DNA of 64,000 nucleotides. Origin: Pseudocercospora fijiensis CIRAD86. Lineage: Eukaryota > Ascomycota > Dothideomycetes > Mycosphaerellales > Mycosphaerellaceae. Position 1 is the first letter of the stretch. Every line of letters starts with the position of its first letter. Shown here one piece after another: positions 1 to 64,000 of the stretch. The translations under genes were made by a program, and so were the position numbers. The stretch lies in contig NW_006921539.1 of NCBI RefSeq assembly GCF_000340215.1, positions 2,242,507 through 2,306,506 of the forward strand, given 5' to 3'. Under the pieces are notes generated by a model. The model did no database searches. It was not told where the DNA came from and was given only the letters and a program-made list of their open reading frames with translations.

Positions 1-230
1 TAGTAACACACCCCGCAACACTATTACTAATATAGCCGCGCCGGCCGCGCCGATTGCCTAGGTCTCGAGGCCTCGACGGAATAAGGGAATAAGAGGGGGA
101 CCTATAGGGCGCGTTAGTAAAGAGGTAGAGTCCTTAAAAGAGTAGGCAATTAGTTAACGCGTCGTAGCGCGCCTAGTGTAGTCTTATTGTCCTTTGTTGC
201 TAACAATTGCTTGCCTCTAATTAGTTAGCT

Positions 231-253
231 AATAGCACCCCGGGGGTAGCATT
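231..253. repeat. GC-rich palindrome, type A
   Basis: Imperfect palindrome centred on CCCCGGGGG, just downstream (minus-strand sense) of the G1 chromodomain. The same motif with the same right flank (GTAGCATTGTTCCTAG) occurs at 13,086-13,109, and shorter relatives occur at 16,342, 16,788, 20,796 and 24,072. Function unknown. Confidence 0.7.
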
Positions 254-329
254 GTTCCTAGGCTTAGTAGTAACATTATAGGCATTATAAGCTCTTAGCC
301 TTCTTCGTGTTCTTTACGCTAGTCCAATA

Positions 330-3300
330 CTTATCTAATAACTTAGTTATATCCTTAAACGAGTCTTTAGCCTCCTATAAGTCCCATTTAGGTAAATAGC
401 CTTGCTATCTTAATAGGTACTCCTTCTTGCCCTACCTAGTCCGATGCTTTAGGATACGTTCTATAGACTATAGCTCTTTACTATTAGCTAAGACTTCTTC
501 TAACTTAGCAGGCGCTTTATCGCCTTCGCGCTAGTAGTATAGTTTAAGAAAGGAGATATAGAAGGTATTATAGATAGTATAATAAGGTAGAAGCTATAAC
601 TAGTAGGCCTAGCTATTACCCTTCGGTTCTCGGATACGAAATAGGCTAATGTATCTTAGTGCGAGCTTAGGCCTTGTTTTACTATTAGGTAATAGGTGTT
701 TGCGGATGCGGAGGTTCTTAGTACTTAGTATAACTATATCGCCTTGTTTAAAGGTTATTAGCGTATAGTGCTTGTCGTAGTAGGTCTTTTAGTACTCTTA
801 AGCCTTTGTTAACTTCTCGGCTATCTTAGTATAGATTTCTCGCATCTTCTAAACCCTCTTAATAGCCGCTAGTGTTTCGGGTACTTAACGCGCTTCCCTT
901 TCCTTACGCTCGGCCTCGAGCGATAGGGGGTCTTATAGCATAGTAGCGTTCTAACCTATTATAGCTATATATAGTGAAACCTTAGTTAATAAGTAGACAC
1001 TGTTATTATACACGAATTCAGCTAGTTGTAAGAGGTTAACCTATCTATTAGGGTCCTTATTAATATAGCTACGTAGGTACTGCTATAGCGTAGCATTCTG
1101 TCTCTCTGTTTAACCGTTAGTCTATAGATAGAAGGCTGTTAATAGCCGATGCTTCAGTCTTAGCTGCAGGCATAATTCGCTCTAATAGTGCGATATAAAT
1201 ATCGAGCCCCTATCGGAGACTATCCCCTTAGGGGTCCCCTAATAGCTATAGAAGATGTTGTTCTATAGTGCTTTAGCTATATCAATAGCCGTCTAATCCT
1301 TCCGAGTAGGAATGTAGCGAGCACCCTTAGTAAATCGGTCTATAATAACTAGTATAGCGTTAAAGACGTCTTTGCTTCCTCTTCGCTTAGTAGGGGGAAG
1401 ACCTATAATAAAGTCTATTATAAGCTCTATAAAAGGCTTCTATAGAACAGGGAGTAAAGACAACTCGCTAAATAGTAAGTGCTTTAGTGCTTTAACTCGC
1501 TAGTATACTGTATAGGTCTGTATATACTCCTTTATATACCGCTTACTATTTAGCTAGTAGTATATACGCGATAGTAACTCGTACGACCTCTCTATACTAT
1601 AGTAACTAGCGAGTTCACTATTATAGTGCCTCTTTAAAAGCTCTTGTCTAATCGATTGTTTAGCGGGGATATAGTATCTGCCCTTAAACTTTAAGTAACC
1701 TTTGTCGTCGATCGACTAACTATTACTCTTACTAGATCGAGTCGCCCGTCTACTTATAAGCCTATTAATACGCTCGATAGCAAAGGCGTCCCTCTGCTAA
1801 GCACGTAATAGCTTATTTATAAACGATTAACTATCCCTATTCGCAAGGTTATTTAATAGCACCCTCGCTATTAAACGAGGTATATATTGTATGTATCTAA
1901 TAGTACTAGTAGCCGGAACTACTACAACCTCTTCTGCAGTACTATCGCTATATAGACTATTACTATAGATAGCAATGTCCTTAATCGAGTTATTATAGCT
2001 CGAGCGATCTACGTCCTTTCTTTTAACGTACACTAGAAGAACGACAACTCCGCTATAGTATTTGTTGCCGCCGCGGGGTCCGGAAGTCCGCTTATCCTAC
2101 GCTTGCTTATTAACAATACAGGCTATAGCAATCTTATACTATAGGGTTAGAAACAATAAATTAATAGATTGCTAAGTCTCGCTATCGTAATTAGGCCGCC
2201 TCGATAGGCTATTAGTAGGGTTGCTTACGCCTAGCCGATATAATATATTAAAATCAAACCCGGCGAGGTAGACGGCCTATCTAGCCTATCGACCTATAAC
2301 CTATGTAACCTTAGTAATGCTACGCAGGTTGTTATAGTCTATATAGACCTGAATTGTATGCTAAGCACTATTAAGATAGTAGCGCTAATGCTTAAAGGCT
2401 TCTACGATTGCTAAGAGCTCTTACTCGTAGGTCTCGTATCGACGCTCTATATCGATTATCTTCTATAAGAAGAAGGCAATCGGGTACTAATAGGTGTTAT
2501 TAGCCTATTGTAACATAATAGCCGATATAGCGAACTGTAAAGCGTTAGTCTCAATTCGGATCTACTTGCTTAGCACGAAATAGTATAATAAGGGGACTTT
2601 AGTAAATCGCTTCTTTAGACCGTTAAAAGCGGCTTGTGTTTTGTTAGTCTATCTAAACTCTCTAGAAGGGTTTGCCTTAGTCTTAGTAAGCTTAGTTAAT
2701 AGCATTATATGCCTCGAATAGCCCTTAATAAATCGGCGATAGAAGTTAGCAAAACCGAGGAACGACTATAGTTCCTTAATTAACGTAGGAACAGGCTATT
2801 TAGTAATAGTCTTAATCCGATTAGGATTAGCCTTAATACCCTCGGTTAATACGAGGAAGCTAAGGAAGGATACCTCTTTAGTAGCAAAGGTGCATTTAGA
2901 AGGCTTACAATACAGACTATAGGCCCGTAGGCGGTCGAGGACTTTACGTACTATAGTCTAGTGCTCTGTAATGTTAGGTAAATAGGTATAGACTAGGATG
3001 TTATCTAGGTAAACTATACAGAGGTAGTCTAATAGGCCTAATAGGGCCCGATTAATATAGGACTAGAATATTGTAGGGGAGTTTGCTAGCCCGAATAGTA
3101 TAACTAAATACTCGAAATAGCTATAGCGGGTACGGAAGGCTGTTTTCTATTTATTACCCTTGCGGATGCAGATACGATAGTATACATCCTTAATGTCTAA
3201 TATAGTGTAGTAGTAGGCACTAGAGAGGCGATCGAGGGTCTTATTAATAAGCGGAAGTAGACAACGGTCCTTAATAGTAATAGTATTAAGTCTACGGTAA

Positions 3301-4170
3301 TTAACACATAGGCGCAGGCTACTATCCTTCTTTAGTACGAATAGGATAGGGGCGCTAGTAGGGCTGTTACTATACCGTATCCGACTATTAGCTAGGTTTT
3401 CCTCTAGATACTTACGTAATATAGCAAGCTCTCGTTTACTAAGGTTATAGAGGGGACCAAAAGGGACCTCTTTGCCCTCTATAATATTAATCTTATAATC
3501 CGTCTCTTTAAGCATAGGCAACGTCGATGCTAGGTAATGTTTAAACACATTAATATAGGTCTCTTAGATAGGCTCTAGTATACGAGCAAGCTAATTAGGG
3601 TCTATGCTATCCGGGGGCATAGGTTCATCGTTATTACCTAATAGGTCGACTGTTAGGTTAGCTGCGGCAGGTGTTAGGTTGCCGATAAATAGGACCCTAA
3701 TATCGTTAGGGCACTCGCTAACATCGATGTATTTAATATCCTCTTTCCTAGCGATTCTAAATCGCTACTATTAAAGGCCTAGGTCTATAACTATAGCGTA
3801 GTACTTAAGAATAGGGTTGCTAATAACAATATCGGAGGGGAGGCTGTCTATGTCTACCGCGTAGGTAGTAAAGTTTAGTAGGCGCTTATTGCCGAGGTCG
3901 TCCTTTAGGGCTATATAAATATAGTAGGCTCTATAGGTTAAGTGCCGAGCGTTATTAAACTAAGCAAGGGTTAGCAGGTTAGTCCTAGGCAATTGTCGGA
4001 GGTCTAATTGCTTAGCTAGGCGATAGTTAATAAGGGCACTAACTGAATTTCCTAGGTCTAGCGTAACCTTAGTTTTATAATTGTTCCTATATGTATCCCC
4101 TACGAGACAGGTGCGTATAATAGCTAGCACAATGTCGATAGTCTTACGCCGTACGAGGCTAACAGTTAGT
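330..4170 (-). pseudogene. G1 pol: protease, RT, RNase H, integrase, chromodomain
   Basis: Polyprotein for reverse transcription and integration, now inactive. The best open stretch, 3,147-3,548, encodes the RT N-half, with FGPLYNLSKRELAILRKYL, the VNYRRLN motif and LDIKD (palm). The protease region near 3,900-4,170 reads LDLGNSVSALINYRL, where the catalytic triad seems altered. The integrase core lies at about 1,190-1,440, with IDFIIGLPPTKRRGS (first Asp), VIIDRFTKGARYIPTRKD and IVSDR (second Asp). A chromodomain follows at about 337-500 (SIERILKHRTR, then a GKKEYL...KWDL pattern). One frame can be followed with RIP-type stops only. The chromodomain would have targeted integration to methylated-histone chromatin, by analogy with other chromoviruses. 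Confidence 0.85.
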
Positions 4171-5545
4171 GCGGCGCTTACTCTTTTTTCGAAGGTTGGC
4201 CTATAGGGGTAGCGTTAGCCGCTAAGAGGTGCTTTCGGTGTTTAGCGGAAGTACGGTCGATTCGGGCCTAGTCCTTAGGTTTGTCGCATTAGCCTAGTAG
4301 ATAGCTAGTACTATTACAATTAAAGCACTTCAATCCGGTTAGTAGACTGCCGTAGCTATTATTATTAGTTAAGCGGTTAGCGTTATAAGGATACGAGCCC
4401 CTTCTACGGCCCCTGCCGCGGCCTCCTCTATATAGCCGCTAGCTACGGCCTCTTCTACGATCGTTACTGTTCCTATTGTTAGCATTGTTGTCCTAGTAGG
4501 AACCTTAGTTTCCTCCGCGGCTACTACGGGTGCTACGGTTAGTACTAGCTAGTCGGATCCTTAATTCTAGTCGTTACTAAAGCTAAACAGCTCGTTTAGC
4601 TGTTTCTACTTTAACTATAAATTGAATACGTATTAGATTGGCCTATTCGAACACGCGACGGCGGTCTAATTCGAGAATAAGCTCCTACCTAAGCTTAGGG
4701 CGTATTTCCGAGATCTATATAGAATTAGTCTTAGGCGGAAAGTCGTCTTTAAGGGTTTTTAAATAGGCTTCAAATAAGCGAGCCGATTAATTAGTCTTCT
4801 ATTTAGCTCGAAGATACAGATCCTAAGTATATTATTGCCTTAGTATAGGGTTTCTAAGGGTGTCTAGCATAATGGTTTTGTAGGTTTGCTACTAAATAGC
4901 AGTCTAGTTATTAAGGGAGTTAAAATAGTTATCCTAGGTGCGCTTTAGGTCGCTATTAATGTACTGCATAGCGTAGACAACTAGTAAATAGTCGTCTAGA
5001 AGAGCCCTCGGCGCATTTCGCTAGTTAAGCTCGCAATTACGTATATAATCGTTGTATTGCTTGCGACTAGAGCCGTTAAACACGGTACAGTCCTTAAGTT
5101 TAGTATCCTTCTTTTAGATAGGTAGTAAAGAAGGTCCCGCTATTAGTTTAGTTATCGGGGCTTCCTAAAGGCGACGGAGCTCGAGGAGATTATCCTTTAG
5201 CTATTATTCTTAACGTAGGGCAGTAAGCCTATTTTAAGTAGCTTCTTAAAGTCTCCCTAATAGTTGAGGGCTAAAGGCTAGTTAGCTATATCGACAGTTA
5301 ATAATATTGCTAAGAATGTCGTTAATAGGCAATTCTAGATTATTACCTAGGACTATAGGTTCTTCGGTAGGCCTAGTAGTAGGCTCTTTAGTAGGAGGCA
5401 CTTTAGTAGGTGCTTTAGTAGGCACTTTAGTAGGCACTGTACTACTAGCGTTATCGTTGCTAGCGCTGCTAGCGGTAGCACGGTTGTTGTTTCGTAATAA
5501 ACCGGCTATTATAATAGGGGATGATACTAATAATGTATTATTAGC
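4170..5545 (-). pseudogene. G1 gag with RIP-damaged zinc knuckle
   Basis: Capsid/nucleocapsid protein frame, minus strand. The N-terminus near 5,545 is rich in Asn, Ser and Thr, followed by K-V-P-T/K-A-P-T type short repeats (5,380-5,450). The middle is Gln-rich and helical, typical of gypsy gag. The knuckle at 4,283-4,330 reads C-x2-C-x4-Y-x4-C with a stop codon before the last Cys: the His has become Tyr (CAT to TAT) and a Gln has become TAA, both RIP-type changes. In the plus-strand relative at 52,850-52,910 the same knuckle has lost its Cys residues by TGC-to-TAC changes. Confidence 0.75.
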
Positions 5546-5589
5546 CCCTAAGATACGGATGTAGCGGAATTAGTAGATATTAGTCTAGT

Positions 5590-5974
5590 ACGATTAACTT
5601 AGTATAATAGGCCGTATAGAAGGCCTTGCTTAATAATTGGTACGGTTGCTTCGATAGAATAGTACGTATAGGTCCCGTTCTTCGGGCGTAATATAGTTAG
5701 ATTAGTCTTTATTCGTAGCTATACCGCTAAAAGCTTAAAATAAGGACTATCTAGCTACTACCCTTAAAGGGTAGATCGAATACTATATAAGAAGGGTATG
5801 TTAGTAGGTAGATAGGGTAGTAGTAGGTATAGGTAGTATTCGATAGAGATCTAAGAGAAGAGGGAGGAAGGCAGGCTAGTTAGCCTAACGCTAAGCGCCA
5901 AGCCCTACCTAAGGCATTAAGACCCTAGCTTTACTCAAGCCTAGTTACATACTAATTACGTATAACCTCTTTAG
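5590..5974 (-). repeat. G1 LTR/leader, inner copy
   Basis: Non-coding block upstream of G1 gag, about 385 bp, matching 5,984-6,738 and, inverted, 49,365-49,780 and 51,205-51,640. It begins (minus strand) with TAGGACTAAAGAGG and contains the TATATAGTATTCGATC box shared by all copies. The block is read as the LTR plus leader. The exact LTR 3' end was not resolved. Confidence 0.65.
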
Positions 5975-5983
5975 TCCTAATAA

Positions 5984-6738
5984 GCGAGCCTGTTTTAGGT
6001 AGCTTCTTAAAGTCTCGCTACTAGCTAGGGGCTAAAGGCTAGTTAGCTATATCGTCGATTAACAATATTATTAAGTATATCGTTAATAGGCAACTCTAGG
6101 TCGTTACCTAGAACTATAGGTTCTTCGGTAGGCCTAGTAGTAGGCTCTTCAGCAGGCACCTTAGTAGGAGGCACTTTAGTAGGCACTTTAGTAGGCACTA
6201 TGCTACTAGCGTTGTCGTTACTAGCGCTACTAGCGGCGCCGCGGTTGTTATTGCTTCGTAATAAGCCGGCTATTGCAATAAGGGATAGTACCGATAATGT
6301 ATTATAGGCCCCTAAGATACGGATATAGCGGAATTAGTAGATATCGGCTTAGTGCGATTAATTTAGTATAATAGGCCGTATAGAAGGCCTTGCTTGATAA
6401 TTAGTACGGTTATTTTTAATAGAATAGTACGTATAGGTCCCGTTCTTCGGGCGTAATATAGTTAAATCGGTTTTCGTAGCTATACCGCTAAAAGCTTAAA
6501 ATAAGGACTATCTAGCTACTACCCTTAAAGGGTAGATCGAATACTATATAAGAAGGGTTATATTAGTAGGTAGATAGGGTAGTAGTGAATTAGTATAGTA
6601 TTTAATAGAGATCTAAGAGGAGAGGGAGGAAGGCAGGCTAGTTAGCCTAACGCTAAGCGCTAAGCCCTGCCTAAGGCATTAAGACCCTAGCTTTACTCGA
6701 GCCTAGTTACATACTAATTACGTATAACCTCTTTAGTC
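5984..6738 (-). repeat. Second G1-type LTR plus gag start, tandem to the first
   Basis: A second copy of the LTR and gag N-terminus, parallel to 5,213-5,974, with scattered C/T differences. It stops inside gag exactly where the inner LTR begins, which suggests that one G1 element inserted into the gag of another. The outer edge (6,738) abuts truncated hAT copy 3, so the outer G1 probably inserted into that hAT copy. The far side lies left of the window, so this cannot be confirmed here. Confidence 0.65.
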
Positions 6739-6740
6739 CT

Positions 6741-7035
6741 AACACCTACTATCTTCGAATCTATTATAGTATTCCGATACTATCTCCTCTACTAGAATCG
6801 CTAAGGTAGGTTACTAAAGATTATACTAAAGGAGTTAATCGAGGAATTAGAAAACCTTAAGATCGAAGAAATCTAAGAGCGCGAAAAGAATGCGAAATTT
6901 AGTCTAAGCGAAACCCTAATTAGCGATAACGAAGAGGAGGAGGGCGGAGGTAGAAGGCGATACTAGGTCGAGAAGCGGAAACGTATATAGGCTTAGAGTA
7001 GCTTTAAGGAGACGAAGCGTTTACGTATAAGGTAA
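6741..7035 (+). pseudogene. hAT transposase C-terminal remnant (copy 3)
   Basis: Only the end of the hATC dimerisation domain and the acidic/basic tail remain. The reading SPTTFESIIVFRYYLL belongs to the same frame as copy 1 near 29,430. A probable stop lies at 7,033-7,035. Confidence 0.75.
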
Positions 7036-7346
7036 TATAGCCGGCGTATATAGCCGGTATATATCCGAAATGTGTTTCGAATTCCTAGGACCTAAACAGA
7101 CTAGTTGCTATAGCAACCGACCCCGCTTACCTACGGACTATTTCTAATTCTCTATTCGCTCTTCCTCTCCTTCTTCCCTTTCCCTATATTCTTAAAGACA
7201 AATATGCCTTAAAGATTCGGCTCTTCGGGCCTTCCTAAGCCGGCTGCCTCCCCTTCCTTAAGCTACTATCCTTTATTCGAATCTAACGATAACCTACTAA
7301 GGCGGTTTAATAGAAGACTATTTGTTCTAGAAGGCAAGAAGCATTA

Positions 7347-7988
7347 ATGTCTCCTTACGATTATATACTTATTAATTTTCTAGGTCCTACCGATATACCC
7401 TCGTCGCCTAAACGTATAGATAAATATCTTTAGAGGCTAAAGGGCAAGGGTAAAGTAAGCTAAGTATAGGGAGACCGTAGCGAGAACGAGATATCGGAAG
7501 AGTAAGGCTCTCTATAGTATATACGAAGGAAGGGGGTTCCTCGGAAAACAGTACCGAAAAACAAGAAGGCTTTAGGTAGATAGGAGAAGGCTAAAAAGAG
7601 TAGGCGGACGAAGACTATTACGAAGAAAAGTTATCTTTCTATTAAAAAAAAGGGAATAAGGCAGGACTCGACGATAAAGAAGCGGCGCTTTAAACTAGGT
7701 ACTATTACCCTTCGCTAGATCCGGCTTTTCTAAAACAAAAGAGGGACCGAGCTTTTAATCCCTAAGACTCCCTTTTAGCGACTCGTCCGAGAAATTACAT
7801 TAGATTTTCGGTCTAGTATACGATTTACGGCTAAGGCGATTAGTACTCTTTAGGAAGCTACGGAGGCATTTCTCGTAACCGAGCTTAAGCTTTTAAACCT
7901 CCTTACTATCTATACGAAGCGGGTTACTCTTTAAAATAAAGATATACAGCTTCTAGCTAAAATTCGGCGTCGGTTTATAGCGGATTAG
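7347..7988 (+). pseudogene. Histone H3 variant with long tail (copy 3)
   Basis: Same 642-bp frame as 28,184-28,825 in copy 1: ATG at 7,347 and TAG at 7,986, identical length, so no indel. The tail is long and basic, and the H3 core occupies the last third. Several TAG/TAA codons of RIP type interrupt it. See the copy 1 entry for domain details. Confidence 0.8.
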
Positions 7989-8029
7989 TTAGAAATTGTA
8001 TTTAGTCGTTAAATAAACCTAGGAGGAGG

Positions 8030-9090
8030 CCTATTTTCGTATCCTTTTACCGGCTATAGGTACCGGCTATATTTCTGATTTTATCTCCGCGCCGTCCCTA
8101 AATCTAAGGTACGAAGTAGAAACCTAGCGCTCTATATTTACCCGGCTATTACAGAGACGAGCTATATTTAGATTAGTTTCTTCGTATATCGCGACCTAGC
8201 GGGTAGTAAGCGAAAGGGCGATAGAACGTTTATAATACGTCTCTATTTAGACCTAAAATACAAAGGTCCTAAGGAGCCCTAGTATCCTAACTATAAGGAG
8301 ATTCTTTAGTATTAGTACTTTAATCCTTTATACTACGAGGCAGATAGTAAGCCTACGAGAGAGAAACTTTAACGAGAAATTCTCTATAATATATAGCGCT
8401 ATTATATAGCTATAGATGCGCACTAAGTCCGGTAACTCGAAGAAGAATTAAGATAGCGTATTAGCGACCGAGGAGGAGATCGATAGTATACTAGTAGAGT
8501 CGAGGTCTTATAAGCGAAGCATAAGATAATATAGGCTCTTAGTCGTATAGAGTAACGTACTATATAAATAACTAGGCGTACTACTCTTATTTACTTACGA
8601 CCTATATCCTAGGATGCTCTTATCGTACTTTTTATACTCTTTTCTAATACCTTACCTATAATCGCTCCGCGACAACCGAGTAAATATAAGCTATAGGATC
8701 TCCGCTCGGTACCTTAGCCTTCGAGATACGGCGGAGTTAATTCTCTATAATACGTAGCGCTATTATATAGCTACAGATACGCACTAAGTCCGGCAACTCG
8801 AAGAAGATTTAAGATAGCGACCGAGTAGGAGAATAATAGTATATTAGTAGAGTCGAGGTCTTATAAGCGAAGCACGAGATAATATAGGCTCTTAGTCGTA
8901 TAGAGTAACGTACTATATAAATAACTAGGCGTGCTACTCTTATTCACTTACGACCTTTATCCTAGGATACTATTCTCGTACTTTTTATACTCTTTTCTAA
9001 TACCTTACCTATAAGCGCTCCGCGATAACCGAGTAAATATAAGCTGTAGGGTTTCCGGTCAGTACCTTAGCCTCCGAGATAGGGCGGAGT
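8030..9090 (+). pseudogene. Unrecognised frame downstream of H3 variant, with 360-bp duplication (copy 3)
   Basis: Corresponds to 27,430-28,160 of copy 1. The segment from about 8,373 to 8,740 is repeated at 8,741-9,090 with roughly 5% differences. The junction GAGAATTAACTCCGC (minus strand) is the same one found in copy 4 at 37,006-37,020. Confidence 0.6.
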
Positions 9091-9428
9091 TGAATTTAGA
9101 GCGATAGCCGGCACTCGTAGCCGGCATATAGAGACGGTAGTAGGCCTTTTCCTACTAAATAACTAGCTTGTTTAGTATAGCCTACCTAATATTTCTTATA
9201 TTTACTAGCAATAGGCCTAGGTTACTTATAAGATTACTATAGCTAGTAAAGGCATTACTAAAGAATATCTATACTATAGTAGGATACTATTATTACGCCG
9301 GCTATTTATTAAAAGGAGGCTTTCGCCTATTACTATACCGGCTATATATGCCGGCTATATTTCAAAGTCTGCCGTACCTGCCTTTTTTAGCCGTGCCTGC
9401 CTTTTTTAGCCGTGCCTGCCTTCTTTCC

Positions 9429-9611
9429 TTACTCTAACGTTACTATAATATAGGCTTGCGCGAAGCTTACTCTATTGCCTAGCGATACCGCGATACTACC
9501 TCTCTCGCTATATTTAACCTTCGTATTAATACCTATACCTCTACGCTCTATATCTACTACCTCCGCAATACCCTCGCTCCGCGCGCGCCTTCGTATACCT
9601 TCGTAACGCAC
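9429..9611 (-). CDS. Small basic frame open on both strands (copy 3)
   Basis: Sixty codons beginning MRYEGIRRRARSEGIAEVVD, homologous to 26,908-27,138 of copy 1 and to a frame in copy 2 at about 56,505-56,695. It stays open in three RIPped copies, with an in-frame length difference near its middle. The opposite strand is also nearly open, so which strand codes is unclear. No family recognised. Confidence 0.35.
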   Translation of the reverse strand: MRYEGIRRRARSEGIAEVVDIERRGIGINTKVKYSERGSIAVSLGNRVSFAQAYIIVTLE

Positions 9612-9732
9612 TTTTTTCCTTAATTCGACGACTTTTATAATACCGAGTCTACTTAACTAAGTTACGACGCCTCGTAAGAAGGGACCTACTGCTTCTACGG
9701 GTCGTAATAAGACCGGAAATAATAGAACGAGT

Positions 9733-10300
9733 ATAGTATATTAACGTAAGAGGGCTGCTACTACTACCGCTAGCTCCGGTACTAGAAAGGGCGTCGCGAG
9801 CAAGGCTCCGCGTAAGACAACGGCGGGCAAGGCTCTACGCAAGACGACAACTAGCGCTTCTACTACTAGTAGCAATCGTACGAAGCGTCGATAGCGCCTA
9901 GGAAGTAAGTCCTATTTGTAGCCGGTAGCGTAGCCGGTAGCGTAGCCGGCATTCTTACTGTCTTTTTACTAATCCTTCTTTAGCCGTAGCCCTCCGTTAG
10001 ATTCGGTAGTATTAGAAGAGTTCTAAGCTCCTAATCCGTAACGCTCCTTTCCGACGACTTGTTCGCGAAATTGCCTAGGTTTATAGAACGGACCTTCGCT
10101 TCTAAGCCTCCGCGATAGACGCCCTTTAAGAGGCTATAGAAGCCTACCTAGTTCGTATCTTCGAATATATATTTCTCTCCTACCTCTTTTCGGACTATAC
10201 TAATACTATTTTAGCGGTTAACTTTACAGCTATCTACGCGAAGCGTATAACGATTATAGACAAGGATTTTAAAGCACTCGATTAGATTCTAAAAGGCTAG
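9733..10300 (+). pseudogene. Histone H3 with tail (copy 3)
   Basis: Homologue of 26,243-26,798 in copy 1. Exon 1 (9,733-9,904) encodes the basic tail with A-S-K-A-P-R-K. Intron 1 (9,905-9,983) starts GTAAGT, holds three TAGCCGG motifs and ends CTAATCCTTCTTTAG. Its removal creates the canonical H3 junction GTVALR. Exon 2 runs to 10,166. Intron 2 ends TTTTAG at 10,214, but its donor has changed from GT to AT, a RIP-type change, so splicing here should fail. Exon 3 ends at TAG 10,298-10,300. Confidence 0.85.
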
Positions 10301-10611
10301 AATATCTATATTCGAGATAGTGCTAGGTAGGATAGATATTCTAGTAGGAAGGATATTCGTAGTATCGTCTATAAGCTTTTCTATATACGAAATAAGCCGC
10401 GGTTATACGGCGCTATATACCGCGCTCTAAATACTCTCTAAGTATATATATATAGTATAGTATACTTTATTAGCCGTACGGAATAGAAGTCTTCGAAAAT
10501 CCCGTTAGTACTAAGGAGTTAAAAGGCCGGCTACGCTGCCGGCTACGCTGCCGGCTACGCTGCTAGGTCTTATAAAGAACTAAAAGAAGATAGACATTCT
10601 AGTTAATTTGT

Positions 10612-11150
10612 ATTAGTTTAGATTTTTAGAAAAAGAAAACAAGGAAAAAAGGAAGAAGATTAAAGAACCTAATACTTATAGTTATAGGCATTATCCCTAT
10701 TCTCTAGACTATATTATATACCTGCTTTCGCAACTCTACCTAATACTCCTACTAAATATCCTTATACTCTACCTACTAGAAATTCAACTAGGTACCTAGA
10801 CCTATAGCTACCTCTATATCTTTTACTATCTTCTATAGGTTAAAGGACTCCTCTATAGTAGCCTCTACTTCCTTATATAATACGAAGTTACTGCCTACCC
10901 TATCCTTAATATCTACTAAATAACCTAGAGTTCTAAGGAACGAACTAGCATTCGGCCGTAGTATAGCGAGTAACTAGTAGAACGCCCTATAGAGCTGCCT
11001 TATAGCTGTTTCGTATATAGTGCCGATATCGAGGGAGGAGCTATCCTAGTACTTAATGTTAGAGTATAGTTTAGTAGGAAAGTGTATAAACTTCTTACGG
11101 AGAGCTTCGACGGAAATCGATAAGTTCTACCTAGATCTAGATAAAGATAT
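10612..11150 (-). pseudogene. Roughly 180-codon helical protein frame (copy 3)
   Basis: Inverted homologue of 25,379-25,918 in copy 1. The start ATG is ATA here (RIP-type). Boundaries are taken from the copy 1 alignment and may shift by a few bases because of small indels. Confidence 0.5.
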
Positions 11151-11582
11151 TCTGCTAAGCAGTTAGGGAATTGAACTGTAAACGAAAGGATGAAATTTAT
11201 ACCTAAGGAGTGCAGTTTCCGAACTGAACTATAATGCCTTATATATATATATATATACTTTTAATTGGTTAGTGCCCTTAGCTAATTGTCTATAGATTTA
11301 AGGTTATATAAGTACCTTTATACAACTACGTAGCCTAAGTAGGATTCGAAAATTCTATAAGTACTAAGGACTAAAAATGCCGGCTACGCTGCCGGCTACA
11401 CTGCTAAGTCTTACAAAGGGCTTGCTTAAAGCTACGTATACATTCGTATACTTCTTAAAAACCGATAAATTATATAGTTCGAACCAGCTACTTATATAGT
11501 TGCTTAGCAAACCAACCTAAACTAAACTAGAGTTTCGGCTTAGCAAACCAAACCAAACTAACCCGAACTACTACGGGGTCTA

Positions 11583-12689
11583 ATAGCTTCTACCTTTTCG
11601 GGATCTACTAATACTCCTCCTCCGTCGGCGTAGATAATAAATCCTAGGTACTTAATCTTTTTCTAGGCGAATTCGCTCTTTTTTATATTAAGGTAAAGGC
11701 CTCCGTCCTAAAGCTTCTTAAGAACGGTCCTTACCTTACGGAAATAGTCTTCCCTCGTCCTACTCGAGTAGATAACTACGTCGTCTATATATACTAACGC
11801 GAAATCGTCTAGATACTCCTATAGGAGAGTGTTAATATACCGTTAAAACGTAGCTAGGGCTCCGGACAAACCGAACGGATATACTAGCTACTCGAACGAG
11901 CCTAGCCTAGTACGGAAGGCCGTTTTATACTCGTATCCTTTTACTATTCTTATCTTATAAAAGGCTAAGACTACGTTAACCTTAGTTAACTATTAGGCCT
12001 CCGTTAGGTTCCTTATAGTATCCGGGATTAGTAGAAGGGGGTATCGGTCTTACTTCGTAAGGGCGTTAAGCGCCCTATAGTTATAGTAGAACCGTAGTCC
12101 TCCTCCGGGTTTCTTAACGAATAGTACGGGCGCCGCCGCTTCGGAGTTCGTAGGTCTTATAAACCCCTTCTTTAAGAGCTCGTTAAGCGACTTTCGTAAG
12201 ACTAAGAGTTCTTATTTCGCTATACTATAGAGCGGGCCCTAAGGGAGTTATAGCTAGGATCCGTTTAGTTTCTTATAGAGTTCTATCGTATAATCGATAC
12301 TAGAACGATAGGGCGCTAACTTATCGGCTTCCCTTTAATAAAATAGCGCAGCTATATTGCGAACCTCTAGAGGCAATTTCTTCTTTAGCTCCTCGATCGT
12401 CGGGTATTTCTTTGTTTTTAGGGCCTTTTAGATATCCTTAGTAATTATCGCGGTAAGTAGGCTTCTTACGGCGTTAATTGTAGCGATATTCCTATTTATA
12501 TCGACCTCGCGGTAGTAGCGCCCTTCTTTAATCTAATACCGAGCCCTTCTATAGTAGTACTATCGTTTCTCGGGCGCGGTCCTAACCTTATTATATATCT
12601 TCTATAGGTTCCCTAGGATAAGGGGGAAAGCTAATCCCGGTACGATATAAGTATATACTATCTATTAGAATCCGTTAATTTCTATCTAG
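11583..12689 (-). pseudogene. G3 gypsy pol: protease end and RT
   Basis: Minus-strand pol of a second gypsy lineage. Readings include VPGLAFPLILGN (protease end), [28 protein letters not shown], a [17 protein letters not shown] motif, [11 protein letters not shown] and the catalytic ALVYIDDVVIYSSRTR near 11,780. It is interrupted at 11,583 by hAT copy 3. On the other side it is split from its gag-PR half (34,573-36,285) by the L2 insertion. Across that insertion the protease frame rejoins exactly: VVAF, then the shared CTAG codons, then IEINGF. Confidence 0.85.
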
Positions 12690-12969
12690 TAAAGGACGGA
12701 AACTAAAACTACTACTACTACTAGCAGTAATAGTATAGGCTACCGAGGGTAATATAACCTATAGCAATATAGGTAGCTATGTTTAGTATAATAGGATAAC
12801 AAGACGGTTGCTTAGGCTAATAACTAGAGCCCTATAACATAGGCATTATAGAAGTGTAATATAAACAATGTGCTATACGAGGTTAGTGCTCTATCTACAA
12901 TATAGAAGGAGGCCTCTTATATAGGCTTAAAACTTAGCCTAGGTGTATAGGGCCGGTTACTAGCTAATA
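12690..12969 (-). repeat. L2 3' LTR (280 bp, intact length)
   Basis: Matches 24,744-24,946 joined to 34,496-34,572; both total 280 bp. On the minus strand it starts TATTAGCTAGTAACCGG (TG changed to TA) and carries a TATA-like box, CCTATATAAGAGGCC (TATAAAAG in the related LTR at 48,714). A CTAG target duplication flanks it (12,686-12,689 and 34,573-34,576). It also shows the empty site AGTGCTCT (12,885-12,892) used by hAT copy 1 in the other LTR. Confidence 0.9.
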
Positions 12970-12985
12970 TCCCTCCCTTTCTTCG
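12970..12985 (-). other. L2 polypurine tract
   Basis: Minus-strand GAAGAAAGGGAGGGA lies immediately upstream of the 3' LTR start, the expected site for plus-strand DNA priming. It supports the LTR boundary and element orientation. Confidence 0.75.
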
Positions 12986-13085
12986 TATCTAACTAGACAC
13001 GCTTCACATTGCGCGCTTAAAACAAACAAACAGTTATATAGGGCACCTTAGGCATCTTAGCTAAGGCTATTTTTTAGAAACTCCG

Positions 13086-13109
13086 TAATAATACCCCTAG
13101 GGTAGCATT
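13086..13109. repeat. GC-rich palindrome, type B
   Basis: TAATAATACCCCTAGGGTAGCATT with the same flank (GTTCCTAG) as the G1 copy at 231-253. It lies between the end of the third L2 frame and the 3' LTR. Confidence 0.65.
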
Positions 13110-13170
13110 GTTCCTAGATTCTATTAATATACAAAAACAACTTCCTAAGCATCTAATCTACTACGCTAAC

Positions 13171-15924
13171 TTACTGCTGCTTTAACGTACCATAATCCTT
13201 ACTAGTAATAACCTTATTAGCTAGTCGATTCTCCTAAACTCCTCCGTAGGTATTAAAGCTATTAGCACTAAAGTACTCTGCCTCGAAGTAAGCTTAATTA
13301 ACGAGGAGGTTAGTAGCCTTGTCTTATGTAGCCTTCTCCTAGTCGCGTAGATAGTCCTTAAGCTCCTCCTTACCGAACTAGAGGATTTGTTTAACTTCGT
13401 TCTAAACAACGTAACTTAACTAAGGAATTCTACCGACTAGGGCATCGGAAATGCAACTAAGGCCTTCGACTAAGATAGCGGCAGGGAAGGCGAACGGTAC
13501 GAAGGTATTAGAACCTAGAAGGGCGGTTAGATTGCGGTACGCCTTAGCAACCTTAGCGACGGTTAAGTTGTTATAGCCCTTAATCTTAGTACTATCGATA
13601 ATACGAGAGTAGCCTAGGTCGATTAATATACGGTCGCTCTCGGGCTTTAGATTACTATATAGAAGGTATAGTATCTAAATAGAGACCTCGTATTCCTTTA
13701 GAGGGTTAAGGATCTACTAAGCTACCTCGCCTTCGTTAGGCTGTCTATCGAATATATAACCGAGGTCGTCGTTAGTAAGGTGCTTGTTAGTAAGCTTACT
13801 AATCTTGTTTAGTAGAACTAGTCTACGGGTATTAAGCTTCTTAACCTAGTTCTCGAAGACCTCTAGTTCGTATATGCCTTCGATAACAGTTAAATAGGCG
13901 GTCTTATCTTTAGATATAAGAGAAACCTTAATGCGTAGATAGCTAGTACCCTTACTAGCTACGAGCTTAACTATATCTTGTCCGAGACGAGAAGTCTCCT
14001 TAGTAGGGCAGTTCTTATAACTGCTATTACCTACCTTAAAGTACTTAGCAGGCTTAGGGACGGAGATAAGCTCGTATACGTAATTAGGTCGAAGGGTAAC
14101 GGCTAAGAGCTATAAGGCGGGATGCTAACGGACGATTTAGTTACTTACTCTATAGGTTTGAAGGGCATTACGGCCTTTCTGCTTAGACTTAGGCAGTTTA
14201 CGTATATGCTAAAAGAACATACGAAACTCTTCCTATATTAGGTCGACGATAAGAGGAAGGTACGCTCTACGAGGCGACTGTATCTAACCGAAGACTCGAG
14301 GGAAGATAGCATTGCTAGTCTAACGAAAGCGGTCGAAGGAAGTGCCTTAGCCGAGAATGCTAGTAATTAACTTGCACCGACGCTTAGTTAGCGTAAGATC
14401 GCGAGTAATAGTACTAGTAGGGTTGAATGCGTAGAGTCCTAGGGAGGTCGGGGCGGCAGTAGGGCGTCTAGGAAACTAGTTAGCATAACTAGTCTTAAGG
14501 CTAGTAAAGGTATCCTAATTAGCGATCTCGCGTTTAATCTTTAATAGGCGACTAATAAGAACACTCGTCTTAGCACTAGCGTAAAGACTATAGACCTTAG
14601 CGGCCTTCTTAACATACTTAGTATATATAGTAAACCGCTCTTTACCTAGCTTGCTAAAGTCGTCGAGCTGTTAATAGATAGATAGGGCGGTAGGAGCTTT
14701 GCCTATCTCGGCTTTAGGAACTATATCGATATTAGTAATAAGGTGCGCAATAGAGTCGCCCTTATAAGAACTATAGATATTCTTAGTTAATAGGATCGGC
14801 GAGAGGCCTCTATCTCTACGCTCGCTAAAGGAGCCTTCGGAGGAGACATCTTCTAGTAGTATATCTAGTATATTAACATCCGAGTTACTATAGTTAGTAC
14901 TATAGTTAGCACTATAGTCGGTACTAGAAGGAGTGCTATACTTCTTAGTAGCCTTGCGGAGGGCCTAGCGAGTATACAATGCCTTCTTGCGCGCTACTTC
15001 GGCCTTAGCGCGCTCGTCTTAAACTTCTTAAGGGACCTTACGGTTATAGGTCGAGCGACGATCTTTAGCCTACATTTCTATAGCGAGCGCAAGACTAGTA
15101 GCTGTATCGGCCTCGGTTTCTAGGCGAAGAGCCTTACGTTTAAGGACATTAACGATAGGAGCCTCTTAACCTTTAACAATAAAGCCTATACTATTAATAC
15201 GACAGCCCTTCTCTTTTAGTAGATCCTTAGTTGTCTATACGTTGAGATCGACCTAGATAATCGCATCGTAGTACTTCTTCTAGTAGGCTATCGTAAAGTC
15301 GTTAAGCGCAAAGGACAAGTTAAGTAACTACTTGCCTACCTTCTTACTAGCGGTAGACATACGATAGATTATAGTATAGGAAAGATACTCGGCGCCTTAA
15401 CGACGGACCTTATACTTATTAACGAACGAAGAGACCTACTTAGTACGCTCTTATCTACCGTAGGCGAAGTTAATAAGGCTCTTAGGAAGACTGCTTAGTC
15501 CTCTCTAATATTCGAAGGCCTAATCGAGGGTCTTAAAGCGCAAACGAATCTAGGTGCCGGCTATCTCGAGGCTATAGACGATAGGAAAGGCTTATTCGAT
15601 ATCTATATCGTTAAGAACCTCGCGCTTAAAGATACGCTTACCGATAGACTAACGCAAGTTGTTTATACCGTACGCAACTAAGATAGTAGCCTTCTTAATG
15701 TTCCTATTAATAACGCGTAGTAGGGTGCGAGCGTTCTAGATCTTCTCTTAAGGGTCTTTAAGGGCGGTAACGATCTAGAAGCAGTGCTCGAGGCTAGTTG
15801 TAGTAGCTAAGGCGCTATCGGATAGGGCTTCGATCGGAACTAGGGCGGCTAGGCTTAGGTTAATAGAGGCAGGTAGGTCGTTACTACTACTAGCGCCTAG
15901 CGGATTCGGGGCGCCGGAAGACAT
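13171..15924 (-). pseudogene. L2 third ORF, 917 codons, unrecognised
   Basis: A single minus-strand frame of about 2.75 kb, from ATG 15,924 (MSSGAPNPLGASSSNDLPAS) to TAA 13,171-13,173. It lies 3' of pol, the position env or accessory genes take in other LTR elements. Interruptions are TAG/TAA only and I saw no frameshift, so it was a real gene before RIP. The protein looks soluble: a Ser/Ala-rich N-terminus, a Lys/Arg-rich stretch (about 15,000-15,150), an Asn/Ser/Tyr-rich low-complexity segment (about 14,880-14,960), and mixed alpha/beta-like sequence after that. I saw no signal peptide or clear membrane segment, which argues against a classical envelope. No family recognised. Confidence 0.65.
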
Positions 15925-16341
15925 AGTCGGCCGAAGCGGAAGTAGGTTATAAACGAGTTTATAAGTGTGTTCGTTACTTAACAATAATAATTAAAGGGTT
16001 TAGATAGAAAGGGGGGGGTAGTTAGGCGGCGGCGAGTTAGTTAGTAATCGAGTAGAAGAAGGAGCTTAGGAAGCTCGCTTTAAATATAGTGCGAAGGTAA
16101 CGTAGTCCGTGTGTTCCGCGCTAGTAAAGCAAACGGATAACGGCTGTATATAAAAGTGAAGCTATATACGAGACTTCTTTATTATTAGGATAGGCTAAAG
16201 TTTAACAATCTATCTAGCTAATTGCTAGTAGCGATTACGCGCCTTTGTTAACCTTTAGCTATCGTAGATTCTCGCGCACTCGAAATATAACTAGTCAGTT
16301 CGAGTCCTTAGTAGAAATCTATAGTAGTAAAGCTAGCGGGA

Positions 16342-16369
16342 CTAATAATATCCCCGGGGTAGTATTAGC
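16342..16369. repeat. GC-rich palindrome, type C
   Basis: CTAATAATATCCCC/GGGGTAGTATTAG, a near-perfect hairpin-forming palindrome about 420 bp upstream of the third L2 frame. Confidence 0.75.
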
Positions 16370-16787
16370 TTTTCCCTAGAGATGCTCGGTAACGAGGAGC
16401 AAGTCGCCTAGGCCTAGCGCAGCTAATTCGTTAGTGCATTAGCCTATAGCACTACCGTTGTAGATATAGCATTATCTTTTATACTAGCAAGTACGTAAAG
16501 GTAGTTTGTACGTTTACCTTCTTCCTTCTTCCTTCTTCTAAACGCTAAGCTTAATAGCCTAAGGCCCCTATTCTTAGAGGCTATCGGCCTAGGTTGCTAT
16601 ATCTATCTAAGAGCTAGGAAGGGAGAGGGATCCTCCCTTTCTTAGTGTCCTACGTAACTAGTGCTAATTATAGTAGGAACATCCTCTAGTAGAGTACCTT
16701 ATTATCGTTGTTACTTAAGGGTAGTCGCTAGAGTCTAGGAACCTAGAGGGAAGTAGTCCTAGAAGGGGTAGAGGGTTAGGTTCGGCT
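16370..16787 (-). other. L2 spacer between pol and third ORF
   Basis: Non-coding stretch bounded by two palindromes. It holds a short pyrimidine repeat (CTTCCTTCTTC, 16,519-16,540). No domain or promoter was recognised. Confidence 0.4.
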
Positions 16788-16826
16788 ATTTTCCTAATAC
16801 TACCCCCGGGGTATTATTAGGAAAAT
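16788..16826. repeat. GC-rich palindrome, type D (39 bp)
   Basis: The longest of the set: arms ATTTTCCTAATACTACCCC and GGGGTATTATTAGGAAAAT, with one mismatch. It lies about 235 bp past the pol stop. Confidence 0.8.
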
Positions 16827-17059
16827 ACGCCTCGTACAGTTCTATCTAAGGAAATAAGAGCAAAGGAATAAAGTTATAGCAATATCTCGAAGGCTAAAGA
16901 GCAAAACAATAGACAAAGTAAAAGCAAAAGAGAGCAATAACTATAAGCATTAATACCGTAGGAATAAGCAGTAAGGACTGAAGCTACAGGGCGGCACTGC
17001 ATTAACAGCGCGGAGAAGGTAAGGAAAGTAATATAGTAGAGGTAGAGAAAGACAAGCAA

Positions 17060-20000
17060 TTATTTAGTCTCGGGATCTAGCTATAATTCTAGGCGGTCTT
17101 CGTCGCTAGACTAGTCGAGCTCCTCCTCGGAGTTAGAGTTAGATAGCTAGAAGTCTAGTTTACTATCGGAATTAATATCGGAAATACTCTACGCGTAATT
17201 AATACGTATATAACCCTCCCTTTGTTTATAAGTTATTCCTAATAGCTTACTAAGACGTATCTAGGGATACGTATAGTTTTTAGGTAGAACAGGATCTATA
17301 ATCGCGGTAGGATCCTCCTCTCGATAGGTATCTAAGGTCGGTAGAGGGTCCGTAGAGGTATTAACTTCCTTCTCGGTCGGGGGAGGATAGGTAGGCTCTC
17401 TTAATTCGACGATCTTCTTTAGGTTAGCCCGGGGGTGCGAGTGCTTTAAGGTAGCACTATCAAGTTCCTAAAGTCGGTAAGTAGAACTATCGTAAAGGAC
17501 CTCCTACACTCTATAAGGCCCTTTCTATTTAAAGGCTAGCTTATAGGAGTAGCTATATTCTAACTCGGACCGGTATAGGAGAACTATATCGCTAACCTTT
17601 AGAGGCTCCTAATTAATAGCATTATAGTCATTAAAATACTACTTAGCCTCTTTACGAAGGCGCCGTTGTCGAGCAAGACCCTCTTAAGAAGTCGCAGTTA
17701 TATCCTTAAGAGCCTTAGCCCGTAGGGTAAGAAGATCTGCCCTAGTACGAACAGACCCTTAATCGTAAACGCTATGCGTGCGATAGGACAACTTAATAGG
17801 AAGAACGGCGTCCCTCCTAATTATAAGCTCTGCTAGCGTAAGTCTAGTCGTATCGACAATAGTAGTTCGATCTGCCTAGAGAAGGGCTAGAACGCGGGTA
17901 GAGATAGGAACGGACCTGTCCCCTCTATTAGTTATCTTAGATAGGGCATTAATTAAAGACCGATAGCTACGCTTAATAATAGTATTCGACTAGGGATAGT
18001 ACGGGGAGATGCGAACGTTTTTCGCCCTATACGAAACAAGTAGCGCTTAAACTTCTTTAGCTATATTGTTCGTAGCGTTGTCTAAGATAATCTCGTAAGG
18101 TGTTCCCTAGCGGCAAAACAGATCTTTAAATAGGAAGGTAGCTATATTACGAGCATTAATAGCGCCGTAGCCCTTATAGAAATAATAGGCCTCCGGCTAT
18201 CGAGAAAGACCCTCTCGAATAATATATAAGCTATTGTTGCGACTAAGATAGACCCTATCGCTATACTATCGCTCTCCGACTAATTAGGTAGCAGGAATAC
18301 GTAGCTCTCCTAGACGTCGGTAGCTATTCCTAAAATTGCACTTAGGACAGCTCTTATAGTAGCGAGAGACATTAGCCTATACGCCGTCCTACTAGTAGCG
18401 CCGACGAAGGACATCGAAGGTACCCTCTACTACCCGGTAGCCGAGCTTATCGTAAACGGAACGAAGGATCTCTTATCGGGCTACTAGGTCGTTAATAATA
18501 CGCTAGAGAGGTGCATTAACTATCGCTTATCGCTAAAGGATTCGATCTTGAACTAGGAATCGTCGAGAATAGCGAATAACCCGATAGTATTAACTCTTTA
18601 ATAGGCTAGGCGCTTTCTTCGTATAGGTTAGGAAGTAGGCGATATAATAGGAGTCGTCGGAGTAGACCCTATTAAGGATATTATCCCTCTCTAGTTTATC
18701 CGCCTTAGCTTTAGCCTAGTCGTTATCGTTAGTAGTAGGGTTCTCGTCGGGCTAGTTACTACGTTAGTCGCTAGGTTAGTCGCTAGGCTAGTCGTCGGCA
18801 GCAGGCCTAGTAATCGCTAGTATAGCATTAATATAGAAGGTAGCGAAGAAGGTACGATTAATTACCGTATCGATATCCTCTTCTTCTATTATCTCGGCGA
18901 TGTCCTCTTCTATAGCGGGCCTTCTAGAAAGGCTATCCGGTCTAGTATACTTCTTACTAGGAACGTAGAAGACGTCGAAATTAAACAAATAGATCTAGGT
19001 AACCTACCGAGCTATCGTAGAGTTTAGCAGGTCGGAGGCTGTACGGTTAAGTTAATAGACTAGCGTCTAAGCATCGATTTCTAAGCGAAAGAACACACTA
19101 AAGAGCTATAGCCGGAACTTCTTTAGAGCCTTATAGACTCTAAGGCATTCTCGCTTGCTAGTATCGTACCGGGCCTCGATCGGTTTCTATAGCCCTAAGT
19201 CGTACCGGATAGGGTGTCGTAAAGATAGTTCTTTACGATTATACTGCATTAGTATCTCGCTATAGCCTTTCCCGCTCGAGTTAATAGCAACAATTATTAA
19301 ACCCGTACCCTCTAAGTAGTTAATAGATGTTAGTATAGGTGCGCTAACGAGTGCCTTAGTTACCGTGTCCTTAGCCGCTTAGTAAACGGAGGTCTATTCG
19401 AATTTAGCACCCTTCTTAAGTAAGGCGTATAAGGGCTTGTATACTAATATAAAGTTCTCGACCTAGATACGGAAGTAGGAGACTACTCTAAGCTAGGTTC
19501 GGATATCCTTCTAATAGGTAGGATCCGGCTAGGATACTATCTTTAGGACCCGTGTATTATTAGGATAGCGGCCGTTCTTATTAGTTACAAACCCGACGAT
19601 GTTTATTCGTTTATATAGGAGCTAAAGCTTCTCCCTATACACCGTTAGGTTAGCTCGCTCTAGGTCGCAAAGGATACTATCGAGGTTTTAGATATATTCG
19701 AGAAAGAACCTGCGGATACTAGGCTCTACTTCTTTATTATCGTACCTAGTTTTAGGGCTCTTAATGCCGATGTCGTCGAGGAAAGGCATCGCTATATAGG
19801 AGATATAGGCCGCGAGGACTTGGTTTATAATGCGAACGAACTAGGCTACGGAGTTAGTTACCCCTTAGGGAAGGGTAGTTTGTCTATATAGCCTAAGAGG
19901 TGTCTCGAAACTAGTAAGGTCCCGGCTATTAGGATAGAGAGGGATCTAGTCGTAGCCCGAGAAAACATTAACTAGTAAGGCTACAATATAGTTAGCAAAA

Positions 20001-20790
20001 GCTTCCGAGAACCTATTAGTCTCCGGAGGGAGATTAGCATCTCTAATCGTAACTGCGTTAAACTTTTATATAGCGTTAATTAGACGGTACTTCTTTAGTT
20101 CCCTAGGAGCTGTTTTCTTTTAAACTAGGAAGTATAGATTACGATACGAGGTATAGGAAGGCTTAAGTATGCCGGCCTTTACGCGCTGCCGTATTATATC
20201 CTCGACTATACCTCGTAGGCTTAGGTTTAGCTTAAAACCTAAGTAGGCCTAAGGCTTATATTCGATCGTTCGGATCTTCTACGGAGGGGCAACCTCCGGG
20301 TTAATTCTGCCTAGGTAAGTGAAGTTATATACTAATATAGCTTCGCGATTGTATAGAAGCTTATATAGTAGGTTAAGCTTAAGATCCGAAAGCTCTATAC
20401 TAGGTTTGATCTTCGTAAGCCTTTCCGGTATTAGCCTTAAACCCCTAGGAATAGTAGAGAACTTTTTAGTAATATATCTCTAGTCGTACGGACTATCCCT
20501 AGGTAGTAATATTGCTTCCTAATTAAGACACTTCTATCGCTAGTTAGGATTCCCGCTAGGATTAGACCTATCGGTAATATATATGCTGCCCTTTACGGGC
20601 TTAATCTTGTTAGCTACCCTCTTATATAGGGTATATACGCTAATCGATTGTCGAACCCGAGCTCGCTCTCTTTGTCGCTAGGCTTAGAGATTAGCGCAAT
20701 AAAACAGCGTATAAACTTCTTTAGAAGTTTCCTTAAGTCGATAGGTATATAGCTAGTAGTCCTAATTTATAACGCCGGCGAAAACGTTAG
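17060..20790 (-). pseudogene. L2 pol: RT, RNase H, integrase
   Basis: Minus-strand polyprotein of the fungal gypsy lineage whose RT active site reads PFLDDIG rather than YVDD (near 19,775). RT continues with KSPKTRYDNKEVEPSIRRFF. RNase H (about 19,000-19,330) has LIIVAINSSGKGYSEILMQY, YDTSKRECLRVYKALKKFRL and DAQTLVYQLNRTASDLL, ending FDVFYVPSKKYTRPDSLSRR (the open stretch 18,788-18,988). The integrase zinc-binding part (about 18,300-18,480) keeps SCPKCNF while its His residues are lost. The C-terminus is acidic and ends at TAA 17,060-17,062. The protease was not located. The start is approximate, just below palindrome E. Confidence 0.8.
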
Positions 20791-20795
20791 ATTCG

Positions 20796-20820
20796 TAATA
20801 ACACCCCCGGGGTAGTATTA
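20796..20820. repeat. GC-rich palindrome, type E
   Basis: TAATAACACCCCCGGGGTAG plus TATTA, lying between the gag and pol frames of L2. Confidence 0.7.
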
Positions 20821-20829
20821 GACTCGCGC

Positions 20830-23800
20830 TCTAATTAGTTAGTTCGGATAGACCCGTATCTAGTAGTAATACCTCCGGCGACGACGTATAAGATAGCATT
20901 ATTACCTTAACTCGTATAGCAGGTATAGGTAGTCGTTGTGTTATACTCGCTATCGCTTCGAGCACTCGTCTTCTTAGTATAGAACCTAGAGACTTGCCTT
21001 AGCGTACGGAGCGGCGCACTTCTAGAAATAACCTATTTAAGCTATACTAACTTATAGCGCAGATTGCCGGTCTTACAACCGCGCTATAGCGTTTCCCGAA
21101 GACCGTTTAGAAGTAGTAAGGATATCCTCGTAGGACTTGTAGCTAGTATTACCGATATAACTAGTAAATACGACTCGGTTGCCCTTCTAGTTAGCGATAG
21201 TTCCCTCCTAGGAGCTATCGTCGCAATTGCGCTAGATACTACGAGTTATGCGAGACTATAGTCGATCTAGAATAATTAGCGTATTTAGGTCGGCGGCAAT
21301 CTAGAAGGTAAAGGAAAAGCATATACCGAAGGCGTCTACTATAACATTATAGTAGGCACCTACTAGCGCAACCTCCCTATTTACTCCCTATATACCGAGG
21401 GAAATGTCTCTGTTTATTAGCAGCCTAAGTTGTTTAGCCTAACGCTTACTTATAATAAGTAACTCCAAACTATTATTAAGCATTGCTAGCATCTATTAAC
21501 TATAGCTCCCGATAGTAACTTAAATGTAGATAGTAGGAACGATAGCGAAGGAACAGGTAACTGCGGAAAGGTTTATATTATTAGGGATAGAATAAAGTTC
21601 CTTAGGTCGAGGAGGTCCTACTCGACCGATTTGTTAGCTAGTAAACCGGACAGCCTTAATAGAGACTAAAACTAGAGTAGGGTCGGGATTATTACTATCC
21701 CCTCGGCCTATCTCTTTAACTCCCTCTTCGTTAGCATTATCGATAGTCTCTTAGTTCTCGTAGGTTACCGATTCGCCTTCTACTAACTCTTAGGCATCTG
21801 AAAATTTAGGAAGGAACTATAGGGAAGAGACGTCGATATAGTCTTCTCGTCCCTGTTTCCTTCGGAGGGCAGCGAGGTCTTTTATAAAGGTAGTATCGTT
21901 AGGGATTCGGCTCTAGAACAGGTTAGTAGGCAAACCGTATACTAGCAGTTCTCCTATAGATATATTAGACTTGAGGTCTAGGAACTATAAAGCCTAGAAG
22001 AGAGCGTTTACCTTTGTATCTAAGGAGTTAGCTAGGCTAGTACTATACTTTTTTATATACCTATTAAAGCGAAAGCTCTTTAGATCGGATAACTTTCGCT
22101 TATAGGCCGGTAGGTTAGCTAGACCTAGGGTACTACTAATGTCGGTAGCAATATCCTTTATATCGACCTCTAGAGTCTCTAGGACGACTAGGCTTTCTAT
22201 AGGTAGGGTACTAGGTGCGGTACTAGGTACGGTGCTAGATCGGGTAGCACGGTCTGTAGCTATCTAGAGAGTCTTAGTTTTAGCGGTTAACTCTCGTTAT
22301 TGTTTAGCCTTATCGGCCGCCTTATTCTTTAGTACCCTAGTAGGGGCTACCGTACTAGGGCGAGTAGGGTTCTACGGGCTCTTACCCTTGTTTTAGGACT
22401 AGGTTTAGGACCTTGTAGTAGCGTAGACATCTACACTGTTCTTAGTAACCGCGTAAACATTAGTAACCGCGTCCGGGTCCTAAGAAACAAAGTTGACCTT
22501 AATAGGCTTAGTAGTACTATTACTGCTCCGCTCTTTAACCTGTTTTGCCCTAACCTTCTAAGTTTCTCGTTTAGCAATAGCGGCGAGGGTACTATTCCTA
22601 GTATCCTTAAACTCGATCTTGCCGCTATACTTCTTTTCTAGAAGGGTCTTTAGCTAAGGCAGCTTCGGGGCTCTCCGATCCTATTCGAAATCAATCTTAT
22701 CGCCGGTGTCTATATAGTAGAATCGGCTATTTACTTATATAATAAGCTTCCTTTTAAGAAGCTCTTTCTAGATAGAGTAGGACGATTAGATATATTTAAA
22801 CCCGCTATATATCTAGCACTTGCTATCTAAATTAGAATAGATCTTCCGTATAGCATAGACATCTACTAAAGGGGCTTTAGGGTAGTTAGGATCTAAAACC
22901 TAGTAGACTAGTAGTATATCGCCTAGTATAGTAGTATTAATAACCTCCCTAACTCGCTATAATACTTTCGCATTTAGGTTTAGTAAGGCTAGGGATTTAG
23001 CCAAGTCTGCGATATCCTAAGAGTACTTAGTAATAGTAGGAGTTACGGTCTTAGGACTACTTTACGATTTAGGTAGGAACTTAAGTCCCTTGCTTCCTAA
23101 GGCTTCTTTCCTAACCTACGCTAGGTTATTCCGGTCTTCGCTGTAGATAAACTTCCTCGCATCGGCTATACTATTAATATCGGCCTTAATATATACTAGG
23201 ACCTCTTTGTATTTCCTAAAGCTCTTAGGATCGGCCTCGCTAAGCTTATAGCGACGGAAGACACGCTAAGCTATAGGCTACGGCAATCCCTAGAAGAGCA
23301 GCCTCGTTCTCTAAGAGTTTTCGAGGTTACTCTACTCGATGCCGTCCGCTAACTCGATAAATTCGCGGACATACCCCTTTAGGTCGTTATCCTTAGTGCG
23401 CCTTACTAAGTAGAGGGTCTCGAGCTACGCGCGACTGCCTTTAATACGACGGCTATCGCGCTCCCGATACTCCCTTAGAAAGGCTAACTTAAAGACCTCC
23501 TAGTTAGTATTAGACTTGTTGTCCTTTTCTAGGTAGCTAACTAGGGTTCTAAGGGTTCGGTAAAGCTTAGTGCTAGTAGTCCTCGTAAGGGACCGGATCT
23601 TGTACTAGTCGGACTCTCTATCGAGCTCGTACTTAATTAGGCCTTCCTTAAAACGCTCTATATATACTATAGCGTTCTACCCTTCGAATAAGGGGTTTGT
23701 AGTACTCTCTAGTTCTAGCGGGCGACGCTTGTTTTAACGGAGAAGTTTAGTTTGCTTCTCTATTATCTTTATAATAACATTATAGAGCGCCTCTAGCGTA

Positions 23801-23979
23801 GAGGGCGTAGGAGGCTTACTTATATTAACTAGTCGCCGCCTGATTTCTTCGTTAATAGGATTAGGGGCGTTTTCGGATTCCGAAGATTCTACTAATTCGT
23901 AATGCTTGTTTTCGCTAGAGCTAGAGCTTATTCGATTATTAGTAAAATTGTTAAAATGAAATGCTATATAAAGTCGCAA
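20830..23979 (-). pseudogene. L2 gag
   Basis: Minus-strand frame starting near 23,979, where 81 codons are still open (a Ser/Glu-rich N-terminus, then KPPTPSTLEALYNVIIKII). The capsid-like body continues, for example RRYKLSEADPKSFRKYKEVL near 23,200. It can be followed with RIP-type stops to about 21,700; below that the frame is unclear. A clear CCHC knuckle was not found. The 3' limit is set by palindrome E, not by a confirmed stop. Confidence 0.6.
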
Positions 23980-24071
23980 TAAAATGCTATATAAACGTGT
24001 TTTTAGTGTCTTTGGTTTATTTGGTTTGTTGTAGTATTGCTACGCGAGAGAATAGTGTATTAGGCTGTTTC

Positions 24072-24102
24072 TCCTAGTATTACCCCCGGGGTAGTATTAG
24101 GA
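24072..24102. repeat. GC-rich palindrome, type F
   Basis: TCCTAGTATTACCCCC / GGGGTAGTATTAGGA, about 95 bp upstream of the L2 gag start. Confidence 0.75.
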
Positions 24103-24743
24103 TTTAGCCTCCTAGGGGTCGCCTAACTACCTCTAGGAGCTTAGTTTAGTATTAGACGAAAGCCGCTCGGAGGGAGAGACCGCAATCTCTATTTATACCT
24201 AGATCCTAGAAACTAGCTCGTATCTCCTTTAGCTAGGCGGGGGCGGTAGCCTTCTTTTTCTAGTAGAAGGCTAAGCACTATCTAAGCGAGGCTACGAATC
24301 TAGGAACGCCCTATTCGATTAATAGGGGACTCCCCGGCTATCCGACCTACAAGCCGTATTTGCTATTAATTAATAGTCTTAGTAAACTAAGTAAGGCCGA
24401 TAGGTAATTAGTCTATCTCCTCCTTAGGCGGGGCTTATCTCGAGCAAGCGGTACTAAATAGGTCTTCGACCCGGAGCCGAGTCCTTAGAAGCTAGCTATA
24501 GCTATAGACTAGGCCCTAAGCTATAACAGTCCTAAGGGTTTGTAGCTTTTCGGGGTTAAAGCGATGCCCTCGTTAAGAGGTTTCTCTACTTGTCGTAATA
24601 GCCCCTTAAGATACTTCGGTATCGTCCGTATCGTAGGCTCTTATCGTACCCTCGCTTCGGTTATAGCTATTCGTGCCTAGAGACTACCTTTAACATACCC
24701 GAACCCGTTAGATATAAAGAGATAGCCCTACCTTCGGCTCTAA
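24103..24743 (-). other. L2 5' leader
   Basis: Non-coding region between the 5' LTR and gag. Much of it (24,375-24,743) is repeated in inverted orientation at 48,899-49,305, confirming that it belongs to this element family. Directly inside the LTR the minus strand reads TTAGAGCCGAAGGTAGGGC, the position of a tRNA primer-binding site. The matching tRNA was not identified. Confidence 0.6.
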
Positions 24744-24946
24744 TAAAGGACGGAAACCAAAACCACTACTACTACTAGTAGTAATAGTATAGGCTACCGA
24801 GGGTAACATAACCTATAGCAATATAAGCAGCTATGTTTAGTATAATAGGATAATAAGACGGTTGCTTAGGCTAATAACTAGAGCCCTATAATATAGGCAT
24901 TATAGAAGTGTAATATAAACAATGTACTATACGAGGTTAGTGCTCT
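24744..24946 (-). repeat. L2 5' LTR, inner part (split by hAT copy 1)
   Basis: 203 bp matching 12,690-12,892. It ends with the 8-bp target duplication AGTGCTCT (24,939-24,946), after which hAT copy 1 begins. The remaining 77 bp are at 34,496-34,572. Confidence 0.92.
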
Positions 24947-24966
24947 TAGACCCCGCAGTAGTTCGG
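24947..24966 (+). repeat. hAT copy 1 left terminal inverted repeat
   Basis: TAGACCCCGCAGTAGTTCGG, exactly inverted at 34,468-34,487. The next 60 bp are subterminal GGTTTGG/GGTTTGCTAAG repeats. Confidence 0.93.
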
Positions 24967-25378
24967 TTTGGTTTGGTTTAGTTTGCTAAGCCGAAACTCT
25001 GGTTTGGTTTGGGTTGGTTTGCTAAGCAACTATATAAGTAGCTGGTTCGAACCATATAATTTATCGGTTTTTAAGAAGTGTACGAATGTATACGTAGCTT
25101 CAAGCAAGCCCTTTGTAAGACTTAGCAGTGTAGCCGGCAGCGTAGCCGGCATTTTTAGTCCTTAGTACTTATAGAATTTTCGAATCCTACTTAGGCTACG
25201 TAGTTGTATAAAGGTACTTATATGACCTTAAATCTATAGACAATTAGCTAAGGGCACTAACTAATCAAAAGCATATATATATATATACAAGGCATTATAG
25301 TTTAGTTCGGAAACTGTACTCCTTAGGTATAAATTTCATCCTTTCGTTTACGGTTCAATTCCCTAACTGCTTAGTAGA

Positions 25379-25918
25379 ATGTCTTTATCTAGATCTAGGT
25401 AGAACTTATCGATTTCCTTAGAAGTCCTCCTCCTTGAGAAGTTTATACACTTTCCTACCGAACTATTCGATAATATTAAGTACTAGGATAGCTCCTCCCT
25501 CGGTATCGGTATAGTATATAAAAGAGCTATAAGGTAGCTCTATAGAACGTTCTACTAGTTACTCGCTATACTAAGGCCGAATGCTAGTTCGTTCCTTAGA
25601 ACTCTTAGTTATTTAGGAGATATAAAGGGTAGGGCAGGTAGTAACTTCGTATTGTATAAGGAGGTAGAGGCTGCTATAGAAGAGGCCTTTAACCTATAGA
25701 AGATAGTAAAAGATATAGAGGCAGCTGCAGGTCTAGGTACCTAGTTGAATTTTTAGTAGGTAGAGTATAAGGATATTTAGAGGGAGTATTAGGTAGAGTT
25801 GCGAAGGCAGGTATATAATATGCTCTAGAAAACAGGGATAGTGCCTATAACTATAACTATTAGGCTCTTCAACCTTCCTTATTTTTCCCTGTTTTCTTTT
25901 TATAAAAATCTAAACTAA
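25379..25918 (+). pseudogene. hAT cargo: roughly 180-codon helical protein, unrecognised
   Basis: Plus-strand frame from ATG 25,379 (MSLSRSR, then a codon that is TAG here and CAG in copy 2) to TAA 25,916. Readings include NLSISLEVLLLEKFIHFPTE, ASSFLRTLSYLGDIKGRAG and NFVLYKEVEAAIEEAFNL, a mostly helical soluble protein. It is the only cargo frame on the strand opposite the transposase. It is conserved in copies 2 (54,952-55,491) and 3 (10,612-11,150). No family recognised. Confidence 0.55.
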
Positions 25919-26242
25919 TACAAATCAACCGGAATGTCTATCTTCTTTTAGTTCTTTAAAAAACCTAGCAGCGTAGCTAGTAGCGTAGCCGGCAGCGTAG
26001 CCGGCAGCGTAGCCGGCCTTTTTACTCCTTAGTACTAACGGGATTTTAGGAGACTTCTATTCCGTACGGCTAATAAAGTATACTATACTATATATATATG
26101 CTTAGAGAGTATTTAGAGCGCGGTATGTAGCGCCGTATAATAGCGGCTTATTTCGCATATAGAAAAGCTTATAGATAACACTACGAACATCCTTTCTACT
26201 AGAATATCTATCCTACCTAGTACCGTCTCGAATGTAGACATT

Positions 26243-26798
26243 CTAGCCTTTTAGAATCTAATCGAGTGCTTTAAAATCCTTATCTATAATCGTTATACGC
26301 TTCGCGTAGATAGCTATAAGGTTAACCGCTAAAATAGTATTAGCATAGTCCGAAAAGAGGTAGAAGAGAAATATACATTCGAAGATACGAACTAGGTAGG
26401 CTTCTATAGCCTCTTAAAGGGCGCCTATCGCGGAGGCTTAGAAGCAAAGGTCCGTTCTATAATCCTAAGCAATTTCGCGAACAAGTCGTTAGAAAGGAGT
26501 TTTGCGGATTAAGAGCTAAGAACTCTTCTAATACTGCCGAATCTTACGGAGGGCTACGGCTAAAGAAGGATTAGTAAAAAGACAGTAAGAATGCCGGCTA
26601 CGCTGCCGGCTATAAATAGGACTTACTTCTTAGGCGCTATCGACGCTTCGTACGATTGCTACTAGTAGTAAAAGCGCTAGTTGTCGTCTTACGTAGAGCC
26701 TTGCCCGCCGTTGTCTTACGCGGAGCCTTACTCGCGACGCCCTTTCTAGCACCGGAGCTAGCGGTAGCAGCAGTAGCCCTCTTACGTTAATGTACTAT
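26243..26798 (-). pseudogene. hAT cargo: histone H3 with canonical-type tail, two introns
   Basis: Nucleosome core histone. Exon 1 (26,627-26,798) encodes the tail: GARKGVASKAPRKTTAGKAL, then RKTTTSA and SNRTKRRQRL, matching the H3 spacing around K9, K14, K18, K23 and K27. Intron 1 (26,560-26,626) runs GTAAGT to CTAATCCTTCTTTAG and contains paired GCCGGC. Exon 2 (26,377-26,559) opens (T)VALRKIRQY, then LLIRKTPF, RLVREIA, FQASAIGALQEAIEAYLV and RIFE. Intron 2 (26,329-26,376) runs GTATAT to GCTAATACTATTTTAG. Exon 3 encodes VNLIAIYAKRITIIDKDFKA and stops at TAG 26,243-26,245, about three residues short of canonical H3. The start is read from ATA at 26,798 (ATG lost to RIP); upstream codons are also basic, so the tail may be longer. 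By eye about two thirds of core residues match canonical H3. Four or more RIP-type stops kill this copy. Confidence 0.88.
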
Positions 26799-26907
26799 GC
26801 TCGTTCTACTATTTCCGGTCTTGTTGCGACCCGTAGAAGTACTAGGTCCCTTCTTACGAGGCGTCGTAACTTAGTTAAGTAGACTCGCTATTATAAAAGT
26901 CGTCGAA

Positions 26908-27138
26908 TTGAGGAAAAAAGTGCGTTACGAAGGTGTACGAAGGCGCGCGCGGAGCGAGGGTATTGCGGAGGTAGTAGATATAGAGCGTAGAGGTATAGGT
27001 ATCGATGCGAAGGTTGAATATAGCGGTAATATCGCGGTATCGCTAGGCAATAGAGTAAGCTTCGCGCAAGCCTATATTATAGTAACGTTAGAGCAAGGAA
27101 AGAAGGCAGGCACGGCTAAAAAAGGTAGGTACGGCTAA
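26908..27138 (+). CDS. Small basic frame, open on both strands
   Basis: Seventy-six codons with no stop, beginning MRKKVRYEGVRRRARSEGIA and ending in a GKKAGTAKKGRYG tail that runs into the GGCACGGCTAAAAAA repeat. It overlaps the region immediately upstream of the H3 gene on the opposite strand, where the minus strand is also nearly open. It may be the H3 5' region rather than a gene. No family recognised. Confidence 0.35.
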   Translation: MRKKVRYEGVRRRARSEGIAEVVDIERRGIGIDAKVEYSGNIAVSLGNRVSFAQAYIIVTLEQGKKAGTAKKGRYG

Positions 27139-27429
27139 AAAAGGCAGGTACGGGAGACTTTGAAATATAGCCGGCATATATAGCCGGCATAGTAATAGGC
27201 GAAAGCCTCCTTTTAATAAATAGCCGGCGTAATAATAGTATCTTACTATAGTATAGATATTCTTTAGTAATGCCTTTACTAGCTATAGTAATCTTATAAG
27301 TAACCTAGGCCTATTACTAGTAAATATAAGAAATATTAGGTAGGCTATACTAAACAAGCTAGTCATTTAGTAGGAAAAGGCCTACTACCGTCTCTATATG
27401 CCGGCTACGAGTGCCGGCTATCGCTCTAA

Positions 27430-28165
27430 ATTCAACTCCGCCCTATCTCGGAGGCTAAGGTACCGAGCGGAAACCCTATAGCTTATATTCACTCGGTTGT
27501 CGCGGAGCGCTTAGAGGTAAGGTATTAGAAAAGAGTATAAAAAGTACGAGAAGAGTATCCTAGGATATAGGTCGTAAGTAAATAAGAGTAGTACGCCTAG
27601 TTATTTATATAGTACGTTACTCTATACGACTAAGAGCCTATATTATCTTATACTTCGCTTATAAGACCTCGACTCTACTAGTATACTATCGATCTCTTCC
27701 TCGGTCGCTAATACGCTATCTTAATTCTTCTTCGAGTTGCCGGACTTAGTACGCATCTATAGCTATACAATAGCGCTACGTATTATAGAGAATTTCTCGT
27801 TAAAGTTTCTCTCTCGTAGGCTTACTATCTGCCTCGTAGTATAGAGGATTAAAGTGCTAATGCTAAAGAATCTCCTTATAGTTAGGATACTAGGGCTCCT
27901 TAGGACCTTTGTGTTTTAGGTCTAAATAGAGACGTATTATAAACGTTCTATCGCCCTTTCGCTTACTACCCGCTAGGTCGCGATATACGAAGAAACTAAT
28001 CTAAATGTAGCTCGTCTCTATAATAGCCGGGTAAATATAGAGCGCTAGGTTTCTACTTCGTATCTTAGATTTAGGGACGGCGCGGAGATAAAATTAGAAA
28101 TGTAGCCGGTACCTATAGCCGGCAAAAGGATGCGAAAATGGGCCTCCTCCTAGGTTAATCTAACG
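27430..28165 (-). pseudogene. Unrecognised frame downstream of the H3 variant
   Basis: About 230 codons in the same frame as the H3 variant, beyond its TAG at 28,184. Readings include RAVPKSKIRSRNLALYIYPA, SFFVYRDLAGSKRKGDRTFI, IRLYLDLKHKGPKEP and a charged Glu/Arg-rich stretch (QLEEELR). It could be a separate gene or, if the TAG was CAG, a C-terminal extension of the H3 variant. A paired CCGG motif lies between them (28,103-28,122). This segment is tandemly amplified in copies 3 and 4. Confidence 0.5.
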
Positions 28166-28183
28166 ACTAAATACAATTTCTAA

Positions 28184-28825
28184 CTAATCCGCTATAAACC
28201 GACGCCGAATTTTAGCTAGAAGCTGTATATCTTTATTTTAAAGAGTAACCCGCTTCGTATAGATAGTAAGGAGGTTTAAAAGCTTAAGCTCGGTTACGAG
28301 AAATGCCTCCGTAGCTTCCTAAAGAGCACTAATCGCCTTAGCCGTAAATCGCATACTAGACCGAAAATCTAATGTAATTTCTCGGACGAGTCGCTAGAAG
28401 GGAGTCTTAGGGATTAAAAGCTCGGTCCCTCTTTTGTTTTAGAAAAGCCGGATCTAGCGAAGGGTAATAGTACCTAGTTTAAAGCGCCGCTTCTTTATCG
28501 TCGAGTCCTACCTTATTCCCTTTCTTTTAATAGAAAGATAACTTTTCTTCGCGATAGTCTTCGTCCGCCTACTCTTTTTAGCCTTCTCCTATCTACCTAT
28601 AGCCTTCTTGTTTTTCGGTACTGTTTTCCGAGGAACCCCCTTCCTTCGTATATACTACGGAGAGCCTTACTCTTCCGATATCTCGTTCTCGCTACGGTCT
28701 CCCTATACTTAGCTTACTTTACCCTTACCCTTTAGCCTTTAAAGATATTTATCTGCGCGTTTAGGCGACGAGGGCATATCGGTAGGACCTAGAAAATTAA
28801 TAAGTATATAATCGTAAGGAGACAT
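28184..28825 (-). pseudogene. hAT cargo: histone H3 variant with long basic tail
   Basis: A 213-codon frame, ATG 28,825-28,823 (MSPYDYILINFLGPTDMPSS) to TAG 28,184. The first 110 residues are basic (KNKKAIGR, KAKKSRRTKTIAKKSYLSIK). The H3 fold follows at about 28,190-28,500: KKRRFKLGTITLR (the GTVALR position), LLIPKTPF, RLVREITLDF, RFTAKAISAL, EATEAFLVTE, TKRVTL and NKDIQLLAKIRRRF. It differs from the H3 at 26,243: no introns in the core, two extra residues before TELLIPK, and a different tail. The long tail recalls centromeric H3, but the loop between the first two core helices lacks the usual CenH3 insertion, so I call it only an H3 variant. Present in all four copies. Confidence 0.85.
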
Positions 28826-29136
28826 TAATGCTTCTTGCCTTTTAGAACAAATAGTCTTCTATTAAACCGCCTTATTAGGTTATCGTTAGATTCGAATAAA
28901 GAATAGTAGCTTAAGGAAGGGGAGGCAGCCGGCTTAGGAAGGCCCGAAGAGCCGAATCCTTAAGGTATATTTATCTTTAAGAATATAGGGAAAGGGAAGA
29001 AGGAGAGGAAGAGCGAACAGAGAATTAGAAATAGTCCGTAGATAAGCGGGGTCGGTTGCTATAGCAACTAGTCTATTTAGGTCCTAGGAATTCGAAACAC
29101 ATTTCGGACATATACCGGCTATATACGCCGGCTATA

Positions 29137-32100
29137 TTACCTTATACGTAAACGCTTCGTCTCCTTAAAGCTACTCTAAGCCTATATACGTTTCCGCTTC
29201 TCGACCCGGTATCGCCTTCTATCTCCGCCCTCCTCCTCTTCGTTATCGCTAATTAGGGTTTCGCTTAGACTAAATTTCGTATTCTCTTCGCGCTCCTAGG
29301 TTTCTTCGATCTTAAGGTTTTCTAATTCCTCGATTAACTCCTTTAGTATAATCTTTAGTAACCTACCTTAGCGATTCTAGTAGAGGAGATAGTATCGGAA
29401 TACTATAATAGATTCGAAGGTAGTAGGCGAGTATATTCGATTAAAGCGGCCCTAGTAACGAGCGATACTAAAAGACCTCTTATAGCCTATACCTACGCTC
29501 GGGATAGCGAGGACGTCCCGAGCGACCGACGCTATCGTTAGAAACTTAGGCTCTAACCGCTGCTATATAGCGAGAATATCGTCTCCGAATTCGTTTAGAA
29601 GACCGGTAAGATCTAGAGATTATTAGCCCTCTTTCCGAGCCTACGGGTTTATACTTACTCGCGCGCCGATAGAGATCGAACTCTTCTTTATTTACTTTAG
29701 TAGTTGCTTCCTCTTCTGCCTCTACTTCCTACTTACGAAATAGGTATAATGTCGGAGCCTTCTAAACCTTCTTTTTCTTTATAGGAGCTGCATTTAGACT
29801 AGTTTCTTTCCGACGCTCGTAGAACATCTTTTCTAGAATAGTCTAGTAATACTTCGGCTATACCTCGTCCGCCTTCTATTCCGGCCTCTACTAGTATATA
29901 TCCTTTTCTACCGGGTTAAGCAAGTACGTAACGCTATAGATATCCCCGAACGAGTTAAAGGTAGCACTATAATATTTATGCAACTTAGTATAGGAGGTGT
30001 CTATAGCTTTCGTTATAGCTACTTTCTAGGGAACGCTCTTCTTAGCTAGCTTAGCTACGGTTTCCTCGAGCTCGTTAAAGAGCTAGTTATAGTATATAAA
30101 GACAAGGTAGATCGTCGGTCCTCGGGTTCTTCTAATCGTAGTAGTAACCTTCGCGTAATGCTTACTAATATCGACGAGATACTCTGCTTAGCGCTATTCG
30201 GCGGCGGTAAGGCCGAGCTACTTAATACCCTCGGAACTCTAATAGATCTCGAGAGCGGTACGTAAAGTATATCCCCTCGTAACTATATAGAAAGTCGAAT
30301 CGAACCGGGTCTTAACGTCTTAGGTAAAACGGAGTAGGCGCTAAGGAGGCCGCTTTTGCTATCGCTTATTCTATACGATATTCTAGGCATCGGTTTTAGG
30401 GCGCTCGATTAGGTTCTTTTAAATAGCCTCGAATCGGTTATATCTCTATAAGCTCGAGTTCGTATATATTGCTAGACGACGAAGCTAGAGAAAAAGAGTT
30501 AGAACTATACTAGGTTGCCGGCTATAGGTGCCGGCTACGGACAAAAGTTATACCTTATATAAAACGAGAGCGAGGCTCTCTGCCTTATCCCGTCTTATTG
30601 CTATAATAAGTTTCTCGACTTTCGACTTTGCTTTATCCTTATCTAGGATCTTCTATTAGTCGTCGTTTAATAGTGCAATTTTAAGCGTCTTAAAGAGGGC
30701 TCGGATCGCGATTTGAACTATATAAGCGAGGTAGGGAAACTTCTATAGGGATGCAACTAGTAACGACGTCGGCTCCGATTTAATAGAGCTAGGGCTATTA
30801 ATAGGCTCCTCTTTATCGTTATTATCGTACGTATTATCGTGCGTATCCGGAATCGTAGCGAGCTTAATATTCGGAAGATTAAGCTAGATTATAGACCTTA
30901 TAATCTCCTCTACGTACTCGACCCTATCGATACAATTAGTGATTTTAAAGATATATGCGAGTGAATTATATATACAACGCCTTATACAATGTTCGATTAT
31001 TACTAGCGTTGTCCGTAGTAATCGAGATTAGTTTCGTTATTACGCTAACCCTATCTATTACCGTATAGACAAGCTTCGCTATATCCTTACTAGTATAGGA
31101 ACCTAGAATTTTAGGGAATCCGATTATAAGTTCCTAGAGTTTCTAATCCGAATTGATAAAGTATAGTATAATCGAGAGGAAGGAGGCTCTTATAGTCCGG
31201 CTTAACTAGCTATCGATAGCAATAGCTACTCGGCGAGTATTACGGAGGATCTCCCGAATATCGTCTAACGCAGCCTCTTTATTCTTTTCGAATATAATAC
31301 GCTAGGTTGTCGCGCCGAGAAATAGGGGAGGGTAGTTTATAAGATATAGGTATGTCTTCTATATAGACTCCCTTTCGTAGAAGTCTTCCGGAAGACCGTT
31401 TATAGCTAGCATTTCGTTTACTAGTTGCTTAAAGTCTTCGGGGGAGAAATCGGTAGCCTTTAATCCTAGAGCTTCCTTAAGCGTAGCCTATAATAATTAG
31501 CTAGATCTCTACGGTTGATTTAGGTAGCCGGAATCTATAGCCGGTAGCTATAGCCGGTAGCTATAGCCGGCATTTTAGAAGATATACCTCTTTCTAGAAC
31601 GCTATATCTATATCAACTCTCCTCTCTCCTTAAGATTCCTAACACTGTTTAGAATAGAGATAGTTCGTAGGCGATAAGTTCCTATCCCCTAGTTTCGGGT
31701 ATTTTAAGATTAAACCGTAGAAGTTATAGACAATTACTAGTTAACCTTTAAGTCGAGAAGTCGTATAACGGTATAATGCCCCCTCTATAAAGAACTTCTA
31801 GAATGTGTCCGTTCGCTCCTTACTCCCCTATCGCATCGAGTACTTCCGGAGTTTACACTCCTTCGAACGTAAGTATAAAGGGAACTATATCTTATAGACC
31901 TATTAATTGAACTGCTCTATATACTCGGGTTTCTAAAGATACGCCTAGCTAGCCTTTTCGAAGATTTCCGGGTTAATACTCGATGTTCTTATATCTCCGA
32001 ACAACCTTCTACTTAGACTCCGTAAAGGTAAGGACTAGGTAGTAGTACCCTATAATAAATTCCTACTACTAGGATTCGGAGAGGATGAATCTAGCCCTAA

Positions 32101-32325
32101 TCGTAGTCTAGGACTCGATAGGCTCGAAGGTAAGTATACGACCTCCTCTCGACGTTGTCGTAATCTCGCTCGTATACTAGACTATTTCGACTATCGTCTC
32201 GTTATTACCCTTCCTAGTATAGCGCCTAGTATATATACAATGTCGGTCGGTATATTTTAAGGTTTCGTACGGTAAGGTAAGGACTTAGGAGTAGTAGATA
32301 TATACTAGTAGCTATAGAGAAACAT
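29137..32325 (-). pseudogene. hAT-superfamily transposase, three introns, RIP-inactivated
   Basis: Cut-and-paste transposase. ATG at 32,325 (GTG in copy 2); stop TAA at 29,137. The N-terminal part reads NPEIFEKAS and QFPLYLRSKECKLRKYSMR; no clear BED finger was found. Introns: 31,498-31,587 (GTATAT...GCTAATTATTATAG, with four CCGG motifs), 30,485-30,553 (GTATAA...CTAACTC...CTAG, with two) and 29,613-29,658 (GTAAGT...GCTAATAATCTCTAG). Core readings typical of hAT include RRVAIAIDS (DDE Asp), LSIILYFINSD, ELIIGFPKILGSYTSKDIAK, ITTDNASNN, TRFDSTFYIV, GPTIYLVFIYYNQLFNELEE and LHKYYSATFN. The hATC domain reads LNEFGDDILA, ARDVLAIPSVGIGYKRSFSI and SPTTFESIIVFRYYLL. The acidic-basic tail ends KETKRLRIR. 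Many RIP stops. Confidence 0.92.
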
Positions 32326-32369
32326 CCTTTCTTTTATAGTATCGTATCGTTAGGAACAGCTAGGTAGTA

Positions 32370-32490
32370 AATAGCTAGCTACCTTTTTTTTTTGTTTCCT
32401 AGCTACCTAACTACTAGATTTTTTTTCCTAGCTACCCTAGCTAGCCTAACTACTAGAATTTCTTTCCTAGCTACCCTAACTACCTAAATT
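32370..32490. repeat. Short TAGCTACC / poly-T repeat
   Basis: Three rough copies of CCTAGCTACC...AACTACTAG followed by runs of 6-9 T, in the gap between the lysine-rich gene and the transposase. The same array is in copy 2 (61,967-62,087). Possibly part of the divider or promoter; function unknown. Confidence 0.55.
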
Positions 32491-33897
32491 TTGCCTTCTA
32501 TACGGCGGCTCTCTCCTACTAACGGAACCGAGCTACTATACCTAACGAATCTAAGCTCGTTTTTAGTCTTAATCTATCCTCTTTCGGTATAAGACACTCG
32601 ATAAGTAAATGCTTAGGCCGAGTCTAACTACGAAACCTAAGACTAACTAATAGCTCTATTAACTAATCCTAATCCTCGAACTCCTTCCGCTTCTTAGTAA
32701 AGACCTTAAAGAGCGCTCGAGCTTCTTCGGGTATCTACGGAGTAGTCGAGATAAAGCCGTATCGCTAAAATGGGTAATCCTTTAGAGGCTTATATAGAGA
32801 TTTAGAGAATTCTAACGCTAACCTATCCTACTAGCAGCTTAGATTCCGGATACAAGCCCTCTCTACCTTAGTAAAGATTTCATATAGTAGTAGCACTCTA
32901 CCTTCGAGAAACGCTTTCTATTTAACTGTTAGTATCTGCCGGCTACGAACGCCGGCTATATATGCCGAGTATAGAATAATTACCTATACCCCTTCCTCCT
33001 ATAGTAACACTTCTACCGTCCCTAGATACCTAGCCCCGATCGCATTAATCGTAAGCCACTTTGCCTTTATAGACGTAAAGGCTTCGCTCTAATACTAATA
33101 AAGAAACTTCTACTCTATATCGAGGATATAAAGACGACTAGTCTCGATTCCAATCCTTACTAGCTTTTCGTAGTAGCTTTAACTATGATTTTCTAGATTA
33201 ATAGGACTTATGCCTTAGCCCTTTACTAGTATCTCGTCTCTTTAACTATACTCGATCTACTCCTAGCGCTTATCGTCTATAGCGTTAGGCCCTAAGACTA
33301 TACCTGTTACTAGATCGACGTATAGTATCTCCTCGCTTTTTTCAGTTCCTTTATTCGTAGTATTAAGCTCTATCGCGGTATCCTAAACTCTAGTATTGTT
33401 ATTCTCGGCTATCTAAACATCTCCGTTACTATCGGTCGTATCGATAGAGGTAGCGGCTATAGGTCTGAATGCTATTAGTTAACGTATTAAAGAAAAATAT
33501 ACTAGCTATAGCTGCCGGCTACGGCTGCCGGCTATAGCTACTAGCTACGGCCGCTAGCTAGATTGACTTACGCTACTAGAACTTCACGCTCGAAAACTAG
33601 CCGCAATTCTTTCCTCCTCTTAGCCTTCTCTTAGATTGTCTTCTTATTCTAACCTTTACTTTTTTCTATAGGCGCTAGCTATCGATAGAATGCCTTATTC
33701 CGCGCCTTTCTTCTCTTATCCTTAGCTCTTTTATCCTTATCTATCTTGTCCTTTCTCTCGCGGTCTCGTACGGAATTCTTCTTCGTAGAGTACTCCTCTT
33801 TAGTCTTACGCTTTTTAGTTAGACGCTTAGGCAAAACAAACTCGCGGTCTTTAGTTCTATCTTCTATTTAGCGTACGGCGCGCTTCTCTCTTACTAT
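32480..33897 (-). pseudogene. hAT cargo: lysine-rich protein, about 470 codons, unrecognised
   Basis: Minus-strand frame upstream of the transposase. The start is probably ATA at 33,897 (ATG lost; MVREKRAVR). The N-terminal 100 residues are Lys/Arg/Glu-rich (VLPKRLTKKRKTKEEYSTKK, DKIDKDKRAKDKRRKARNKA), suggesting nuclear localisation or a coiled coil. Two breaks, near 33,500-33,540 and 32,935-32,975, hold paired GCCGGC and are probably introns. The middle reads ILYVDLVTGIVLGPNAIDD and FTSIKAKWLTINAIGARYLG; the C-terminus reads EEARALFKVFTKKRKEFED and ends at TAG 32,480. Present in copy 2 (62,077-63,494). No family recognised. Confidence 0.6.
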
Positions 33898-34043
33898 TGT
33901 AAGGGAAAGGGGCGGGGGCGCAGCGTATAGTAGTTATTGTCGGTATAGGTATAGAGGAAGAAGTTGAAAGTGTAAGAATGTCGCGAAGCCCTAATTATTG
34001 CCGCCTACGTAACGTTATATAGGTAAGCTTTCGCAACTACGGT

Positions 34044-34123
34044 AACTACGCCCCGGTAATAGCAACTACGCCCTAGTAACGGCAACTACGCCCTAGCAAC
34101 GGCAACCACGCCCTAGCAACGGT
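34044..34123. repeat. Right-end 20-bp tandem repeat, block 1
   Basis: Four units of AACTACGCCCTAGCAACGGC with RIP-type variation. The surrounding segment of about 165 bp, including a paired TAGCCGGCA, is duplicated at 34,207-34,340. Subterminal repeats are common transposase-binding sites in hAT elements. Confidence 0.8.
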
Positions 34124-34206
34124 AATAAAGCGTAGTAAATACAACCTAGTAACTATTATAGCCGGCAATCGTAGCCGGCAGTCGAACAAGAGTGTCCTTA
34201 TAGCAA

Positions 34207-34266
34207 AACTACGCCCTAGCAACGGCAACTACGCCCTAGTAACGGCAACTACGCCCTAGCAACGGC
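34207..34266. repeat. Right-end 20-bp tandem repeat, block 2
   Basis: Three further units of the same repeat in the second copy of the duplicated right-end segment. Copy 2 has the equivalents at 63,641-63,720 and 63,804-63,863. Confidence 0.8.
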
Positions 34267-34467
34267 AAAAGAGCGTAGTAAATGTAACAGAGTTACTATT
34301 ATAGCCGGCAATCGTAGCCGGCAGTCGAATAAGAGTGTCCTTATAGTAAAACTAATACAGTCTCTAGTTTAAACTAGGAATCTATATAGTTCGAAAAAAC
34401 CAAACCGGAACTAGGGAGCTAGTTCGCCGCTAAGAAACCAAACTATATACGTTTAGTGGTTCGGAAA

Positions 34468-34487
34468 CCGAACTACTGCGGGGTCTA
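34468..34487 (-). repeat. hAT copy 1 right terminal inverted repeat
   Basis: CCGAACTACTGCGGGGTCTA, the complement of the left end, followed by the AGTGCTCT target duplication. Confidence 0.93.
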
Positions 34488-34495
34488 AGTGCTCT

Positions 34496-34572
34496 ATCTA
34501 TAATGCAGAAGGAGGCCTTTTATATAGGCTTAAAACTTAGCCTAGGTGTGTAGGGCCGGTTACTAGCTAATA
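34496..34572 (-). repeat. L2 5' LTR, outer part
   Basis: The 77 bp that complete the LTR split by hAT copy 1, ending CTAGCTAATA at 34,572 and followed by the CTAG target duplication of L2. Confidence 0.92.
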
Positions 34573-36285
34573 CTAGAAGGCGACGACTCTAATAATTTTC
34601 GCATCTTATATCGCGGACGACGCTCCTTTTACTTCTCGGGACTTACGGCTAATATAGCTAAGTCTAAAGCCTTTAGCTAGGCCCGTATTAATTGTAGCGT
34701 AATACTAGCATCCTTCGTCGATAAGAGTAGAAGTTCCGACGTTATTTTCGAGGACTATATCGGTATATATAAGATTCCCGTTTATATCCTTTTTAACTTC
34801 TTCCTATTTCTTTATCTATACTCTATCTACTCCCGACTCCTAATTACGAGCGAGAGTTACTCTTTTCCTAAGTCGGAACTACTTAAGTCCGACTATTCTT
34901 CTATATCTTCTAGAATAGGTTATACGGAGGCGATACTAATCTTAGTAGGCTAAGCCGGCGGGGCGTACGGGCTGTTACGAATACGGTGTCCGCTCGCTCT
35001 ATAGTAGAAGTAGAGCCTTTTCTCTTTACGTTTCTCTCTTTCTATAGAGTTAACCTATTTAGCCCTAGGTTTCCCTATTATCGCTTATTAGCCTCCGCGG
35101 TTCTTTCTACGGAAAGCGTTAGTTTAAGCGGGGTTTATAACTATATCTCTATTAGAGTCGACCTTCGGGTTCGCTACGGGAGCTATATAGAGAGGGATAA
35201 CGACCGTAGGGCTCGCGGCTTCTTTCTTCCTTTCTTACTAGCGTTTCGTAGCCTATTTAAACTAGTCCGTCGACTCGAGGTTCGTTATAATCCGCTCGAC
35301 TTCCTCTATATAGAGGTAGTAATTCTTAATCTTTAGTACGGCGGTAGTATAGGTTTTAGCCGCGTTCGAAAAGGTATTCTTTAAATACCCGATTTTCGTA
35401 TCGTCGGTCTAACGGTCTCTACTTACGCTTAGTAGGAGGCTGTCGAATTCTAGCTAGTAGTCGTACTAAGGTTGTCCCTAAGAGTACCTTAAGGCTTAGA
35501 GTTACTCTAGCGCCTTTATAGCTTCGTTACTATCCGCGAAGACGTCCTCGAGTTACTAGAAGAAAGCTTCGGGGTCCTTTCCTTTCGTAAGGCTTCCTCT
35601 TTTCTAGAAGTAGCGTATCCTAGCGCGTTCCTTTACCGGTAGGGTATCGTATATAGTATCCTAGTAGTAATCTTCGGAGAGCTTCGGTTTTAGCCTAGAA
35701 CGAACTCGGTACGAACTCCTTAGTCGTAGTAAGTAGTCCCGGAACGACTTAGCTTTCCTATCCTACGATAGTAGCTTCTATTCGCGGGACGCTATTACGT
35801 TTTAGCCGGTAGCCGAGAGAGTTTCTAGTAGTCCCTTTAGGATCTCGTTCGTAAACTAGTCTCGTACTAAACTAGCTTCGGGAGGCCCGGGCTAGCGAGA
35901 CGCTTCCGCGTATTAGAGCGCGGAGCGAGTAGCTTATAGCTAGGCTTCTATTGTCTACTATCTAGTATAGAGACTCTCGAAGGTACGATAAATCTCGTCC
36001 CTAGTTATCTCTAGCGCGGTAGGGGCAGCGTTCCCCTAGCTATCTTACTCGGGTTCCTAATAAACCTTAGCGTTTCCTATATTAAAGATCGAACCTAATA
36101 TTACGGGTAAGTAACGCGTACGTAGATACTAGATATAAGACTTAATAGGTTCGATAAAGAGCTAAGTCTATCTACGTAAATCCGAATAGTTTTATACGGT
36201 GCGCTAAGCGCTAAGTAGTAGGTTAGAGTCGCGTAGGCCGAATGCCTAAGGCTAGCGCTTTCTACCTAGGGCGTAGCCCTTTATA
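34573..36285 (-). pseudogene. G3 gypsy gag and protease start
   Basis: Minus strand. The gag body reads TYTTAVLKIKNYYLYIEEVE and EREKRKEKRLYFYYRASGHR; the latter is a CCHC knuckle whose two first Cys became Tyr (TGC/TGT to TAC/TAT) while the His remains. The protease then reads VGTSTLIDEG and GLAKGFRLSYISRKSREVKG, up to VVAF at the L2 insertion point. It continues in frame at 12,689. The right edge at about 36,285 abuts hAT copy 4. The open plus-strand stretch 34,986-35,336 is antisense to gag and not counted as a gene. Confidence 0.75.
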
Positions 36286-38641
36286 CTAGGTAATAGAGTA
36301 AGCGTCGCGCAAGCCTATATTATAGTAACGTTAGAGTAAGGAAAGAAGGCAGGTTTAGCTAAAAAAGGCAGGTACGGCAAACTTTGAAATATAGCCGGTA
36401 TATATAGCTAGTATAGTAATAGGCGAAAGCCTCCTTTTAATAAATAGTCGGCGTAACAATAGCATCCTACTACAGCACAGATATTCTTTAGTAATTCCCT
36501 TACTAGCTATAGTAATCTTATAAGTAACCTAGGCCTATTACTAGGAAATATAAGAAATATTAGGTAGGCTATACTAAACAAGCTAGCTATCTAGTAGGAA
36601 AAGGCCTACTACCGTCTCTATATACCGGCTACGAGTGCCGGCTATCGCTCTAAATTTAACTCCGCCCTATCTTAGAGGCTAAAGTACCGAGCGGAAACCC
36701 TATAGCTTATATTTACTCGGTTGTCGCGGAGCGCTTATAGGTAAGGTATTAGAAAAGAGTATAAAAAGTACGAGAAGAGTATCCTAGGATATAGGTCGTA
36801 AGTAAATAAGAGTAGTACGCCTAGTTATTTATATAGTACGTTACTCTATACGACTAAGAGCCTATATTATCTCGTACTTCGCTTATAAGACCTCGACTCT
36901 ACTAATATACTATTAATCTCCTCCTCGGTCGCTATCTTAATTCTTCTTCGAGTTGCCGGACTTAGTACGTATCTATCGCTATATAATAGCGCTACGTATT
37001 ATAGAGAATTAACTCCGCCGTATCTTAACGGCTAAGGTACCGAGCGGAAATTCTATAGCTTATATTTACTCGGTTATCGCGGAGCGCTTATAAGTAAGGT
37101 ATTAGAAAAGTATATAAAAAGTAATACCTCTAGATTCAACTCCGCCGTATCTTAAAGGCTAAGGTACCGAGCGGAAATCCTATAGCTTATATTTACTCGG
37201 TTATCGCAGAGCGATTATAGGTAAGGTATTAGAAAAGAGTATAAAAAGTACGAGAAGAGTATCCTAGGATATAGGTTGTAAGTAAATAAGAGTAGCACGC
37301 CTAGTTATTTATATAGTACGTTACTCTAAATAACTAAGAGCCTATATTATCTCGTACTTTGCTTATAAGACCTCGACTCTACTAATATACTATTAATCTC
37401 CTCCTCGGTCGCTATCTTAATTCTGCTTCGAGTTGCTAGACTTAGTACGTATCTATCGCTATATAATAGCGCTACGTATTATAGAGAATCTCTCGTTAAA
37501 GTTTGTCTCTTATAGGCTTACTATCTACTTCGTAGTATAGAGAATTAAAGTACTAATACTAAAGAATCTCCTTATAGTTTAGATAATAGGGCTCCTTAGG
37601 ACCTTTATATTTTAGGTCTAAATAGAGACGTATTATAAACGTTCTATCGCCCTTTCGCTTACTATCCGCTAGGTCGCGATATACGAAGAAACTAATCTAA
37701 ATATAGCTCGTCTCTATAATAGCCGGGTAAATATAGAGCGCTAGGTTTCTACTTCGTACCTTAGATTTAGGGACGGCGCGGAGATAAAATTAGAAATATA
37801 GCCGGTACCTATAGCCGGTAAAAGGATACGAAAATAGGCCTCCTCCTAGGTTAATCTAACGACTAAATATAAGTTCTAACTAATCCGCTATAAACCGACG
37901 CCGAATTTTAGCTAGAAGCTATATATCTTTATTTTAAAGAGTAACCCGCTTCGTATAGATAGTAAGGAGGTTTAAAAGCTTAAGCTTAGTTACGAGAAAT
38001 GCCTCCGTAGCTTCCTAAAGAGTACTAATCGCCTTAGCTATAAATCGTATACTAGACCGAAAATCTAATATAATTTCTCGGACGAGTCGCTAAAAGGGAG
38101 TCTTAGGGATTAAAAGCTCGGTCCCTCTCTTGTTTTAGAATAGCCGGATCTAGCGAAGGGTAATAGTATCTAGTCTAAAGCGCCGCTTCTTTATCGTTAA
38201 GTCCTATCTTATACCCTTTTTTTAATAGAAAGATAACTTTTCTTCGCGATAGTCTTCGTCCGCTTACTCTTTTTAGCCTTCTCCTATCTACCTAAAGCCT
38301 TTTTGTTTTTCGGTACTATTTCCCGAAGAACCCCCTTCCTTCGTATATACTATAGAGAGTCTTACTCTTCCGATATCTCGTTCTCGCTATAGTCTCCCTA
38401 TATATAGCTTGCTTTACCCTTGCCCTTTAGGCTCTAAAGGTATTCTTATACGCGTTTAGGCGACGAGGGTATATCGCTAGAACCTAGAAAATTAATAAGC
38501 CTATAATCGTAAGGAGACATTTATACTTCTTACCTTCTAGATTAAATAGTCTTCTATTAAACCGTATTAGTAGGTCCTCTTTAGATTCGTATAAAGGATA
38601 GTAGCTAAAGGAAGAGGAAGCGGCCGGCTTAGGAAGGCCCG
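36286..38641 (-). mobile_element. hAT element copy 4, internal fragment
   Basis: Matches copy 1 from about 27,042 to 28,950, without either terminus, histone H3 gene 1 or transposase. The segment at 36,655-37,010 is repeated partially at 37,011-37,130 and again from 37,134, with the same junction as the duplication in copy 3, so copies 3 and 4 form a subfamily. It is more decayed than copies 1 and 2. Confidence 0.85.
37880..38520 (-). pseudogene. Histone H3 variant (copy 4), frameshifted
   Basis: Homologue of 28,184-28,825: ATG 38,520 to TAG 37,880, 641 bp. One base is missing in the CCCTTTTTTT run near 38,215-38,225, shifting the frame between tail and core, besides RIP stops. Confidence 0.75.
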
Positions 38642-38728
38642 ATTCTAATAGTACGTAATAAAGCCCTATTATTGCAATCTAAGCTCCGAAGGCAAATCCT
38701 AAATTGCGATAAAAGTCTTAGCGTTTAC

Positions 38729-38864
38729 CCTCGAAGGCAAGGTAATAGTAATAGCCTCTATACTAGTATCCGAATACTTTAAGGGTCGAGATATAGGCCT
38801 ATACGAGGGCCTCGCCGTTTCGAATACTAGGATATATAGGTTGTTACTATCGCCTTGCCCTCGA
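38729..38864. repeat. Foldback repeat, about 45-bp arms
   Basis: The arm at 38,729-38,776 (starting CCTCGAAGGCAAGGTAATAG) is complementary, with several mismatches, to 38,823-38,864 (ending CGCCTTGCCCTCGAG). A small inverted-repeat element or remnant in the otherwise featureless gap (38,642-39,050) between hAT copy 4 and the LINE. Confidence 0.6.
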
Positions 38865-39149
38865 GAGCTATAAATCTTTATAAAAATTAAGTTTTACTAG
38901 ATAACTAGCTTTAGTATATAGCAAATGTAGCCTATAGTATCTATATTAGCGAGTACTTTATATAGAGATATATTTTCTTCTTATTATTACGTAGAATAGC
39001 TTTTTTAGGTTTATCTACCTATAGCGTAGTTATTATACTATATAATTAAATTACGTCTCGAGTATATCCTTATCGAGTATATCTATCCTATAGAGAATAG
39101 TAGCGAACAATTAGAGACGAAGGGAAGACAGTTAAGAAGGAAGGGAGGA

Positions 39150-40310
39150 CGAATAGAAAGCACTATATACTAAGGCAGAGGAGGTGCTAAAGGCGGAAGA
39201 TAGAAGAACCCCTAAGAGGGCATACAGGATAATAATCTTAGAACTCCTTAGAGGACTGAAAGCAATCTACAACTAGGCAAGCTACGTAATTACAAAGGTA
39301 GCTAATATAGTCGCAGCAAAGATCACGAAGAAACAATAGGAAATAAGCCTAAACTACCGCACCTAGGTAGCAGTAGCTAGTTAGGAGGCGCTAAAACCCC
39401 CGAGGATAGTAGTTAGAGTCTATATTACGGACCTATAGGAGCAAAAGGAAATCTAAGGACTTATAGGGAAAGAGATTATAGAAAGAATTGCAGTTAAAGA
39501 GGTAATTAGGGCTAGGAACGAAGGAAAAGGGGTAATTAAGCTATTTATAGTATAAGAGCAGGACAAAAAGAAGCTAGAAACACAAAAAGAATAGACAACT
39601 AAGATAGGGAAAACAGCAAAGGTCTCCTAACAGCAATTTATAATTATAGCCTATAGTATAACAAAAAGCTTTAAGGAAGAATAGGATATTAAGAGCCTAT
39701 AGAGACAAAACTAAGCTATATACCTAAGCCTAAAGATCACAAAAGTGGCATAGATTGAAAGGAAAATCGAGGAGACTAAGAAGCAGTCTTCCCTAATTAT
39801 CTAGGTAGGGAGTATAGAGCAAGCCAATATAGTACTAGACTAGGGGTTGTTCTAGGACTATAAGAGATTAGAAACAGAGATATATAGAAGCAACTATAGG
39901 ATAATGCAGTGCTTCAAATATCAATACTATAGACACTTAGTAGCTAAGTGTACAAAGACAACCAATACCTGCTCCTATTATATAGGAGATTACTAGGTTA
40001 AAGAATGCAAAGTATATAAGGGAGAAGCAAGATATATATACTATACTAAAAGACACCCCTCTTAGGCGAAGGAATGCCTAGTAAGAATATAGGCAGCGAG
40101 GAAGGCAAAGGAAGCTAGAATTAATACACCAAAAAGATATATAACAAGCTAGGGCAGCTAGGTATAGAAGCAACCTAGCTAAGTGCTATAAAAGAGGTCC
40201 AGACAAGATAAGGGGTTCACATTTAGGGCCTTACTAGCATAAGAGAGTCACTAGCAGCTAGGGAGACCAAGATACCTTAATATTATAGGAAAGGAAGTAG
40301 GGCAGATAAA
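39150..40310 (+). pseudogene. LINE ORF1 (gag-like, CCHC)
   Basis: Starts around 39,150 (KALYTKAEEVLKAEDRRTPK) and reads GLKAIYN and AVASQEALKPPRIVVRVYIT. It has zinc-knuckle sequence near 39,907-40,080: CFKYQYYRHLVAKC, then CSYYIGDYQVKEC, then YCTKRHPSQAKEC after substituting Gln for TAG. Some knuckle Cys/His are changed to Tyr. RNA-binding chaperone of the retrotransposon. Confidence 0.7.
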
Positions 40311-40429
40311 GCTTAGTTAAATGTTAGTCTAAAGTAAGGGAAGACTAAAGGAAAACTTATAGGGAAATAATATAGATAAAACCTAATAAACATTGCAACA
40401 TTACTAAACATTATATAGTATAATATTAA

Positions 40430-43400
40430 CAAGAGCAAAGATAAGGTACAGAGGAGCTTCCTTTAAGCACTAAACCTAAAAGAATATTATATTATTGCAA
40501 TCTAGGAGCCCTAGCTCAACCTATATATAAAGAGACTAGCAACAGTTAAAGACCTAAGATACTACCTAATTATCTACAACTAGGGGGCCCTAAGGACATG
40601 CATCTACATTAGTAAGGAGATAGATATAGAAACCTAGTAGGCTCTACTATAGGAGGATAGGGACCTAATATTAGTTTAAGTAGAGACATCCTAAGGTACA
40701 CTCTAAGTCTACTATATATACAACCTACTACTAGACTTAAGAAGCAGTACCTAACTAAAAACCCTAGAAAGACTACCTAGAGTTATCTAGGGAAACACCT
40801 ACTAAATCCTACTTAGGGATTTCAACCTCTACTACCCCTTCTAGGGCTTAGACTTTACCCTAGCTTACTACTTCCTAGTAGGAAGACTGATTAATATATT
40901 AGAGAGGGAAGAAATAGAAATTGTTACCCTAAAGGGACTAATTACTTAGGAGGCAAGAGGAAGCAGTAGTATACTAGACCTATACTTTACATTACATTAG
41001 ATTAGGAATAGGATTATAAGATACAGGATCAACTAGGAACTAGAAGAATTATTAGACCACTTCCCGGTACAGATTGAGCTGAATGTCTAAGCTAATTAGG
41101 AAAGGGAACTAAAGGAGAAGCTCAACTAGAAGGGTGCCTAATAGGGCAGGATTAGGGAGGAACTAGAAAGGGACCTAAAACTAGAGGAACTCTTAATAAA
41201 GTACCTACTAAGGCTAGAGGACATTAATAAAGCAGTAGAAGAACTAATAGGAATCCTAAAACAGGTAGCTAGAAAGCATACCCTAGTAAAGAAACATTTA
41301 CTATACTAGCAACTATACTAGACTAGTAAGTATACAAGGAAGGTTAAAGTAGCAAGGAAGGCTAGGAGGCAGTAGACACAAACCTATACCTAGGAAGCAT
41401 AGAACAACTACAATAAAGCCTACTAGGAAAAGAAGATCTAGATTAAGAAAGATAAGATACAAGAATAGAGATCTATAATAGGAATAATTACAAAGAAACT
41501 AGAGGAGATATAGAGGATAGCTAAATAGGCAAGGAGACCTAAACAGGATAAGAACATGCTACTACAATTCCCGGACATTAAGGACCAATAAGGACAAATG
41601 CAGACTACAATAGAAGGGAAAGCAAGAGCCCTAGGCTAATACTTCTTCTATAGAAAAGTATAAGTAGACCTATTAGACATAAGGGAGATAGAATAAGAGA
41701 CTCTACTACTAGGCATACTAAGAGATACCTAGGTCAAACCCGAAACCATTAAAAGGATCCTAAAGAAAATTCTAGGCAATAAGGCACTAGGAGAAGACAA
41801 GATCTATAACAAACTTCTAAAAGCATATAGGAAGGGGCTAGCCCTAGTACTAGCTAATATCTTTTTATAAAGCCTAGCACTAGGACACTACCTAAGACTA
41901 TTTAGGAAGTCCCTAACAGTAGTGCTAAGGAAGCCCTAGAAGGAAGACTATATATAGCTTAAGGCCTATAGACTAATAGCCCTACTTAACATAATAGGCA
42001 AGGTACTAGAAAAAATTATCGCTAAAAGGCTAATAACCTTTACCGAGGAAAGGAATATCCTTCCTAAAGGCTAGATAGGAGGAAGAAAGAAGAGGTTAAT
42101 ACTAACAGCTATAGAACTAATTATAGAACAGATTAAGCATATCTAGTCCTATAGTTAAAACTAGGTAGTAACCCTCCTCTCCCTTAACATCTTAGGAGCC
42201 TTTAACAATATCTCCTATAAAAGGCTCCTATATATACTTAAATAGAAAGCTATACTAAACTGGATAGTCCAATTCATCTAGTCCTTCTTATAGGAAAGAT
42301 CAATATAGCTTATTCTAGGCAAATTCAAATTAGACCCAATACTAACTAAAAAGGGAATCCCCTAAGGATTAATACTCTCCCTAATCCTCTTCCTTATCTT
42401 TATAGCAGACCTACTCCTACTCCTAGAATTAAAAAACATATTAGCATTAGGGTTTATAGATAATACGAACATCCTAGCCTAGTCTAAGACAATAGAAACC
42501 AACTGCAAGATCCTAGAAGAGAAGCACTAGGAGTATAAAAAATAGGTAAGGAGGTATAGAGCAAAATTCGCCCTAGAAAAGTACTAGCTTATCCACTTTA
42601 GTAAGGCTAAATCAACTTACAATATAAAGCAATCAATCACTATCTAAGGCTTTAAAACCCAACTATTAGCAGAGCTTAGGGTACTAGGGATCTAGCTAGA
42701 TCCAAAACTGAATTAGGGACTATAAGTAAAGAAGGCAAAGTAGAGGGCAGATACTAATATACAATCCATTAATAGGCTTATAGCCTCTATATAGGGGGCT
42801 ATATTCGAGAAAGCTAAAGTTATATACAAAGCAATTGTTAAGCTAGTAATGCTATATAGAGTATAGATATAGACAGCCTAGGAGAAAACACTAAAGAGGA
42901 TTGAATAACTAGTTAGCAGGTCCTAAACCTAAAGCCTAAAGAAAATCCTAGGAGCATATAAAACTATACTAATAAGGGTAGTGGAAATGGAATTAGGGAT
43001 CCTACTAGTTAAACAATACTTCAAGGGACTAAGACACCAATATATAGCAAAGACAATAGAATACCTAGCCTAATAGACTATCTAAAAGGCACTAGACAAG
43101 ATAAAAGCCTAGTATATTAGGACTAGGAGGCGAGACAGACTACAAATAACTCCCTAAAAAGTTAAAGACCTAGAGCAATATAGAGTCTTAACAAGAGAAA
43201 TGCTAGAGAAAGAGCTTTAGGGACTAAATATAAGGCTAAAGGAAGACAAACTAAAGGGAGAGAAACAAAGCCTAGTAGAATCAATTGCTAGATACCTATA
43301 AGAGCAGGAATAGAACAAAACACAAGTTAGACTAGGAACCCTAAAGGCACTAATCAAATTTAGTCAATACAACTACTAGCTCTATAAGGACCTAAATAGG

Positions 43401-43940
43401 GCCGAGGTAAGCCTAGCTATCCAAATCAGATCTAAACACATCGGATTCAGATCTTACCTATTTAGAAGAAACGTCCTAGGAATTGAAAGCAGGGCTTGCT
43501 AATATAGCTACCAATCTTAGAACCCTAAGTATATACTGCTAGTCTGCCCTTAATAGTTAGAAGGCAGAAGTAATTAGAGACTAAAAGCAATAGAAAGGGA
43601 ATACGACAAGCTAATCTAGAGCAAAGAAGACCTAAAGAGGATAGTAAAGTGGATTATCAAACAGGGATTTGTATAACAATTCGTACTAGCAAGGGAAACT
43701 AAGGAGTAGATAAGAAGGAGGGAAGAAGAGAGGGAAAGAAGGGCAGGGTAGTAGGCAAGGTAGTCAGAGGGTAACAACTATAATACTAGTATACCCTAGA
43801 GGAAGGAGAATAAGGAAACAAGGAAGATCAACACTTATAAATAGGACAGGAGGGAGGTTTTTACCAACTAAGTTAGTTTCCTACCTAAAACAATACATAG
43901 AAACAGACCTACATAGGCCGAAAGGCACTACAACAGGCAA
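40430..43940 (+). pseudogene. LINE ORF2: endonuclease and reverse transcriptase
   Basis: The endonuclease reads YIIAIQEPQLN, LLRDFNLYYP, SSILDLYFTL and LDHFPVQIEL (APE-type, nicks target DNA). The RT (about 41,730-42,560) has GKVLEKIIAKRLI, NILPKGQIGGRK, LLSLNILGAFNNISYKRLL, KGIPQGLILSLILFLIFIAD and FIDNTNIL in place of F-A-D-D. The C-terminus has IGFRSYLFRRNVLGIES and a C-Q-x2-Y...LLVCP motif typical of fungal LINEs. Stops are TAG/TAA at Gln/Trp positions. Confidence 0.85.
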
Positions 43941-43970
43941 ATGAAATATCTATCTATCTATATAATTAAA

Positions 43971-44300
43971 TTCTCGTTTTTATAGTAGACGGTTATATAG
44001 AAGTCGAGCGATTTATCTTTAGGCGCTTCGCTATAGGCTTAGTAGGGACCGCTAACTAGATATATCCTAGTATAGAAGATAATATAAGAATAGAATAGAT
44101 AGAAGGTAGAAGGTAGAAGGTATATATAAGCCTATAAAGTAGGCGCCTAAATAGAGGTAGAAGTAGAGGTTATAGCCTAAAGAGGTAAAGGCTTATACTA
44201 TGCCTTTTATTTCTTAGTATAATCCTTTTGCTTTACCGGTAACTAGATAGTAGAAGGGGTAAGCTATAAGTTACTACGTATTAAGTTAAGGTTAAGAATT
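43971..44300. other. AT-rich spacer with GAAGGTA repeats
   Basis: RIP-type AT-rich sequence. A short AGAAGGTAG tandem (44,098-44,127) and AGAGGT repeats (44,150-44,185) are visible. No gene. Confidence 0.4.
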
Positions 44301-44412
44301 TTTTATTTATCTTTTATTTATCTTTTACTTATCTTTTACTTATCTTTTACTTATCTTTTACTTATCTTTTACTTATCTTTTACTTATCTTTTACTTATCT
44401 TTTACTTGTCTT
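44301..44412. repeat. 11-bp minisatellite TTTTACTTATC
   Basis: About ten units of TTTTATTTATC or TTTTACTTATC, the last TTTTACTTGTC. The segment that follows (TATAATAGCTCTATACTATATAT, 44,416-44,438) and the same repeat type recur at 48,595-48,667 on the other side of the glucoamylase gene. Confidence 0.85.
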
Positions 44413-44619
44413 TTTTTATAATAGCTCTATACTATATATCTAGTATATATCTCTAGAAAATGCGATATCCTAGTCCTCTTAACCTTAAGTTCCTTAATAT
44501 AGGATATAGCAGTTAGTATACTAGTAGTAGATTCTATTCTATATTCTAGCGTTATAGTTTAAGGCGAGTATCCTAAGTTATATAAGGAAATTCCTAGAAT
44601 CTAGAATCTTTTAGTACTA

Positions 44620-47056
<2,437 letters not shown>

Positions 47057-47390
47057 ACAGATCGCTGCTTACAACAAGCATCTCTCAGTGTCGATGAATT
47101 GATTGGGGAAAGGAGTGCCATTATGGTATCGCCCTATATTCAGCAAGTGAAGTTAATGTTGCGATGTCTAGCAAAGCAGTTCTTCCCTACACCACTAGGG
47201 CCTCTTAACACTTGCATTGGCATGACTTGCTTGAGACATTATTTAATGAGCGGCAGCCACACCTGCCCCGCTCGACGTGGAAGCTTTTGTATAACCGATA
47301 TCGGCAGGACGCGGCATGAAACAGACATCAACAAGATGTCGTCTCGTCACTATCTCGAGACTAGACTAGAGATAGGATTATTTGAGGGTG
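47057..47390 (+). other. Glucoamylase 3' region and end of the non-RIPped island
   Basis: Normal-composition DNA runs to about 47,380 (TATTTGAGGGTGTATAG), then RIP-type sequence resumes abruptly. No poly(A) signal was clearly identified. The frame 47,099-47,395 shows no homology and is not called. Confidence 0.5.
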
Positions 47391-47399
47391 TATAGGTAG

Positions 47400-48440
47400 G
47401 TAGTATTTTAGTATATATGTGTATATGTAGCATAGTATGTAGCTAAGGTGTAGCGTATAGCTAATTAGCGTTTAGATTACTATCTAGGCCGTTTCTATCG
47501 TATTTTAGCTATTTATATAGATTTTCCCCTCTTAAGGAAGCACTCGTCGAGGGAGATAAATTAACATATAATATATAGTAGCAGCCCTAGATAATATAAT
47601 TATCTAGGCCCGCCCGGTAGTACTTTTTTAAATTACGGTCTAAATAGTATATATTCTTATCGTCGCGGTCGTCGCGGTATAGAGTAGCCTTCTATATAGC
47701 CGAGCGCGTTTAGTTTTTAGATTACATTCGATTTTCCTAAACTAGGGCTATCGTCTAAGGAATAAAAAATAGTAATTAGTATATATAAAGTATTTATCTA
47801 GGTCGCTACTATAGCGGATTTTCGAATTTCGGTTTAGGTATTACGTATTCTTTCTTCGAAAAAAATTTAGGTCGCTTTATCTATATACGCGTACTAAATT
47901 GGAAATCCCGATAGAAGCAAATTAGACTAGTAATAAAGGGTATTATATAGTCTATACGGGAGTTTATTTCTATAGTAGCTTATAGTAGCTAAGCTAAGTT
48001 ATTATATAGATATACTAACAACCCTTTATTACTAGTCTAAGTAGAGATAGGTCTCGTTATATTTTATCCGTCGATATCGCCGGTATTTGCGAAGATATTA
48101 AAGCTAACTACTCCCCTTGCGATATAGCAGATACTTTATTAGTCCTTAACGTTCCTAGAGTAGGATATCTTACTAATATCCGTAAGTGCTATACTCCTTA
48201 TAGGCTAGATCTTAACCTTATACCCTTTAGTTCTAATCCCAATAAAGTTATATAGCAAAAATCGCCTAGTAGCTCCTATTAGTACGATAGCCTTCGTATC
48301 GAAAAATTACAAACCTAGTCTAGCTTCGTATAATAACGAGATTCTTTTATATATCTTCTATATATCTAATCTTTTATATATTTGTTTATATATACTCTTC
48401 TATATATCTATAGTATAGGTTATATAGATAGGTAGATAGT
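47400..48440. other. Degenerate RIPped DNA, no gene recognised
   Basis: CpA-depleted sequence without a followable frame; it contains the foldback at 47,922-48,040. Confidence 0.4.
47922..48040. repeat. Foldback with perfect 20-bp arms
   Basis: TTAGACTAGTAATAAAGGGT (47,922-47,941) and its exact complement at 48,021-48,040, with a 79-bp loop. A perfect palindrome in RIP-scarred DNA suggests a MITE-like remnant or a conversion-maintained hairpin. Confidence 0.75.
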
Positions 48441-48565
48441 ATAGTTAAAAGCGTATAGTATTCGATAGAGTCTATAGAGGAGGGAGAGGAAGTTTAGGAA
48501 GTTAGAATAGCGCTAAGCGCTAAGCCCTACCTAAGGTACTAAGACCCTAGCCTTACTTCGTAGAT
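48440..48565 (-). repeat. Diverged G1-type LTR fragment
   Basis: GTATTCGATAGAG...GGAGAGG...CGCTAAGCGCTAAGCCCTAC...AAGACCCTAG follows the order of the G1 LTR at 5,835-5,935, but is more diverged. Confidence 0.6.
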
Positions 48566-48594
48566 TATATACCTTTTATATATCCTCTAATAGT

Positions 48595-48667
48595 ATTATT
48601 TATTTGTCTTTTATTTATCTTTTATTTGTCTTTTATTCTCTTTCTATAATAGCTCTATACTATATAT
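48595..48667. repeat. Repeat shared with the left side of the glucoamylase island
   Basis: TTTTATTTGTC-type units followed by TATAATAGCTCTATACTATATAT, as at 44,301-44,438, in the same orientation. It lies directly before the L2-type LTR. Confidence 0.7.
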
Positions 48668-49305
48668 TATTAGCTAGTAACCGGCCCTATACCTATAGGC
48701 TAGGCATTAAGCCTATAAAAGAGGCCTCCTTCTATAGTATAGACAGATTATTAACCTCGTATAGTATACTATTTACATTACACTTCTATAGTGCCTATAT
48801 TATAGGGCTCTAGTTACTAGCCTAAGCTATATATTTATTATCCTATCTTACTAAATATAGCTGCCTATATTATTATAGGTTATATTACCCTCGGTAACCT
48901 ATATTAGAGCCGAAGGTAGGGCTATCTCTTTATATCTAATAGGTATAGGTATATTAAAGGTAGTCTTAGGGTACGAATAGCTATAACCGAAGCGAGGGCA
49001 CGATAAGAGCCTACGATATAGACGATATAGAAGTATCCTAAGGGGCTATTACGATAAGCAAAGAACCTCTTAATAAGGGTATCTCTTTAACCCCGAAAAG
49101 CTACAAACCCTTAGGACTGTTATAGCTTAGAAGTTAGGGCCTATTCTACGACTATAGCTAGTTTCTAAGGACTCGGCTCCAGGTCGAAGACCTATTTAGT
49201 ACCGCTTACTCGAGATAAGCTACCGCCTACCGGCCCGGTTGCAAGATAGTAACGCGGACTAGTAGCCTAAAGAGGAGATAGATTAATTACCTATTAACCT
49301 TACCG
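48668..49305 (+). repeat. Inverted L2-type LTR and leader fragment
   Basis: Starts TATTAGCTAGTAACCGG with a TATAAAAGAGGCC box at 48,714, matching the complement of the L2 LTR; the terminal 45 bp or so of the LTR are absent. It continues into the L2 leader (48,899-49,305 against 24,743-24,375). The transcription sense here is plus. Confidence 0.85.
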
Positions 49306-49364
49306 GGTCCCGCTAAGCCTATCGTTAGATAGTAACTTCTAGATAGTAGGTTATTAGGGCTAAA

Positions 49365-50149
49365 GAGGCTATATATAATTAGTATATAACTAGGCCGAGT
49401 AAAGCTAGGGTCTTAATGCCTTAGGTAGGGCTTAGCGCTTAGTATTAGGCTAACTTGCCTACCCTCCTCCCTCTCCTCCTAGATCCTTATCGAATACTAC
49501 TTATACTAACTACTACCCTATCTAGTATCTACCTACTAATATAACCCCTATTATATAGTATTCGATCTACCCTTTAAAGCTAGTAGCTAGATAGTCCTTA
49601 TTTTAAGCCTTTAGCGGTATAGCTACGAAAATTACTAATCTAACTATATTGCGCCCGAGAACGGGACCTATACGTACTATTCTACTAGGAGAACCGTACT
49701 AATTATTAAGCAAGGCCTTCTATACGGCCTATTATACTAAGTCGATTACACTAGACCTATACCTACTAATTCCGCTATATCTGTACTATAAGGGGCCTAT
49801 AATATATTATTAGTACTACCTCTTATAATAGCCGGCTTATTACGAAGCACTAATAATAGCAATAACAACCGCGGCGCCTCTAGTAGCGCTAGCAACGATA
49901 ACGCTAGCGGTATAGAGCCTACTAAAGGACCTACTAAAGAGCCTATAGTCGAGGGAGATAATCTATCGTTGCCTATTAACGATATTCTTAATAATATTGT
50001 TAATCGTGGATAAAACCGACTAGCTTTTAGCCCCTAGCTAGTAGAGAGGCTTTAAGAAGCTATTTAGAATAGGCTCGCTACTCTACGTTAAGAATAGTAG
50101 CTAAACAGAAAACTCGAAGAGCGCCCAGACCCCTGCTAAACGAGAAAAA
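49365..50149 (+). mobile_element. G1-type LTR and gag start, ends at the assembly gap
   Basis: LTR/leader (from GGCTAAAGAGG) and the gag N-terminus, parallel to 51,205-51,970 and to 6,738-5,984 inverted. Gag is readable up to about 50,100; the last 50 bp before the gap have a different, non-RIP-like composition (CGCCCAGACCCCTGC), possibly gap-edge sequence. Confidence 0.7.
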
Positions 50150-50355
50150 NNNNNNNNNNNNNNNNNNNNNNNNNNNNNNNNNNNNNNNNNNNNNNNNNNN
50201 NNNNNNNNNNNNNNNNNNNNNNNNNNNNNNNNNNNNNNNNNNNNNNNNNNNNNNNNNNNNNNNNNNNNNNNNNNNNNNNNNNNNNNNNNNNNNNNNNNNN
50301 NNNNNNNNNNNNNNNNNNNNNNNNNNNNNNNNNNNNNNNNNNNNNNNNNNNNNNN
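50150..50355. other. Assembly gap (206 N)
   Basis: Run of N. Its true length is unknown. Confidence 0.99.
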
Positions 50356-50778
<423 letters not shown>

Positions 50779-51204
50779 GCGTCGCGCTACGAGCTAGCGA
50801 TACGTTAGAAGCCGATATAGTCGTATCGATAATATTATTATTAGTTATAGTTAAAGAAGGAAACTAGAAGTAAGGTAAAGTTAGCGCTAAGACGGCTAGC
50901 GCCGCTATTATTAACATTACTTGCTATTATTACTATACCTATAGGAACAACCTTACCTATACTACGAGCCTAAAGCCGGAGCCTACTATACTAACTAAGT
51001 TAAAAGAACGACTATATTAAGAGTTTAATTAAAACTTTAAGACTAGGCTAAGGTTATAGAGAGCCGCTTAAAAGATTAGATAGTTAATAGGCTAACTAAG
51101 GGCAAAAATATAGAGCTAAGCTAGCTAGGGTCGATCTTATAGATAATAAGTTACTCCTCGATCTTTCCGACCCTTTAAGTAAAGCGAACCTTAACTACTA
51201 CTAT
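50779..51204. other. RIPped DNA, no feature recognised
   Basis: CpA-depleted sequence between the microsatellite and the next G1-type LTR. Some ATT/TTA-rich stretches at 50,830-50,860. No gene. Confidence 0.35.
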
Positions 51205-54125
51205 TAAGGCTAAAGAGGCTATACGTAATTAGTATGTAACTAGACCGAGTGAAGCTAGGGTCTTAGTGCCTTAGGTAGGGCTTAGCGCTTAGCGTTAGGC
51301 TAACTAGCCTACCTTCCTCCTTCTCCTTCTAGATCCTTATCGAATACTACTTATACCTACTACTACCCTATCTACCTGCTAATATAACCCCTTCTTATAT
51401 AGTATTCGATCTACCCTTTAAGGGCAGTAGCTAGATAGTCCTTATTTTAAGCTTTTAGCGGTATAGCTACGAAAACTATCGATTTAACTATATTACGCCC
51501 GAAGAACGGGACCTATACGTACTATTCTACTAAAACAACCGTACTAAATATTAAGCAAGGCCTTCTATATAGCCTATTATACTAAGTCAATTATACTAGG
51601 CCGATACTTACTAATTCCGCTATATCCGTACTATAAGGGGCTATAATATATTATTAGTGTTACCCCTTATTATAATAGCCGGCTTATTACGAAACAATAA
51701 CAACAATAACCGCGGCGCTACTAGTAGCGCTAGCAATAACAACACTAGTAGTACAGTGCCTACTAAAGTGCCCGCTAAAGAGCCTACTAGAGGGCCTTCT
51801 AAAGAACGTATAGTTCTAGGTAATAATCTAGAATTGCCTATTAACGATATTATTAACAACATTGTTAATCGACGATATAGCTAACTAGCCTTTAGCCCCT
51901 AACTAGTAGGGAGACTTTAAGAAGCTACCTAAAACAGGCTTACTGCCCTACGTTAAGAATAGTAGCTAAAGGATAACCTCCTCGAGCTCCGTCGCCTTTA
52001 GGAAGCCCTAACAACTACTACTAAACTAATAGCAGGACCTTCCTTACTATCCGTTTAGAAGAAGGATGCTAAGCTTAAGGACTATACTGTGTTTAACGGC
52101 TCTAGTCGCAAGTAGTATAATAATTATATACGTAATTATAAATTAAACTAGCGAAATATACCTAGGGCTCTTCTAGACGACTATTTATTAGTTGTCTACG
52201 CTATACAGTATATTAATAGCGACCTAAAACGCACCTAGGATAACTATTTTAACTCCCTCGATAATTAGACCGCTATTTAGTAGTAGACCTATAAAACCAT
52301 TATACTAGACACCCTTAGAAACCCTATACTAAGACAACAATATACTTAGGACTAGTATCTTCGAGCTAAACAAAAGACTAATCAATCGGCTCGCTTATTC
52401 GAGGCCTATTTAAAGACCCTCGAAGATAACCTTCCGGCTAAGACTAATTCTATATAGATCTCGGAAATACGCCTAAAGCTTAGATAGGAACTTATCCTTA
52501 AATTAGACCGCCGCCGTGTATTTAAACAGGCTAACCTAACACGTATTTAATTTATAGTCGCGGTAGAAACAGCTAAACGAGCTGTTTAGCTCTAGTAACG
52601 ACTAGAATCGAGGATCCGGCTAGCTAGTACTAACCGTAGCAACCGTAGTACCTACGGAGGGAACTAAGGTTCCTACTAGAACAATAATACTAACAATAGG
52701 AACAGTAATAACGACCCTAGAAGAAGCCGTAGCCGTCGGCTATATAGAGGAAGCTGCGATAGGGGCCGTAGAAGGGGCTCGTATCCCTATAGTACTAACC
52801 GCTCGGCTAACGATAGTAGTAACAATAGCTACGGCAATCTTCTAACCGGATTGATGTGCTTTAACTATAATAGTACTAGCTATCTACTAGGCTAATACGA
52901 TAAGCCTAAGGATTAGACCCGTATTAACCGCGCTTCCGCTAAATATAGGAGATACCTCTTAGCGGCTAACGCTACCCCTATAGGCTAACCTTCGAAAAAA
53001 GAATAAGCGCCGCACTAACTATTAGCCTCGTGCGGCGTAAGACTATCGACATTATACTAGCTATTATACGCACCTGTCTTATATAGGACACGTATAGAAC
53101 TAACTATAAGACTAAGGTTATACTAGATCTAGGAAATTTAGTTAGTGCCCTTATTAACTATCGCCTAGCTAAGTAATTAGACCTTCGATAACTAAAGACG
53201 ACTAATATACCAACCCTTGCTTAGTTTAATAACGCTCGGCACTTAACCTATAGAGCTTACTATATTCCTATAGTTCTAAGGGACGACCTCGGTAACGAGC
53301 GCTTGCTAGATTTTACTACCTATATAGTAGATATAGACAACCTTCTATCTAATATTATTATTAGTAACCCTGTCCTTAAGCAATACGCCGTAGCTATAGA
53401 CTTAGGCAGCTAATAGTAGCGATTTAGGATCGCTAGGAAAGAGGACATCGAATATATTAATATTAGCGAGTGCCCTAACGATATTAGGGTCCTGTTTATT
53501 AGCAACCTAATACTAGCCTCCGCCTTAGCTAATCCGATAGCCGATCTGCTTAGTAGTAATAACGATAAACCTATGCCCCCTAATAGTATAGACCCTAATT
53601 AGCTTGCTCGTATACTATAGCCTATTCGAGAGACCTATATTAATATATTTAAACACTACCTAGCATCGATATTGCCTATATTCAAAGAGCCGGATTATAA
53701 GATCGATATTATAGAGGGCAAAGAGGTTCCTTTTAGGCCGCTCTATAACCTTAGTAAGCGCGAGCTTTCTATACTACGTAAGTACCTAGATAAGAACCTA
53801 GCTAATAGTCGAATTTAGTATAGCAATAGCCCTACTAGTGCACTAATCCTATTTGTTCTAAAGAAGGATAGTAGCCTACGTTTATACGTTAATTACCGTA
53901 GGCTTAATGCTATTACTATTAAAGACCGTTACCTACTTCCGCTTATTAACGAGACCCTCGATCGCCTTTCTAGCGCCTATTTCTATACTATATTAGACAT
54001 TAAGGATACGTACTATCGTATCTGCATTCGCAAGGGCGATAAATAGAAAACAGCCTTCCGTACCCGTTATAGCTATTTTAAGTACTTAGTTATGCTATTT
54101 AGGCTAGCTAACGCCCCTATCCCCT
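51205..54125 (+). mobile_element. G1-type gypsy element, plus strand, truncated in RT
   Basis: LTR/leader (51,205-51,640), gag, protease and the first half of RT. The open gag start at 51,657-51,884 reads LLRNNNNNNRGATSSASNNN, then the K-V-P-A-K-E-P repeats. The knuckle near 52,855-52,905 has both first Cys and the His changed to Tyr. Protease and RT follow to TAFRTRYSYFKYLVMLF at about 54,090, after which similarity to G1 stops. Integrase and chromodomain are missing. Confidence 0.85.
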
Positions 54126-54519
54126 ACTAGAAATCGTACCTACTCGGGGTTCGTCGGTTAAATAGAGGTCGACCCCTATAGTATCTATATAGTTAGTATA
54201 TAGAAGCCGCTCTATAGGTAAATAGACAGGCCTTAATTAGACTCGGTTAAAGGTGCGTTAAGCCTCTTCGAGCGCTTAGCTATTGTCGCCGCTGTCGGCT
54301 TCTATATACGATTTAATTAACTTTATATCTCTAAACTTAATGCCGCTAAGAAGTATATAAGAATAGCGAGCTTCTAGGCCTTCGTAGAAGATAGTTATAA
54401 CGACGATAAAGGTAATAATTAGCTAGATATATCTGCTAGTTTAATAGACGACGATAAGTTAAATACTAATTAGCTAAGTAGAGGAAGAGAGCCGATATTT
54501 AAGAAGGCGGAAGAACCTA
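54126..54519. other. Unassigned RIPped segment before hAT copy 2
   Basis: No domain recognised. It ends with AGAACCTA (54,512-54,519), the expected left target duplication of hAT copy 2; its partner lies beyond the window. Confidence 0.4.
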
Positions 54520-54951
54520 TAGACCCCGCAGTAGTTCGGGTTGGTTTGGTTTGGTTTACTAAGCCGAAACTCTGGTTTAGTTTGGGTTGGTTTGCTAAGC
54601 AACCATATAAGTAGCTAGTTCGAACTATATAATTTATCGGTTTTTAAGAAGTGTACGAATGTATACGTAGCTTCAAGCAAGCCCTTTGTAAGACTCAGCA
54701 GTGTAGCCGGCAGCGTAGCCGGCATTTTTAGTCCTTAGTACTTATAGAATTTTCGAATCCTACTTAGGCTACGTAGTTATATAAAGGTACTTATATAACC
54801 TCAAATCTATAGATAATTAGCTAAGGGCACTAACTAATCAAAAGCATATACATATATATATAAGGCATTATAGTTCAGTTCGGAAACTGTACTCCTTAGG
54901 TATGAATTTTATCCTTTCGTTTACGGTTCAATTCCCTAACTGCTTAGTAGA

Positions 54952-55491
54952 ATGTCTTTATCTAGATCTAGGCAGAACTTATCGATTTCCCTAGAAGTCC
55001 TCCTCCTTAAGAAGTTTATATACTTTCCTACCGAACTATTCGACAATATTAAGTACTAGGATAGCTCCTCCCTCGGTATCGGCATAGTATATAAAAGAGC
55101 TATAAGGCAGCTCTATAGAACGTTCTACTAGTTACTCGCTATACTAAGGCCGAATGCTAGTTCGTTCCTTAGAACTCTTAGTTATTTAGGAGATATAAAG
55201 GGTAGGGTAGGTAGTGACTTCGTATTGTATAAGGAGGTAGAGGCTACTATAGAAGAGGCCTTTAACCTATAGAAGATAGTGAAAGATATAGAGGCAGCTA
55301 CAGGTCTAGGTACCTAGTTGAATTTTTAGTAGGTAGAGTATAAGGATATTTAGAGGGAGTATTAGGTAGAGTTGCGAAGGCAGGTATATAATATGCTCTA
55401 GAAAACAGGGATAGTGCCTATAACTATAACTATTAGGCTCTTCAACCTTCCTTATTTTTCCCTGTTTTCTTTTTATAAAAATCTAAACTAA
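54952..55491 (+). pseudogene. hAT cargo 180-codon frame (copy 2)
   Basis: As 25,379-25,918. The CAG at codon 8 (TAG in copy 1) shows directly that such stops were Gln. Confidence 0.55.
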
Positions 55492-55815
55492 TACAAATCA
55501 ACCGGAATGTCTATCTTCTTTTAGTTCTTTGAAAAACCTAGCAGCGTAGCTAGTAGCGTAGCCGGCAGCGTAGCCGGCAGCGTAGCCGGCCTTTTTACTC
55601 CTTAGTACTAACGGGATTTTAGGAGACTTCTATTCCGTACGGCTAATAAAGTATACTGTACTATATATATATGCTTAGAGAGTATTTAGAGCGCGGTATG
55701 CAGCGCCGTATAATAGCGGCTCATTTCGCATATAGAAAAGCTTATAGATAATACTACGAACATCCTTTCTACTAGAACATCTATCCTACCTAGTACCGTC
55801 TCGAATATAGACATT

Positions 55816-56395
55816 CTAGCCTTTTAGAATCTAATCGAGTGCTTTGAAATCCTTATCTATAATCGTTATACGCTTCGCGTAGATAGCTATAAGGTTAACC
55901 GCTAAAATAGTATTAGTATAGTCCGAAAAGAGGTAGAAGAGAAACATATATTCGAAGATACGAACTAGGTAGGCTTTTATAGCCTCTTAAAGGGCGCCTA
56001 TCGCGGAGGCTTAGAAGCGAAGGTCCGTTCTATAATCCTAGGCAATTTCGCGAACAAGTCGTTAGAAAGGAGTTTTACGGATTAGGAGCTAAGAACTCTT
56101 CTAATACTGCCGAATCTTACGGAGGGCTACGGCTAAAGAAGGATTAGTAAAAAGATAGTAAGAATGCCGGCTACGCTGCCGGCTACGCTACCGGCTACGC
56201 TACCGGCTATAAATAGGACTTACTTCCTAGGCGCTATCGACGCTTCGTACGATTACTACTAGCAGTAGAAGCGCTAGTTATCGTCTTACGTAGAGCCTTG
56301 CCCGCCGTTGTCTTACGCGGAGCCTTGCTCGCGACGCCCTTTCTAGTACCGGAGCTAGCGGTAGTAGCAGCAGCCCTCTTACGTTAATGTACTAT
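55816..56395 (-). pseudogene. Histone H3 with tail (copy 2)
   Basis: As 26,243-26,798, with both introns at the same places; intron 1 is longer by 24 bp because it holds four CCGG motifs instead of two. Same TAG end. Confidence 0.87.
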
Positions 56396-57026
56396 ACTCG
56401 TTCTACTATTTCCGGTCTTGTTGCGACCCGTAGAAGCACTAGGTCCCTTCTTACGAGGCGTCGTAACTTAGTTAAGTAGACTCGCTATTATAAAAGTCGT
56501 CGAATTAAGGAAAAAAGTGCGTTACGAAGGTATACGAAGGCGCGCGCGGAGCGAGGGTATTACGGAGGTAGTAGATATAGAGCGTAGAGGTATAGGTATC
56601 GATACGAAGGTTGAATATAGCGGTAGTATCGCGGTGTCGCTAGGCAATAGAGTAAGCTTCGCGCAAGCCTATATTATAGTAACGTTAGAGTAAGGAAAGA
56701 AGGTAGGCACGGCTAAAAAAGGCAGGCACGGCTAAAAAAGGCAGGTACGGGAGATTTTGAAATATAGCCGGTATATATAGCCGGTATAGTAATAGGCGAA
56801 AGCCTCCTTTTAATAAATAGCCGGCGTAATAATAGTATCTTACTATAGTATAGATATTCTTTAGTAATACCTTTACTAGCTATAGTAATCTTATAAGTAA
56901 CCTAGGCCTATTGCTAGTAAATATAAGAAATATTAGGTAGGCTATACTAAACAAGCTAGTTATTTAGCAGGAAAAGGCCTACTACCGTCTCTATATGCCG
57001 GCTACGAGTGCCGGCTATCGCTCTAA

Positions 57027-57762
57027 ATTCAACTCCGCCCTATCTCGGAGGCTAAGGTACCGAGCGGAAACCCTACAGCTTATATTTACTCGGTTGTCGC
57101 GGAGCGCTTATAGGTAAGGTATTAGAAAAGAGTATAAAAAGTACGAGAAGAGTATCCTAGGATATAGGTCGTAAGTGAATAAGAGTAGTACGCCTAGTTA
57201 TTTATATAGTACGTTACTCTATACGACTAAGAGCCTATATTATCTTATGCTTCGCTTATAAGACCTCGACTCTACTAGTATACTATCGATCTCTTCCTCG
57301 GTCGCTAATACGCTATCTTAATTCTTCTTCGAGTTGCCGGACTTAGTGCGTATCTATAGCTATACAATAGCGCTACGTATTATAGAGAATTTCTCGTTAA
57401 AGTTTCTCTCTCGTAGGCTTGCTATCTGCCTCGTAGTATAGAGGATCAAAGTGCTAATACTAAAGAATCTCCTTATAGTTAGGATACTAGGGCTCCTTAG
57501 GACCTTTGTGTTTTAGGTCTAAATAGAGACGTATTATAAACGTTCTATCGCCCTTTCGCTTACTACCCGCTAGGTCGCGATATACGAAGAAACTAATCTA
57601 AATATAGCTCGTCTCTGTAATAGCCGGGTAAATATAGAGCGCTAGGTTTCTACTTCGTACCTTAGATTTAGGGACGGCGCGGAGATAAAATCAGAAATAT
57701 AGCCGGCACCTATAGCCGGTAAAAGGATGCGAAAATAGGCCTCCTCCTAGGTTAATCTAACG
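57027..57762 (-). pseudogene. Unrecognised frame downstream of H3 variant (copy 2)
   Basis: As 27,430-28,165, single copy of the segment amplified in copies 3 and 4. Confidence 0.5.
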
Positions 57763-57780
57763 ACTAAATACAATTTCTAA

Positions 57781-58422
57781 CTAATCCGCTATAAACCGAC
57801 GCCGAATTTTAGCTAGAAGCTGTATATCTTTATTTTAAAGAGTAACCCGCTTCGTATAGATAGTAAGGAGGTTTAAAAGCTTAAGCTCGGTTACGAGAAA
57901 TGCCTCCGTAGCTTTCTAAAGAGCACTAATCGCCTTAGCCGTAAATCGCATACTAGACCGAAAATCTAATGTAATTTCTCGGACGAGTCGCTAGAAGGGA
58001 GTCTTAGGGATTAAAAGCTCGGTCCCTCTTTTGTTTTAGAAAAGCCGGATCTAGCGAAGGGTAATAGTACCTAGTTTAAAGCGCCGCTTCTTTATCGTCG
58101 AGTCCTGCCTTATTCCCTTTCTTTTAATAGAAAGATAACTTTTCTTCGCGATAGTCTTCGTCCGCCTACTCTTTTTAGCCTTCTCCTATCTACCTATAGC
58201 CTTCTTATTTTTCGGTACTATTTTCCGAGGAACCCCCTTCCTTCGTATATACTACGGAGAGCCTTACTCTTCCGATATCTCGTTCTCGCTACGGTCTCCC
58301 TATACTTAGCTTGCTTTACCCTTGCCCTTTAGCCTCTAAAGATATTTATCTGCGCGTTTAGGCGACGAGGGTATATCGGTAGGACCTAGAAAATTAATAA
58401 GTATATAATCGTAAGGAGACAT
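57781..58422 (-). pseudogene. Histone H3 variant with long tail (copy 2)
   Basis: As 28,184-28,825; same 642-bp length, same ATG and TAG. Core KKRRFKLGTITLR to KIRRRF. Confidence 0.85.
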
Positions 58423-58733
58423 TAATGCTTCTTGCCTTCTAGAACAAATAGTCTTCTATTAAACCGCCTTATTAGGTTATCGTTAGATTCGAATAAAGGA
58501 TAGTAGCTTAAGGAAGGGGAGGCAGCCGGCTTAAGAAGGCCCGAAGAGCCGAATCCTTAAGGTATATTTGTCTTTAAGAATATAGGGAAAGGGAAGAAGG
58601 AGAGGAAGAGCGAATAGAGAATTAGAAATAGTCCGTAGGTAAGCGGGGTCGGTTGCTATAGCAACTAGTCTATTTAGGTCCTAGGAATTCGAAATACATT
58701 TCGGATATATACCGGCTATATACGCCGGCTATA

Positions 58734-61700
58734 TTACCTTATACGTAAACGCTTCGTCTCCTTAAAGCTGCTCTAAGCCTATATACGTTTCCGCTTCTCG
58801 ACCCGGTATCGCCTTCTACCTCCGCCCTCCTCCTCTTCGTTATCGCTAATTAGGGTTTCGCTTAGACTAAATTTCGCATTCTCTTCGCGCTCCTAGGTTT
58901 CTTCGATCTTAAGGTTTTCTAATTCCTCGATCAACTCCTTTAGTATAATCTTTAGTAACCTACCTTAGCGATTCTAGTAGAGGAGATAGTATCGGAATAC
59001 TATAATAGATTCGAAGGTAGTAGGCGAGTATGTTCGATTAAAGCGGCCCTAGTAACGAGCGATACTAAAAGACCTCTTATAGCCTATACCTACGCTCGGG
59101 ATAGCGAGGACGTCCCGAGCGACCGACGCTATCGTTAGAAACTTAGGCTCTAACCGCTACTATATAGCGAGAATATCGTCTCCGAATTCGTCTAGAAGAC
59201 CGGTAAGATCTAGAGATTATTAGCCCTCTTTCCGAGCCTACGGGTTTATACTTAGTCGCGCGCCGATAGAGATCGAACTCTTCTTTATTTACTTTAGTAG
59301 TTGCTTCCTCTTCTGCCTCTACTTCCTACCTACGAAATAGGTATAATATCGGAGCCTTCTAAACCTTCTTTTTCTTTATAGGAGCTGTATTTAGACTAGT
59401 TTCTTTCCGACGCTCGTAGAACATCTTTTCTAGAATAGTCTAGTAATGCTTCGGCTATACCTCGTCCGCCTTCTATTCCGGCCTCTACTAGTATATATCC
59501 TTTTCTACCGGGTTAAGCAAGTACGCAACGCTATAGATATCCCCGAACGAGTTAAAGGTAGCACTATAATATTTATGCAACTTAGTATAGGAGGTATCTA
59601 TAGCTTTCGTTATAGCTACTTTCTAGGGAACGCTCTTCTTAGCTAGCTTAGCTACGGTTTCCTCGAGCTCGTTAAAGAGCTAGTTATAGTACGTAAAGAT
59701 AAGGTAGATCGTCGGTCCTCGGGTTCTTCTAATCGTAGTAGTAACCTTCGCGTAATACTTACTAATATCGACGAGATACTCTGCTTAGCGCTATTCGGCG
59801 GCGGTAAGGCCGAGCTACTTAATACCTTCGGAACTCTAATAGATCTCGAGAGCGGTACGTAAAGTATATCCCCTCGTAACTATATAGAAAGTCGAATCGA
59901 ACCGGGTCTTAACGTCTTAGGTAAAACGGAGTAGGCGCTAAGGAGGCCGCTTTTGCTATCGCTTATTCTATACGATATTCTAGGCATCGGTTTTAGGGCG
60001 CTCGATTAGGTTCTTTTAAATAGCCTCGAATCGGTTATATCTCTATAAGCTCGAGTTCGTATATATTGCTAGACGACGAAGCTAGAGAAAAAGAGTTAGA
60101 ACTATACTAGGTTGCCGGCTATAGGTACCGGCTACGGACAAAAGTTATACCTTATATAAAACGAGAGCGAGGCTCTCTACCTTATCCCGTCTTATTACTA
60201 TAATAAGTTTCTCGACTTTCGACTTTGCTTTATCCTTATCTAGGATCTTCTATTAGTCGTCGTTTAATAGTGCAATTTTAAGCGTCTTAAAGAGGGCTCG
60301 GATCGCGATTTAAACTATATAAGCGAGGTAGGGAAACTTCTATAGGGATATAACTAGCAACGACGTCGGCTCCGATTCAATAGGGCTAAGGCTATTAATA
60401 GGCTCTTCTTTATCGTTATTATCGTGCGTATTGTCGTACGTATCCGGAATCGTAGCGAGCTTAATATTCGGAAGATTAAGCTAGATTATAGACCTTATAA
60501 TCTCCTCTACGTACTCGATCCTATCGATATAATTAGTAATTTTAAAGACATATACGAGTGAATTGTATATACAACGCCTTATACAATGTTCGATTATTAC
60601 TAGCGTTGTCCGTAGTAATCGAGATCAGTTTCGTTATTACGCTAACCCTATCTATTACCGTATAGATAAGCTTCGCTATATCCTTACTAGTATAGGAACC
60701 TAGAATTTCAGGGAATCCGATTATAAGTTCCTAGAGTTTCTAATCCGAATTAATAAAGTATAGCATAATCGAGAGAAAGGAGGCTCTTATAGTCCGGCTT
60801 AACTAGCTATCGATAGTAATAGCTACTCGGCGAGTATTACGGAGGATCTCCCGAATATCGTCTAACGTAGCCTCTTTATTCTTTTCGAATATAATACGCT
60901 AGGTTATCGCGCCGAGAAATAGGGGAGGGTAGTTTATAAGATATAGGTATATCTTCTATATAGACTCCCTTTCGTAGAAGTCTTCCGGAAGACCGTTTAT
61001 AGCTAGCATTTCGTTTACTAGTTGCTTGAAGTCTTCGGGGGAGAAATCGGTAGCCTTTAATCCTAGAGCTTCCTTAAGCGTAGCCTATAATAATTAGCTA
61101 GATCTCTACGGTTGATTTAGGTAGCCGGAATCTATAGCCGGCAGCTATAGCCGGTAGCTGTAGCCGGCATTTTAGAAGATATACCTCTTTCTAGAACGCT
61201 ATATCTATATTAACTCTCCTCTCTCCTTAAGATTCCCGACACTATTTAGAATAGAGATAGTTCGTAGGCGATGAGTTCCTATCCCCTAGTTTCGGGTATT
61301 TTAAGATTAAACCGTAGAAGTTGTAGATAATTACTAGTTAACCTTTAAGTCGAGAAGTCGTATAACGGTGCAATGCCCCTTCTATAAAGAACTTCTAGAA
61401 TGTGTCCGTTCGCTCCTTACTCCCCTATCGCATCGAGTACTTCCGGAGTTTACACTCCTTCGAACGTAAGTATAAAGGGAACTATATCTTATAGACCTAT
61501 TGATTAAACTGCTCTATATACTCGGGTTTCTAAAGATACGCCTAGCTAGCCTTTTCGAAGATTTCCGGGTTAATACTCGATATTCTTATATCTCCGAACA
61601 ACCTTCTACTTAGACTCCGTAAAGGTAAGGACTAGGTAGTAGTACCCTATAATAAATTCCTACTACTAGGATTCGGAGAGGATAAATCTAGCCCTAATCG

Positions 61701-61922
61701 TAGTCTAGGACTCGATAGGCTCGAAGGTAAGTATACGACCTCCTCTCGACGTTGTCGCAATCTCGCTCGTATACTAGACTGTTTCGACTATCGTCTCGTT
61801 ATTACCCTTCCTAGTATAGCGCCTAGTATATATACAATATCGGTCGGTATGTTTTAAGGTTTCGTACGGTAAGGTAAGGACTTAGGAGTAGTAGATATAT
61901 ACTAGTAGCTATAGAGAAACAC
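58734..61922 (-). pseudogene. hAT transposase (copy 2)
   Basis: As 29,137-32,325, with the same three introns. The start codon reads GTG here against ATG in copy 1. The open plus-strand frame 59,446-59,646 is antisense to it. Confidence 0.9.
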
Positions 61923-62076
61923 CCTTTCTTTTATAGCATCGTATCGTTAGGAACAGCTAGGTAGTAAATAGCTAGCTACCTTTTTTTTTTGTTTCCTAGC
62001 TACCTAACTACTAGATTTTTTTTCCTAGCTACCCTAGCTAGCCTAACTACTAGAATTTCTTTCCTAGCTACCTTAA

Positions 62077-63494
62077 CTACCTGAATTTTGCCTTCTATAC
62101 GGCGGCTCTCTCCTATTAACGGAACCGAGCTACTATACCTAACGAATCTAAGCTCGTTTTTAGTCTTAATCTATCCTCTTTCGGTATAAGATACTCGACA
62201 AGCAAATGCTTAGGCCGAGTCTAACTACGAAACCTAAGACTAACTAACAGCTCTATTAACTAATCCTAATCCTCGAACTCCTTCCGCTTCTTAGTAAAGA
62301 CCTTAAAGAGCGCTCGAGCTTCTTCGGGTACCTGCGGAGTAGTCGAGATAAAGCCGTATCGCTAAAATAGGTAATCCTTCGGAGGCTTATATAGAGATTT
62401 AGAGAATTCCAACGCTAACCTATCCTATTAGTAGCTTAGATTCCGGATATAAGCCCTCTCTGCCTTAGTAAAGATTTTATATAGCAGTAGCACTCTGCCT
62501 TCGAGAAACGCTTTCTATTTAACTGTTAGTATCTGCCGGCTACGAACGCCGGCTATATATGCCGAGTATAGAATAATTACCTATACCCCTTCCTCCTATA
62601 GTAACACTTCTGCCGTCCCTAGATACCTAGCCCCGATCGCATTAATCGTAAGCTACTTTGCCTTTATAGACGCAAAGGCTTCGCTCTAATACTAATAAAG
62701 AAACTTCTACTCTATATCGAGGATATAAAGACAACTAGTCTCGATTCCAATCCTTGCTAGCTTTTCGTAGTAGCTTTAACTATGATTTTCTAAATTGATA
62801 GGACTTATGCCTTAGCCCTTTACTAGTATCTCGTCTCTTTAACTATACTCGATCTACTCCTAGCGCTTATCGTCTATAGCGTTAGGCCCTAAGACTATAC
62901 CTGTTACTAAATCGACGTATAGTATCTCCTCGCTTTTTTCAGTTCCTTTATTCGTAGCATTAAGCTCTATCGCGGTATCCTAAACTCTAGTATTGTTGTT
63001 CTCGGCTATCTGAATATCTCCGTTACTATCGGTCGTATCGATAGAGGTAGCGGCTATAGGTCTAAATACTATTAGTTAACGTATTAAAGAAAAATATGCC
63101 GGCTATAGCTACCGGCTACGGCTACCGGCTATAGCTACTAGCTACGGCCGCTAGCTAGATTGACTTACGCTACTAGAACTTTACGCTCGAAAACTAGCCG
63201 CAATTCTTTCCTCCTCTTAGCCTTCTCTTAGGTTGTCTTCTTATTCTAACCTTTACTTTTTTCTATAGGCGCTAGCTATCGATAGAATGCCTCATTCCGC
63301 GCCTTTCTTCTCTTATCCTTAGCTCTTTTATCCTTATCTATCTTATCCTTTCTCTCGCGGTCTCGTACGGAATTCTTCTTCGTAGAGTACTCCTCTTTAG
63401 TCTTACGCTTTTTAGTTAGACGCTTAGGCAAAACAAACTCGCGGTCTTTAGTTCTATCTTCTATTTAGCGCGCGGCGCGCTTCTCTCTTGCTAT
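62077..63494 (-). pseudogene. hAT cargo lysine-rich protein (copy 2)
   Basis: As 32,480-33,897; collinear, same TAG end, no indel seen. Confidence 0.6.
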
Positions 63495-63640
63495 TATAAG
63501 GGAAAGGGGCGGGGGCGTAGCGTATAGTAGTTGTTGTCGGTATAGGTATAAAGGAAGAAGTTGAAAGTATAAGAATATCGCGAAGCCCTAATTGTTGCCG
63601 CCTACGTAACGTTATATAGGTAAGCTTTCGCAACTACGGT

Positions 63641-63863
63641 AACTACGCCCCGGTAATAGCAACTACGCCCTAGTAACGGCAACTACGCCCTAGCAACGGC
63701 AACCACGCCCTAGCAACGGTAATAAAGCGTAGTAAATACAACCTAGTAACTATTATAGCCGGCAATCGTAGCCGGCAGTCGAATAAGAGTGTCCTTATAG
63801 CAAAACTACGCCCTAGCAACGGCAACTACGCCCTAGCAACGGCAACTACGCCCTAGCAACGGC
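63641..63863. repeat. Right-end 20-bp tandem repeats (copy 2)
   Basis: Two blocks (63,641-63,720 and 63,804-63,863) of AACTACGCCCTAGCAACGGC units separated by the paired TAGCCGGCA motif, as in copy 1. Confidence 0.8.
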
Positions 63864-64000
63864 AAAAGAGCGTAGTAAATGTAACAGAGTTACTATTATA
63901 GCCGGCAATCGTAGCCGGCAGTCGAATAAGAGTGTCCTTATAGTAAAACCAATACAGTCTCTAGTTCAAACTAGGAATCTATATAGTTCGAAAAAACCAA

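What the first reader, a model, noticed from the sequence alone, without database searches (positions are those of the whole stretch)
24947..34487. A 9.5-kb hAT transposon that carries its own histone H3 genes
Seen: one complete element with matching 20-bp inverted ends and a perfect 8-bp target duplication. It encloses an hAT transposase and two distinct H3-fold frames on the same strand, and the same set occurs in copy 2 and, where not truncated, copies 3 and 4. Established: hAT elements normally encode only a transposase, and H3 genes are host core-histone genes. Inference: the histones are stable cargo, possibly used to shape the chromatin of the element or to blunt H3K9-based silencing or RIP. 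I know of no published hAT with H3 cargo.
Basis: partly seen in the sequence, partly recalled or inferred. Interest (0 to 1): 0.96.

Follow-up and report, generated by a model that had tools for sequence, protein, structure and literature searches.

The report
Dead fungal transposon carrying histone genes
The window holds a mutated fungal jumping gene that carries two histone H3-like genes; this family was already described in print in 2019, and what is added here is that one of the two histone genes looks like an intron-bearing gene rather than a copy of a spliced transcript.

Summary
24947-34487 is a 9,541-bp element with 23-bp identical inverted ends, a perfect 8-bp target duplication, hAT-like transposase remains and two histone-H3-like genes (H3A, H3B) on one strand. 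All 20 copies fetched whole from elsewhere in the genome hold both H3 regions in the same order. Every H3 copy read is broken by TAG/TAA stops, as RIP would make them.

Dhillon et al. 2019 (PMC6710886) describe what is almost certainly this family in Pseudocercospora fijiensis; Manning et al. 2013 (PMC3538342) describe another H3-carrying hAT in Pyrenophora.

What differs from print: the published '16-aa insertion' of the second H3 reads as a 48-nt intron, and H3B has another intron one codon from a host H3 intron, so H3B is hardly a plain retrocopy. Exon indels between element subfamilies keep frame (9 of 9; outside exons 3 of 8). Codon-position tests for selection were not significant. No chromatin role is shown.

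The parts
24939..24946 (.). target site duplication, left (AGTGCTCT)
24947..24969 (+). terminal inverted repeat, left, 23 bp identical to the right one
26270..26328 (-). H3B, last exon of the fold as far as it aligns with host H3
26329..26376 (-). H3B intron 2, 48 nt; the '16-aa insertion' of Dhillon et al.
   Evidence: coordinates read by eye
26377..26559 (-). H3B, first part of the histone fold, broken by stops
26560..26626 (-). H3B intron 1, 67 nt in this copy (GTAAGT...ACTAAT...TTTAG), holds AGCCGG repeats
26627..26858 (-). H3B lysine-rich tail exon (start not defined), with ARK, KAPRK, KALRK
   Evidence: no Pfam match of its own
28184..28648 (-). H3A, intronless H3-like frame, tail and fold, broken by stops
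29386..29685 (-). transposase remains, hATC-like dimerisation region
   Evidence: PF05699 E 0.0035, under cut-off
30927..31487 (-). transposase remains, frame with TDNASNN; taken as the RNase-H-like part of a hAT transposase from recalled motifs
   Evidence: Pfam matches weak and inconsistent
34465..34487 (-). terminal inverted repeat, right
34488..34495 (.). target site duplication, right (AGTGCTCT)
54520..64000 (+). copy 2 of the element, cut by the window end; both H3s present
6745..11582 (-). copy 3, inverted and truncated; both H3s present
36286..38642 (+). copy 4, fragment; H3A only

Best explanation
This is one RIP-killed copy of the high-copy, H3-carrying hAT family that Dhillon et al. 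2019 described in Pseudocercospora fijiensis. Working copies presumably moved by hAT cut-and-paste transposition: the transposase acted on the inverted ends, and what lies between them, two H3-like genes included, moved along and left an 8-bp duplication (shown: anatomy, ends, duplications, copy number; inferred from hAT biology: the mechanism). Once repeated, the copies were mutated by RIP, so none of the H3 copies read here can make its protein (shown: stops and transition bias; inferred: RIP as the cause). When alive, the element most likely carried H3A and H3B as ordinary protein-coding genes: H3B bears two introns, and both genes kept their frame between subfamilies (inferred; not proven).
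For: Ends and duplication; H3 folds; 831 TIR matches (419 + 412) against 2 in the control; 20 of 20 fetched whole copies with both H3 regions and both transposase pieces; perfect duplications in 10 of 11 copies with both flanks readable, 4 more consistent as far as fetched, 5 unreadable; 36 of 36 H3A and 28 of 28 readable H3B copies with stops, 428 stops all TAG or TAA, transitions 87 to 9 and 126 to 12; matching description in PMC6710886 including element length, end length, two H3-like copies, 16-codon insertion in the second, original three-exon H3 on scaffold 6 (here contig 6). Introns. Frame.
Against: The assembly is unnamed and my attempt to name it failed, so species identity is inference; the paper's TIR letters are in a figure not held and were not compared. 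Transposase domain matches stay under the Pfam cut-offs and a homologue search with one piece found nothing. L018 does not show matching duplications. Codon-position tests do not establish selection on the H3 proteins, and H3B exons changed more than the stretches scored as introns.
Confidence: 0.94

Rival explanations
1. Published account of origin: a host H3 transcript (retrocopy) was captured; the second copy's 16-aa insertion is a mutation that arose before amplification; the cargo never mattered.
For: H3A is intronless at both host intron positions; Dhillon et al. recovered exon-exon junctions without introns; the codon-position test shows no clear selection.
Against: H3B has GTAAGT...TTAG between tail and fold in 27 of 29 copies matched, with the phase of host intron 2 and one codon away, and a 48-nt intron-like insert whose removal gives a gap-free 80-codon alignment with host H3; exon indels between subfamilies are in frame 9 of 9.
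Confidence: 0.35
2. Element-encoded H3 variants worked for the element, for instance by altering its own chromatin or blunting H3K9-based silencing.
For: Frame kept between subfamilies; KAPRK in 24 of 24 main-family H3B tails, ARK in 7 and TRK in 17 of them.
Against: All copies read are broken; the four S2 tails have no ARK and S3 lacks the KAPRK block; no expression data; heavy RIP shows no protection.
Confidence: 0.1
3. The H3 frames are host genes next to or nested in the element by misassembly or chance insertion.
For: None found.
Against: Same position in 20 of 20 fetched whole copies on many contigs, and in divergent subfamilies.
Confidence: 0.01

Closest known systems
H3-carrying hAT family of Pseudocercospora fijiensis (Dhillon et al. 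2019, Mobile DNA 10:37, PMC6710886)
   Same: Full-length elements of 9.5-9.9 kb, 20-bp TIR, 8-bp TSD, one or two H3-like copies, 16-codon insertion in the second, RIP, original three-exon H3 on scaffold/contig 6. Almost certainly the same family and genome.
   Different: I read the insertion as an intron and find a further intron in H3B, against the paper's conclusion that introns are absent; I find a weak hATC match where the paper could not identify that domain, and no DUF659 match where it reports one. It states that no direct or inverted repeats were found; the window copy has 35 AGCCGG motifs in both directions.
H3L-carrying hAT of Pyrenophora tritici-repentis (Manning et al. 2013, G3 3:41-63, PMC3538342; passages read)
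   Same: hAT-type element with a transposase and an H3-like gene between its inverted ends, amplified in a Dothideomycete.
   Different: About 5.6-kb and 2.3-kb forms, one H3L and a central ORF, nearly identical copies with ESTs. Dhillon et al. report no nucleotide similarity between the two families. No protein-level comparison was run here.

Membership tests
hAT superfamily | 8-bp target site duplication | tested here: met
   window copy plus 10 of 11 fetched copies with both flanks readable; L018 fails; 4 consistent in part, 5 unreadable
hAT superfamily | short terminal inverted repeats | tested here: met
   23 bp identical; 831 matches genome-wide against 2 in the control
hAT superfamily | transposase with hATC dimerisation domain (PF05699) | tested here: inconclusive
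   E 0.0016-0.0035 in 4 of 5 raw pieces, 0.088 in the fifth, all under the cut-off; none in the window in the genome-wide search
hAT superfamily | DUF659 (PF04937), reported for this family by Dhillon et al. | tested here: not met
   21 matches genome-wide, none in the window; no PF04937 in raw frames
hAT superfamily | catalytic activity, cut-and-paste movement | not testable with these tools
   only broken copies were read
P. fijiensis H3-hAT family (Dhillon 2019) | 9.5-9.9 kb, 20-bp TIR, 8-bp TSD, two H3-like copies, 16-codon insertion in one | tested here: met
   against the text
P. fijiensis H3-hAT family (Dhillon 2019) | same letters of TIR and consensus as published | not tested
   figure and supplement not held or not opened
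P. fijiensis H3-hAT family (Dhillon 2019) | intact three-exon host H3 on scaffold 6 | tested here: met
   C6:1692026, no stops; exons read by eye
core histone H3 | histone fold (PF00125) | tested here: met
   H3A 1.1e-22, H3B 3.1e-18 on raw frames; H3A aligns with H3 chains from residue 4-10 on, tail included
core histone H3 | makes a protein that enters nucleosomes | not testable with these tools
   all copies read are broken
retrocopy of the host H3 transcript | no introns | tested here: not met
   not met for H3B, met for H3A; splicing itself was not observed

The most novel reading that the evidence does not exclude
The hAT lineage did not just drag along a dead H3 retrocopy. It carried two distinct H3 genes, one with introns, as working cargo long enough to split into subfamilies with differing lysine-rich tails (KAPRK-type blocks duplicated or lost in frame) before RIP killed them. 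With the independent case in Pyrenophora, transposon-encoded H3 variants would then be a recurring strategy.
Probability: 0.35. Interest if true: 0.65.

Novelty: already known. Interest (0 to 1): 0.32.

Why it matters
The main claim is in print, so as a discovery it is ordinary. The correction matters modestly: if H3B is a spliced, frame-constrained gene, the published account (capture of a transcript, dead cargo) is incomplete, and whether transposons use histones of their own becomes testable in relatives with less damaged copies.

Tried and rejected
Transposase homologues: with one raw piece, 3,475 candidates shared words and none scored E <= 1e-5. H3A homologues: 48 proteins at E <= 1e-5 among 71 candidates; those opened (11) are H3-type proteins, mostly unnamed and without genomic context, so no intact H3-hAT was found. 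The best hit, P0001, has a repeated KAPRK(T/S)VAGK tail like that of H3B (15 of 21 identical; two other hits only 10 of 15 and 9 of 13); kept as a lead, since such blocks also occur in ordinary H3 tails. Naming the species through the glucoamylase frame failed: the listed hits that bear a name belong to other fungi.

Transversion tests, which RIP cannot disturb, were meant to show selection and did not clearly do so. In one search the H3B exons (main family against S2: 24 of 233 sites in the fold, 10 of 119 in the tail) changed more than the stretches scored as introns (1 of 121), which speaks against strong constraint on the H3B protein. The stretch scored as intron 1 holds 12 nt or 14 nt of exon. 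Three frames upstream of the transposase (31488-32702, minus strand) gave no Pfam match at E <= 0.1. One five-term literature search found no paper. PMC4994206 mentions transduplication only in its reference list, and the passages of PMC8616336 do not concern H3 cargo.
Full report
What is there. The window lies in a 73.9-Mb, 30-contig genome. The element at 24947-34487 is 9,541 bp long, has 23 identical bases at both ends in inverse orientation and is flanked by AGTGCTCT on both sides. A tblastn with the fold of the host H3 finds two H3-like frames inside it, both on the minus strand: H3A at 28205-28474 (the HMM match runs to 28576) and H3B at 26270-26557. The same two occur in copy 2 and copy 3, and H3A alone in copy 4. 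Pfam on raw frames with X at stops gives Histone at E 2e-37 in two stretches; as pieces, H3A gives 1.1e-22 and the H3B core 3.1e-18. H3A aligns with H3 chains of solved structures, tail included (query 21-148 against chain 5-131 in the best match). On the same strand upstream of H3A lie a frame with the stretch TDNASNN (30927-31487; reading this as the hAT RNase-H part is recalled knowledge) and a hATC-like frame (29386-29685) that matches PF05699 at E 0.0016-0.0035 in 4 of 5 raw pieces and 0.088 in the fifth, all below the curated cut-off.

More than chance, and not misassembly. The 20-nt TIR with up to two mismatches occurs 419 + 412 times in the genome against 1 + 1 for the pattern read backwards. 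PF00125 had 772 first-look candidates, of which 150 were scored; 148 of the 150 carry stops. I fetched 20 whole copies (all from minus-strand hits among those 150): 20 of 20 hold both H3 regions in the same order, and both transposase pieces. 12 of the 20 carry a second copy of a 360-bp stretch, 8 do not. Of 11 with both flanks readable, 10 have perfect 8-bp duplications and L018 does not; 4 more agree as far as the fetched flank goes; 5 could not be read.

The copies read are dead. In the stretches scored, 36 of 36 H3A copies carry 6-9 in-frame stops and 28 of 28 readable H3B copies 4-7 (a 29th, L003, does not reach that stretch); all 428 stops are TAG or TAA. Polymorphic sites among main-family copies are 87 transitions to 9 transversions in the H3A alignment and 126 to 12 in the H3B alignment. 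This is what repeat-induced point mutation (RIP) leaves.

Prior art. A literature search found Dhillon et al. 2019 (PMC6710886; outline and parts 1-5 of 7 of the text read; figures and supplements not seen). It reports for Pseudocercospora fijiensis an H3 gene captured by a hAT transposon, 784 H3-like copies in 471 elements, a full-length class of 9.5-9.9 kb, 20-bp TIR, 8-bp TSD, one or two H3-like copies, a 16-aa insertion in the second, inactivation by RIP, the original three-exon H3 on scaffold 6, and similar events in five relatives. The intact three-exon H3 here is on contig 6. Manning et al. 2013 (PMC3538342; passages only) describe a 5.6-kb hAT with an H3-like gene in Pyrenophora tritici-repentis. 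The finding is therefore already known. The species name is my inference; the assembly is unnamed. Further searches listed no other paper on this family in the library held.

What the raw sequence adds: introns. The 16-codon insertion in H3B is exactly 48 nt in 27 of 29 aligned copies. Of the two others, L021 has the same 48 nt but missed my pattern by one following base, and L003 does not reach it. It ends TTTTAG in 27 of 27 (the pattern asked for TTTAG), has TACTAAT in 23 and TGCTAAT in 4, and starts GTATGT in 7; the other starts (ATATGT 8, ATATAT 8, GTATAT 4) differ only by G-to-A changes. Taking it out gives a gap-free 80-codon alignment with host H3, with 52 of 74 non-stop residues identical. 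I read it as a spliceosomal intron. The tail-like part and the fold of H3B lie in different frames and are separated by a stretch of 67-116 nt that starts GTAAGT in 27 of 27 matched copies; the pattern required the ACTA..TTAG end but not the start (L029 and L003 did not match). The junction has the phase of host intron 2 and lies one codon from it, as read by eye. So H3B is not a plain retrocopy, while H3A is intronless at both host positions.

What the raw sequence adds: frame. Divergent subfamilies exist: S2 (L003, L029, L030, L031) and S3 (L033), 72-89% identical to the window copy over the H3 regions. All five hold the H3A fold, and four the H3B fold; L003 is cut there. Between subfamilies the exon indels are 12, 6 and 21 nt in H3A and 3, 3, 6, 27, 30 and 15 nt in H3B: 9 of 9 multiples of three. 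Outside exons they are 1, 3, 25, 36, 50 (intron 1), 1, 17 and 3: 3 of 8 (three gaps of L029 past its truncation were left out). By hand the one-sided Fisher value is about 0.009, but several are repeat-unit changes, so they are not independent. Within the main family the picture is weaker: a 27-nt exon indel in 8 copies (an added KAPRK-type block), two 1-nt indels in H3A, and intron indels of 12, 24 and 36 nt, also multiples of three.

Selection test, not conclusive. RIP makes only transitions, so transversions are free of it. Between main family and S2, transversions fall 4/1/5 on codon positions 1/2/3 in the H3A fold (p 0.22) and 6/6/12 in the H3B fold (p 0.063); in the tails 3/3/4 and 3/4/3. 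Main family to S3 gives 3/0/2 and 6/4/5, S2 to S3 1/1/3 and 8/6/13. The hATC piece has 3 in 221 sites. The H3A fold (10 of 272 sites) is less changed than its upstream flank (9 of 139), but the H3B exons are more changed than the introns. Selection on the H3 proteins is not proven. Against host H3, the H3B and H3A folds are 52 of 74 and 46 of 83 identical at non-stop residues, and 40 of 72 to each other.

How it works. Most likely a hAT cut-and-paste element whose cargo moved because it lies between the ends, now dead by RIP. Whether the H3 proteins did anything for the element is open. The main-family H3B tail keeps KAPRK in 24 of 24 copies and ARK in 7 (TRK in the other 17), but none of the four S2 copies has the ARK, and S3 lacks the KAPRK block.

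Verdict. Observation confirmed; family already published; a small correction to the published gene model, which if borne out would make the cargo more gene-like than thought.

Noticed in passing
24947-34487: 35 copies of AGCCGG (both directions), mostly in pairs or short arrays 12-13 bp apart, against a mean of 5.6 and a maximum of 14 in 200 first-order random sequences; 20 in 37,565 bases of the window outside the four copies. One array lies in H3B intron 1 and varies in length there. Possibly transposase binding sites or a small inserted repeat.
   Followed up: partly
about 27432-27793 (element position 6695-7056 in coding orientation): A 360-bp stretch present twice in 12 of 20 fetched copies and once in 8; it accounts for most of the 9.5 versus 9.9 kb length classes.
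   Followed up: no
44985-47056 (+): Island of about 51% G+C in RIP-damaged surroundings with glucoamylase-like frames; for the 45362-46144 frame the 120 listed hits (of 1,252) carry PF00723, best 80% identity. The gene is split over several frames, so it may hold introns or be broken.
   Followed up: partly
50356-50778: About 420 bases of (ATA)n repeat directly after a run of N, so an assembly gap.
   Followed up: no
3074-6754 and 49341-54119: Another repeated, RIP-damaged sequence (84-88% identical copies, partly in tandem), apparently unrelated to the H3 element.
   Followed up: no
G000:C5:606604-606795: A second PF00125 match without stops (64 positions), perhaps a host core-histone exon.
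   Followed up: no
P0001 (unnamed protein, 181 aa): An H3 with a tail of repeated KAPRK(T/S)VAGK blocks, resembling the block-wise tail of H3B (15 of 21 identical).
   Followed up: partly
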